From: Deroplatys truncata | Taxonomy: Eukaryota; Arthropoda; Insecta; Mantodea; Mantidae | Length of the DNA: 64,000 nucleotides | Reading direction: 5' to 3' | NCBI GenBank assembly: GCA_030765065.1 | Contig: CM060978.1 | Span: 115,363,692-115,427,691, forward strand | Shown: positions 1 to 64,000 of the stretch, piece after piece | Numbering within the stretch: the stretch's first letter is position 1 | Layout of the letters: each line of letters begins with the position of its first letter | The notes under the pieces: model-generated | The model's input: the letters and a program-made list of their open reading frames with translations, nothing else | Database searches by the model: none | What the model was told of the DNA's origin: nothing | Translations under genes and position numbers: made by a program

Positions 1-80
1 ATGAAGCATATGGAGAATAAGCGTTTGTAATAATTGTTCATGTGAGTGTAACACACCCGATTTTTTTCCCATCTACTTTA
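1..80. repeat. Fragment of dispersed repeat family (see 15416-16250)
   Basis: The first bases (ATGAAGCATATGGAGAATAAGCG and on to GTGAGTGTAACACA) closely resemble stretches near 16150-16230 and 43650-43750. This is a truncated copy of the dispersed repeat that is longer at 15.4-16.2 kb and 42.8-43.8 kb. No coding capacity was recognised. Confidence 0.5.
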
Positions 81-1929
81 TGGAGATAAACGTTTACAGA
101 TACACTTTCAATACACATTTCTTTTAAGTATAAGGGAGGTATAATTGGAGGATGAAACGATAATTAAATCTTTAACAAGAGGGTAGCTATGTTCTGACTT
201 TCAAATTCCATACGCTTTGCAAGACCACGACAAACAAAAGAATGGCGACTTAGCACTTCAATAAATGTATGATGAAGTATTCCAAAACACAATGAATATC
301 TCGGAAATTGTTAAATCCATTATATATAATTCCCCATGGAATAAGTATTTATCATCTCTTGCGGTTTATCAGCTACGCAAAAGTTATACAAAGTCATTCA
401 GAATGAAAAGGACCTCACAGGTTATCTAGAAAATTTACGATATACATTGTATTGTATTAGTCAAACTAGTATCTTTAAACATGCGTTATTTTAATGGAAA
501 TAGCAATTTTTGAGGGATAAAAATTAACAAAATAATTTTCATGAAAGAACTTCTTTGAAAATTTTCGTTTCGCATCCTTAGAAGTTACTGAACTTGAATA
601 CCAAAGTTGATACATAACAGACTTTTTTGTTTTTTTAGCAATGCTATTCACGGACAGACAAACGCGTGAGAGCGCTGAGGGGTCGGGTTGTTTCAAGAAA
701 CCTTTTAACATGTTTTTCTGGTGAAATCTCAATTCGAATTTTTTGGGTGGAATACAATACTTTCTCTGCATACCATAAGTGGTAGAAAAAGTAGACGCTT
801 AATTTTCTTTAGCTTAGTGTGTACTACAAATGAACTGAGTTATCCTCTAATGATCTGGTTTACGCCAAATTTTCTCCCGTTCCTCTCGAGATGTGAGCCT
901 GCAGTTGAAATGTCAACCGTCAAGCAGCAAAGGCGAATTAGTTGCCGCCATACCAGGCGCTCTATCTTGCGCACATCTGCAACATTCATTGCTGCATTCG
1001 AACTAACAAGTAGCGTTACCTTCCGGACGAAGTTTTACTGGACTTGTTTACTTGTTCAGAACGTGCTCTGCATCTTCAAATCACTGATCATTAGTTTTGA
1101 GTCACTGTATGGGCGTAGGTACTCACTATTTAGCTGTCGCATAAAATCAGGCCTATTATACCCGAGAAGTTTTCTACTTACGTACAAAGCAGCGGCTTTG
1201 GCGCTTACCTGAAAACAAAGATAAACGCTTAATTAGTATCATATCATAACGTGCTACTAAGATTACTCTTCATGCGTTAATAACTTAGAACTTATTTCCG
1301 AATGTACATCTACGATAAAACTGCAGTTTTATTCAGGGGAGACGATACTGAAATGTTAAACTTTTTCGGCATAATTTAACCTATTTTGTGGGTAACATTT
1401 ATTCCAAATACATTATATCAACATTTTCGAAAATATATTCATGTGCTGCTTGATATCTTCCTAAGTTGTGAAATGTAATGTCTTGCATAATCTCTATAAT
1501 TGTTAAAACAACTATTCTTTACATCAATATAATCAAATTAACTTCTCTACGAACTGCATTGACTACACAATTGCTCTACAATGCTTTACCTAAAGAAGGT
1601 ATTGGTCGATGTCTTTCTTACTCACAATTTAGAGCTGTTAACCCAGCCTATTAATTTTCTTTCCTTCCTTCCTTTTTTTTTTTGGAGCTAATAAACGTCA
1701 CCTTAGAGCAAGCACCTAATATTAGGCATAAGGCATATTATTGCGGGGTTATTTTAAACTTTTCTTCTTTTTCTTTAAAAAAAAGTCAAGGTCCTGACAT
1801 ATTCAGTATCCTATCCCTTTAATAAATATGCCCAGATTTTTGTTGCGAAGTTTAACACATAGATAAATATTTAGTGATCGGGTAAAATAAAACGCCGTGT
1901 GTGCTGAAAATGTCTACGTCAGTAGCAGT
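81..1929. other. Unassigned AT-rich intergenic DNA
   Basis: No recognisable gene, RNA or element was found. A 163-codon open frame at 721-1212 (+) has no family motif and is probably chance. On the minus strand around 1212 there is a CAG/GTAAG-like sequence that resembles a splice donor, but no supporting exon was recognised. Confidence 0.4.
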
Positions 1930-2420
1930 TATATAGATCAAGGGAGCAAAGCGGCGTTTTACCAACACACTTACGAGCTATGATCAAGTTCGTATTGAAA
2001 GCTTTAATCCCAGCAGAAATACAACAGGAGTTACGTTCAACATTAAAGGATTCTTCCTCTTCGTTTTGACGGTTAAAAAACTGGCTGCTGAATTTAAAAA
2101 TGATCGTACTTCCATTTAGGATGATGTACCCTCAGGGCATCCCAAAATCCTACGACCTATGGGATTGCGACAAAAATTCACAATGCCTATTCAGTGATTG
2201 CCGACTGAAGGTGCGCAAAGTGGCTGAATTTGCAAACACCTCGATAGACCGCGTCCACTATATTTTACAAGTTTTGGAAGCGAGAAAGCTTTCCACTCGA
2301 TGTTTATTAGTGTACAAAAACTGCATTCGAATGATAATTTCTCAAGTGTTTAGACTTGTTTAAATGGAATTTCAACGAGTTTCTCCGACAATTCATAACA
2401 GATGGAAACAGGGATTCATC

Positions 2421-2714
2421 GCGTCCTCCGTGGTCTAGAGGTGCCATGCTACCCTCTAGTTCCTGAGGTCGCGGGTTCAAACCCGGCGGAGGGCGATGGA
2501 TGTTTTTCGGTAAAAATCCTTAGCATGGCTTCCTTCGGAAGGAAAGTAAAGCCGGTAGTCCCGTGTCGTAGATTTACGGCACGTAAAAGAACCTCAAGCC
2601 TGATAGAGGCCTCTAAGCAAAATTTTCGATCTTTCACGCCCAATATAGAATGGGACGCAAGAACCATAGTAATTAAAAAGAGCGCCCATAAAAACTCCAA
2701 CCTCCCCCAAAAAT
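2421..2714 (+). mobile_element. tRNA-derived SINE, copy 1 (full length, with target duplication)
   Basis: The tRNA-like head begins CCTCCGTGGTCTAGAGG and carries a B-box-like GGGTTCAAACCCGG near 2476-2490. A body ending in GAATGGGACGC is followed by a short A-rich tail. The mariner sequence GGATTCATC occurs on both sides (2412-2420 and 2715-2723), which identifies the target-site duplication and shows insertion into the mariner. Two other copies in the window (35048-35338 and 37971-38261, both reversed) confirm it as one family of about 290 bp. Open frames here are not genes. Confidence 0.85.
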
Positions 2715-3004
2715 GGATTCATCACTACACGGCAGAGACGAAGAAGCAGTCCAAACCGCAGGTAGCAACAGGTGGAAGTACACCAAAGAAATTGAAAACT
2801 GTTCCATCTGTAGGAAAAGCCATGACTACAGTTTTGTGGAGGTTCTCATGGTGTGGTATTCATACATTACTCGTACCTCCAGAAAGGCAGAACCATCACC
2901 GGAAAACATTACTCTTCACAACTGGACCAACTGAAGGAGGATATTTAGGCTAAGCGTCCACACTTTGCGAAAACGAAAGTTATCTTTCATCATGATAATG
3001 AATG

Positions 3005-3125
3005 CGCAGTCTAATAAAGAGGGTTCTGAGCAAAATTACCGGTCTTTCGCGCCCAATATAGAATGGGACGCTAAGGACCACAACAGTTAAAGAGCGTTCA
3101 TAAATAAAACTCAAGTTAATTCACA
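3005..3125 (+). mobile_element. 5'-truncated SINE fragment, same family
   Basis: The segment with CAAAATTACCGGTCTTTC, GCGCCCAATATAGAATGGGA and AGAGCGTTCATAAATAAAACTC matches the 3' half of the SINE at 2421-2714 and 35048-35338. It interrupts the mariner fossil between its HHDNE and FFPKLKK blocks. The tRNA-like head is missing, as expected for 5' truncation. Confidence 0.7.
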
Positions 3126-3482
3126 CGCCTGGGATTCTTTCTGCAAAACTGCATGACATTGGCTTCCATGTACTTCCATATCCGCCATATTAGCTAGATT
3201 TGATTCCCAATGATTAATTTTTTTCCCAAAACTGAAAAAAACTGTTGGATGGACGAAGATACACATCAAATGGCGAGGTTGAAACTGAGAGAAATGCTTA
3301 TTTTGCTCAATTAGAGAAATATTTTTACTGAAGTATTAAGAAGTTGGAAAGTCGTTGGATTAAATGCACTGATTTACAATGAGTATGTTAGAGAAAAAAA
3401 GAAGGAAAAAAAAACATGTTTCTTAGGTAAATCTTGTATTTGGAGGGGGGCAGTCTGAGAACTTATAGAACGACCCTCGTAC

Positions 3483-5930
3483 TCTCTACGATGAAAACGT
3501 TACTTTTGGAACTGGTTTTAAAACTATCCGAACGGTTGCAACGAAGCAAAGTTGGACTTATTTTGTAACTGCAATATTGCACCTATGGCTAATTTTTTAA
3601 ATGATTCCGAATTCGGAACAGCTCCAAATTAACGGTTGCGTTATTATTATTATTATTATTATTATTTTATTTTTTTTTTACTGACTCTACTTTTCGAGCC
3701 TTATGGAAACAAAAACAAGAGCGTAGAGTACTAGCACTGAATCTTATTCTTGCTGTTTTGGCAATCAGGTGTGACTAGCTCTACGACGCAATTAAAGTAT
3801 TCACATCCTGCGATTTCCTGCAGTGCTTGCGCCAATTTGTTACCTTATTTGCCATTTCCAACTTTCTGGTAATAACGGTGCTAAAATTCCACAATGTCGA
3901 AACTAAAAGCTGCTCGGTTAACATGCGACTTGTAGCTGCTTATGTTGGATTTTGCATTTCTCTGTCACACTGTGGATTTAATATGGTAATGCTTTTCTCT
4001 TTTAAACAGAACATAAATACTGTATTAAAATGTTATTTTATTTCATATCCTTAATCCGCTGACATAATGTTGAGAATACAGTAGACTACAGCTTAAATCT
4101 CGTTTTTTATGTTTTGAGATACAAAAGCAAGAAACTCCATTAGCGTAAGGCAAGTGCGAGAAAACTCAACAGTGGTCGGCGACCGGATGTGGCCCCCGCC
4201 CTAGCAGTATGCTAATGCACCGTCTTTTGTTTGGTGCGATCTGCAAGGCCGAGAGTAATTATCAAAGTTTCACAGAGGTCAGTTTTCTCGGAGCTTTCTC
4301 CGTAACAATACTGAGAGAGTGTTAAGTGCGTACACAAGCACAACAATGGGTAACAACCAAGCGTCCAATTCTTGTGCTCTGGGAAAATGTTCCCAAAATG
4401 TGAGGCAACTCATACGCAATTTATGTGATGCATAAGGAAATAAACTAACAGTTTTAGGAAGAAAAAAACTATAGTTAAAAATATACTACATTAAACATTT
4501 CATATACACAGTAAAAATAGACATGGAACATTCTTACGTTCGTCATTTAATACCTGTATAAGCTGCAGGATTTGTATAGGGACATTCTATCAAATCGTAC
4601 GAAATAGAAGGAAAATCGACCTTGTATTTTTTAAATGAAATGATACGAAACTGTTTGTGTTTGCAGACAAGTTCGATACAATGTTTATGCAACTTTTAAA
4701 ATTCAGAACATCGTATTTTTGCAATTAAAAATATTCAGTTTATCATATCCTCCTAAAATTCGAAACTTCAAGTTGTTATAATTCTGAAACCTTTATATCT
4801 AATTACAATTTAAATTGAGCTTTATTTTGATTCCCTAAACTTTAATTTCACACTGATAAGTTCTTATTTCTATTTGTGTGATGAAATGTATATTTTTTCA
4901 ACTGTAGTGGGTAATAGATTAAGAAAAATAATTGTATTTAATTTAATTGTATTTATGCACGGAAATAACAAAATACGTTTTGAACTGAAGGTCAAGCAAG
5001 CTGCTGTGCATAAAGTTAAACAGTGGGAACGCTTACTAAGCAGTATGCAGTTCTGAGTGGTTTCTCACAAATTCATCGAGCATCAACCACGTAAATCGCC
5101 GCGTTTATTCACTTTTTGTATTATAACTACGAATACCCTAACATTACCACTTTACCAACATTGCCGGCTTCTCTTAATGACACTATGGATTATTCCCAAT
5201 GTAATATTTTAGTTTTATAAAATTCCGAACACGCTTAGAATAAGTAAAAGCTGTATATAGATTTTTGTGAAAATTATAATAATTAGTATATGCTGTAATG
5301 AAATGCGGATTTTATCTACAAAATGATATTTGATACAATATTCTGAAATAAAGGATTCCCAGGTAAACGCACTTAAAATGCGACAAAATGAATTAATACG
5401 ATACCTTTATTCGCTCAATAACCTGACACCCGTTACGTTTTAGAGGCTAATATTTGATAAATATGTTTTCCTTAGCACCCCTTATTAATAGGAAAAATTA
5501 CAATGGAAACAAAAAATGCGAGTTTTTTTTGTCGTTCGTTTTGACATGGAATGTGCCATACCCAGGTATGCAGGATGTGTTGAAAGACACACCTTTCTCA
5601 AATAACATTCTACCTTACATCTGTCAGTTCTGCATGTGGATACGTTATAATAGTTTTTATTGTAGCTTTTTTCAACTTTTAATTTTAATTTTCTTCCCAT
5701 ACATTCAAAAAATTAAGTTTATTTGAACAGCACGAGAGAGCAGTGTATGTGATTCATAATGGAATTACAGTAAGGCATTAGCCAATTTTCGTATTATAGC
5801 TTGCCTTTGTCTCAACCTTAAATTCTCTATCTTTAATAAGATGAGGGTTATAATTTTTTAAATTAAATATTTTTGGAAAATTCTATACCCATACAGTAGA
5901 AAATTCAGTCGACGAGAAACCTTTTCAATT
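3483..5930. other. Unassigned AT-rich DNA with a TTA microsatellite
   Basis: It holds a TTA-repeat tract at 3641-3667. Short open frames (for example 3827-4054, 4874-5056 and 5454-5726) show no recognisable motif and look like chance frames in AT-rich sequence. Nothing else could be supported. Confidence 0.4.
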
Positions 5931-6019
5931 GGGTTTATAACGGGACCAAGCGAAAGCAAATGTTGAGGAGGGTAGAGGACAGTTTTTAAAAGAAGCCGGA
6001 ATTCTATAACTTCTTGCAT

Positions 6020-6420
6020 TCATTGTGTATGACAAACAAAACTCATCCATCTGTTCAGATAACAGGCACCATGCGCGAGGCGGAAGGCAGGTTAACATCA
6101 GTTGTGAGTACGCTTATGCACATGAGGTGTTATGTAGGTTATTTAACACTTACGAAAATATGGAGGGAGAAGCTAGGAAGAGACGAAACGCTAGTAAACT
6201 AAGAAGAAACTCAAAATAATAATGGTGTTAAGATTATTAAAATAAAATTAGTGTTAGTAAGCCAGTAAAAGAAACAGCTAAGGCTACCGGGTATTCAGAA
6301 ACAGCAGTGTATAGCATAAAAAAGCTACGAATTAAAGGAGCTCTAGGAACGCCATTAAAAATGAAAGCAAAAGGTGAGGGGGAAACAAAAACACGTTAGG
6401 TTAATGCAAATGAGAAAAAC
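6020..6420 (+). pseudogene. Degenerate HTH-type transposase N terminus
   Basis: Two short conceptual segments can be read. One contains EVLCRLFNTYENMEGEARK (about 6125-6180), and after stops the second reads KETAKATGYSETAVYSIKK (about 6265-6325). Together they resemble the helix-turn-helix N terminus found in a widespread insect transposase-like family with a DDE_3-type catalytic domain. A related and better preserved exon lies on the minus strand at 26353-26572. Stops interrupt the frame and no catalytic domain follows, so it is a remnant at best. Confidence 0.4.
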
Positions 6421-7040
6421 AAAGCGGAGTGCGGCGCGTCGTTCAATCTTTGCTGTTTGAAAACATTCCACCCACGTTGAATTTAATTTTGTTAGGGGTA
6501 AACAGTGGTGATACCCCACCATCTTAAAATTTTTATTATTTTATATCTCGATATTACTTTGTTAATACATATTTTTATGCGTATAAAATCGTATTTCGAA
6601 ATGCTAAAAATACAAAGAGGAGAAATAAAGCGCAGGTGAAAATTAGATTTCTTACAACAGCCTTAAATAACAGTGCAGAAATTTCACTTTTTGGTGATGT
6701 ATCATTCACAAGATGACAGAAAATTGGTTAACCGATCGCAACTGGGGGCCAAAGATGGCAAGGGTACTTGCAGTACATGTGGCAACAGGTGTCCCATTTA
6801 ACCTGCATTGTCTTTTAAGCGTGAGACGCGATCTAGTGTTCACTTCGAAAATGTTTTATAAACATAAAAATACTCAGAAAGAGATAACACATTAACTCTT
6901 TTTAGTAAGTAATTAATACATCGCTTACGCAGAGCCAAGAGTGTAGTTCAAATATTTAACAATAAATTTAGGTTACCACAATTTTGATGCATTCTTATAT
7001 GCCTAAGAATGTAATTTTCCAAATCTTACGCAATAAACCA
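6421..7040. other. Unassigned DNA
   Basis: No gene, repeat family or RNA was recognised. A 60-codon open frame at 6713-6895 has no family motif. Confidence 0.4.
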
Positions 7041-7047
7041 AGCGGTG

Positions 7048-7310
7048 CTCCAACAAATGCAGCAGTGATCGAGTAGACAACATTTAAGCTTCTCAACTCA
7101 GAAGTCTCGAGTTCGATTTCCGGCTGGGGAGGAATTTTTATTAGAATTATTCCTTGCCCCCCGCAAAGTCGAGGTATGGATGTGAGAGCAAATGTATGTT
7201 TTATGGTAAAACCGAGAAGTTAAAATCCAGAGTTCTACCAGTAAAAACACCACCAGTAGTTTATCAAGTCAAAGTCCCCGAAATGATCTTAGAAAGGAGG
7301 CTATACGAAT
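7048..7310 (+). mobile_element. Possible second tRNA-derived SINE
   Basis: GAGTTCGATTTCCGG at about 7109-7123 resembles a tRNA T-arm/B box, preceded by a tRNA-like stretch (GCAGTGATCGAGTAGACA) and followed by a roughly 180-bp body rich in AAA and CC runs. There is no second copy in this window and no target duplication was found, so this is a weak call based on the promoter-like motif alone. Confidence 0.3.
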
Positions 7311-7319
7311 AAATTAGCA

Positions 7320-7743
7320 AGTGTAGCCGTTAAAATTTTTAGGAACGTTAAAATTATAAAATGCGCAACAGTTTGCACCATATACAATGGAATTCTGAAC
7401 TCGATTCAATTTGGGGTTGTTGACTGATTTTAACAGAAAAGTGATTTCTAGAGTAAAACATTTTTGAGATGTCTATAGGAGATGGTTTGCACAATGGATG
7501 GGAATGAAAAAACACTCCTTTTAATTTTTGTGACAGGTTAATAAATAAGTGCTGATTACGGTAAGTCCGGAAGCTCCAGTTTTTTGTATTATTTTACATA
7601 TTAATAACACAATGCAGAAAGTTGTATTTATTTTGGCACGTCTACAGTAATGTTCTTTGTAGCTGCGAGAAAATATTTGCTTAGAAAATGGTTCAGAAAG
7701 TTGTTCAATATAAAATAGCACTCAAGTTTGATAGTGGGAAATG
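7320..7743. other. Unassigned DNA left of the THAP transposon
   Basis: Nothing recognisable. A 66-codon minus-strand open frame (7521-7721) has no motif. Confidence 0.4.
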
Positions 7744-8459
7744 TTAAAAGGGAACGAAATACAAAAATGAATGTTTCGTTCGCCAGGTTAGTTTATTTGG
7801 CGTTAGGAATAAATAACAACGCACGCAGTTTCACCATCCCAAGGTGAATGATTATGCGGTTACGGCCTGTTGTTGAGTAGACTGGTGACGTCATGAGAGC
7901 CACACTGCACCCAGACAAGTTTACGTATTAAAGAAGTAGAAGTTCCTAACTTCTCTGAATAACAAACAGCAGAGCTAAAGCTAGCCAATTACTTTTCATA
8001 ATCCAGTTAATACCTACTAGGTGATAAGCAGTAATCGAACATCTGCTTTGAAAATGAGAGAACGTGGTATCCGAACATATCAGTTGAACAAAAAACGAGC
8101 GAATTTGAAGATTTACACCACTCTGACGATTCCGAGAGAGTTAGCGAGAACACCGAAAATCTTGCTGAATATTTTGAGGCATAATTTAGCGTTAAAAACA
8201 AAAAGTTGAGCTATAAAGAAAAATCACCGCCAACAATCCTGCTAATAAGACCTGGCGATATTTCTGCTAAAAACAATTTACAGCGTGGATTAGTTTATGG
8301 ATTACTATTGAATGCAGAAGCAGAGTTGTCATACCATCCTGTGTAGTGCTTACTATTAGAAATACTTTCCCAGAACCCAGCGAAGTATATGTAGACTTTA
8401 AACTTCAGTAATAAACACACAAATTAAAATAGTAAGTTTCAAATTGCACATTATTTTTA

Positions 8460-8463
<4 letters not shown>

Positions 8464-8547
<84 letters not shown>
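8464..8547. repeat. TTA microsatellite
   Basis: Roughly 84 bp of uninterrupted TTA/ATT trinucleotide repeat, within the THAP transposon downstream of its transposase fossil. Confidence 0.95.
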
Positions 8548-8549
<2 letters not shown>

Positions 8550-8743
8550 TTAAAATGGTATGTGTCTGTGACCAACCTTCGTATGTTGACTGAAAGCGTT
8601 TTTGAGCTGCAATCGTAGTAACTCTAATGGAGATCGAAGCGTGGGAGCTATATTCTTCGGTAGTGACACAAATGCTGGTTCAATAATGGATCCACACAAT
8701 ATGCGTGCAGGGATGTTTTTTTATTATTTATTTATTTATTTTT

Positions 8744-10659
8744 TTAAATTTTACGCACTATCAGCGGTTTCCATTCTTCGCTAGATTGCTCATATTTATT
8801 TTTCTTGATCCAAGACCCAGATGCTTCCGAGTACTGAGTTTTGACACCAGGCTGCTTCTTCCTTCGTTTATTTACATTGAAATTGTGATCTAATGCTGCT
8901 ATCATGGAACCAAGTTGAAGGCCATTTATATGACAAATGTATTCTTTTCGGAGCACATCTGAGACAAAGACTGGATAACTTTCTAAATCGCCACTATGTA
9001 TATAATGTGGAATATGGGCCAAATCTTTTAAGGTGCTACGCAAAATAATTTTCCTCAGATCATGATAGGCGTTTGATTCGCCTTTAAACCATAATCTATT
9101 TCTTTGGTCTTCTTCCAACAATTCATCATATTCACAAGATTTCCATTCACCGTTTTGTAGCCATTTATGTTCAATTTTTATAAGATGAAGAATTGGTGTG
9201 AATTTTTCAATTAATATGGTACCTTCTCACTGCAATTTTGCGCAGCCCCTATTTTTTTATACCGGCTTTCCATATCATCAGCTCTGGGTATTCCTTTTCT
9301 GCCATTATAATCTTTTTCATTAGACTTGTACAAATGACATATCAAATTCATGTTCAACTTCCGGATACAGAGTTTTCAACACCTTTATGTCTGTTGGAGA
9401 GAAAAGCTTCAACTCTACACGTTTCCTGTTTTGCGAGCCTGTCATTATGTTGTCACAAGCAGCCTTTTCCAAATTGCCTTTCACCTCTTTGAACACGTTC
9501 AAAATCAATATTTTGCGGGAATTTAAATCCATGACAGAATATTTGTCTGAAAATTCTGGGGTAGTCATATTACCTATCCCCTGCCAAGCATATAGGTCAC
9601 AACCTTTTAATGAATTCAAGTGTTTCTTTCTTTCTTGAACCCAAAATGCTTTTACAACTGGTACTGCCATGTTTCGAATGAATTTATCGAATGTACGCTT
9701 TGAAAACATTGTCAAACCCAGTGATTTGCAGGACTTAAACTACTTAAACAATACACCGGATAATAATAAAGAACTTTCTATTAAAGCGTTTCTTTCCTAA
9801 TAAACTGTGTGAGTTCCAAGTGAATGTATTACCGCATTAACACACTATTTTAACACATAGCATTGTCCCTTTAATGCAATTTCTACATAAACACATATCT
9901 TGAAAAATAAAAGTAGAATGCCAAAGCAACAATGAAATATTCCACTGTACCTTCATTTCCATGTATGGTGAAAGCTTCTTCTTCTTCCTCCTCCTCCTCG
10001 TTATCACTTTTATCAGGTTGGTAGAAACATTTATTTAGCTTTTCCTGATCTTGCTCATCGTTGCTTGTTTAGTAGATATTTTTAGATTCCAACAATATTA
10101 CTCGTATATTCCCTTATGATTTCAGAACCTAGTTCACATTGTACTTCTGAATTCTTGGTTCTTTCATCATTTTCTATTCTCAATTCTTTCACTACTTTTA
10201 TCATCGCTTTCGTTGTCAGTCGTATTGCAAGTAACACTATCGCATAGCTCAGAAACCATACTTTTACGATTTATAGCCTCATGTCGTTCTGTTCTTTGTC
10301 CTTTGCTCTTGGACGAAGATGGTGAAGGATCAACTGTCTTACTAGAATTTTATATCTGGAAATTGTCTTAGTTTTTCCTTATAATAGGAATAGTTCCAAG
10401 TTTTAATAAAGACCCTCTGAAATTTTCATATAGCATAAGCTACTTTAATAACATGTTCTGTTTATAATCTGTGTCCTTAAAATGAAAGGAACATAAACGA
10501 GCACCGCGATCAGCACAAAAAATACCTTCTTTTGCAAAATTCTACCCATATCCTATATCTTCTGGGAGATTTGTCTGTTTGGAAATGCGTGAAAATGAGT
10601 TAGTTCCCTTGTGTGTCTCACTTTTCACATTACAGCCATATGCACATACATTGAGGCAT
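8744..10659 (-). pseudogene. THAP-domain transposase fossil (Kolobok-like)
   Basis: The minus strand starts at 10659 with MPQC, then an AYGCN-like stretch. About 50 codons later comes LCSFHF (10476-10499), followed by a LGTIPII-like segment; this is the C2CH THAP zinc-finger pattern ending in an AVPTI-type motif. Further downstream, 9715-9320 gives a frame containing FSDKYSVMDLNSRKILIL and LKTLYPEVEHEFD, and 9121-8744 gives one containing YIHSGDLESYPVF and ALDHNFN. These match blocks of a widespread arthropod transposase-like family (…KYGSYTMMD…, HTGxLExYHSL, LDHNxN) that I know from pattern memory, not a search. Frameshifts and stops between the blocks show it is dead. An acidic serine-rich stretch lies between the THAP finger and the core. 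Confidence 0.6.
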
Positions 10660-10729
10660 TTTATTTTTCACAATATTACGTTGTTTGTATAATAATAAAC
10701 TGACTCGGTAACATCACCAACACAAAGTA

Positions 10730-12254
10730 CACTAGTGTGCAAAACCTAAGGACGAAAGCAATCTTCGCATGCTGTGACACTCCCAAGTAACATAGCTCGA
10801 TGAAACTTGAATCATACATAGAGGGAACTGCTACGGTATGCTACAGTAGGCAACTAAACGAAATGTGCAATGAGACGAACAGAAATGTCACTTTTATTCA
10901 TAGACCATAAGCTACACTAAAGTCAATAAGACATATGATAGCTCTCTAGATTTACAGAAACAGATGCATGGTGCTTAAAAGGGTATATGATCATCACGGA
11001 CAGCAATGCATGCTCTGCATCGTGCTCCCTTTCTGGTCACAAGGTTGGTAAGTAGTTCTTGTGGTAGGGCGTTCCATTCCTCCACCAGCGCTGTTGACAA
11101 CTGTTGGATGGTCGTTGGTGCATGTGGATGTGCTGCATTGCGTCTCCCCAAAGCATCCCACGCGTGTTCCATGGGATTGAATCGGGGGAACGGGTAGGCC
11201 AGTTCATTCGCCGAATATCCTCTCGTTCCAAAAGATCCTCCACCTGCGCTGTTCGATGCGGTCGCGCATTGTCATCCATAAAATGAAGTCAGGGCCGACT
11301 GCACCCCTGAAAAGACGCAATGGGGAAGGAGTACAGTATCACAATAACGTTGACCAGTGAGTGTATCGTGTTCAAAGATTTGGAGGTCGGTGCGCCCATG
11401 CAACATTATGCCTCCCCAAAACATAACACCCGGACCACCAAAATGATCATGTTCAGGGATATTCCTGGGTTCATTACGTGTTCCCACCTCTCGCCAGAGG
11501 AGGGTACGTCGAGAATCACTACTTAGACTGGATCTGCTCTCATCCGAGAATAGCACACGACCCCATTCCTCTTGGTCCAATTTTTATGCTCTTGGGACCC
11601 TCGCAAAGGTGCCGCCGATGTGCGGATGTCAATGGAACACAACGTACTGGCCGTCGGGCAAAGAGACCACATCTGTGTAGTCGCCGTGCCACTGTGTATC
11701 GTGAGATTGCGTGCCTAGCTGTCCTGTTAAATGCGGTTGCAACTGTACCCGCTGTTTGGCGTGGATCTCTTCTTGCCTGTTGCACAATGTAGCGGTGTTG
11801 AGGGTGGTCGATTACCACCTCTTCTTGGGACAGCAGTGCCTGTGGTTTGGAAGGTTCCCCATGCACGTGAAACAATGCTGTGAACAATTCCAAACTCCTG
11901 AGCAACACTCGTCACACTTCGTCCTTCCAGTTTCCCGATGATTCTTCCCCATGTGAAGTCATACAAATGGTGTCTACGGGCCATATTACAATGAAGAACA
12001 CCACTACAGTGCACCGTAACAGTTCGCTAATTGCCATACACCGTCTTGTCCTGTTTCGTCAACCGCCCCGTGTTGCGGGACCAGACCCATTTGGCACTAT
12101 AGGCTCGCTACACTCACGCCGTGTGACGTCCTGCTTTCTGTGTACGTGTGAGAGACCCCTGGAAACCTGCTCCCTCACCTTCATCTACTTCCACCAAGTA
12201 GTTCATTTGTTATGTTACTTTACCCATGACGTCCTTAGGTTTTGCACACCAGTG
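10730..12254 (-). mobile_element. Tc1-like transposon with both ends and TA duplications
   Basis: Left end CACTAGTGTGCAAAACCTAA and right end (reverse complement) CACTGGTGTGCAAAACCTAA form inverted repeats flanked by TA at 10728-10729 and 12255-12256. Length 1525 bp is normal for a Tc1-like element. It lies wholly inside the TTAA-bordered transposon, so it is the younger insertion. Confidence 0.85.
11037..12014 (-). pseudogene. Tc1-like transposase, frameshifted
   Basis: Minus-strand frames give, in order, an HTH region (RRHHLYDFTWGRIIGKLEG, SVTSVAQEFGIVHSIVSRAW), a second DNA-binding segment (TARHAISRYTVARRLHRCGL), VLFSDESR with the first catalytic D, VMFWGGIMLHGRTDL, MDDNARPHR with the second D, and NWPTRSPDSIP. 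This order is diagnostic of Tc1 transposase, normally about 340 residues with a D,D34E triad. At least three frame changes break it, and the PDLNPIE segment holding the last acid is altered (PDSIPWN), so the enzyme is inactive. Confidence 0.85.
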
Positions 12255-12497
12255 TACACTACTCTTGAACTTAATTACCAAAAAACAACTTTTGAAAAAG
12301 TGTTGCTGCACGTGCAGCAATGACTGACCTGTGATCTCCCTACTGCTTCCAGCGTACGGCTGGCTCTGATGACGTTATGTGGTTATTATTTCGCTTGCTC
12401 AGCGGTAGCGGTGTGAAAAAAAATCTTACCACTGCATTTTACAACCATATCCTTCATTTAAGAAGAAACATGATTTTTGTGTTTCGTTCCCCTTTAA

Positions 12498-15190
12498 AAT
12501 CAGGCACACGAATTTCTAAGCATTAAAGCCAGGACGAAAGAAAATGAAATTAAGCTGTTTCTGGACTCTACCCAGTGACGTCGCAGGTTACAAACTTGTA
12601 AAGTCGGTTAGCGTTTGCAGACAGCTCTCTGACCAGACCGTATTTACCTGGCTGTCAGTGATTCATGACCGCTGTTGTATAATATTTGTATTGACATAAA
12701 GGTTTAGTATAGCCTGAAACCAACCACTTAAGAATTCCTATGTCTGGTTATAATGAACTGCATTATGAACGATAATTCAAGGTGAATGGAAATGCAGTGA
12801 AAAGCAGCACCGATTATCTCACATTTATATTCCTTAATTCTTAACCCATACTCTCTATCCAATGCAGGAAACACTTGCAACATTTTTACAAACTGACAGC
12901 ATTCACTAGAGCTGTTTTAAATATATTTTCCAGCTAAAATGTATGTTCACTGTTTACCTAAAGGTTAAAATGAAATAGACAAGCAAAATAAACGGATTAC
13001 TGCTAATATTGCTGGGTTGGGAGGGGGTATTAATTGAAGCCTTTTATGCGAATGAAAATGAATAATCTAACGGGCTCTACATAACGCGAAGAAAGAAAAC
13101 TAGTGTCTATGAAGGAAATCAATGAATTGGTATCTGTGATTCGTAGCATATACTGCGATCGTTTTCAGACGAATCCGTCTTAGGTAACAAGGACATTACT
13201 CAACCTACATATATTTATAGCAAAAACTGAAACAATTACTCAGAAATTGTGCAAGTTAACACTGTTCAAGGCACGGTTTCTTGGTTTAAAGTGGATATTT
13301 AACGAAGGGTTTTGTTTTAAAATGAAGTGACCGACGTCCTATTTATAATTAAATTTCATAATTGACATCTTCAAGTATGGGCAGAGAGGATTTATTCGTG
13401 CATTTTTCTTGTGTTCCACAAACCATTCTTCTAAATTAACAAGCATTTGCTAATGACTTGATAAATTATAAATGTTGTGCATTTATTTACCATTAAATAT
13501 TTAAATTTACTACCTACCTTCATTCTCACTGTTTGGTGACGAATTTAAAATATATTCATATATTTTAAGGGTTACTTACTATTTGTCAATTTGGACAACT
13601 TTATTATAACTTTCCTAACAGTGTCAAAGTAACATGAATTGATTTACCGACATACCTATAATGATCCCACTTCCGAAAACCCTTCCGCAACTGAAGGTTT
13701 GCATAACTAAGCACACGATCATTCCGATGGCATTCTGGCAAGGAGATTTTTCTTCTTAAGAAAATTTGTTTTACTTGTCTATGTTACTTTTAGTATTTAT
13801 GAACTTGCAAAAGATGGTTAAATAGTAGTTGGAAATATTAAATAAAAGTGGTAATACTTAGAATTGTGTTTTCTTAGGATTTTAAATTGTCATATATTCC
13901 AGTGACACAGATGAATGGAGATTTAAGATGGCATATCTGCTAAATGTGGAGTGTGGCATTATAGAACACGGAAACGTTGACGGTGCAACAAAGCAAGGAA
14001 AAACAAGCACTGGAGGAATTAGAGAAGCGAATATGGACAAGAATGGAAAGTGAAAAAATACGCGGTGAAGTAGGGAAAACAATTCTGAAACAAGACAGGA
14101 AGAGGCAAAGATATTGGAAATGGTTTTCTTCCAAACAGGCTCAATGAAGAAGTATATTAAAATTCTTTGCATGCGGAGACGAAAAAGAAAGTGGAAAAGA
14201 GGGAAGAATATAGAAGAGAAAAGGTTTGCAGAGAAGAACCTGCCTGTGGAGAAATTCTATGACCTGTGGACTAAAGTTGTAGACAAGCTTAACGACGCTC
14301 CCCCGGAAAGACCTTATAATACATTTCAACACAAAACCATTTTTTCAGCTGCTAGTGACAACTGCTTCAGTTATTAATGACATTGTATATAACTCTGTAA
14401 ATGAAAGTACATTAACCACAGTATCTCTATTTGAAAAGTTTTCTTTCCCCCCAAACATTTATGATTTGTGAAATAAGTCACTCTATTAGCAGCTGGTACT
14501 ACGATCTTCATATACGGTGATATAAAACATGGGTTATAGCTTAACACGTTGCTGTAACGGATAAAGCACCTGGTAGATACAAATGTTGAAATTCCACATA
14601 GGTTTAGACTACTGATTGCAAATAAAAGAGCAAAACTACTATTGCAATTAATAATGATTTCATAACAACTACCTATTAAACTTCTAAGGACTAACAAATG
14701 ACAAAAGTTAACCAAAATGTTGACTGATTCGCCTATAAATATCCATAACTTTAAATAAAACATTGGGATTAGTTGGATTATCGTATCGCCACTTCATTGT
14801 GTTTTGGCAATGTTCCAACACTCAGATAATATAGGATAGCAGTCCCCAAGGAAGCGCCGAACGGCAAGGAGTCCAACGCCTGCCCATAGAAGGCTCCCAC
14901 CTGCGACCTTGGATGTACCACGTCCTCGAGAATTTCGGGAACGTTAAGGTAGAGAATAATGATGAGGCTATAAACAGTTAAGTCAAGCGCGTGTATGTAG
15001 GAGGACGCTAATAGTTCCACATTCCGTTAGTGGCACTGCACAATAGCCACTTCAAGTGTCAACCAAGAGCTGCAGCATAAACGCACTGGCGCTTTCAATC
15101 TGCAGTCCCCCCTCGCCCCTACAAATCAAAGGCATTGACGAAACGAACGCCGCCTGTTTCATTACTTTCTCTACGCTTAGGTATTCGAGG
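12498..15190. other. Unassigned DNA
   Basis: No element or gene could be assigned. Purine-rich open frames around 13882-14377 on both strands show only low-complexity Lys/Glu/Arg-rich composition without a recognisable domain. A 129-codon minus frame at 14374-14763 likewise has no motif. Confidence 0.4.
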
Positions 15191-16250
15191 TAGAGGATGT
15201 ATTGCAATACATGAAAAAAACTTCAGGATTGAATTTCACTGCAGATAGGCGTTTGGGATACTACAAGAGATATCGCGTGGCTTGTGCATGTGTAAACAAC
15301 ATACCTCAAAAACAGAAATTCGGGTTACTACCTTGCTCCATACTTAAATCATATAGCTACCTTTTGGTGAAGTTTTTCATGATCTTCAACAATTTACGGA
15401 GAAATTAGTATTTTTACTTTCTCTACTACGTATAGTAAGTAGGGGAAGTATTGCAATCCACCCAAAATGTCGATACCGAGATTTCACCGAAAATACATGT
15501 TTTGAGGACCCGTGAATCCCCCCCAAAGCATTTTTAGAAAAAAGGTCAGTGTGCGTCTGCGAACAGCATAACTCAAAAGTGAGAAGTCGGATAAACACCT
15601 AACTTGGTATTTAGGTACAGTATCTTTCAAAGATGCGTCACGAAGATTTTAAGGAAATCCCTCATTCCAGACTATCCTTTACATGGAACATTTTCGACAA
15701 AAATTTTCTCGAACATGGCTGTAACGATTTTGATTAAAATATTATAAATTTAAGATATTTTTATGGCAAAGGAAATGTAGATATATCTTGAATTTTCTGG
15801 GAATGTCCGCAAAATTCCTCTTCATTCTGAACGGCTTTTGCACAACTGGTAAACCGCAAGATAGACAAAATTTTTGTACGAAAAAAAAAATGCAGATCTC
15901 CTTTAAAAACACAATTTGTCATATTCAGTTTTTTTTTTTTGTGGAGTGAACCATTTTCCAATACTTATACTTTTTCTCAAATTGGAATTCGTTATTCATT
16001 TTTTATGTCCTGAACATGACAAAGAGAATGAAATGCTCCAGCAGCCAGCTCTTAAAATATTTGACTATCGCTTAAAGCCTACCATGTTCCCCTTACACCT
16101 ACAAGAAAATTAGCAGTAAGATACTTTCTGCAAATGTTTATCTCGATTAACATGAAGTAGATGGAGAATAAGCCGTTGTAAAAATAGTTTGTACAAGAGT
16201 AGAGAAATTCATGTGAGTGTAACACATCAGAATTTTTTCTCAGATCGTTT
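15190..16250. repeat. Dispersed repeat, long copy
   Basis: The stretch includes CTCTACTACGTATAGTAAG, CATAACTCAAAAGTGAGAAG, CCTTTACATGGAACATTTT, GAATTTTCTGGGAATG, CAACTGGTAAACCG and GTTTATCTCGATTAACATGA. The same landmarks in the same order recur at 42765-43480 and partly at 43480-43770 and 1-80. It also repeats itself internally (CTCTAC…GTATTGCAATAC near 15172-15212 and CTCTAC…GTATTGCAATCC near 15420-15460). It has no transposase or reverse transcriptase; the class is unknown. Confidence 0.6.
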
Positions 16251-17955
16251 TACCGATTGTTAAAATATCGTAATGATGAATAAACTGTGCAATTGAATTT
16301 CCTCTAAGTAGTCTTATAAGTTGTCTTCGTTCTTGCTGAATTTTGCATACGCGCGAAACCTTTACAGGTAGACAAGAACTTACTACAGGAAAGATGTCTA
16401 AATCGTTAAGATACATAATCTGTGTCAAAATCTGGCGTGTTATTGTTTTCCCAAATTGTATTTTGTATTATCTTTTCATTGATAGCAAATTACACCAAAA
16501 GAAAAACAATAGAAACCTGAATATGGAAAAATCTTTCAGGCGGGAGTACCTCACAAATAAGCTCAAGAGAAAACCATGTAAGTTTATGCAAAAAGTACAA
16601 TGAAAAATCAACTAAATTAATAGTCATGAGAATAGAAGTAATTAATCATGAGGTTTAGATTATACAAAAGTAATTTCATTCAACAAATTGGCTAACACTC
16701 AAGTTTAAATGAGAAATAAAAGTCAAAGTAAAAATCAAAGCATAACCAAAAGTAATATTATCTCTTAGAGTGAATTTTCCAATATCTTAAGCAGTGCACT
16801 TTCTATGTTAACTGAACGTTCTTTTGCATCAAACTCGTGCAAATTGCACATGAAATCAAGGTTAACATTTATCACATGCTTTTAACGTATTTATTCTCAG
16901 CTTCCTCTGTACTCTTGTGCACATACAACAAAATGCGTTGAAACAGTCTTGTTAATTAGATTTAAGAAGAAATATATTGAAAAATTAATTTTTGTGCGAA
17001 TACTTTCTAAAATAAATTTGAAAACACTAATAGGAGGAGAAACTGTGAGGCTACTGAACATCAATTTTTTGTTTCTAGCTGGTACTGGATACCTAAAGTA
17101 GAGCTCCTAAAGGGAGCAAAACTTTAATATATCTGCATAACGGCTAATCTGATATAATGCACATTGCGCATGTGTCCCCGTCTCCATGGAGACAATACTA
17201 TCCCGTTATAGGTGCGAGCTATTCTGACATTCCTGTGCACGATTGCTTAAAAATCTTTGTCCACAAACTACTGAAACCGACAATGACAATCAATACATCA
17301 CATGAATGTACACCGATAGAAATGAATTATTTCGAGACATGTATGGTAAACACAATAGATCGTAGCGATAGTTCGTGTTACCAAAGGAGACTATCAACAC
17401 TAAGACGACCGAGATCATCTATGAACTTTCCTGTAGAGATCATTGTTGCCATGTTTTGGAACAACACATGCGTATACAACCTATGCAGCGACATTCAATA
17501 AGAATTAGGAACATGGTGTGCGAATATACGGAACGTTAAACTATATCTAACAGTAATAATTAATGATAAACTTAAACACTTGTGTCGGAAAAATGATTCT
17601 AACTTTTCGTACAGATGTCACCCTCCAGCTGCGTGCGGTTTTGAAATGCACAAACAAAATGCTAGCCACATACAAATAAGAAACACCGCTGACTGACAAA
17701 CGTCATACGAGAGCACGCGAAGCTTAGGCTAATTGGCAACCAGTGATTATAACGAGTTAGGACTTTGCTCTATTTGCCTATTTTATTCCTGTGTATAAAA
17801 CGTTAGGCAACTTAACCCAAAATGCCTATTGGGTCATTTATAAGCTTCTGTGTGAATTATATAGTGCCTATAGTGTCTCGTATATATAGCTACTTGAGGG
17901 GTTATCGCCTACTTAGGATTCAAGCCTATAAATGCCTTTTTCCGAATTAACTGCA

Positions 17956-18006
<51 letters not shown>

Positions 18007-18324
18007 ATAAAAAATACATGTGTAAGCGATTGACATTTCTAATGCAACTCTATACGCCTTTCAGAGTTTACGCTTGGGAACAGTTGTGTTCTGTTCTAGT
18101 GAGACCCGGGGAGCGGAGAAAATGCAATTTGAGTTGTGCAGCGAACAATAGGATCTTAGTCAGCATTCACATAGCCTACTTTGTTCAGTGTATGCAAGTA
18201 GTTCACTAATGTAAGAATCGGATACGGAATTACCACGGCCACTAATATAAAGTGAGCTGCATGCTATTTTTCCAACACCTGTCTAACTATGCGCAGATTC
18301 AGATTCATTACGTCATTACGTCAT

Positions 18325-18375
<51 letters not shown>

Positions 18376-18800
18376 ATTCCTTCCTGGGTTCACGAACTCG
18401 GGACACATCTATACCATGATAGCAAGTATTGCATCTGCAGCGAGTGCACTGCAACTGACACGATCTTTCTCGACATGTGAATGACGTAAACATTGTTGCT
18501 GTTGCGCGCATTTTCCGATACCCCAATTCGCTTTGTAAAGCAGTACTGTATTTCGCTCGAGATCGTGTATTGGTATCGATATTTTACTCAGTTCATTTGT
18601 GCTTGTTTTGGCTGAGTAGTCTCAGCATGCCGAAACAGAAGTCTCAAGATATACATTATTGAAACAATGGATTATTGGAGAACAATAATTTACAACAGAG
18701 AGAAGGCTAATATTTTGTAAGTGTTGCTGTAAAGAGATAAGCATTGAAAGAACATTATAATATTTCAATTCAAAAGGATAATTAAAATAAACAAATATTT
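16251..18800. other. Unassigned DNA with microsatellites
   Basis: It contains TTA repeats at 17958-18005 and a TG/GT tract at 18328-18374. A 114-codon open frame at 17157-17501 (+) has no recognisable family and no repeat relation; it is recorded as an unknown open frame, probably chance. Confidence 0.4.
18328..18374. repeat. GT dinucleotide microsatellite
   Basis: About 47 bp of uninterrupted GT repeat. Open frames across it (poly Val-Cys or His-Thr) are artefacts. Confidence 0.95.
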
Positions 18801-18839
18801 CCCTTTGGTATCACCGACCGGCCTTAGCTTACCATTGGC

Positions 18840-19700
18840 AGGCGCCAAATTTGCGCCTATTGCGTCCACAGCCAATACCAAGTGGGGATCTTGGCTAGAA
18901 GCAGCCTCATATTATGCAGATAATTCCCACCATATTTCACAGGTAGGCCTTATGTTAAAATCAATACAAAAATGCTTTCTTTAGCTGGGATAATTCATTT
19001 TATATTAACTTTATTTTCTTTCATTCCAAATACTACATTTTCGTTTACTTAATTAAATAATACTCATTTTCAATATTATGATGGAAATTGAATTTTAAAA
19101 ATAGGTCCATGCAAACATTTATGCCCTTTTTTAATTTACAAACAACTGGAAATTTGTTCAAATTTCCAACGCTCGAAATATTTCTACACCATTAAAATGC
19201 TATATATATAATATATATATATCCGTATTTTTTAAAACTGACATAGTAAAATAAAAATCCCGTTTTTCTGTTAAAGGTTGTAAACAGTTTCAATGAAGAC
19301 GCCGTTGTCGCCATCAAGGAAGCGAAAGAGGTTCTGTCATCTCCAAACATCAAAACTGAGCTTGCTTACATAAAAGCAAATTTTGGAGACATACCAGTAG
19401 CCATTAGAAAGCTGAAGACGAGAGGTATTCTTCTAACAGAGGCAACTGACCCTATTACTAGGATACAACAGAAGTTGGATAAAGTAGAGGGTGAGATGGG
19501 CGAAGCTGTTGTCTTGAAAATGACCAGGTTTCTGAGACGTAATCCAGGCTGAAAGGTAATGTCCAGTGTAGCCTCAGTTCTTTCTGGAGAAATGCAACAA
19601 GAAGTAAGCCACGATCCTGCACATATTGCTGCCTTAAAATATGCACCAATAACTTCTTGTAAGGTGGAAAGGTCCACTCGATAACGGGAATTCTAGGCAA
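18840..19700 (+). pseudogene. hAT-derived transposase-like gene with a plausible intron
   Basis: A first exon-like stretch ends TKWGSWLEAASYYADNSHHI then SQ at 18942 and is followed by GTAGGC. After a 334-bp segment ending TTAAAG at 19276, a second exon begins VVNSFNEDAVVAIKEAKEVL and runs to a stop at 19550-19552. In another frame the sequence then continues to ALKYAPITSCKVERS (about 19630-19675). The TRWGxWLxAAxYYA and KYAPITSCxVERSF blocks are typical of hAT-superfamily C-terminal regions (hATC dimerisation area), including domesticated host copies. The GT..AG borders preserve the reading frame across the junction. A stop and frameshift before the hATC block, and the lack of a visible N-terminal BED finger, suggest a pseudogene; a missed third exon is the alternative. 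Confidence 0.6.
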
Positions 19701-20224
19701 GAAAACAACTCTTGGTATTGCAACCTGACCTTGATGCTATGCAAGCAACCTAGACTCTAATATCACTCAATATACTCCAAATATCTTAACACAGTATCTA
19801 CAAAGTAAAAATAAAACTTCAATGGTTCCGTTATAAGTTGAATGAACAGAAGGTCATCATTACTGCCGAACACAAAACTTTTATAACAAAAAGGCTAACA
19901 TGTAACGAAAGCTATGAACCGTAACCTTGTAACCACAAAGATGAGGTGATGTGGCACAAAAAAGAGTAAAGGCTGAAGAAGCAATGCTTTTTTCTGTATG
20001 GCCTTCCTACACTGCATCCACGCGTTCTTCTTGAGTTATTACGAAATGTTAATCCTTCCTGGTTGGGTATGAGCCACTCTCACTCCACGTTTCCTTCTAG
20101 CAGTCTCTTAAATCTGCCAGCCAGATACTATTGTCGTTTTTCTTCATTAAGCGCCAGTGTCGCCAATGACAGCGCCTCAACTATCAGTTTGAGCTATTCT
20201 AGTTTTCTATACACTCGCGTATAC

Positions 20225-20530
20225 AGGGGTTAAAGAAAACGTATTCCATATATTGAGAGGTGGTTGTATGGACCAAAACAACAACAAAAATGGCCAATGA
20301 ACATGATCTCTAAACATTACTCTATTACTGTGAAACATCACAGCTTCTATGTAACCTGCTTGCGATTACATATGACCTGCACTTGCGAAACATTGGGAGG
20401 TGTTCAATATGGTGCCCATTCGTAGTAAGGCATGCTTATGTTCGATGTCTTATCACGCACTCTCTGAAAGACTCCACGTTGGCCATGGATGTTCTGGCAG
20501 GTATTGATGACGCCTTTCTGTAGTGACTGT
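20225..20530 (-). pseudogene. C-terminal fragment of a DDE transposase
   Basis: The minus strand reads approximately VINTCQNIHGQRGVFQRVRD followed, after short changes, by NTSQCF. The layout (a run of charged helices, then a short Cys/Gly-rich tail, then a terminal ATTGAGAGGTGGTTGTATGG sequence) resembles the C terminus and end of an insect DDE transposon that I recognise only as a general pattern. No catalytic block is present, so it is a fragment and the family is uncertain. Confidence 0.3.
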
Positions 20531-20539
20531 ACATCACTA

Positions 20540-21315
20540 ATGAGGGGTTGCATACACCAAAGATTTCAAGATAAAACTACAATGTAAAAGCACTTCACAA
20601 ACTTATCAAAGACAAACTGATTCCATTAGAACTCTTAAGAATATGCGTTGCACTTGCCCAGAACTGTGAATATGGTTTACAATAAGAACACTTACAGATG
20701 TTTACTGATGCTGTATGCATAAACAACAACAGTCCTCATTTGTTTACTGCCTTCTGTAGGTTGTACGTAATAGCAAACAGCTTGCAGTAGAAGAGATGTT
20801 TCACAGTAGCGAAGATGAACAAGTGCTCATAGCTATTAAGGTATGCATTTTACAACTCATATTTACAAGAAATTTTTTTTCTTGTTTAGGTCCATACTAG
20901 CATCTCTCAAAATATGGAACTTTTTTTTTAAACATCTGGTATATTCATTTTTATTTAACACTCTTAACTTCGAGGTATTATCGCGATGGGTAGGTTCTTT
21001 CATTTATTTTTAACATTGTATAAGTCACTTTGTGTGGATACACGCCCTTGACTGCTTAGTCTTCTTCCTGTACACTTTGCTTAAGAGACGATGATAGGTG
21101 GACTTAATTGCCTGACGAATTTCCTGTATTATATACTATTGCTAATGAATTAATTCCGAATTAAAATTTTGGGATCGAAGAAACGCAGGTTGATCTGTAG
21201 CTGCTAATACTGCAAGACAGTCGTCATCCAGTCTATCATTTGGTGACTTCTGTTTATTTTATTCTGTAGATAAGAGTTCTGAGTCGTCGTAATGAAATTT
21301 CTAATCTATGCTAGT

Positions 21316-21382
<67 letters not shown>

Positions 21383-21860
21383 TTTTGAATGTTTTTTTAG
21401 GGTAATCTAAAAACCATTCAACCGATTTTGATAATAATTTCACCATTGAAAAGCTCTATTCTTCCAGATGATTTATATGCTTCCAAAAATTTGAAAACTG
21501 GAGGGTTAGGAGTTTCTTTTTCATGTTCTGTCAGCAAATTTGAATCCCATTTCGCTGAATATGAATATTAGAGGCTACTTTGGCACTTTATTGCAAATAG
21601 GTAGATTTTAATGACCTCGAGCACAAAGGGATAAATGCAGAGGTTTAAAATATTCTAAATTATAAAGCTGAATTATTTTAGGATGGGATTAGGGTGGTAT
21701 ACTGTTCATATCCCCACATTTTCCACGAATTTTACGGAAGTTTTACCAAGTAATATTTCTGGTATGATTCAGACAAAACCGTGTGCATTTTGATTCTAGA
21801 AACTGACAAACAATGATATCGAAGCTATCTTTACATTCAACCCCAACATACAAATCAAGG
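20540..21860. other. Unassigned DNA with a candidate small exon and a TG tract
   Basis: An 81-bp in-frame segment at 20760-20840 is bordered by CTTCTGTAG upstream and GTATGC downstream (see findings). A TG/GT microsatellite occupies 21319-21381. Nothing else was recognised. Confidence 0.35.
21319..21381. repeat. GT dinucleotide microsatellite
   Basis: About 63 bp of uninterrupted GT repeat. Confidence 0.95.
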
Positions 21861-22008
21861 CCTATCCAGATGAAATTTATACGCTTATGCTATACAACCC
21901 AATGAAAATTATAAACGTCCTCACAACTCCGAAAAACACTATCCCTACCATATTTTCAACCCCTTATGTAGAAATCTGTACGTATGGTCAAAATGTTGCA
22001 CAATTATA

Positions 22009-23295
22009 CGAGGGCAGTCCCAGAAGTACGCGACCTGACGTATAGATAGTGGTTTCAAACAAATGACTATGGTAGAAAGTACCAGCCTTATAAAGCTTAA
22101 GTTTGACGATGCTACGTTGTTTAGTAAGTGTTTGGCAGCCATTAATAGTGAACGCTCTAGGTGAATTTGTGGATAAAACTGGTCATCGTTAGTGATACAA
22201 TATCTTCATTTGAAAGGTCTTAGTCCCACTAGTATCAAAGCTAAGCTAGATTCTACTCTGGGGGAGTCTGCTCCTTCGTTTACAACTGTAAAATATTGGG
22301 TGGCAGAGTTTAAGCGAGACCGTACGAGCTGCCTAGATGAATATCGCAGTGGTGACCAAATGAGGTGACCACGCCAGAAATTGTGAAGAAAATCCATAAA
22401 ATGATATTGGATGATCGTCGAGTGAATGTGCGCGAGCTAGCAGACATCGTAGGCATTTCAAAAAGTGCTGTACATCGCATACTGACTGGAAATTTAGACT
22501 TGAGAAAGCTGTGCGCAAGATGGGTGCCCTGTTTACTCACAATAGAAAAAAGTAGCGTCGCGAGGATGTTTCAATCGAGTGTTTGGCGATGTTTCGCTGC
22601 AATAAAGCCGAGTTTTTGCGTCGATTCATAACCATGGATGAAACATGGGTCCATCACTTCACACCTGAGATGAAGGAGCAGTCAAAACAGTGGATTGAAA
22701 GGGGAAAATCGGCTACAAAGAAGGCGAAGACAGTTCAATCTGCAGGCAAGGTCATGACATCAGGTTTTTGGGATAAGCGTGGAATAATTTTCATTGATTA
22801 TCTTCAAAAAGGAAAAGTAATCAATGGGGAGTATTATGCAAACTTATTACAGCATTGGAATGATGAAATCAAGGCTCCCCCCCCAAAAAAAACGGCCGCA
22901 TTTAGCGAAAAAGAAAATCTTGTTTCATCAAGACAATGCACCAGTTCACATATCCATTATCGCCATGGCCAAAATCAATGAGTTAAAGTTCAAATTGATT
23001 CCTCATGCACCCTATTCACCGGATTTAGCCCCCTATGATTATTTTCTGCTTCCAAAGTCGAAGAAATGGCTCGGTGGTAACAGATTTGCTAATAATGAAG
23101 AGGTGGATTCTGCAATTGATGGATATTTTACAGAACTCGACGGTTCTCACTGTAAACAGAGTATCGAAGCAATTAGACATCGCTGTGAAAAGTGTATCGA
23201 GCTGAAAGGGGACTATGTAGAGAAATAAAGATTCCCCCCCCCCCAAAAATGTTTTTTTTTCTTTGTTAGGTCGGGTACTTCTGGGACAGCCCTCG
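22009..23295 (+). mobile_element. mariner transposon with both ends and TA duplications
   Basis: Left end CGAGGGCAGTCCCAGAAGTA and right end (reverse complement) CGAGGGCTGTCCCAGAAGTA are inverted repeats with one mismatch over 20 bp. TA lies outside each end (22007-22008 and 23296-23297). The 1287-bp length is typical for a complete mariner. It disrupts the tandem repeats at 21830-23760. Confidence 0.9.
22195..23228 (+). pseudogene. mariner transposase, frameshifted
   Basis: The frames give LKGLSPTSIKAKLDSTLGES and KYWVAEFKRDRTSCLDEYRSG, then after a frame change IHKMILDDRRVNVRELADIV with an HTH, then MDETWVHHFTPEMKEQSKQW with the first catalytic D. After a second frame change at a C/A homopolymer near 22870-22895 come LFHQDNAPVH with the second D, SPDLAPYDYFLLP with the third D, and a normal C terminus ending GDYVEK at 23225. 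This is a D,D34D mariner transposase of about 345 residues. The three acids are all present but lie in different frames. The homopolymer shift is the clearest lesion. Confidence 0.9.
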
Positions 23296-23814
23296 TACAA
23301 TAGAAGTTGGTAAAAATCATAAGTTCTGTTACAACTTTCAAGAACTACCTAATCCTTATTCTGAATTATATAGTAGGTACTAGATATTTTTAAAAGCTAC
23401 CCTTACTTTATTTTCAACGCCTTGTACTTAGACAAAACCATACCGCTCGGTCAACCAGGGCACAAATTTGTGTACTTGGACTATACGACTTGGCAAAAAT
23501 TATAGGATACCATGTAACTTCAAAAAGTTACCCATACTTATATTTTTCAACCCCTTATATGCAAATTGCCACTATTTAACCAATCTGGACAAAACTTTGG
23601 ATACTTATGTTTTAGGTATAAGTACAAATTACAAACTACTTACGACTTTCCAAAATCATCCCATGCTTATTTTCAATTCCATACTTATAGAATGTATCAA
23701 TGTAATCCCAGGTTTCACGGCTTATAAGGTTAAAGGGGAAGATTCGCCAGAAACATCTTATTGTAATTTATACAAGAATTTTATAAAGAACGGAGGTAGG
23801 TAAATGAAATTAAT

Positions 23815-24015
23815 TAATTAATTCGACATTCGAGTTTCAAAAGCTTCCCGAGTAAAGTCGGGCAGCCAATTAATGTTGTATAAGTGTATATATGAAAATG
23901 CCCCATATCGGTGGTGGTACACGGGAGTTGAACCTGGAAGCTCCCGAGTGCCATCCACAACGCTACAGCTTGAAGAATCTCGTTTAGAACATATGGTTGT
24001 GCTTTTAGCATAACG
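23815..24015 (-). mobile_element. Possible tRNA-derived SINE, minus strand
   Basis: Reading the minus strand, CTGTAGCGTTGTGGATGG looks like an A box and AGGTTCAACTCCCGTG like a B box, spaced as in a tRNA, followed by a body and then a CAAACAAACAAA-type tract beyond 24190 on the other side. No second copy occurs here and no target duplication was identified. Confidence 0.35.
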
Positions 24016-24452
24016 CCACGCCGTATTTTTCGTGCTGTCAGCTTCAAAATACAGCGTGAGAACTAAAACTTGACGGAGGCAAGGGGCTCCATAGCTTTCC
24101 AAAAGTGAGAAACATACTTTGCCGCTTGCTTCAATCATATCTTGCCCTTTGAAATGTTTAGTTTCTGGGGTCAGTATATTCATACTTTCTGTGAAGAAAC
24201 AAACAAACAAACAAAGAAGAAAACATGAGTTAGCGTTTAATCTAAATACAGAAAAGTACAACATGGGTGGAGCAAGGAGAAACTTTTAAATATGTATACT
24301 CCTACAACAATGTAACATGAGTGTGTATATACACATACATACACTCATGTTATATATTATTGTTACAGAAACATAAATATTGTTAACTTTTGTAATAAGT
24401 ATCGCCAACGTTAAAATGTTCCTATTTTCCAACTTAGTATGTCTTAAAAGAG

Positions 24453-24488
<36 letters not shown>

Positions 24489-26330
24489 AGAAGTGTGTTT
24501 TTTCGATGCAGCCAGCTCATATATCTATTGTATTTAAGCCTGTGAGGAAACGTTTGTGCTATTGTTATAGTTAGAAAATGTATAGTAGGCGGCGAAGGAG
24601 GCGAAATTTCGAGAAAAACAGGCAGAGTACAGAATTGGCCACAGGTATATAGCCACATGTTTGAGCTCTTAAGCCAATCAGAAGTGTATAAAATATCACG
24701 CTACCAAGGGCGCGAAAAGTAGCCAATAGGCAAATTGTTTGTTCCAAGCGTGGGGGAGCTTATTATAAGTAACGCCGAAATTACTCATCAATACGCTCGT
24801 CATGTGAACCTCACAGAATCCATGTTCGTCAGCGAGAAGAATTCGCCCGCATCGATTCCGCGGTCTTAGAAAGCGCCGATGTAGTTATTCCGGCTAAATA
24901 AAAGTTACTTCCGCGAAGATGTTGAGATAGGTCACAAGTTATGTCATTAGGTGAAGTATGATTAAATTAGACAATTGCGCGTGCGTCAATGAAACAGTGG
25001 CGTGAAACACAAAGGATAAACTTTACTACGTCAGGAATATTATAACAGTGGCATTTAACAATAACAGTGGCAGTTTACATTCATATAATGCAAAACAGTG
25101 ATATATTACTCAAAAATTGAATCAGTGTTAATTAGTGACTTACAAAATGTATACATGTTCTTAAACCTATTCAGTGATCCAGTTATATTGTCCACGGTCC
25201 TAGATCCTTGTATACACCCTGAGAAAGAACCTAGCCCAGGCAAACCTATAAATCACGAACCCAAAAATAATTCGCCGGAGATTAGCAGCAGAAGCAGCAT
25301 CACATCTGAGGAACTTCGAGGCAGACGGACATCAAACCGGAGACTCCGATGAGCCGAGCCATCCCGTCCAGACGACACAGCTTGCTTGAAAGGCAAACAA
25401 TAGGATATTACCGCCTCAGATATTAAGGCGTTACAAACTTTTAATTAAATATAAATGGCCGCAAAAGAAAATCTTAGCTGAGAAATAAGAGATCTTCCAG
25501 AATTGAAGCGAAAAACAAAAGAATCAATTGTTGTTTCTCTGATTTCTCTCCCCAACATCTTGGATAAGACGCTTTGGATCACAGGGATGAGGAATTAAAT
25601 AAAGATATGGCGACAGAAAAATCCACGGTTAACTAACACAGCACTCAACTAACTACCGAGCAAAACCGTGAAGAAACCGTCAGTCGTCTGCCGGCCTCAG
25701 AGTATTTGAGCCCAGGACTTGCCAAAAGCAAGCCATTAGCACTACCGCTTTGCTAATCCACTGTGAAACTAAGAGCCTGCTTACAATGAAAATTAAGCAT
25801 GGACATAATGACGTAAAACTTAGGCACAAACGTAACGCGATATGTTGTCATTGACGCGACAAATGGAAACAAACAGCACGCAATCGCAGGAGTGTGGATA
25901 GCTGAGCTAATATGGCGGTTTGAAAAGCGAACACCGACAAAAGAGGTTTTGTGTATGTATTAAAGTGAACAAAAGCTAGCTATCCGGTTAAAGGCAATAC
26001 TCACAAAAAAGCAGCATCTACCATCACAATTTGTTTTGTTGCAATTTTTATAGATATAATCAGTAATTCCTGGCCCGCGATCTTACTATTATTAGTTTCA
26101 AATGGGAAGAGTTCTGCTCTGCAGCGAATGAGGTGCATTTGCGTGCACAGCGTTGCCGCCTCGTTACCCCTACTCTTTTCATATTTCCCTCTCACTCACT
26201 GGCGCTAGAACGGTCGACGTAAAGCAACCCAAACTGAATTTTCTAAACTTTTATAATTCTCCTGGTGTTTAAATTCATAATTGGGAATATACTCGCATGT
26301 TACGTACATATTTTTTAAGTGTTATATAAT
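24016..26330. other. Unassigned DNA with GA tract and possible LTR-like promoter region
   Basis: A GA microsatellite occupies 24455-24487. Around 24685-24900 a GTATAAAATATC sequence is followed about 215 bp later by GGCTAAATAAAAG, a spacing of TATA box and poly(A) signal that could belong to a solo LTR or to a promoter; no partner LTR was found. The 84-codon open frame at 25098-25352 has no recognised domain. Confidence 0.3.
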
Positions 26331-26352
26331 TATAGGTTATGAATTACCTGTG

Positions 26353-26572
26353 CTTTTAATCTTGCCTCTCCGCAAATGCGAAACACACTTGCTTTACCGA
26401 CACCACACGCTTTAGCAGTAAGGTGTTGAGGATTTTTGAAATCAAATTGATTTCTGTGTTCCTCATTGTTGCATTTTTTTAAAAACGAGTAGACTCTAAA
26501 TATAATACTTCGAGCCTGACTTCGCAATACCTGCCTCTTTGACTCGCCACTAAATTCACCACAATAAGCCAT
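26353..26572 (-). CDS. Candidate first exon with HTH domain, transposase-like family
   Basis: The minus strand begins ATG at 26572 and encodes about 73 residues with IIFRVYSFLKK near residue 23 and HLTAKACGVGKASVFRICGE near residues 50-69, a helix-turn-helix pattern shared by an insect transposase-like family. The frame reaches GAGGCAAGATTAAAAGCACA then G/GTAATT, a good splice donor at about 26353, and the open frame otherwise stops 7 codons later. The following exon was not identified on the minus strand. It could be the first exon of a live or dead gene. A degenerate relative is at 6020-6420. Confidence 0.4.
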
Positions 26573-27440
26573 TGCACTATTTTACTCTTGCTGCTTGCTC
26601 TCTGAACAATTGCATACTGACATTAACTGTGTAGGGTAAATAAACTCCAACCCAGATTTAGAAACAACACACAATAATAAACATGTGACGGCTCACGTTC
26701 TGCAGAATCAGTATTCTACAAGTAACACAAGTGAGCTGGGTGGGCTCTTTGTTTTAACAAACGCCTTGGTTTTTCAACATAATTCTTTATCACCATCAAG
26801 TCAGTAGTTCTGTATAATTACAAATATATATATATATACATAATGTATATATACATGTGTATATATACATAATGTATACAATAATGCATACATACAAATA
26901 ATGTGACCATTACAGTGCTTACGTGGTTATGATATAACATATGGGTATGTTTATTCGTTTGTATTATGAAAACTATTTGAGCTAAAAATGTGGTTTTTAC
27001 GGTTGTGTTACGAAAATTACTCCCTACCTTCTAGTGGGTTACTTTTTGCAAAATTTGAATTTTTGTCTTAGCGCAAATTGTACGTATTAGAAACAAATTC
27101 GCTTAGCGTGCGTCACGCCTAGCTTACGGCGAATGCAATATGACAACACAGCGGAACTCCGATAGGTTGCCGCTCTGGCCGCGCTCAAGGACAAACATCA
27201 TCCCATTTGAAAATCACAGTAGAAAGGTAGTCAGCGAGTCCAATTTGATGCGAGATGGCAAAATAATCACGTGACGAAAATAATTGCTCTCTGCTTGTCT
27301 AGTTTCATGTTTGACGTAGACAAACTTGACAGCTTGGACTTACATTTAATTCAATGCTTATTTTTGTTTACGTGATTCATTGTGAACGTCTCCGTTTCAA
27401 TACATATTATCTCTAGCTTTTAAGTGAACGTTATGTTACC
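26573..27440. other. Unassigned DNA with TA-rich repeat
   Basis: It contains imperfect TATATACATAATG repeats at about 26820-26890. The rest shows no recognised feature. Confidence 0.4.
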
Positions 27441-27698
27441 AGCAGGATACAAAGGAGAGAGTGAGGCCACTTTTTGACCAAAAATGCGTTTATATGGGAG
27501 AGATAGGGAAAACGAGGAGAGATGCTAGGCTAGACAGTGGTTGAACGTGGAATATGCGTTTATATGGGAGAGATAGGAAAACTAGGAGAGATGCCAGGTT
27601 AAAAGGGGGTAGAGGATTAAAAAATGCGTTTATATGCGAGAGAGATAGGGAATACGAGAAGTGCAAGGCTAGACAGGGTGAAAGGGGATATACCACAC
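27441..27698. repeat. Copy A terminal repeats, segment left of the LTR retrotransposon
   Basis: Three units beginning ATGCGTTTATATG at 27484, 27554 and 27623 and containing GAGATAGG and CTAGACAGG-like words, about 70 bp apart. They are the same unit that fills 45290-45900 and 48115-49450. Confidence 0.8.
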
Positions 27699-27699
27699 A

Positions 27700-28854
27700 C
27701 ACACACTCATATATATATTATATATATTATATATATATATATATAAGAATTGTACATAGTAATAATATAATTCACCAAGAAACATGTTAAATATTTAACG
27801 ACCAAGAATTGTTCAAAGCAGATTGTATGAGACGGGTGAGTTAGCAAATTACAGGTAAAAGATAATTCTAGGTAGAGTCAACCTTTCACCAAGCTAATGA
27901 ACAGGGAGCCGGTAGCGGTAAGAAGAAATAGAAAGAGGCAGATAGAGAAAAGAAAGAGACGGAGATATTAAATCCGATGATGGTGATGATGAGATGCGCT
28001 TTAAGGGCACTAAACAGCTATGGTCATCAGCGCCCTTACGAAGTATAAAATCTAAAGTCCAGAAATAAAATATGGGTAAAAAACCGCATAAACAAAAACA
28101 CAATAAAACAAGCTTTCGAATTTTAAAAGCATCACTAAAACATGGTAAATAAAACAACACAAGAGTAAACGACGTGTCAAGAACTGTAGAAAGCACGGGA
28201 CAAGAGCGCCATCTCTCCCAGGGAGAAGTGATGATGATGATGATGATGATGATGATATGAGGTTTAAGGGCGCTCAACATTTAAGGTTATCAGCGCCCTT
28301 ACAATGTATGCTTCCTGACGTGTCATGGGGACGCGTATGCGTGGAGTGGAATATTCTCATACATGTTAAGGTAACGCGGTCTGAGGGCCAATTACAAATG
28401 CCGTTACATTTTGAGGCGCGGAGGTAAGCGTCACTAGGCTCAGGTATATAAAGGGGAACAAAGTCCCAGATTTTCACTCTCTTCTAGAATCTCGTCGACG
28501 CAAAGTGCTACTCTCTTGACGACAAATTTACGTGTGTGGGTGGGAAGACGTGCAGTTAATTTAGGCTCCTGATTTATTTTAATGGTGGGAATTGGTATAA
28601 TGGGAAAAGCCCTCCGCCCATAAAATAACTTATTTGATAATAAACCACGTTTATTAAGGGAAATGCAGTATATTTTAATTTGCCTCACCTACGATAACCC
28701 CGAGCCCCAAGAAATTAGCTATATAGGTAAAAATTACGAATGGAAAATACAGCAGCCGACGAGCATCCATAGCCGAGGACAAGAACACTGCAGCAGAGCG
28801 GATAAGCTAGAGAAACGTTTTCCAGATGCTACTGATCAACGATTTCCCGCTACA
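27700..28854 (+). repeat. 5' LTR, carrying an internal 334-bp insertion
   Basis: It matches 35734-36528 along its length from AAGAATTGTACATAGTAATA to GATTTCCCGCTACA. Relative to the 3' LTR it contains extra sequence at 27976-28309. The start lies in a TA-rich microsatellite and is approximate. A TATATAAAGGGG promoter-like sequence near 28445-28456 recurs in the 3' LTR near 36110-36120. Confidence 0.75.
27976..28309 (+). mobile_element. Short GATGATG-containing retroelement inserted in the 5' LTR
   Basis: The segment is absent from the 3' LTR. It is built of two related parts: GATGAGATGCGCTTTAAGGG…CATCAGCGCCCTTACGA and, after a GAT microsatellite at 28228-28256, ATGAGGTTTAAGGGCGCTCA…TATCAGCGCCCTTACAA. 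It resembles a family of short insect repeats having a TTTAAGGGcgc…ATCAGCGCCC core; the class assignment is tentative. Confidence 0.55.
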
Positions 28855-28856
28855 AA

Positions 28857-28870
28857 TGGCGCCAACGTGG
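28857..28870 (+). other. Primer-binding site of the LTR retrotransposon
   Basis: TGGCGCCAACGTGG begins two or three bases after the 5' LTR end. A TGGCGCC start is common in retroelement primer-binding sites; the matching tRNA was not determined. Confidence 0.55.
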
Positions 28871-29073
28871 TTTCAGTAAACGAGGCACCACCCACGCAAT
28901 CAAGGAGTGAACGTAAATCAGCTTCAAAGGAGTCACCACCCACGCAACTCGACCTTCAAGAACTTAAAGTCTACAAAGAGTAACGTACCAAAATATAATT
29001 AAAAGTTTATATCAGTCACAATTGTTAACTGCTAAATTGCAGGTTGCTCAGAAATAACAAAATTTTAATCATG

Positions 29074-30959
29074 GCTGAAAAATCCAATGCTGACACCCAC
29101 GTAGAGGGAGAAGCCAGTGCTCCACCTCTGGGCCAGCATAATAATTACACACAACCTGAGTTACATCCTATTGCAACTCAAAACATACCAGATAATGTAA
29201 CAATTAACATTAAATTTTGCAAATTTAATGCAGTTACTGCAGTCCATGCTCACTTCAACATTGAGAGATTCGAATAGACAGGAACGATTGAAAGAAAAAA
29301 AATCACAACAAATAGCCAACAATTACAGGAAAGGTTCGTTTTTAGCAATCAAATATTATAAGAACAAATCACAACCAATAATCAGCATGTACAGGAAATG
29401 TTCGCTTCTAGCAACCAACAACTAAACAATGTACGGGAAATGTTAGATTCCAGTAAGCAACAATTGCAGGAACAAATCACAACAAATACCCAGCATGTTC
29501 AAGATATGTTAAGGACAGGCAAATATTCAAACAGAGGTTTTAACATTAAAACAGGAGTTGCAAGTCACTAAAGGGGAAATAGCCACTTTGTCCAAATTTG
29601 TCACTTCACAGGTAGAAACACTAACAGCTAATAATGAGAGAATGCAAAATCAGTTAGGGCAGGTAAAAGCAACATTAGCATAAAGCCAACAAGCATTAGC
29701 AAACAGGGTAGATTCTGAACTCACAGCCGTTAAGAAAGTGGTAACTGCTTCTCAGGTAGCAAATTCGCAAGAAATTAATGAACTTAGAAATGTTGTACAA
29801 ACAATTAATGCAGTAAATGATAGAGAAATTAACGAGTTACGGAATTCTGTACAAAGATTGGAACTGGAACCTACTGCAAGTCAAAGTTCACCTAGTTAAT
29901 GCGAAGATCGACAGACCCCGGCAGCACTCCATTGTTATCGGGCGAAGCCTCCAACAATTTACGTAATCAATGTAATTATAATGTGCATGCTAGAAGTGTA
30001 ACGCCACCGGTCACCTGCTCTCATAATACTGGTAACTTAAATTCTCACTTGTTAAATGAGTTGTCACCCCCAATATTAGATGAAGTAAAAGGAGATCAAA
30101 AACAATTCATTAGTGAATTGGAACAATACTTTAGATTAAAAGCCACTCCCGAGGAGATAAAATTAAAGAAAATGCTTAAAAGGGCGTGCACTGAACTGGC
30201 TGCGGCTCAGGTTGGGAGATTCTTTGTCGTAGTAAATTTAAACAAGTTTTTCTATTACGTTACTGGGGACTAGCAGAGGTTAACAAAGTTAGACTACAGC
30301 TCAATGGCCGCTATAATCAGAATATTCACGGCAGCTTGATTATGTATTCAAATTGGCACAAAAGAGCAAACCAATAGAGTCGCCACTGTCAGACTCAGAA
30401 GTGATTGCTCATCAACCATTTTGAACCACAAATACGGAATGGTTTAATTGCTGTCCAACCACAAACGATTTCAAAAATGCTGGAGCTCATCACAGCTTTC
30501 GACCAGAAGCCCAGCATAAGCAAACACCGGAGCAACTATCCACAAGATGGCCGCCAATCACCACCATTTTCGGGGACCGGGGCAAGAGCCTCTCACTACA
30601 ACAATTTACGGCACACGGCGTCACCAAGGACAAGGAATAAATTCCAGCCACCACGATATGAGAGAAGACAACAATATCAACGTAATAGACAACAGAGGCC
30701 ACATGGAAGAGAAGCACACATCAATAATATCCGCTACACGGGGCATAGCAATTATCACCAAGACAACCGCAACAATGGAGGCAGAAACTCGCCTGACCAA
30801 AACATTCACCAAGGAAACCGTGAAAGACGCCGGAGATATCCCAATGGATCAGGGAGACACATTCCGGTACCCTCACGGTTTATAGAAAATACGAACATTG
30901 GGAGAAGATGGGGATCAAACCCGGAATTGAACAATGACCCCCCCAAGCACAAGCAATAA
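29074..30959 (+). pseudogene. gag-like region of the LTR retrotransposon
   Basis: It opens MAEKSNADTHVEGEASAPPL at 29074. After frame breaks, 29280-29880 carries tandem repeats of about 57 bp encoding EQITTNxQHVQEM-like units, a probable coiled coil rich in Gln and Asn. The segment 29899-30273 includes SPPILDEVKGDQKQFISELE, a capsid-like block. The segment 30405-30959 ends in a basic Arg/Gln/Asn-rich tail typical of nucleocapsid regions without a visible CCHC knuckle. Several stops separate the pieces, so no intact Gag is encoded. The call rests on position between LTR and protease and on composition. Confidence 0.55.
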
Positions 30960-31134
30960 TCAGAATCCGGGAAACAAGCCCAGGTGTTTGCTGGGGCCAG
31001 GGAAACACCTTACACACTGCTGACAGAAGAAAATCGTCAAACTCAGGGCCCATTGCTTCGATACAAAAGTGCAACAATGGCGAAGGATACACAAATGCGG
31101 ACAAGAGGATGGAAAATAAGGAAAACAACGAATC

Positions 31135-34100
31135 GCCGAGAATTACAGTGGATATAATGGATGCCACTACAACAGTGCTCTTAGATACTGGTACAAATAT
31201 TTCTGTGTTCTGAAGATAATTTCCAACAATTGATGAATAGAAAAATTAAAATCATGTCGCTAGCCATTAAAAATGTTTATTTTACTGTGGCAATAACAAA
31301 AAGGGCAGAAAGGGTAAAGCACCAAGCCATGTTTTCCATAAAAACAGCAGATAAAACATTCAATTTAATTTTCTTGATTGTGCCACGACGCAACAAACAG
31401 TGTTTATTGGTGCAGACTGTTTTTATGCTTGGGGAAGCATCATCAATTTTGAAGAAAGAGTCTATCATTGGAACAGGGAACTATTCAAGTACCGTTCAAC
31501 AAAAAAAAATTTAAACAGAAACAGAGGTCCCACCGAGGAAGAACTGCAAGAGGAAGAAGTTTTTGTGGAAACAATCACGGTGCAGATGAATTCATGATCG
31601 ACATTAACAATGTAAATGAGGAATCACAGAACCTTACTGCAGAAGGCGAGAAATGCGAAGAAGCACTTAATGTTCACACGCAAGCTATTAACGGATAGTC
31701 AGAACACTTTGGCCTGTATATGTTGCATGCCGATCGACTACCAAGTGAGCAAAAACCAGTCCAGGTCCTTCATCAAGAGGTGTTGAGAGCCGACAAAGAC
31801 CTCGCGGCTCAGATAAAACACACAGTAGCAGCGGCACAAGACGTGTCGGACCACCAAAGAAAATGGTTATCACTTGTACTTTAGAAGAACAAAGAAGTTT
31901 TTTCATCGCAACCAGGATGTTGTTGAGCCTACACACATTCTTTTGAAATCAAACCAATTGCACCATATACCCATAAGTGCCGTAACCCACCCTTTGCAAT
32001 AAGGGTGATGATGTTATTGCAGAAATGATCAATAATAGTATAATAGAACTCTCAAATTCAAAATATATCAATCCATGTTGTTGGGTTAGAAAGCCAAATG
32101 GCAAATTACGCATGACCTTAGACGCCAGAAAGATAACTTCAGTCACACTGCCCGACCATTTCAGAACTAAAGGTATTGATCAATTACTGACGCATGTAAA
32201 AAGTGGAAGATATTTTTCAAGTATAGATCCAATACAAGCCTTCTGGCAGATTCCGCTACAGAAAACTTAAAGACAACTTACAGGCTTCCTCCACAAAGGC
32301 AAAATATTTTCTTTCAAAGTCGTCCCTTTTGGTGTATCCACAAGTAGCGCAGCACTTCTAAGAGCAGTCCATTCCATGTTTGGTGAAACTACAGCCAACT
32401 TTGTCGTACAGTATGTGGACGATTTTTTAACTTACGACTCTGATATTGACCAACACATACGCCATATTGATTGTCTTATCCACTTTAAAGAACTATGGGA
32501 TGACAATAAATATTGAAAAATGTCGCTTCTTTGTCACCGAAACAACTTCTAGGATACATTATATGCAAAGACGGCATAAAACCCAACCCAGAACGAATAG
32601 AAAGCATACGCCACATACCCGAGCCCAGGAACTTGAAACAACTCAGAAGATTCTTCGGCATCATCCAATATCAAAGTAAATGTCTAATAAACTTCGCCAA
32701 GGAAGCAGCGCCACTCAGGAAACGTCTGCAGAAAAATGTAAAATGGACCTGGAAAGCAGAAGAAAAAGAGGCATTCCAAAGAATAGACGAATTGTTTGCT
32801 CAAACAGTACTATAAGAAAGACCAATAGACGGCGTGCCCTTCCACATCTATGCAGATGCCAGTGTGGAAGGTTATGGAAGTGTATTACGCCAGACCGATA
32901 GAGGACAATATGCAGGTCATCGCCACTGCATCAAGAGGACTGATAACAGAAAGAAACGCCTGTCAGGGAAATGGAAATTGGAGCTATATACTTCTCCTTG
33001 CAGAAATTTAAGCAGTTTATTTACAACTGCAAGATAATAATACACACAGATCACATAAGTCTAGAATTTATCAATGTAAACTAACCAGTACCAAGATTTC
33101 ACGCTACATCCATGCAATTTTGTCTTAAGATGTGGATATCATACACATACCCGGGGTCGTTAACGTTTTCAGTGATGTGCTATCTCGACTCCCGCGGTGC
33201 AACCCGCTACCGGAAAACAACAGCAGCCCTTTCCATGAGATTAAAATTATGACCTTGCAGACGGAGAGCAAACAAAGTATCACAAAAGCTCTACGAGACA
33301 TAAAATTGTGGCAGAACGATGAAGATACAAGAAAACTGTTACAAACGGCGCCAGAGATAGCGCCAGAGATAACAGGGAACCCTACAGTCACAATTGGCAA
33401 ACATCAAAACGTCCTATATAAATTACAGGGTGATCCACCAAAGTTGAAAACTTATATACCAAAAACAATCGAACAATTATTGATAGCCGCATTCCACCAG
33501 TCGCTCGTCCATGCTGGATCAGAGCGTAAACATTGCAGAACATTTTTATATGAAGAAACTACACCAAAAGGTCAGAAAAATGATATCAACCTGCAAACTG
33601 TGCCAACTGGTCATACCTATAAACGTGAAGTTTGACACACAGATGCAGTCAGTAATTCGGGAACAACCAGGAAAATGCTGATCTGCATAGACACGCACGG
33701 TCCGTTACCAACTAGCAAATTTGGCACAAAATTCATTCTAGTATTTTTAGACGTTTTTTCGAAGCACACGAAAATATATCCAATAAAGGCCATCACAGCC
33801 AGGACGTGTACAAGAAAGTTACTAAATGCTTACTTTCCAGAGTGTAGAATGATAAGCTCCCTCTTATGTGACAATGCTACAGCTCAGAGGAGCAAGTTAT
33901 TTACAAAGACGCTAAGCAACAAAGGGATAAAATTATACCATAATTTCAATTATTATCCACAAGGGGACATGTCAGAGCGCATTCTAAGGGATATTACCGG
34001 TTATTTTAGCATTTTGAATCACAAACGCCACACAGGATGGTACGACCATTGCAAACATATTGAGTTTATCATCAATAACTCGGTGAACGCCACTACAGGC

Positions 34101-34510
34101 TACGCGCCAGTCAACTACAATTTGGAAGAAACCCGAAACCCATACTTAAGAACACGCCGAAAACCATAGCTAAGGGACTGGAGGAAACACCGCTGGAACA
34201 ATGCCAGAAAGCCCTGGAAAGAATTCGGAAAAAGGTAGATCACAGAAAACAAAATCAGCTAAAAGGCACCGGAAGTAGTGGACACCAAAACCTGGAGACC
34301 TAGTTCTCGTCAGGAATAAGAAAAAATAGTCAGCCTGGAGCAAACAATATCATAGAATGTATCTACTGTACAGAGGGCCAGCGGAGATAACAGCCCAGTA
34401 TGGTCCACACACTTACCAATTAAAGGCTTTAGATGATAACAAAATTTGGGGAACCTATCAACGGCAATTATTAAAGCCATTTAAAACAAAGACGTTGTTC
34501 CAACGCGCAT
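31135..34510 (+). pseudogene. pol region: protease, reverse transcriptase, RNase H, integrase
   Basis: In order: protease LLDTGTNISVF (about 31178-31210); reverse transcriptase with WVRKPNGKLRMTLDARKI (about 32080-32135), SSIDPIQAFWQIPL and the catalytic YVDDF (about 32411-32425); RNase H block HIYADASVEGYGSVLRQ (about 32840-32890); integrase zinc-domain area AAFHQSLVHAGSERKH (about 33488-33535); integrase core with ICIDTHGPLP, LLCDNATAQRS and SERILRD (D,D,E with 34 residues between the last two); and a C-terminal RGPAEITAQYGPHTYQLKAL block (about 34375-34430). The layout is Ty3/gypsy. Stops and frameshifts occur between and inside domains (for example after IPLQKT and after HIEFI…), so the product is not made intact. 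Confidence 0.85.
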
Positions 34511-35047
34511 AAAAGGTATCATTATGTATACATATAGCAATAATATTTAGAGTATATTTTATATATAATGTCATTGGTCACTTTTTGACCGGTCACCGAT
34601 TACTTAGAAGTAGTAAATTCGCCATGGGCGAGAGAAAAGAATTTGTGAAGAAAATTAGTAACAAGAAACGTAAACAAATATTTACGCTAATTTGTGTGAA
34701 AGCTACTTTCACTCTTGCAAACACTAACTTAATATGTAAATTTAACATTTATAATTTGTACAATAGATTTAATATTTCAAGTGTAAGGGTTCATTCAAAT
34801 AATGTGTATGTCTTGATAGCTAAAGAAGGGACAACAGTAAATTTAATACACTATGAAAAATATTTGCAAAATCCAACAAAAATAAAAAACTAAAATTTGT
34901 GGGTTAATTAAGAATAGTTAAAACTTGTTTTTCTTATATTACAACCAAGATTTACGGTTAAAGGTCTCAGAGAGCAGGCACCGCGGCCGACACGGTAGCA
35001 TTTTAGTTAGCTACAAAAAACATTGTAATTAGTTGTAAGCAGTGCAC

Positions 35048-35338
35048 AAATTTAAACTGAGTTTTATTTATGGACCCTCTTTAACTACTATGGTTTAGCG
35101 TCCCATTCCATATTGGACGTGAAAGACCGGTAATTTTGTTCAGAGGCCTCTTTATCAGGCTTGAGGTTCTTTTTCGTGCCGTAAATCTACGACACGGGAC
35201 CACCGGCTTTACTTCCCTTCCGAAGGAAGCCATGCTAAGGATTTTTACGCCTGAAAAACTCCCTCGCCCTCCGCCGGGTTTGAACCCGCGACCTTGGGAA
35301 CTAGAGGCTAGCACGATACCACTAGTCCACGGAGGACG
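35048..35338 (-). mobile_element. tRNA-derived SINE, copy 2
   Basis: Reversed copy of the 2421-2714 SINE: the tRNA-like head CCTCCGTGGACTAGTGG reads leftward from about 35338 and the B box GGGTTCAAACCCGG from about 35290. GCAGTGCA (35038) and GCAATGCA (35343) outside the ends may be a slightly diverged target duplication. It lies downstream of the retrotransposon integrase. Confidence 0.8.
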
Positions 35339-35692
35339 ACGGGCAATGCATACAATATGCGTGTGAAGTGGCCTAAAAATACAGGCAACCAAAGGGCTAG
35401 TTCAAGTGAATAAGTGAAATAGTGAAAAAGAGCCCAAAATACGAGTTTTCGCTAAAGTGGGAACAGCAAACTAAAGTGAAACCACCTCCGAAAACGAAGA
35501 GCGAAAATTTTATTTTTTTTCTCTCTTTCCCTTGTGCTACTCAAACAGAACACAAACAATCACCAGTTGTGCTGGACATTCAAAAACAATATGAAGCTAC
35601 TTCACATTATAGCACTATAAATTGTCAATGTCTAAAAAATTGTACATACCTATTATTACTTCTTTTATTGTTAGTTCTAAGCAGATTATTTG

Positions 35693-35694
35693 TG

Positions 35695-35735
<41 letters not shown>

Positions 35736-36528
35736 AATTGTACATGGTAATAATATAATTCACCAAAAACATGTTAAAATATATTAACGACCAAGAATTC
35801 TACAAAACAGATTGTAAGACACGGGTGAGCTAGCAAATTCCAGGTAAAAGATAATTCTAGGTAGAGCCAACCTTTTACCAAGATAATGAACAGGGAGCCG
35901 ATAGCAGTAAGAAGAAATAGAAAGAGACAGATAGAGAAAAGAAAGAGACGGAGATATTGAATCCGCTTCCTGACACGTCATGGGGACGCGTATGCGCAAA
36001 ACTTTGGAGTGGAATATTCTCATACATGTTAAGGTAACGCGGTCTGAGGACCAAATAGAAATGCCGTTATATTTTTAGGCGCGGAGGTAAGCGTCACTAG
36101 GCTCAGGTACATATAAAGGGGAACAAAGCCCCAGATTTTCACTCTCTTCTAGAATCTCGTCGGCGCAAAGTGCTACTCTCTTGACGACAAATGTACTGTG
36201 TGCATATGGGTGGGAAGACGTGCAGTTAATTTCGACTCCTGATTTATTCTAATGGTGGGAATTGGTATAATGGGAAAAGCCCTCCTCCCATAAATTATTT
36301 GATTTGATAATAAACCGCATTTATTAAGGGAAATGCAGTATATTTTAAATTGCCTCACCTACGATAACCCTGAGACCCCAAGAAATTAGCTATATAGGTA
36401 AAGATTAGGAATGGAAAATACAGCGGCCGACGAGCATCCATAGCCGAGGACAAGAACACTGCAGCAGAGCGGAACAGCTAGAGGAACAACGTTATCCAGA
36501 GGCTACTGATCAACGATTTCCCGCTACA
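35693..36528 (+). repeat. 3' LTR
   Basis: It starts near TGTAATATATAT and ends CCCGCTACA. It aligns with the 5' LTR apart from the 334-bp insertion there and many point differences, which suggests an old insertion. It is followed at once by Polinton copy A terminal repeats (GGGCTAGACGG). Confidence 0.75.
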
Positions 36529-36529
36529 A

Positions 36530-37560
36530 GGGCTAGACGGATAGAATATGTAGTTATATGGCATAGATAGGAAATACGAAGAGAGATGCTAGGCTGGAAG
36601 GGTTGAAGGTAGAATATGCGTTTATATGGGAGAGGTGCCAGGCTAGGCGGGGGTAGATGAAAAAATCGTTTATGTGGGATGAGATAGGGAGAACGAGGAG
36701 AGATGCTAGGCTAGACAGGGATTAAGGTATTTAGGTATGTTTTCCAGGCGGGGTGGAATAGTTTATGTGGTATTTAGAACACTGGTGTAACTATAGGTAT
36801 TTCGGAAGGTACTTAGAAACCATTTGGGGGGGGCACATTTAGCTTACTCTACAGGTATTCTAATGGTATTTTGATGCAGTGGAATAGGCATTTAACATCC
36901 TCTTTGGAGCTTTAGGACATATTGGAACACGAACAGAAGAATTTCAGGCGTTTCAAAGGTATCTTAGCCAAACAGTGCAGTCATTTTCACGTCATCGACA
37001 GTGTTTTAAACATATTCAGGTATTTTATGCTGTTTTGAAGTAATTTGAAACTTCCACGGATATTTTTTCAGTGGTAAGAGTATTTGGGGCTATTTAGGGG
37101 CATTTTAGACTATGGAATTAGGTATGGGCACAGGCTTTTAGAAATTCTGGTACGTCGGAGGAGAATTTCAGCTGTTTCAAGGACATTTTGGAAATAGGAG
37201 CACATATATTTAGGATATTGATTTTTCACATTTTGAATGTATTTTATATTGATTTTTTAAGTATTTCTTCTATCATGAATGCAGGTATTTCGCATATTGG
37301 TATAGGCATTTCGAAGGTATTTTTTAGACACTGGAGCAGAAATTGTAGTGCAGTTTTAGAACATTTTCGAAGGTATTTTAGGCTATGGTATCAGTTATAT
37401 CCACAGGCTTTTAAAACACATTGGAACACGAACAGGAGCTTTCAGGTGTTTCAAAGGTATTTTAGTCATCAGTGCAGGTAGTTTCTTGGTATTGGCACAG
37501 ATTTTTAGAATATTATGACGGGTTTTTATAAACAGGAGCAGGTACTTTTGTGGTATCAGC
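36530..37560. repeat. Copy A terminal and TATTTAGG-type repeats, right of the LTR element
   Basis: Units with GTTTATATGG, GAGATGCTAGGCT and CTAGACAGGG continue to about 36725. Then come repeats with GGTATTTAGG, GGTATTTTAG and CAGGCTTTTAGA words, spaced about 20-60 bp, to about 37560. The second part aligns with 45910-46180 of copy B (for example TTAGCTTACTCTACAGGTAT versus TTAAGCTTACTTTACAGGTA). Confidence 0.7.
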
Positions 37561-37970
37561 ACAGGTTTTCATGGTATTCGCTCACGTTTAATGGAGACTT
37601 TCCCTTTTATTATAAAGACGCAATCATGGGGAAACACTCCTTTACGACTGATCAACTTCAACTCGTCTTCTCCGAAGTACTTCATGTTTCAGGTTACAAG
37701 GTTGGATTTTTTACCAGCTTAGCCAAGCTTGTACTCAGGAACCGAAAGCTATCCACAAACCTGAGCTTTATATTTCCGACATACTTGGGGAATGAGATAC
37801 AGCTTTCTTCAAAGTTAGGAATTACCTCCACACGTTCAGTTCTACACCCCAACTCCTTAACAATTAAATGAGAATCATATCCACTAACGTTATGAATGAA
37901 GACAGTAATATATTAAGGTATTTTGCAGGCCAAATTGCATTGATTATGAAACTCCTCGGTATTCACCGCT

Positions 37971-38261
37971 AATTGAAAATGAGTTAGTTATCGACGCTCT
38001 TTAAATGCTGTGGTCCATAGCGTCCCATTCTATATTGCGCGTGAAAGACCCATAATTTTGCTCAGATGCCTTTTTATCAGGCTCTTTTACGTGCCGTAAA
38101 TCTACGACAAGGGACCACCGGCTTTACCTCCCTTCCGAAGGAAGCCATGCTAAGGATTTTTACCCCCGAAAGAAATCCATCGCCCTCCGCCGGGTTTGAA
38201 ACCGCGACCTGGGAATTAGAGGCTAGCATGGTAACCTCTAGACCACGGAGGACAATTAATA
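37971..38261 (-). mobile_element. tRNA-derived SINE, copy 3 (target duplication TATTCACCGCT)
   Basis: Reversed SINE with head CCTCCGTGGTCTAGAGG reading from about 38252. TATTCACCGCT, part of the polymerase gene, occurs on both sides at 37960-37970 and 38262-38272. This is a clear target-site duplication inside the copy A polymerase fossil. Confidence 0.9.
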
Positions 38262-38859
38262 TATTCACCGCTGAGTGATCATGGTCACGTACTTTGTCGT
38301 TCTTTTCTATAAGTGGTTTTCCGCACAAGTTGCACAATGTAGAGGAGTCGCAATCCTTTTGCTGTTGATCCGCGAGTTTCAGAGGCTTGGCAGATTTGTA
38401 TACTTATCAATCTTCTTTGCAAAGGATGACACGTATTCCATAAACGTATGAAGCATATAACCGCGATATGCATAGGGTTGCTTAGGAAGACCAGTTTCGT
38501 GCTGTTCAACGCTGGATGACGGCTTGACGTAAACACAGAAGCTCATTGGTTTGTGCTCTTATAAGGGGTTGTATAGGAAGTTTCAGGATTAGTAATGCAC
38601 ATATGACATGGAGTGAGAATATCTCAAAATCCACATACTTTCAGCATTCTCTCAACATTTTTAAACTGTACAATATTTCTCTTTGGTAGGCATAACTATT
38701 CTTGAAATATGTTGGTTACAGATGGATGCATGTCCTTGTAGTTTTTCAGTCCACTGTTCATATTGTTCATTAAAATGTATAAGGCAGCGCTTGCAGGTAT
38801 ATATCAGTTAATGTGTTTTGATTTTCTGACGTCGAACATGCTCCTCAAAATTCTTGATA

Positions 38860-41153
38860 CAGTATATAACATTCTTATTCGTACACTTCAATTTTCTGAG
38901 AAAATACTTTTAATATTTGTCAGAAGACACGGTTTAATTAATATTTTTTTCAAACATATTGAATATAACAAATGCTGTGTTAAGAATTAACTAAATACTA
39001 ACTTATGAACTTACAAAATAAATTAAGTAAAGTTTTAAAAGAAACATGACCATGTATGCACAACTTTTCTATTCGTACATTAGAAGTAATAGTTTAATAA
39101 CAAAGACACCAGAGATAATTAATACTTTGTTGGGTACCCCTTGGCTTTAATAACTGCCTCACACCTTCTCTTCAAAGAAGTAACCAGGTTTTTTCATTCT
39201 TCTGGGCTGATTTTATTCTATTCTTCTTCTTCAATGCCTTTAAGCTCTTGTTTATATTTTATTCTGCTTTTAGGGACTCGTTTCTTCAGAATTGTCTACA
39301 GAGCTCGATTGGATTCAAGGCTGGACTCTGAGGAGCTGTTTGCAGTAGTTTGGGTAAATTCCATATCAACCAATCCATGATCAGTCTTGCTTCGTGTTTA
39401 CTATCATTATACTGTTGAAACCTATAACCAGCTGCTATGCCCATTTTCTGGGCACTCTGCTTTACATTGTTCTGTAAACTGTAAAAATACATACATTTGT
39501 CCATAGTACATCAATAAATTGTATATTACCAACACCGTTGTATGACATGTAGGCCCAGAGCATAATGGAACCACCACCATGCTTAACTGTGGGAAGAGTG
39601 TTTCTGGGGTCATTGTCAGAATTTGCTTTTCTCCAGAATCTGTTTATCCCATCTGACTCAAAGAGGTTTATCTTAGTCCGTCTGACCATATCACGCTGTT
39701 GCAAAAGTTCTGATCCTTAAGGATGTGATCTTTAGCAAATGCAACTCTTTTTTTCCTGTTAGCTGCACTTATATAAGGCTTCTTCCTTGGTGTTTCGTCA
39801 TGGTATCCATACTTCCTGAAGCCGAAATTATAAAGTCAATAATTATCATAATAATCTGGGAAGGATAGCAAATAAAATGAATAATAAAATATTTAAAATC
39901 AGTGCATGTATTAAAAGGAGAAGCATTGGGAAAATTGTTGACTTAAAAGCGACAGAAAGACCAGACAGGCACAGCTTAGCTAATTAGGGACCAGCCCAGG
40001 TATAAAGGGTAAAACCGCGAAGTCAGTTTCTCCTGGAAATAATGGGTGCAGATGCACTGGCCAGGAAGTGAAGGTCACTAGAAGCTTCATGATGCTCAGT
40101 TTTGTTAGAAATTTTTAAGGGGAGAGAGGGGAAGTTAGGAGGTTTTTCTTTGTATCGCGCGTTGATGAGGACACTCTCGCTGAGGCACTCTTGGAGTGCG
40201 GAACAACAGTCTCGTCGAGTTCCGAAGACTGGATGCGAACTTGCAAGAGAGTCGAACGATCAGATGTAATTGATAATCTTGGTCTTGGAAAAGACACAGT
40301 AACATCGTAAGAATTTAAAAGTGATCGGCAAATTTTAAGTCTTATTTTAATGGTGAATAAAAATGTTCCAAGAAAGCGTTCGTGTTTCTATGTACACACA
40401 CTCACGCAAACCCAGTGATTAAAAGTTTCATGCTCAAGCCGCCGTGGCAAAGTAAAAAGAAACAACTAGGAGAAGAAAAGCAGCAATCTTGAGGCAGAGA
40501 TATCTTCATTGTTGGAGGACGTAGCGTGTCTGCTTCATTCCATAACACACGGCGAACTGTTTGGTCAGACATCGTCTTTCCAGACACATTTTCTACTAAC
40601 GGTTGTAATTGAGGAACGCTTAATTTTGGATTCGGCTTCCAATGAAACGTTCCTCTCATGCATTCCGCATTTCTTTAGGTTTTCTTAGTCAATTCTTTGT
40701 AGAACCTAGCTCCCTGAACGTTTTGACTAGTCTGAATGGTAGAATGCGGCTTATTTACTGTTTGTCATATTTTTCTGAGAGAATTCCCTCTAAGTGCCAA
40801 ATTTATATCAGAACTAAGCTCATTTTGCTTACCCATTTCGATCGCTACTGACAGAACGTATACAATTGCGGCCGCAGTAGCCTAAACGATCTTTGAAACA
40901 CGTGCATGTTGAAGCTGTTTACGATGCAGTGGTCATTCTTAACAACTGTACGAATAGGAAAGTTGTATAAAATTGGGGGCTACTTCTTTAACATTGCTGT
41001 TTCATACAATGGTGTAGGTTTTGAAATGCATTTTTTCATTGGAATTAGATTCATCAAGTACGTATAAATGACTCACAGAAACACAAGTTTTTAAGCTAGT
41101 AGAGTATGACTTTTATTGAATATCTGATGTACGAATAAGAATGTTATATACTG
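38860..41153 (-). mobile_element. Tc1-like transposon inserted in the copy A polymerase fossil
   Basis: Inverted ends CAGTATATAACATTCTTATT (left, from 38860) and the same sequence reversed at the right (ending 41153) are flanked by TA at 38858-38859 and 41154-41155. The polymerase sequence resumes exactly at the right flank. At 2294 bp it is longer than a normal Tc1 (about 1.6 kb) because an unassigned segment of roughly 600 bp lies at about 39830-40450. Confidence 0.85.
39130..40836 (-). pseudogene. Tc1-like transposase, broken
   Basis: The minus strand starts MGKQNELSSDIN at 40836, a usual Tc1 start, with short HTH remnants following. After an unassigned interruption the catalytic part reads TKINLFESDGINRFWRKAN (39705-39640), VKHGGGSIMLWAYMSYNGVG, YNDSKHEARL where an NDPKHT-type block is expected, and SPALNPIEL with the usual PDLNPIE motif changed at D. 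Frameshifts and the lost residues show it is inactive. Confidence 0.8.
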
Positions 41154-41345
41154 TATATACGTAGTGATGTTTTCCACTGCTGTCAGTAAATAGTAACAGG
41201 TCACGGTGCTCAGGGAGTTCAGTATCAGCAACCTTCATTGGATACACTTCTTGCTTCTCATCCAGCTCGAAAACGTTGATAGATAGCTGTTAAGTTTCTC
41301 AAACTTGGGTATTTGAGCAAGTGGAGTATAAGTACTGTGAACGTT

Positions 41346-42760
41346 TCTCGCAAGTTTATTTGTTAAGTCATCTCATCTAAATTTGGTTTGGTAACAGTAG
41401 GCAAATGTAAACATTTTCTGCATACTCAGTTACCTTACATCTGAGGTATTACATCAAAGGCTTAGCTTAAAAAAAAGGCAAATTCTGCCTACTTTACACT
41501 TTATCAATAAACATTGTGTTACTAAAAATGCAGACATTCTTCTACAACTGACTTAGTTTAAAAAAATGTCTTAATAGCTTTATACAGGAGTGCAGAAGAA
41601 AATTCATCTCCTTTCGAACTAGACACAATGATGCGGATTTTCAAGCATTAAGTGAATACTAAATATTATCGACTTGTATGATAGTGGAAGCAAAATTTTC
41701 TGTTGGGAACAATATTGATATTACTTCGTTATAATTCACAAGCAAACAGGAATGACACTGAGTGTGAATTTTCTTGTTTACAAACCATTTTAAAAGTCTG
41801 TTAAGGTCGTAAGAGCGTATGCGAAATCCACGTCTTAAACAGATCCCAGGATCTAACGCAGGAAGCCGTTACCACATTAACATGCTACCATGTCTACGAA
41901 TAGATATATCACTGATTATAACATTGCTCTTTTGAGTCAGGTACTGGAATTACAACGTATGTGTTGCTAAAGACTTTGAGATTTTGTAGGTTACGAAGAA
42001 ATCAAGCTGTCTTCGAGTGTAGTTGCATTTATAACCTGTGCTTAAATACTTTTAAAAGTTTGCAGTTATTTTTATTAATAAGAGTTTAAAAAAGCTATCA
42101 AGGAATGATGTGCTGTTAGCAATCCGTGGACACGAAACGGATTTCTTACTTGTAGACACACACAATCACAAAATCAGCTATATTTATCATCAAAAATACG
42201 AAACTTTACACATATTTTAAAATATTCCTAACTAGATGCATCAAAGGGTTAATTTCTTGAATTAAAAATAAAACTAATTTTGTGCAAAAACATAAAATGC
42301 AAATCCTATCCACAGGTACAGCAGAGGTTATTCCATTCTCATCGCGACACTGGGGCGATATTTTCACTACGTTCAGCGCAGACAATGGACAATCAGGAGA
42401 TTCGAACGAGTAATTTTGTTGCGAAAGTTCGGCCTTGACGTGCCGCTGAGTGCTGATTTAGACAAACACTGAAACTTCCTGTGCGGGCCATGTGAGTGTT
42501 GCCAACAAGCCCATCCTAACTTTCCACATACAACCAACCTGATGCTCGAAAGTTTCTCTTCAGAGATAAACAGAAGCTTGAAAGTCATACCCTGGCAGAC
42601 TCCTTTAAATCTTTTTCTGTATGATAAAAAGCGTTTGCGCCATTCGTTCCAGAAGGTCCCACTTCGTCCAATCCTGAACGAATAGGTACCACATAAAAGG
42701 ACTACTTCACAATCACGCATGGATTTAGTGTTCTCAACTAGGCAACACCGTTATTAATGG
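41346..42760. other. Unassigned DNA
   Basis: No continuation of the polymerase fossil and no other element was recognised. A 115-codon minus frame (42373-42720) has no motif I can name. Confidence 0.4.
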
Positions 42761-42764
42761 TTCG

Positions 42765-43770
42765 AATTGTAGTCCTGGCTATTTTCAGTTGTTTCTCGCG
42801 ATGTCATTTAACAGAATGAAGTCTTAAAGCCAGCATATAGCGTCCACTTCTTAAACATTTAACTATCGTTATTTCCTTTGTATCTATAATGAAATGTGTA
42901 ATGCATGTATTTCCGAAAATGTTTATCTCGATTAAAATGAAGTAGGCAGGAAAATTAACTTTCGTAAGAATAATTTGTATATCAACTAATAAACGATAGC
43001 GGGTAAAGAAAGTCATCTGAATATAACACGTTTTTTTTACTTTCTCTGCCATGTATAGGCACATCATAACTCAAAAAAGAAATGTAGTATAGATAGCAAA
43101 CTTGATATTTAAGTTCAGTATCCTCCAAAGAAACGACACTAAGATGTTCAAGAAAATCTCCCCAACCCCAATTACCCTTTACATGGAACATTTTTCGATT
43201 TTTTTTTATTTTCGCAAAAATGGCTCTAACGACTTTTATTAAAATACCATATATTAAAGATACTTACAAACAACATGCATATTATGAATTTTCTGGGAAT
43301 AGCCTGTGAAGTCCTATTCATTAGCAAGGAAATTTGTATACTTAATCTTGTATAACTGGTAAACGTGTTACACTAAACATGTATATCTCTTTAAAGCACA
43401 CCATTTATTCCAAATAACCTTTTTTTGTGGCATAAGCCACTTAAGAGTTATCCATTATTAATGGCTTGAATGTTCAATAATTTTTCTTTTGAAGTTCTGT
43501 CAATTTTGAGTTGTTTCTCGCGATTGCATAGAAAGTGAGGAATTTTAAGGAGACCATATAGAATCCAGTTTTTAAACATTTGACTGTCACTCTTCCCTTT
43601 GTATGTATAACGAAATGTATAATGCAACTATTTCTGCAACGGTTTATCTCGTTTAAAATGAAGTATATAGAAAGATAAATTTACATATGAATACTTTATA
43701 CACCGACCAATAAATGAGTAGAGAAACTCATCTGCATGCAACACATCAGAATGCTCCCCATGGGTTTGTT
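42765..43770. repeat. Dispersed repeat, tandem copy and a half
   Basis: GTTGTTTCTCGCGAT, AAACATTTAACTATC and GTTTATCTCGATTAAAATGA near 42788-42940 recur as GTTGTTTCTCGCGAT, AAACATTTGACTGTC and GTTTATCTCGTTTAAAATGA near 43511-43665, a unit of about 720 bp. The first unit also shares CCTTTACATGGAACATTTTT, GAATTTTCTGGGAATAG and AACTGGTAAACG with the copy at 15190-16250. Confidence 0.6.
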
Positions 43771-45250
43771 ACGAACAAAAATCAAAGCCAACTTACGATA
43801 ATAGGAACAGTTGTGTTTTGCTTTTCTTATCGTGCATGCATTTAGGGCCGTTTTGCTTCATTTCAAATTATTTCTAGTAACCATTTCATTGTAAACAAAT
43901 GTAACGTGAATACAAGAATCACTATTTCTATGAATACAATAACACGAGGAATTGTGCGATGCTGAAATGCATAAGGAAAACATTACGAAAGTGTATCACT
44001 TACTATACGTATAATCTTTCACAAAAGCAAATGGTGAATTCCAATGAGACCTGAGCGAAGGCTCACCTAATCCTCAGGCGTTCTTGTATGAGAATAAAAT
44101 TTGTTATATGCTTCCCTTGCTGTACAATGCATGGCAGCCACCAACTCACTTCGCAGTATCGAAAAGCAATATTTCAGCAATCATTGTAAACTAACGGGTA
44201 AATATTGCAAATTTAACTTCAGTATACCTGTATAAAGTACGTGATGATTGCACCAGAAGTACAAAGGATTCCAGTGTTGTATACTTCGCTTACAAACATA
44301 CACATAATCACCAACGCATTGTTTCTGTACTTAGAATAACTGAACTCGTTAAAGCGTGTTACTGCTCATCACCAGCGGTGGCGTAACGTGGATGAGTCCC
44401 ATGTAACGTATAGCTTTTTTCTTTTTTTTAAATAGGAAACATCATTATTTATATAGCCTGTGCAAATTAATATAAAATTATACAAATTAATGTAATCTCT
44501 TTCTGATAAAGCTTCTCCTAGAAAGCAGCAAACTGCATGGTTATTTTTATTTCGCATAGCGTTGTAGTTCTGCCCGCCGTCTTGCAAAATTTTATAACTG
44601 AATGCCTTGTAAGTTACTAATCGCAATTGCTTAAAAAAGGGGGGGATACGCCTACCTCAACTGTCAATCATTCCTCCCGAAATTAATAACATTTTACTCT
44701 AAATGCCCACATTCAAAGGCATCTGTCTATAAATTTCGAAGACCTTTACCATGTTAAAAGATTAACTTCATCCATTCACTTTTAATGTTTATATTAGCTT
44801 ACAGTGGATCTGAGGATCATATTTTCATGTTAGAAGGTCTCAACAAGCAAGGAAATTAAAGTGTTTCAAACAAGAAAAGAAAATGATTATTTTAGAAATT
44901 TTTAGTGAACTCAGCATGATTACACTCCTTTATAGCTAATTATGCAGTATTGCGACACGGATACCACTATATGAGAATCGAAAGCAAATGAATTTAATAT
45001 ATTACCTATCGTGGGAAAGCATTTAATAGTAAAGAGACGGTAATAATGGTAACAAAAATGCATTGTTGGATGCCAGTGAATAAAGTAATTAACTATATAT
45101 TTAACAGAACACAATGCAGTTATAGATTAGTTGAACGAAGCAACCGTTTGCACCTAGCAGCGTTGCCATTTTATTTCCAAGCACTATGCAATGTTGCCAT
45201 ATCCCCATTAACTCAATTTCTAGAAGCGTGCCTTATACTGATTCTCCATT
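43771..45250. other. Unassigned DNA left of Polinton copy B
   Basis: No gene or repeat family was recognised. Short open frames at 44369-44626, 44920-45114 and 45046-45252 show no motif. Confidence 0.4.
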
Positions 45251-46200
45251 AGTAGGATAGATAGGACAGAGCTGGGCCACTTTTTTGCGTTTATATGGGA
45301 AAAGATAGGGAAAACGAGGGGAGATGCTAGGCTAGGAGAGCGTCCAAGGAGGAAAAATGCGTTTATATGGGGGAGATAGGGAATACGAGGAGAGTTGTCA
45401 GGCTAGACAGGGATTGCAAGGGCAGAATGTACGTTTTATACTGGGGAGATAGGGAAAATAAAGGCAGGTGCTAGGTTAGACAGAGGCTGAAGTAGGAGGA
45501 ATGTGATTTATGTGAAAGTGGCAAGGAATACGAGGAGAAGTGCTAGGCTGGTAAGAGGTCGAGTAGAGTATAGTATACGATTATATACGAATGATAGCGA
45601 GTAGATGATAAGGCTAGACAGATACTGATGGAGGGGAATATGAACTTACATACAGGAGAGATAGGGAATACGAGGAGAGGCGCTAGACTAGGCAGGACTT
45701 GAAGAGTAGAATATGACTTGCAATATGGGAGAGATAGCTAACCGAAGAGAGGTATTAGGCTAAGAGGCTTTGAATGCTAGAGTATGCGTTTATATGGATA
45801 GGAGGGGAAAACGGAGAGAGAGCCTATGCTAGGAGAGAGTTGCAGGAGAAGGAAATGTATTTATATGGGAGAGATAGGGAATACGAGGAGAGATGCTAGG
45901 GAAGACAGGGGCTGAAGGTATTTAGGATTTTTTCCAGAAGGGAGGAGCAACAATTTCAGAGCTATTTAGATCACAAGCAGAATGTAACTATTTTGGAAGG
46001 CACTTAGAGGCTTTTTTTCGGGTGCATGTTAAGCTTACTTTACAGGTATTCTGATGGTGTTTTAATGCAGTGGAACAGGCATTGAGCGTCATATTACTGG
46101 CTTTAGAACATTTTTAGACACAGAAACAGGTACGTATTTTAGGGTTATGTTGTAAGCATTTCGAAGATAGTTCAGTCAATGTAATAGGAATTGGCTAACG
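45251..46200. mobile_element. Polinton-like copy B, terminal fragment
   Basis: It begins AGTAGGATAGATAGGACAGA, which resembles the copy C terminus, and continues TTTTTTGCGTTTATATGGGA with terminal repeat units about 70-90 bp apart to about 45915. It then passes into TATTTAGG-type repeats to about 46200, where similarity fades. The 6 bp outside (45245-45250) are TCCATT. No polymerase and no second end were found, so it is a truncated end. Confidence 0.7.
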
Positions 46201-48077
46201 GATGAAAATTCCTCATATTTTCGCGCAAAAGTATGTGAAACATGGCTGAAAGTCTGATTTCCTTAATGTCCCCCGACAGTCTTCCACGTTCTGAAAATTC
46301 TGCATAGGCTATAGGTACTTTTTGGAGGTGGAACAATCATCGATCGGAATGGTGGCGTAACTTGTAAGATAACTACAGTAATAGTTATTTAGAGGACTAG
46401 TTACAAAAGTAGAGGTTTAGTAACGAGAGGCTCAAGTTAGAACACGACCGAAAGGAGTTACTAAACATAATCTGTATCGTGTTGTCTACAATATTTTATC
46501 TACGTTCAGAGTACTTTAGTATATTTTGTATATTTAGTGTATTTAATGAAATTTATTTATTGCGGAAACAACAGCATTCTTTATAAACAGCTCACAAACT
46601 TTTCTACCCGATTATAAATGAAATATAATTAAAATTCATAAACGAAATGGCACTTTAATGCATAAAACAAAGGCACACTCAATTCGTGCCCAGTGTCCAG
46701 CACGTGCCATAGGAAAACAGCATTAGTAGAGGCTCGCGCTGATCGATAAGTTCTTTCCACTTCTATAGTATATTATGCAACAAGATTATAATGGTAGTAA
46801 TTAAAACGCGAGTATTATTATATCATACGAGCGTTTTAATCGCCATTATAGTCAAGTTTCATACGCTTGTTTATTCTCGACCATGTATCTAAACTAAAGG
46901 TTTCATAAGTATTCGTTTCTGGTTTGAGTGAGGTGTTACAATCGTTATTCCTTTATCTATGGTTACAATACAATGACCCTGTAGCACCTGTGTCAAAGTT
47001 GCTAGCGTTGAGAGACGTACTACGCAGAATAATCGATACTTGCGCTTTCGCAATGTTACGTGGCCACTTCTCATTTGTCGAATACCAACACTTTAATGAA
47101 CAGGTGTACTTTAATGAGGTCCATTAAAGTACTGCTACCAGTCGTATAAACACTACATTTTGGCATGGTCGAGCATAAAATATCTTATTCTATTCCTCGT
47201 CTCATACTGATGGATGTGTCGTGTCAAAGACATCGCATCGACGATGCACCTTGGAAGCTGAAGACAGAGAAAACGCAGTCCCATCATCAAATTCAACATG
47301 TGTTGGGCTCATTAAGGTCTCGAGAGGATTTCATAATTATTATTGAAGTACTTCAGTTTATAAAACTCGCCCAGTTATATTAAAACGGACACACACGCGC
47401 AGACACATAGTTTGACAGAATTCAACCGACAAAACGCCAAGGGTTGCGGAGGGATGGTAAAGGAGCACCTGATATGTGACACTGGTCTGTGACAACCAAC
47501 TCTGAAACGTAATTATTTTTCATTTGAATATTCGTACTGATAAATGCAAATAAATAAAGACTTAACACGAATGCGGAATGATTTCCACTCTAATTTTCTT
47601 CTACAAGTGCGAAAATAGTTACCATTTAGGTATTTTCAAAGTTATGAGCTTTGCTTTTTCTGGAAAAATGCTCCGTCAAGGGACAGTGCACAGCTGATAC
47701 CTCCACTTTCACATGGAGAATCATACATATGAGAGACGAAAACAGTTAAGTATATTATTTGTTCACTCTTAAGGCTGGCTCACAACCGCCCGAGAACGGG
47801 ATGCAATGCAGCATACAAGATATTGGTTCACAACAGTCCGGTAACAAGAACAGGAATGCATATAATATCCATCACAAAATGAAAGTCAATTTTGCGCATT
47901 GGAATTTCATTTGTTTTTAACAGGACCAATAATATTTTTGTACCAACTTCTAACTTAGCCAACATATTTCGGGTTAGTCAACGTCAAAATTCGATAGCGT
48001 AAACATTACCTAAATGCATATCCATTACATTTCCGATCCCTCTAGTTGTGCCAAGCCTTGATTCCTTTATTTAATGG
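46201..48077. other. Unassigned DNA with small fold-back sequences
   Basis: Hairpin-forming sequences occur at 46788-46852 (AATTAAAACGC … GCGTTTTAAT) and 47107-47132 (GTACTTTAATG … CATTAAAGTAC). A possible transposon terminal repeat, CACTCTTAAGGCTGGCTCAC, lies at 47765-47790 (see findings). No coding region was recognised. Confidence 0.4.
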
Positions 48078-48083
48078 CATATA
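48078..48083 (+). repeat. Target-site duplication of Polinton copy C, left
   Basis: CATATA immediately precedes the AG terminus at 48084 and is repeated immediately after the CT terminus at 62442. Six base pairs is the known Polinton duplication length. Confidence 0.9.
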
Positions 48084-49545
48084 AGTAGGATATATAGGAG
48101 AGATCGAGCGCAGTTTTTTGCGTTTATATGGGAAAGGATAGGGAAAACGAGGCTAGATGCGACGGTTCAAGGAGGAAAATGCGTTTATATGGGCGAGATA
48201 GGGAATACGAGGACTGACGCTAGGCTAGACAGTGGTAGGAGGAGGAGTGCGCTTTATATGAGAAAGATAGGGAATACGAGGGGAGGTGCTAGGCTAGACA
48301 GAGGCTGAGTAGAGTATAGTTTATATGAGAGGTATAGGAAAACGAGGGGAGGTGTTAGGCTAGACAGAGGCTGAGTAATGTATGGTTTATATGAGTGGTA
48401 TAGGAAAACGAGGAGAGGAGTTAGACTAGACAGAGGTCGAGGAGCTGAGTATGGTTTATGTGAGAGTCATGGGTAAACGAGAGAGGCGTTAGGCTAGACA
48501 GAGCTAGAGGAATAGAGTATGGTTTATATGAGAGGTATAGGAACAGGAGAAGAGGTGTTAGGCTAGACAGGTAGTGTAGCAGTAGGAATATGGACTTATA
48601 TACAGGAGAGATAGGGAATACCAGGGCTGATGCTAGGCTAGTCAGATGCTAAAGGAGGGAGGTATATGCTTTATACGAGTGAGATAGGGAATACAAGGAA
48701 AGATGCTATACTAAACAGGACTTGAAGGGTAGAATATGAGCGATTAGCGAACCGAGGAGAGGTGCTAGTATAGGAGTTTTTAATGATGGAGTAGGCGTTT
48801 ATATGCGAGAGATAGGGAATACGAGGGTCGATGCTAGGCTAGACGGTGTTGAATGAGGGAATGCATCTTATATGAGAGAGATAGGGGAATATGAGGAGAA
48901 GTGCTAGGCTAGTCGGGAAGGTCTGAATGAGAGATTATACGTCTATATGGGAAAAGATAGGGAAAACGAAGGTAGGTGCTAGGTTGAGAGAGTCTTCAAG
49001 GAGGAAAATGCATTTATATGGGTGAGATAGGGAATACGAGGACTGACGCTAGGCTAGACAGTGGTAGGAGGAGGAGTGCGCTTTATATGAGACAGATAGG
49101 GAATACGAGGGGAGGTGCTAGTCTAGACATGGTTTGAGGATTAGAGTATACGTTTATATGGGAGGTATAGGAAAACGAGGGGAGGTGTTAGGCTAGACAG
49201 ATGCTGAGTAATGTATGGTTTATATGAGTGGTATAGGAAAACGAGGAGAGGAGTTAGACTAGACAGAGGTCGAGGAGCAGAGTATGGTTTATGTGAGAGT
49301 CATGGGTAAACGAGAGAGGCGTTAGGCTAGACAGAGCTAGAGGAATAGAGTATGGTTTATATGAGAGGTATAGGAACAGGAGAAGAGGTGTTAGGCTAGA
49401 CAGGTAGTGTAGCAGTAGGAATATGGACTTATATACAGGAGAGATAGGGAATAGGAGGGCTAGACTTCAAAGCGACTTTAGACGTGAACTTAGTGGAAAA
49501 CTGTTTCATGTCAATGTTAGAACGCTAATTCTAGACATGCCCATC
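48084..49545 (+). repeat. Left terminal/subterminal tandem repeats
   Basis: About 18 units of roughly 65-90 bp share the pattern GTTTATATGRGAGRTAGG, then GAATACGAGGRGAGGTG, then CTAGGCTAGACAGAG. A higher-order duplication of about 830 bp is visible: the series starting GCGAGATAGGGAATACGAGG at about 48193 recurs at about 49025 and continues in parallel to about 49440. It is the mirror image of 61065-62442. Short open frames here are not genes. Confidence 0.9.
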
Positions 49546-49557
49546 ACGTAACCTATT

Positions 49558-49735
49558 CAGGGAAAAGGTGACTCGTTCAGGGGAAAAAGGTGACTGCTCA
49601 GGGAAAAAGGAGGCCCACAAAGGGAAAAAGTTGACTAGCAAAGGGAAAAACGTGACCAGCAAAGGGAAAAATGTCACCAGCAAAGGGAAAAAATGCGACC
49701 ACCAAAGGGAAAAAGGTGACCTGCAACGGGAAAAG
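49558..49735 (+). repeat. GGGAAAAA-type iteron array, left arm
   Basis: Eight or nine direct repeats of about 20-22 bp with core GGGAAAAAGGTGACCAGCAA and small variations in the GTGAC part. It is mirrored at 60791-60968. Such short regular repeats next to a replication gene could bind a replication or packaging protein; that role is inference. Confidence 0.9.
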
Positions 49736-49739
49736 CTAA

Positions 49740-50300
49740 CCCACTAACACTAACAGGTAAGTAATTCAGATAGTATTGCAAGAGGTTGACTGGATCATAG
49801 CAGTGTATGATTTCACAGGTAATTCAGCTAGTATCGTATGTTTTTAGGCTAATTCGTCTAGTAACACAGGATAGATTCCAGAAGCTAACTGCATCATAGC
49901 TATGCATGATTTCACAGCTAATTCAGCTAGTATTGTAGGTATTTAGGCTAATTCAGCTAGTATCACAAGAGGATAGATTCTAGGGTTGGGTATAGCTTAG
50001 TGTCGTATTTCACAGGTAATTCAGAGAGTATCGTAGGTATTTAGGTTAATTCAAGTAACATAGGTGTTTAGAGTAATTAAGCAAGCATTACAGGAGGGTA
50101 GGTTCCAGGGGTTGGTTATAGCCTAGTTTCGTATTTTACAGATAGTTCAGGTAATATCGTAAGTATTAGGGTAATCGACATAGCTTCACAGATATTATTG
50201 ATAATTTCGATCAGAGATTTGTATCACAGTTATTTAAGGTAAATGCAGCTGACTCAGGTTGTATCAATGGTATTTGAGTCATTTTAACAGGTAATTCTGA
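49740..50300 (+). repeat. TAATTCAG-type repeats, left arm
   Basis: Repeats of the words GGTAATTCAGCTAGTATCG, GTAGGTATTTAGGCTAATTC and CACAGG with a basic step near 21 bp, less regular near the polymerase. They are mirrored at 60085-60780. The left polymerase frame reads into them through the deletion junction near 50314. Confidence 0.85.
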
Positions 50301-52635
50301 TAGTATCACAGGTGCGATCATAATCTTGTAACAGTTCCAGCTTAATTCCAGTATACAGTAACATGGCGTCCCATGTAAGACCTGGAGAGGTAAAATAATG
50401 GGCAGGATCAACTTTGTGTGTTTTAAGGGTTTGCTCTCTGAACGTCTCAAAGACATCAGCTAGGAGAAGTACATCCGAAGTTAAGTAGAGATCGCTGTAC
50501 TCTCCCAGGTTTCTCACATTAAACAGCTCCCATACATTTCTAGCATGATCGTAGTCAGTATCAGTAATTTCTTCTTCATTTAATCTATTGTAGAAGTAGT
50601 CCTTAGGAGGCAAGCAGGTCTCGTTCAGGACATCCCATGACGTAACAAAATCATAGGGAAATACACCCTTACGGGTCATCAACTTCAATTTGTCTTCTCC
50701 AAAGTACTTTAGCGTTTCAGGATACGAGGTTAGATTTTTTACCAACTTATCCAAGCTTGTACTGAGGAATCGGAAGCTATCCACAAATCGAAGCTTTATA
50801 TCTCCTACATACTTGGTGAATGAGATATAGCTTTCTTCAGAGTTTGGAATTACCTCCACACGTTCACTTGTACAACCCAGCTCCTTAACAATGAAATGAG
50901 AGTCATATCCGCTAAGGTTATGCATGAAGACTGGTATATATTTAGGTGTTTTACAGGCTAAATTACATTCATTATGAAGACTTCCACGATATTCACCGCT
51001 GATGTGATCATGGTCGCGTACTTTATAGTTCTCTTCTGTAAAGGGTTTTCCACACAAGTAGCATGCTGAAGAAGACTCAAAATCCTTTTGCTCTTGATCC
51101 GTAAGTTTCAGAGGCTTAGCAGATTTGTATATGTCATCAATCATTTTTGCAAGAGATGTCAGGTACAGCATAAACTTCTGAGCAGCATCAGCACCACGAT
51201 ACACATAGGGTTGCTTAGGAAGACCAGTTTCGAGATGTTCAACACTGGATGTAGGCTTCACGTAAACACAGAAGCTCATTGGTGTGTGCTCTTGATAAGG
51301 GGTTGTATAGGAAGTTTCAGGATTGGGTGTACACGTATGGCATGGAGTGAGAATACTCTCAAAATCAGCATAGATGACATAAGGTACTTTCAGCATCCTC
51401 TCAACATTTTTAAACTGTGCAATTGCTTTCTCCTTGCTAGGCATAACAACCCTTGCAACACGATGTTGAATACAGACGGCTGCATGTTCTTGTAGTTTTT
51501 CCAGTCCACTTCGTCCATATCGATTATCAAAATGTGTAAAACAGCGCTTGCAGGTATAAACACGTTCATTACATTTAGTTTTCTGGCGTCGAACGAGCTT
51601 CTCAAAATTCCTTATATACACGTAGTGATGTTTTCCACTGCTGTCATTCAATAGTAGCAGGTCGCGATGTTCAGGTAGTTCAATATCAGCAACCTTTATC
51701 GGATACACTTCATGCTTCTCATCCAACCCGAAAACGTTAATAGACATATTGTTAAACTTCTCAAATTTAGGTATTTGAGAAAGTGGAGTAGGGTAGGAAA
51801 CACAGCTGAAGTCGTACTTGTCTTGAAGTTGTTTGTATTTGCTCACACGTTGCGCATCCTTCCCTATGAATTTAGCTAATATAGAGTACATGAAACATTT
51901 ATCGTCGGTAAAGTTCTGAATGTTTATACACGCTTCTTTAGCTCCGACAGATGACGGTAGTGGTATGTAGCTACTTCCTCGTAACGGGTTGTACTTGTTG
52001 ATACGAAGTCGAACTCCTTCCACAGCAAGCAAAGCCCAGCTGCTACCCTTAAGCTGAGACTCCTCCATTTCAGTCACCAATTTCTTGAATTTCACTTCCA
52101 TCGTTGACTCCAGATCAGTTTCCAGGAAAACAGCTTGATTCCGTGTTTTAAATGTTTTGTCACAGGTTTCTCCAATACTGTTAACAAATCGACACTCAGC
52201 CAGCAGATTAATTTTAACACTCTTATGAATGCTAAGCTCTTTATGCACAGCCCGGATTATACGTTGTTTTGCCTCTTGCAGATACATATTTAGGTCCTTA
52301 GCTGATTCGCATCGTATAAAATACGATTTCAATCGTCCTTCGAATGAAGTTTCGTATTCTTTCATATCACAGTCCTCCATTGTTGACAGTAACTGATGTT
52401 TAGTTGGCTCCAATCTTCTTTTCTTCTGAGGGCTGCTTATTTCACATATATCTTCGTGTCGCTGTCCCTTATAACAATCTTTGAAGGTTACATTACAATG
52501 TTTACATTTGAAGAGCTTCTTGCAGCTCATCTCGTGTCTTCTCTTGTCATAACCTCGGAGGAACTTCTTCCCACATTTTCCGCATGCATATCCAGTAGCG
52601 CTTGGAATAATATCCTTATACGCTGAGTTATTCAT
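50284..52635 (-). pseudogene. Protein-primed DNA polymerase B, left arm copy, C terminus deleted
   Basis: A 783-codon open frame identical in layout to the right-arm gene up to residue about 773 (…LELLQDYD). It then runs 10 codons into TAATTCAG-type repeats and stops. It retains two N-terminal CCHC zinc fingers (C18/C21/H34/C38 and C44/C47/H60/C64), a DDKCF/HHYVYI region, a third finger with its final Cys at 388 intact, exonuclease motifs I-III (YADFES, N-L-S-G-Y-D, YLTSD) and an endonuclease-VII-like C-x2-C…DHDH…HNECN segment. Polymerase motifs A, B and C are missing because about 1836 bp are deleted relative to the right arm. The start, ATG at 52635, is preceded by a TATA promoter. The enzyme cannot polymerise; an exonuclease-like fragment could in principle still be made. 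Confidence 0.85.
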
Positions 52636-53300
52636 CTTTATTCTTGATGTAATAACGTATTAATCACTGATCAATGAAATGTAGACCTCTTCACCTTGAC
52701 ACCACTTTAGAAAGCTGATTATTCTTGGAGAGAACACGATGTTAACACCTCAAGACTAATTAGCACAATGAAGTCCAATGCCCTAGATCACCATATTTAT
52801 AGAGGGAGCACGAACCTTTTAGATCAATCATAAACTCGCTCCATAACCACCTGTACATGATCGCTCAACGTGTACTAACCCCCCAGCCATATAACCTCAA
52901 GTCTAGAGACAGGATGTTTATGACGTCACACCCAGAGACAGGATGTCTGGCAGCATCAAACACGTTTAAACTCGTCTCATAACTACCTGCTTATGCTGTC
53001 ACACCAGCAAGAGAAGTATTCCCACACGCTCATTCAGACATATATTTCAAATTCAAGCCCACCACCACCATCACCACCTATTGTACCAAGGTTAATTCAA
53101 GCTGTATTATCACAATACTTAAAAGTAAAAGCTTAAAAGGAAACCTAGAGGATTTTCCCCCTTATTTACTTAATTATTTCATGTTTTTATTCCCTTTTCA
53201 ATTCTTCCTTTCCATCTTCTCACAGAAAGACCATTACATTTCACTACAATCATGAGAAAAGCAATTTTTCCAGAGTTACACAGATTCTAAGCTTCTAAAT
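52636..53300 (-). other. Left 5' leader and upstream region
   Basis: Mirror of 55390-56054. It contains the TATA motif at 52794-52801 and otherwise shows no open frame or element. A run of CACCACCACCATCACCACC lies at about 53060-53080. Confidence 0.6.
52794..52801 (-). promoter_or_regulatory. TATA box of the left polymerase gene
   Basis: TATAAATA on the minus strand, with TTCATTGTG about 30 bp downstream as a possible initiator, about 160 bp before the ATG. The identical arrangement occurs in the right arm. Confidence 0.6.
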
Positions 53301-54060
53301 CGAACCCGGTAATACTTTTAATAAATGTATTTTAGCTCCCCAATATCAGCATCTACCATTTAATCTTTACTCGAACCTGATATGATCCATAAGCTTGAAG
53401 ATATATGAAATCACCCTTCGGGATTCGATCTGAGTACTTTAAAGTAATATTTGTCACGGTAACGATATTTAAGGACTAGATACTCTGTTTGCGTTTACCT
53501 TGACATGTTTATCTAAATTAAATTACGAGTTATTAAATTTTTGCAAGTAAATTTCATTGAATCGGTATTCGAACCCAGAACACCAGGAACAAGATAATTT
53601 ATAATATTAGTCTGACATGTTAAACAAAGTTGTATGCAGTTACATCATCGATCTAAGTGATATATTCTAGTGTACAGAGGAAAATTAAGAAAGTCATTAA
53701 AAAATCGGGAATCGAACCAAGCACAACTGATTGGCAATTATATACAGCATTAATCACCCAGTACAGAACCTATCAATCATGCTTTGCTGCACTCCTCTAC
53801 CTCACTTAGTTCCCGAGATAATGAAAATTTAAAAATTAAGGATCGAACCCAGGACGTCAGGTATCTAATTACACATTTACAAGATACTACCTAATAACAT
53901 AAACACAATAGAGTTTATTTGGCGTCTTTATCTTAATTGGTTTAGGAGTTATTAAATTTATAAGTAAATTCCATCGAATCAGTATTCGAACCCAGAACAC
54001 CAAGAACAAAATAATTTATAATATGAGTTTGGTATGCTTAAAGGTGCTGTATGTAGTTAC
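53300..54060 (-). repeat. Left-arm array of B-box/T-arm-like motifs
   Basis: On the minus strand (toward the left polymerase) motifs of the type GGGTTCGAATMC or GGTTCGATTCC occur at about 53990, 53850, 53715, 53570, 53425, 53370 and 53305. They mirror the motifs from 54699 to 55390 in the right arm. Spacing is about 130-145 bp for the first five. Confidence 0.7.
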
Positions 54061-54631
54061 GATTAAACAGTAGAAATAAAAAGCCGGTTCTGGCCCACAG
54101 AGAGATGCCGACATCTGATAAAGTTCTTTGATCTATGCCGGCAAGCTCCGCCCATTTTATTTCTACTGTTTAATCGCTTATATCTCCTGAATGACAAGAG
54201 ATAGAACATTGGGATAAAAACTAATCAATTCTTTGGAATGCGCCGCGTCATTAGGACCTTGTTCCAAGTGTACCGGGATGCCTGGGTTCGAATCCTAGGA
54301 GTGAATGCAAATTCATCTTCTAATAACTCGGAGACTAATTAAGATAAAGACGCCAAATAAACTTTATTACATTAATGTCATTAGGTAGTTTCTTGTGGAT
54401 GTATATTTTGGTACCTGGTGTCCTGGGTTCGATCCTTAATTTTAAAAACTTTATTATCTCGGAAACTAAGAAAGCTAGAGGAATGGACCAAAGCATGTTT
54501 GATAGCTGTTATAATGTGCAATTAATACTGTATATAATTTTTAATCGGTTGTCTCTAGTTCGAATCCCGATTTTTTAATGACTTCCTTAATTTTACTCTA
54601 TACTCTAGAAAATATCAGTTAGATTGATGCT
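54061..54631. other. Non-palindromic centre of copy C, with a 22-bp hairpin stem
   Basis: GATTAAACAGTAGAAATAAA at 54061 pairs perfectly with its reverse complement ending at 54175; with C54060 and G54176 the stem is 22 bp around a 73-bp loop. To the right, 54177-54631 holds one extra set of three B-box-like units (54284, 54425, 54557) that has no mirror partner in the left arm. Confidence 0.85.
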
Positions 54632-55395
54632 GTAACTACATACAGCACCTTTAAGCATACCAAACTCATATTATAAATTATTTTGTTCTTGGTGTTCTGG
54701 GTTCGAATACTGATTCGATGGAATTTACTTATAAATTTAATAACTCCTAAACCAATTAAGATAAAGACGACAAATAAACTTTATTGTGTTTATGTTATTA
54801 GGTAGTATCTTGTAAATGTGTAGTTAGATACCTGACGTCCTGGGTTCGATCCTTAATTTTTAAATTTTCATTATCTCGGGAACTAAGTGAGGTAGAGGAG
54901 TGCAGCAAAGCATGATTGATAGGTTCTGTACTGGGTGATTAATGCTGTATATAATTGCCAATCAGTTGTGCTTGGTTCGATTCCCGATTTTTAATGACTT
55001 TCTTAATTTTCCTCTGTACACTAGAATATATCACTTAGATCGATGATGTAACTGCATACAACTTTGTTTAACATGTCAGACTAATATTATAAATTATCTT
55101 GTTCCTGGTGTTCTGGGTTCGAATACCGATTCAATGAAATTTACTTGCAAAAATTTAATAACTCGTAATTTAATTTAGATAAACATGTAAAGGTAAACGC
55201 AAACAGAGTATCTAGTCCTTAAATATCGTTATCGTGACAAATATTACTTTAAAGTACTCAGATCGAATCCCGAAGGGTGATTTCATATATCTTCAAGCTT
55301 ATGGATCATATCAGGTTCGAGTAAAGATTAAATGGAGATGCTGATATTGGGGAGCTAAAATACATTTATTAAAAGTATTACCGGGTTCGATTTAG
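54284..55395 (+). repeat. Array of B-box/T-arm-like motifs in three-part 416-bp repeats
   Basis: GGGTTCGAATCC-type motifs start at 54284 (A), 54425 (B), 54557 (C), 54699 (A), 54842 (B), 54973 (C) and 55115 (A), then weaker ones at 55261, 55314 and 55382. A-to-A, B-to-B and C-to-C spacing is 415-417 bp. The unit also carries a word like TTATCTCGGAAACTAAG about 30-40 bp after the motif. The A motif at 54283 can form a T-arm-like 5-bp stem with a TTCGAAT seven-base loop, and the C motifs are followed by T runs of five or six (54569-54576 and 54986-54991). A clear A box was not found. Confidence 0.75.
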
Positions 55396-56054
55396 AAGCT
55401 TAGAATCTGTGTAACTCTGGAAAAATTGCTTTCCTCATGATTGTAGTGAAATGTAATGGTCTTTCTGTGAGAAGATGGAAAGGAAGAATTGAAAAGGGAA
55501 TAAAAACATGAAATAATTAAGTAAATAAGGGGGAAAATCCTCTAGGTTTCCTTTTAAGCTTTTACTTTTAAGTATTGTGATAATACAGCTTGAATTAACC
55601 TTGGTACAATAGGTGGTGATGGTGGTGGTGGGCTTGAATTTGAAATATATGTCTGAATGAGCGTGTGGGAATACGTCTCTTGCTGGTGTGACAGCATAAG
55701 CAGGTAGTTATGAGACGAGTTTAAACGTGTTTGATGCTGCCAGACATCCTGTCTCTGGGTGTGACGTCATAAACATCCTGTCTCTAGACTTGAGGTTATA
55801 TGGCTGGGGGGTTAGTACACGTTGAGCGATCATGTACAGGTGGTTATGGAGCGAGTTTATGATTGATCTAAAAGGTTCGTGCTCCCTCTATAAATATGGT
55901 GATCTAGGGCATTGGACTTCATTGTGCTAATTAGTCTTGAGGTGTTAACATCGTGTTCTCTCCAAGAATAATCAGCTTTCTAAAGTGGTGTCAAGGTGAA
56001 GAGGTCTACATTTCATTGAACAGTGATTAATACGTTATTACATCAAGAATAAAG
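55396..56054 (+). other. Right 5' leader and upstream region
   Basis: Mirror of 52636-53300. It holds the TATA box at 55889-55896, a GGTGGTGATGGTGGTGGTG run at about 55613-55631, and no open frame. A possible initiator, TTCATTGTG, begins at 55918. Confidence 0.6.
55889..55896 (+). promoter_or_regulatory. TATA box of the right polymerase gene
   Basis: TATAAATA lies about 30 bp upstream of TTCATTGTG (possible initiator) and about 160 bp upstream of the ATG at 56055. It is conserved between the arms, suggesting an RNA polymerase II promoter for the polymerase gene. Confidence 0.6.
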
Positions 56055-59000
56055 ATGAATAACTCAGCGTATAAGGATATTATTCCAAGCGCTACTGGAT
56101 ATGCATGCGGAAAATGTGGGAAGAAGTTCCTCCGAGGTTATGACAAGAGAAGACACGAGATGAGCTGCAAGAAGCTCTTCAAATGTAAACATTGTAATGT
56201 AACCTTCAAAGATTGTTATAAGGGACAGCGACACGAAGATATATGTGAAATAAGCAGCCCTCAGAAGAAAAGAAGATTGGAGCCAACTAAACATCAGTTA
56301 CTGTCAACAATGGAGGACTGTGATATGAAAGAATACGAAACTTCATTCGAAGGACGATTGAAATCGTATTTTATACGATGCGAATCAGCTAAGGACCTAA
56401 ATATGTATCTGCAAGAGGCAAAACAACGTATAATCCGGGCTGTGCATAAAGAGCTTAGCATTCATAAGAGTGTTAAAATTAATCTGCTGGCTGAGTGTCG
56501 ATTTGTTAACAGTATTGGAGAAACCTGTGACAAAACATTTAAAACACGGAATCAAGCTGTTTTCCTGGAAACTGATCTGGAGTCAACGATGGAAGTGAAA
56601 TTCAAGAAATTGGTGACTGAAATGGAGGAGTCTCAGCTTAAGGGTAGCAGCTGGGCTTTGCTTGCTGTGGAAGGAGTTCGACTTCGTATCAACAAGTACA
56701 ACCCGTTACGAGGAAGTAGCTACATACCACTACCGTCATCTGTCGGAGCTAAAGAAGCGTGTATAAACATTCAGAACTTTACCGACGATAAATGTTTCAT
56801 GTACTCTATATTAGCTAAATTCATAGGGAAGGATGCGCAACGTGTGAGCAAATACAAACAACTTCAAGACAAGTACGACTTCAGCTGTGTTTCCTACCCT
56901 ACTCCACTTTCTCAAATACCTAAATTTGAGAAGTTTAACAATATGTCTATTAACGTTTTCGGGTTGGATGAGAAGCATGAAGTGTATCCGATAAAGGTTG
57001 CTGATATTGAACTACCTGAACATCGCGACCTGCTACTATTGAATGACAGCAGTGGAAAACATCACTACGTGTATATAAGGAATTTTGAGAAGCTCGTTCG
57101 ACGCCAGAAAACTAAATGTAATGAACGTGTTTATACCTGCAAGCGCTGTTTTACACATTTTGATAATCGATATGGACGAAGTGGACTGGAAAAACTACAA
57201 GAACATGCAGCCGTCCGTATTCAACATCGTGTTGCAAGGGTTGTTATGCCTAGCAAGGAGAAAGCAATTGCACAGTTTAAAAATGTTGAGAGGATGCTGA
57301 AAGTACCTTATGTCATCTATGCTGATTTTGAGAGTATTCTCACTCCATGCCATACGTGTACACCCAATCCTGAAACTTCCTATACAACCCCTTATCAAGA
57401 GCACACACCAATGAGCTTCTGTGTTTACGTGAAGCCTACATCCAGTGTTGAACATCTCGAAACTGGTCTTCCTAAGCAACCCTATGTGTATCGTGGTGCT
57501 GATGCTGCTCAGAAGTTTATGCTGTACCTGACATCTCTTGCAAAAATGATTGATGACATATACAAATCTGCTAAGCCTCTGAAACTTACGGATCAAGAGC
57601 AAAAGGATTTTGAGTCTTCTTCAGCATGCTACTTGTGTGGAAAACCCTTTACAGAAGAGAACTATAAAGTACGCGACCATGATCACATCAGCGGTGAATA
57701 TCGTGGAAGTCTTCATAATGAATGTAATTTAGCCTGTAAAACACCTAAATATATACCAGTCTTCATGCATAACCTTAGCGGATATGACTCTCATTTCATT
57801 GTTAAGGAGCTGGGTTGTACAAGTGAACGTGTGGAGGTAATTCCTAACTCTGAAGAAAGCTATATCTCATTCACCAAGTATGTAGGAGATATAAAGCTTC
57901 GATTTGTGGATAGCTTCCGATTCCTCAGTACAAGCTTGGATAAGTTGGTAAAAAATCTAACCTCGTATCCTGAAACGCTAAAGTACTTTGGAGAAGACAA
58001 ATTGAAGTTGATGACCCGTAAGGGTGTATTTCCCTATGATTTAGTTACGTCATGGGATGTCCTGAACGAGACCTGATTGCCTCCTAAGGACTACTTCTAC
58101 AATAGATTAAATGAAGAAGAAATTACTGATACTGACTACGATCATGCTAGAAATGTATGGGAGCTGTTTAATGTGAGAAACCTGGGAGAGTACAGCGATC
58201 TCTACTTAACTTCGGATGTACTTCTCCTAGCTGATGTCTTTGAGACGTTCAGAGAGCAAACCCTTAAAACACACAAAGTTGATCCTGCCCATTATTTTAC
58301 CTCTCCAGGTCTTACATGGGACGCCATGTTACTGTATACTGGAATTAAGCTGGAACTGTTACAAGATTATGATCAACTACTCATGGTGGAATCAGGTATA
58401 AGAGGAGGTTTATGCCAAGTTTCCCATCGGTATGCTGAGGCTAATAACACTTATATGGATAGGTTTGATCCGTCGAGACCAACCCAATTTATCACATACG
58501 AGGACGCTAATAACCAATATGGGTGGGAAATGTGTCACGCCCTTCCTTTTGGTGGATTTCAGTGGGTGTCGCCTGAAGAAATCAACTTAGAAACACTACA
58601 AGAAGATGATCCTCATGGGTACATATTAGAAGTCGACATCGAGTATCCTGCTGAACTTCACGATCTACACAACGATCTACCTTTCCTGCCAGAGTGTATG
58701 AAACCATTGGAATCATCTACAAAGAAACTGATACCTCATCTTGGACCTCGAAAGAAGTATGTAGTGCATTACATGGCTTTGAAGCAAGCTCTTAGTCATG
58801 GACTACGACTAACAAAAATCCATCGTGTGCTACAATTCCGACAGTCTCAGTGGTTGAAACCTTATGTGGAATTTAACAACAGGCTACAACAAGCTACAAA
58901 TGATTTCGAGAAGGATCTCTACAAGCTCTTTAACAACGCTATGTTTGGAAAAACTATGGAGAACCTGCGTAATCGTATGGATATACGACTGGTGACCAAT

Positions 59001-59705
59001 GAAAAAACTCTAGAGAAGCTGATCGCCAAGCCTACGTTTATCGACAGGACGATATATGCTGATAATCTAGCTGCTGTACATATGGCCTCTCGTCAGATTG
59101 TATTCAACAAGCCTATATACATTGGTATGAGTGTGTTGGACATCTCCAAGACATTAATGTATAACTATCATTACGACGTTTTGTTGCCTTATTATGGAGC
59201 TGAAAACCTGAAGCTTATGTATATGGACACTGATTCGTTCATTCATCGTGTAACAACTGAAGATGTGTACCAGGATAAGCTACGTTTTCTTGAGCATCTC
59301 GATACAGCTGATTACCCTGCCAACCATATATGTTACTCTACTCAGAACAAGAAGGTATTGGGAAAATTTAAAGATGAGGCTAATAGCAAAATCATCCTAC
59401 GCTTTGTTGGACTACGTCCTAAGATGTATGCCTTAGATATTCAAGGGTCAATGATAAAAAAGATCAAAGGTATAAAACGTAGCGCTATTAAGCAGTACAT
59501 TTCGTTTGACAGCTATACAGACTGTCTTAAAACCTGTGAAATCATCAGAACACCTATGAATCTGATCCTATCACGAAAGCATGCTCTTGCTACAGTGCAA
59601 GTGAATAAAATTGCATTGACTCCGTTTGATGATAAAAGAATTATTGCTGAGGATGGCATAACGACATATGCATATGGACATTACGCCATTACAAACAGTG
59701 CTTAA
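56055..59705 (+). pseudogene. Protein-primed DNA polymerase B, right arm copy, full length with one nonsense codon
   Basis: One frame of 1217 codons, including an internal TGA at codon 674 (58074-58076) where the left arm has TGC, and a final stop at 59703-59705. Domains: two CCHC fingers (residues 18-64); a DDKCF (C247)…HHYVYI (H336-337) region that might be a cysteine-protease-like fold; a finger at C362/C365/H384 whose last ligand is Arg388 here but Cys in the left arm; exonuclease I YADFES (D424, E426); endonuclease-VII-like C525/C528, DHDH 541-544 and HNECN; exonuclease II N573-D578; exonuclease III Y717/D721; Pol A DANNQYG (D817); Pol B KLFNNAMFG (K957); Pol C DTDS (D1058, D1060); and KMY (1123-1125). 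This is the Polinton/adintovirus-type pPolB family, which copies linear DNA from a terminal protein. The early stop leaves the polymerase domain untranslated unless read through. Confidence 0.88.
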
Positions 59706-60084
59706 AAGAATGTAAGTTAAAGATAAAGATTTTCTCGTGAGTCTACAATCTTAAAAAAGGTTATCTGTGTGCTGTATATGCAGATAGCTGACGCCTGATG
59801 AAGAAAGAAGAAGATGGAAGGGAAGGTGGTAACCCTGCCATTAGGAGCAATCCTAGTGCTAGTCTCAAGCCTAGACAAAAGGGGAGAGACATCTACAACG
59901 AACTAAAATAAAGGTATGTTGACGTAAAGCTTTTCAATTTGTGAACCAATATGCGGTTTATCCCTCTCCGCATCGTACAATAACTGTTTAACATATAATA
60001 AGTTTGTAAGATTTAGAAAAAAGTATATAAATTGTTGTAACGTTGGATGAGAAATGTTTTATAATTTAATTACTCTCTATATTA
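59706..60084 (+). other. 3' flank of the right polymerase gene with poly(A) signal
   Basis: AATAAA lies at 59907-59912, about 200 bp after the stop. The segment has no open frame. It is wholly absent from the left arm because of the deletion equivalent to 58375-60210. Confidence 0.6.
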
Positions 60085-60780
60085 CCATGAGTACCTGTGA
60101 TACTAGTTGAATTGCCCGTTAAAATGACTTAAATACCTGTGATACTGCTCGAATCAAGTGAAATTACATTAAATAGCTCTGATACGAAACCCTGCTCTAA
60201 ATTAGTACGAGCACCTGTGATACTATCAGAATTACCTGTTAAAATGACACAAATACCATTGATACAACCTGAATCACCTGCATTTACCTTAAATAGCTGT
60301 GATACAAATCTCTGATCGAAATTATCACGAGCATCTGTGAAACTATGCTGATTACCCTAATACTTACGATATTACCTGAACTATCTGTAAAATACGAAAC
60401 TAGGCTATAACCAACCCCTGGAACCTACCCTCCTGTAATGCTTGCTTAATTACTCTAAACACCTATGTTACTTGAATTATCCTAAATACCTACGATACCC
60501 TCTGAATTACCTGTGAAATATGAAACTATGCTATACCCAACCCTAGAATCTAACCTCCTGTGATACTAGCTGAATTAGCCTAAATACCTACGATACTAGC
60601 TGAATTAGCTGTGAAATCATGCATAGCTATGATGCAGTTAGCCTCTGGAATCTATCCTGTGTTACTAGACGAATTAGCCTAAAAACATACGATACTAGCT
60701 GAATTACCTGTGAAATCATACACTGCTATGATCCAGTCAGCCTCTTGCAATACTATCTGAATTACTTACCTGTTAGTGTT
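60085..60780 (-). repeat. TAATTCAG-type repeats, right arm
   Basis: Mirror of 49740-50300, with extra units at 60085-60210 that are missing in the left arm. Words such as CCTGTGATACTA, GAATTACCTGTTAAAATGAC and TAAATACCTACGATAC recur with a step near 21 bp or multiples. Confidence 0.85.
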
Positions 60781-60790
60781 AGTGGGTTAG

Positions 60791-60968
60791 CTTTTCCCGT
60801 TGCAGGTCACCTTTTTCCCTTTGGTGGTCGCCTTTTTTCCCTTTGCTGGTGACATTTTTCCCTTTGCTGGTCACGCTTTTCCCTTTGCTAGTCAACTTTT
60901 TCCCTTTGTGGGCCTCCTTTTTCCCTGAGCAGTCACCTTTTTCCCCTGAACGAGTCACCTTTTCCCTG
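60791..60968 (-). repeat. GGGAAAAA-type iteron array, right arm
   Basis: Reverse-complement mirror of 49558-49735: TTTTTCCCTTTGCTGGTCAC-type units of about 20-22 bp, eight or nine copies. Confidence 0.9.
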
Positions 60969-61064
60969 AATAGGTTACGTGATGGGCATGTCTAGAATTA
61001 GCGTTCTAACATTGACATGAAACAGTTTTCCACTAAGTTCACGTCTAAAGTCGCTTTCAAGTCT

Positions 61065-62442
61065 AGCCCTCCTATTCCCTATCTCTCCTGTATATAAGTC
61101 CATATTCCTACTGCTACACTACCTGTCTAGCCTAACACCTCTTCTCCTGTTCCTATACCTCTCATATAAACCATACTCTATTCCTCTAGCTCTGTCTAGC
61201 CTAACGCCTCTCTCGTTTACCCATGACTCTCACATAAACCATACTCTGCTCCTCGACCTCTGTCTAGTCTAACTCCTCTCCTCGTTTTCCTATACCACTC
61301 ATATAAACCATACATTACTCAGCATCTGTCTAGCCTAACACCTCCCCTCGTTTTCCTATACCTCCCATATAAACGTATACTCTAATCCTCAAACCATGTC
61401 TAGACTAGCACCTCCCCTCGTATTCCCTATCTGTCTCATATAAAGCGCACTCCTCCTCCTACCACTGTCTAGCCTAGCGTCAGTCCTCGTATTCCCTATC
61501 TCACCCATATAAATGCATTTTCCTCCTTGAAGACTCTCTCAACCTAGCACCTACCTTCGTTTTCCCTATCTTTTCCCATATAGACGTATAATCTCTCATT
61601 CAGACCTTCCCGACTAGCCTAGCACTTCTCCTCATATTCCCCTATCTCTCTCATATAAGATGCATTCCCTCATTCAACATCGTCTAGCCTAGCATCGACC
61701 CTCGTATTCCCTATCTCTCGCATATAAACGCCTACTCCATCATTAAAAACTCCTATACTAGCACCTCTCCTCGGTTCGCTAATCGCTCATATTCTACCCT
61801 TCAAGTCCTGTTTAGTATAGCATCTTTCCTTGTATTCCCTATCTCACTCGTATAAAGCATATACCTCCCTCCTTTAGCATCTGACTAGCCTAGCATCAGC
61901 CCTGGTATTCCCTATCTCTCCTGTATATAAGTCCATATTCCTACTGCTACACTACCTGTCTAGCCTAACACCTCTTCTCCTGTTCCTATACCTCTCATAT
62001 AAACCATACTCTATTCCTCTAGCTCTGTCTAGCCTAACGCCTCTCTCGTTTACCTATGACTCTCACATAAACCATACTCTGCTCCTCGACCTCTGTCTAG
62101 TCTAACTCCTCTCCTCGTTTTCCTATACCACTCATATAAACCATACATTACTCAGCCTCTGTCTAGCCTAACACCTCCCCTCGTTTTCCTATACCTCTCA
62201 TATAAACTATACTCTACTCAGCCTCTGTCTAGCCTAGCACCTCCCCTCGTATTCCCTATCTTTCTCATATAAAGCGCACTCCTCCTCCTACCACTGTCTA
62301 GCCTAGCGTCAGTCCTCGTATTCCCTATCTCGCCCATATAAACGCATTTTCCTCCTTGAACCGTCGCATCTAGCCTCGTTTTCCCTATCCTTTCCCATAT
62401 AAACGCAAAAAACTGCGCTCGATCTCTCCTATATATCCTACT
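61065..62442 (-). repeat. Right terminal/subterminal tandem repeats
   Basis: Mirror of 48084-49545, with units ending TCCCATATAAACGC toward the terminus. The last 200 bp appear identical to the left end by eye. A 75-codon frame at 62218-62445 is repeat sequence, not a gene. Confidence 0.9.
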
Positions 62443-62448
62443 CATATA
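62443..62448 (+). repeat. Target-site duplication of Polinton copy C, right
   Basis: CATATA directly follows the CT terminus and matches 48078-48083. Confidence 0.9.
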
Positions 62449-63237
62449 TTAAAGTTGTTTATTCTTCTTGTTTTTATTTTTCACCGGTTTTTGCTGTTCT
62501 TCGAAGCTTTTGCCATTGTTTTTCAGGCAGTAGCCAGTTTTGAGTTGCATATACACAACCTGCAGATGACCCTTTCATCAGAGGAGCCAACGCTCGTTGG
62601 ATTTGCGGGTGTCGGGATCTGAGGTTAGGAAGCACATTAACTACTAATTTCTGCCAGTTTCATGTTGCCAGCTTGCGGCTATAGAGAGCACTAGCGGCGT
62701 TTTCATGACACGGCCGCCTAGAATAATCTCCAGAGTGAAGAGTCTAATATGCACAATATGGATCGTACCCGGGAATGAGAACGAGAAAGTTAAAAGTTGG
62801 GCAAGTGTTCTTTCCCGTTCCCGGAGCCCGGGAAGGCTTCCCGTCAATTGTGAACGCTCTCATTTGAATACACGTATCTCAACTTTTTCGTTTTCGTTCT
62901 CGTTGGTTGTGAACCAACCTTTAGAGTGATCCAAACGTAAACAAAAGATAACGTATCATTTCGCCATTCCCGCCAAGGGTATCGCTGAGTTGTCAGAAAC
63001 ACCTGGCAATTTAAGCGACGAAATGACAAGAGAGCATCACGATTTTTCTCGTAAATAACATGTATAACTTGCATAAGTTAACATAAACATTATTAAACAC
63101 AGATAAGAAAAGAAAGTAGATATTTAAGAAGTGGTTGTATAACAAAAGTAGAAAAATGGGTGTGTCATAACTTAGATTTTATTCCGACTCTGCAAGCGGC
63201 TCTCTTCCCTTCATATCCGAGTCATCAGTATCGGTGT
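62449..63237. other. Mostly unassigned DNA with a possible transposon end
   Basis: GTTGTGAACCAACCTTTAGA at about 62909-62928 is inverted relative to CTTAAGGCTGGCTCACAACC at about 47768-47787 (see findings), and is preceded by TTTTCGTTTTCGTTCTCG. Open frames here have no recognised motif. Confidence 0.4.
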
Positions 63238-63484
63238 TCATTCATTCATTTTTATTCAATAAATTTGGCCTGGTGCCGGTACATTAGGCCCGGCTTACAG
63301 GCATTAATTTACATAGATTATACTTTACATATTTTAAATTTGATGATTTTAGGTTTATACATAAAGATCCATACAGAGGCCAGCGTTAGGCCACCGAGAA
63401 CAATCTCAGTCTGTATTTTTTTTTTTTGGTTCATATTCTTCTTTGTTTTGAATTTTTTTTCTCTCTCTCTCAATATATACATAT

Positions 63485-63486
<2 letters not shown>

Positions 63487-63520
<34 letters not shown>
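63487..63520. repeat. CA dinucleotide microsatellite
   Basis: About 34 bp of uninterrupted CA repeat within the retrotransposon 3' region. Confidence 0.95.
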
Positions 63521-63524
<4 letters not shown>

Positions 63525-63618
63525 GCACACACACCTGGCCATGCCTAACACGTTCCAGTTCAACCACCCCGACTCACACGAACTATCTACACTTCACTAC
63601 TTACACTTTGTACACTAT

Positions 63619-64000
63619 TTACAGTCCGCGGTTTTGCTGTGCGGCAGCGTGGCTCATGATGTTGTTGATGCGGCGATCGTAGGGGCCTCTGCCGTAAGAT
63701 GGTGCGGCCTGGGGCCTGATGGGATGGGCGCGCGCAGAGACGAGCCGAGAGTTACCTAGAAGTGCCATTCTTGCATGTTTTCTATGTTGCGGCTCGCCCC
63801 TGCCGATGCCGGAGATAAGGGAATTTGAATGTCTCTTGATGCGTGCCCATACAGAAGTTGCCCGTTTTGTGATTAATTCGGGAAGGAGTGGCATGGTTGC
63901 TTCACGGTGAAGGGTGCGGTTGTTGGTGAGGATGGGAGTTCTGAGGATTTTTCTTAGGGAGAGGTTTTGGATGGTTTGGAGCTGTTTTAGAAGGGAGTTG
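63619..64000 (-). CDS. Reverse transcriptase ORF2 C terminus (Jockey/I-like), partial
   Basis: The open frame enters at the window edge as NSLLKQLQTIQNLSLRKILR and continues through REATMPLLPELITKRATSVW to a stop at 63619. The LQxxQNxxLRxI pattern, then a short helix-rich stretch ending in Asn/Ser/Leu and Gly residues (NSLISGIGRGE), is typical of the region after the reverse transcriptase domain in Jockey- and I-like elements. About 126 residues are visible without stops. The catalytic domain lies outside the window. Confidence 0.6.
   Translation of the reverse strand, partial: NSLLKQLQTIQNLSLRKILRTPILTNNRTLHREATMPLLPELITKRATSVWARIKRHSNSLISGIGRGEPQHRKHARMALLGNSRLVSARAHPIRPQAAPSYGRGPYDRRINNIMSHAAAQQNRGL

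What the first reader, a model, noticed from the sequence alone, without database searches (positions are those of the whole stretch)
48078..62448. A 14.36-kb palindromic Polinton-like element that inserted as one unit
The element has AG…CT termini, two arms of 6.0 and 7.8 kb that mirror each other, and a 6-bp CATATA duplication at both outer borders. Matching duplications mean the palindrome was integrated as a single molecule; two separate insertions would not be expected to share them. Known Polintons are 15-20 kb with inverted repeats of up to about 1 kb and a full virus-like gene set. Here almost the entire element is the inverted repeat and only a polymerase is encoded. Protein-primed linear replicons such as adenovirus are known to generate snap-back palindromic defective genomes; an integrated form of such a molecule would look like this. 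That origin is inference.
Basis: partly seen in the sequence, partly recalled or inferred. Interest (0 to 1): 0.92.

Follow-up and report, generated by a model that had tools for sequence, protein, structure and literature searches.

The report
Palindromic polymerase-only transposon family
A large family of mobile DNA in an animal genome consists almost entirely of one giant palindrome with a DNA polymerase gene on each arm and a hairpin-like centre, which suggests that it multiplies by folding back and copying itself into a mirror-image double.

Summary
In detail: 48084-62442 is a 14,359-bp palindrome with AGTAGG...CCTACT ends and exact 6-bp CATATA duplications. The reading as a one-off defective snap-back genome is not. 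The source genome (4.29 Gb) holds a family of roughly 900 elements by counts of ends (1,893) and central cores (898), and wherever arms were examined the palindrome is the usual form: all 49 listed polymerase pairs are head-to-head, and 13 of 15 apparent singles tested have an inverted partner. Both ends were read in eight of nine elements; all eight have a 6-bp duplication. The two arms of one copy are nearly identical and share private mutations, even a nonsense codon, while copies differ from one another. The only gene found is a Polinton-type, probably protein-primed DNA polymerase under purifying selection. The centre is an imperfect hairpin. Best explanation: fold-back replication around a hairpin end makes inverted dimers, which a Polinton-type integrase supplied in trans inserts as units. 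The window copy is decayed (two left-arm deletions, a stop in the right polymerase). Hairpin form, fold-back and trans integration are inferred, not shown; gene conversion between arms is the main rival.

The parts
48078..48083 (.). left copy of the 6-bp target duplication, CATATA
   Evidence: sequence
48084..54060 (.). left arm, shortened by two deletions (1,836 bp missing at 50315/50316, about 455 bp missing beside the core at 54060/54061)
48183..49403 (.). left terminal array of ~70-bp tandem repeats
50284..52659 (-). left polymerase gene, truncated by the 1,836-bp deletion (791-aa stop-to-stop frame)
54061..54175 (.). core: imperfect hairpin, the centre of the palindrome in intact copies
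54176..62442 (.). right arm, the fuller one; 54176-54631 has lost its partner in the left arm
56031..58076 (+). right polymerase gene, amino part, ends at a TGA
58077..59705 (+). right polymerase gene, carboxy part
58375..60210 (+). 1,836 bp of the right arm that the left arm lacks
61123..62273 (.). right terminal array of ~70-bp tandem repeats
62443..62448 (.). right copy of the 6-bp target duplication, CATATA
   Evidence: sequence

Best explanation
This is a decayed copy of a multicopy, Polinton-derived, polymerase-only transposon whose integrated unit is an inverted dimer. Proposed cycle: (1) the extrachromosomal form is an ~8.5-kb linear duplex with one open end (AG..., primed by a protein) and one end closed by the imperfect core hairpin, or equivalently a displaced strand folded on itself; (2) the polymerase starts at the open end, displaces a strand, runs through the hairpin and back along the other strand, giving a ~17-kb palindrome with the core in the middle and an open AG end on each side; (3) an integrase not encoded by the element, most likely that of complete Polintons in the same genome, inserts the palindrome as one unit with a 6-bp duplication. 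Each new copy thus has two arms copied from one parental arm. Shown: the palindrome as the usual form among copies examined, single-unit insertion, concerted arms, a conserved hairpin-forming core, selection on the polymerase, no integrase-like frame in the window copy, an integrase-bearing Polinton with a partly similar end and a 6-bp duplication elsewhere in the genome. Inferred: the free hairpin form, protein priming, replication through the core, trans integration.
For: Family: terminal 30-mers matched 473+458, 149+154 and 330+329 times, core 470+428, backward control 0 each time. 132 of 132 adjacent listed ends under 30 kb apart converge, which alone would fit any inverted-repeat transposon. 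Palindrome: 49 of 49 listed polymerase pairs are head-to-head; 13 of the 15 unpaired loci of the first list have an inverted partner polymerase at or near the predicted place (the 24 unpaired loci of the second list were not examined). Single insertion: 8 of 8 elements read at both ends have a 6-bp duplication, 9 tried. Concerted arms: over 2,349 bp of polymerase the arms of five copies differ by 0, 0, 0, 0 and 4 bases against 4-7 between copies; the window's arms by 4 against 41-44 to the others; copy C13:175 has the same nonsense codon in both arms. Arm lengths vary by 1.9 kb between seven copies, yet L and R of a copy differ by a median of 2 bp (6 of 5,040 permutations as good). In 18 of 30 elements with a listed core it lies within 50 bp of symmetry (about 0.1 expected), always one core. 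Core: every core aligned folds into a hairpin and its inner stem mostly changes on both sides together. Polymerase: dN/dS 0.23-0.28 between window and five copies; carboxy half best matches phi29 polymerase with terminal protein, E 1.3e-11. Possible helper: a Polinton with rve and chromodomain integrase, end AGTAG, duplication AACGCC.
Against: No free hairpin molecule has been seen. Gene conversion between arms could also make them alike. Not all copies obey: in the inner 300 bp the partner arm was strictly the closest for both arms in only 10 of 16 copies, and C11:193 has arms that look chimeric; 12 of 30 elements with a listed core are off-centre by 66 to 4,244 bp and one of seven copies has arms differing by 595 bp, read here as later indels. 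The amino half of the polymerase had no structural match at E <= 0.001, the carboxy half no Pfam match and no polymerase match by sequence in the PDB, and its model is of modest quality (pLDDT 60.8, TM-score 0.38). The AGTAG shared with one Polinton end is a short match.
Confidence: 0.6

Rival explanations
1. The 17-kb palindrome moves as an ordinary open-ended Polinton-like unit, and its arms are kept alike by gene conversion between them (in the chromosome, or by mismatch repair of a cruciform).
For: Identical arms and shared private mutations follow from frequent conversion too. Copy C11:193 and the 21-mismatch patch between the window's arms (60249-60740) show patchwork exchange.
Against: The large one-sided deletions of the window copy have not been repaired from the other arm. 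Conversion would have to equalise arm lengths that differ by up to 1.9 kb between copies but by 0-8 bp within five of seven copies.
Confidence: 0.25
2. The element is the integrated polymerase segment of a multipartite virus (as bidnaviruses carry a Polinton-type polymerase), with capsid genes on other segments.
For: Polymerase as the only gene found; bidnaviruses took a Polinton-type polymerase and some have many segments (PMC11071296 and PMC11071308, passages).
Against: Hundreds of copies in one genome with Polinton-type ends and 6-bp duplications point to a transposon; no relative found in viral contigs by two scans. No companion segment was looked for.
Confidence: 0.08
3. One-off defective snap-back genome that was integrated.
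For: Palindrome, 6-bp duplication, broken genes in the window copy.
Against: About 900 elements of the family, paired and mostly open polymerase genes in the listed copies.
Confidence: 0.02
4. Assembly artefact (folded or missed-adapter reads).
For: Long palindromes are hard to assemble and no raw reads were seen.
Against: Different 6-bp duplications at eight elements, arms with private differences, a conserved non-palindromic core at one place and clean flanks on both sides.
Confidence: 0.02

Closest known systems
Polintons/Mavericks and adintoviruses
   Same: Family B polymerase resembling the protein-primed type, AG...CT ends, 6-bp target duplication, about 17 kb; a complete Polinton of the same genome begins AGTAG and has a 6-bp duplication
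   Different: No integrase, ATPase, protease or capsid gene found; no unique interior: almost the whole element is the inverted repeat; two polymerase copies; a hairpin core
Hairpin-ended linear replicons (poxviruses, parvoviruses, protelomerase replicons, some mitochondrial plasmids; mostly recalled)
   Same: Imperfect hairpin at the centre of an inverted dimer looks like the dimer junction of a hairpin telomere
   Different: None of these, to my knowledge, inserts the dimer into chromosomes as a high-copy transposon with target duplications; no hairpin-resolving enzyme identified here
Snap-back defective genomes of adenovirus (recalled) and AAV (PMC8235507, abstract start in the listing)
   Same: Fold-back copying of a linear genome yields a palindrome with one end type on both sides
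   Different: Here it is the usual, propagating form of a family with a conserved core and mostly open polymerase genes
Bidnaviruses (PMC11071296 and PMC11071308, passages)
   Same: Polinton-type polymerase outside a full Polinton gene set
   Different: No parvovirus-type helicase or capsid gene found; integrated in many copies
Foldback elements such as FB and Galileo (recalled)
   Same: Very long inverted repeats with internal tandem repeats
   Different: The gene lies inside each arm and is a polymerase, not a transposase

Membership tests
[quoted passage not shown]
   PF03175 1.5e-14 in the left frame; carboxy half best matches phi29 polymerase bound to terminal protein, E 1.3e-11. Protein priming itself is not tested; amino half without structural match
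Polinton/Maverick | AG...CT termini and 6-bp target duplication | tested here: met
   8 of 8 elements read at both ends, 9 tried
Polinton/Maverick | retrovirus-type integrase gene | tested here: not met
   No frame of 150 aa or more besides the polymerase in the window element; largest other ATG frame in the right arm 86 aa. Other copies were not scanned whole
Polinton/Maverick | capsid proteins, ATPase and protease | tested here: not met
   As above
Polinton/Maverick | terminal inverted repeats flanking a unique interior | tested here: not met
   Palindrome to the core; nine places with other Polinton lineages show inverted repeats of at most 318 bp in the stretches fetched
Adintovirus | hexon and integrase beside the polymerase | tested here: not met
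Bidnavirus segment | parvovirus-type helicase and capsid gene | tested here: not met
   not in the element; other segments not searched
Foldback elements | transposase gene | tested here: not met
   No such frame in the window element
Hairpin-telomere replicon | free molecule with a covalently closed end | not testable with these tools
   only the integrated form is seen
Defective snap-back genome | sporadic by-product that does not propagate | tested here: not met
   1,893 ends and 898 cores in the genome

The most novel reading that the evidence does not exclude
A new class of transposon, a hairpin-dimer element: its genome is a one-end-closed linear molecule, its own protein-primed polymerase copies it around the closed end at every cycle, and the resulting palindrome, not the monomer, is what an integrase borrowed from Polintons inserts. 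It would link Polintons, linear plasmids and hairpin-ended viruses.
Probability: 0.5. Interest if true: 0.92.

Novelty: new variant of a known kind. Interest (0 to 1): 0.87.

Why it matters
Polintons are held to be a hub between viruses, plasmids and transposons. A high-copy, apparently recently active relative without virion genes or integrase, whose whole genome is a palindrome with a hairpin core, would show a new way for linear protein-primed DNA to persist in chromosomes. It also offers about 900 natural dimer junctions for studying fold-back replication, long-palindrome stability and trans-mobilisation in an animal genome.

Tried and rejected
One-off defective genome: rejected after the genome-wide counts. 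Two separate insertions: rejected by the 6-bp duplications. The 115-bp inverted repeat at the window's centre as an inserted MITE: rejected, because a core of this kind sits at the centre of the copies examined. B-box-like GGTTCGA motifs in the inner arms as tRNA genes: no tRNA in the window and no Rfam match in 47500-63000. Relatives in viral contigs: none by two scans. Flip/flop orientation of the core: not informative, because the arms are alike. Amino half of the polymerase: no structural match at E <= 0.001. PDB sequence search with the alignment of the carboxy half and full-length relatives: zinc fingers only, best E 0.0045. Literature: ten searches, seen as listings with abstract starts, showed no palindromic Polinton; passages of three papers were read; repeat databases and most subscription papers were not searchable; PMC10748475 is not held. 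Not done: an empty-site search, sequences of the short (~8 kb) elements, the duplication of the C13:139 half copy, the 24 unpaired loci, a search for companion segments, relatives in other animal genomes.
Full report
What the window shows. The element proper is 48084-62442 (14,359 bp), begins AGTAGG, ends CCTACT and is flanked by CATATA on both sides. The left arm lacks 1,836 bp that the right arm has (58375-60210). Twenty-one of the 39 mismatches within the arms lie between 60249 and 60740, a patch that looks like exchange with another copy. Each arm carries one gene, a family B DNA polymerase read outward from the centre (Pfam DNA_pol_B_2, and an endonuclease VII-like motif just over its cut-off). 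Both are broken here: the left is cut by the deletion, the right has a TGA at 58074-58076. In the right arm the largest other ATG frame is 86 aa. The outer ~1.2 kb of each arm is an array of ~70-bp repeats with strong GC skew.

The palindrome is the usual form of a family. A search of the whole genome (4.29 Gb, 818 contigs, unnamed) with the left polymerase scored and listed 57 hits of 22,656 candidates; with the carboxy half of the right polymerase, 80 of 25,525. These are best-scoring hits, a sample biased to intact copies. Together they are 87 distinct loci. 49 loci appear as pairs and all 49 pairs are head-to-head. Of the 15 unpaired loci of the first list, 13 have an inverted partner polymerase at or near the predicted place. 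The other two are deletion derivatives: at C2:146 the left arm has lost its polymerase, and at C13:139 the element breaks off a few bases beyond the core. The 24 unpaired loci of the second list were not examined. Most listed frames are open over about 1,225 aa.

Counts by pattern. Terminal 30-mers of three subfamilies gave 473+458 matches (up to 3 mismatches), 149+154 (up to 1) and 330+329 (up to 3), 1,893 in all; the patterns are too far apart to count one end twice (distances 5, 8, 12). A core 30-mer gave 470+428 (up to 3). The backward control was 0 every time. Half the ends is 946, close to the 898 cores: one core and two ends per element. Only the first 100 places of each search are listed. 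Among the 300 listed ends, every adjacent pair less than 30 kb apart converges: 45, 45 and 42, 132 of 132; 36 ends were unpaired. Convergence alone would fit any inverted-repeat transposon. Median lengths are 16,994, 17,236 and 17,119 bp. 30 of the 132 paired elements contain a listed core, always exactly one. In 18 of 30 it lies within 50 bp of exact symmetry, against about 0.1 expected for random placement; the other 12 are off-centre by 66 to 4,244 bp.

Single insertion. I fetched ends of eight other copies. Both ends were read in seven of these eight (for C3:131 only the right end) and in the window. All eight elements read at both ends have an identical 6-bp flank: CATATA, CATGTG, GCTGAT, ACCAGA, GAGACC, TCCAAT, TGCATG, and TATATA inside a TA run, the last being weak evidence. 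Their lengths are 14.4 to 19.7 kb.

Arms are renewed together. Over 2,349 bp of polymerase, the two arms of five copies differ by 0, 0, 0, 0 and 4 bases, while these copies differ from one another by 4-7. The window's arms differ by 4 from each other (2,344 bp compared) and by 41-44 from the rest. Variants private to one copy but present in both of its arms number 1-2 in the five copies and 37 in the window, against 0-3 and 4 that are private to one arm. Copy C13:175 carries the same stop codon in both arms. Arm length, measured from the polymerase to the end, ranges from 6,048 to 7,932 bp between seven copies, yet within a copy the two arms differ by 0, 0, 1, 2, 8, 41 and 595 bp (6 of 5,040 permutations have as small a median). 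In the inner 300 bp of 16 copies, arms differ by 0-4 in 14 copies (a gap counted as one difference) and by 7 and 10 in two; the partner arm is strictly the nearest, for both arms, in 10 of 16. The rule is strong but not absolute.

The centre. In the copy C16:647218160-647235392 the mirror symmetry runs into a core of about 70 nt. The cores of 12 of 16 fetched copies plus the window were aligned with a strict filter (four failed it and were dropped). All 13 fold into a stem of more than 20 bp with an imperfectly paired inner part, and the inner stem mostly changes on both sides together between copies. For the core of C16:647 the DNA fold has z = -9.7 against shuffles, as any long inverted repeat would. 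By recall this is the anatomy of a hairpin-telomere dimer junction. The window copy has lost about 455 bp of the left arm beside the core, which produced the apparent 571-bp spacer.

The polymerase. Among 471 relatives the nearest named ones are insect proteins at about 50% identity (Halyomorpha, Rhodnius, Nilaparvata); the host is therefore probably an insect, which was not tested. The modelled carboxy half (mean pLDDT 60.8) best matches phi29 DNA polymerase bound to its terminal protein (E 1.3e-11, TM-score 0.38; next kind of polymerase 8.9e-5). It has no Pfam match, and a profile search of PDB sequences found only zinc fingers. Polinton polymerases are described as terminal protein, vOTU, exonuclease and palm with TPR1 and TPR2 (PMC11071308, passages). 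The amino half gave no structural match at E <= 0.001, so the terminal-protein domain is not tested. Between the window and five other copies dN/dS is 0.23-0.28 over about 780 codons, so the gene has been under selection.

Helper. The same genome holds many polymerases of other Polinton lineages (152 matches, not all listed). By eye the list shows no same-lineage head-to-head pair, and nine such places fetched have no inverted repeat over 318 bp in the 20-30 kb examined, so the palindrome is not general. One element, C12:235867764-235885013, has a 122-bp inverted repeat beginning AGTAG, a 6-bp duplication AACGCC and an integrase with rve and chromodomain. Trans integration by such an enzyme is inference.

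Mechanism. The facts to explain are: a unit inserted whole, arms renewed together including length and a nonsense codon, one imperfect hairpin core per element, and a polymerase of probably protein-primed type as the only gene found. Replication from an open end around a hairpin end and back explains all of them with one step. Gene conversion after insertion explains the arm identity, but less easily the equal arm lengths and the unrepaired deletions of the window copy. I put the fold-back cycle at 0.6 and conversion at 0.25.

Novelty. By ten full-text searches (listings and abstract starts) and passages of three papers I found no description of palindromic Polintons; repeat databases and most subscription journals were out of reach. 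It shares polymerase type, termini and duplication with Polintons but fails their other defining features, so I call it a new variant of a known kind, with a real possibility that it is a class of its own.

Noticed in passing
window 45251-45918: Orphan end of the third subfamily (exact match of its terminal 30-mer at C4:115408942; no partner within 30 kb among the 100 listed ends), 2.8 kb from the palindrome.
   Followed up: partly
window 37617-41327: Decayed polymerase fragments with several stops on the minus strand, about 81% identical in DNA over part of their length: an older relative.
   Followed up: partly
window 60249-60740 versus 49786-50277: 21 of the 39 mismatches between the arms cluster in about 490 bp, a likely exchange tract.
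   Followed up: partly
C2:7021913-7030346, C3:28234685-28242592, C3:183729417-183737949, C4:143223749-143231641: Four short elements of 7.9-8.5 kb with family ends; the core of the third is nearly central (4,299 and 4,233 bp). They may be polymerase-less palindromes.
   Followed up: no
C1:291345618-291349986: Six exact core matches within 4.4 kb, perhaps a tandem amplification of centres.
   Followed up: no
C4:11081000-11111000 (L025-L027): Two different Polinton lineages with open polymerase frames lie head-to-head about 15 kb apart.
   Followed up: no
L011, L016, L018, L020, L024, L026: Several Polinton lineages carry a similar frame of 276-444 aa with a CVSFGRCGF or similar motif near the polymerase; not identified.
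   Followed up: no
window 30405-34169: Frames that look by eye like parts of an LTR retrotransposon; not tested.
   Followed up: no
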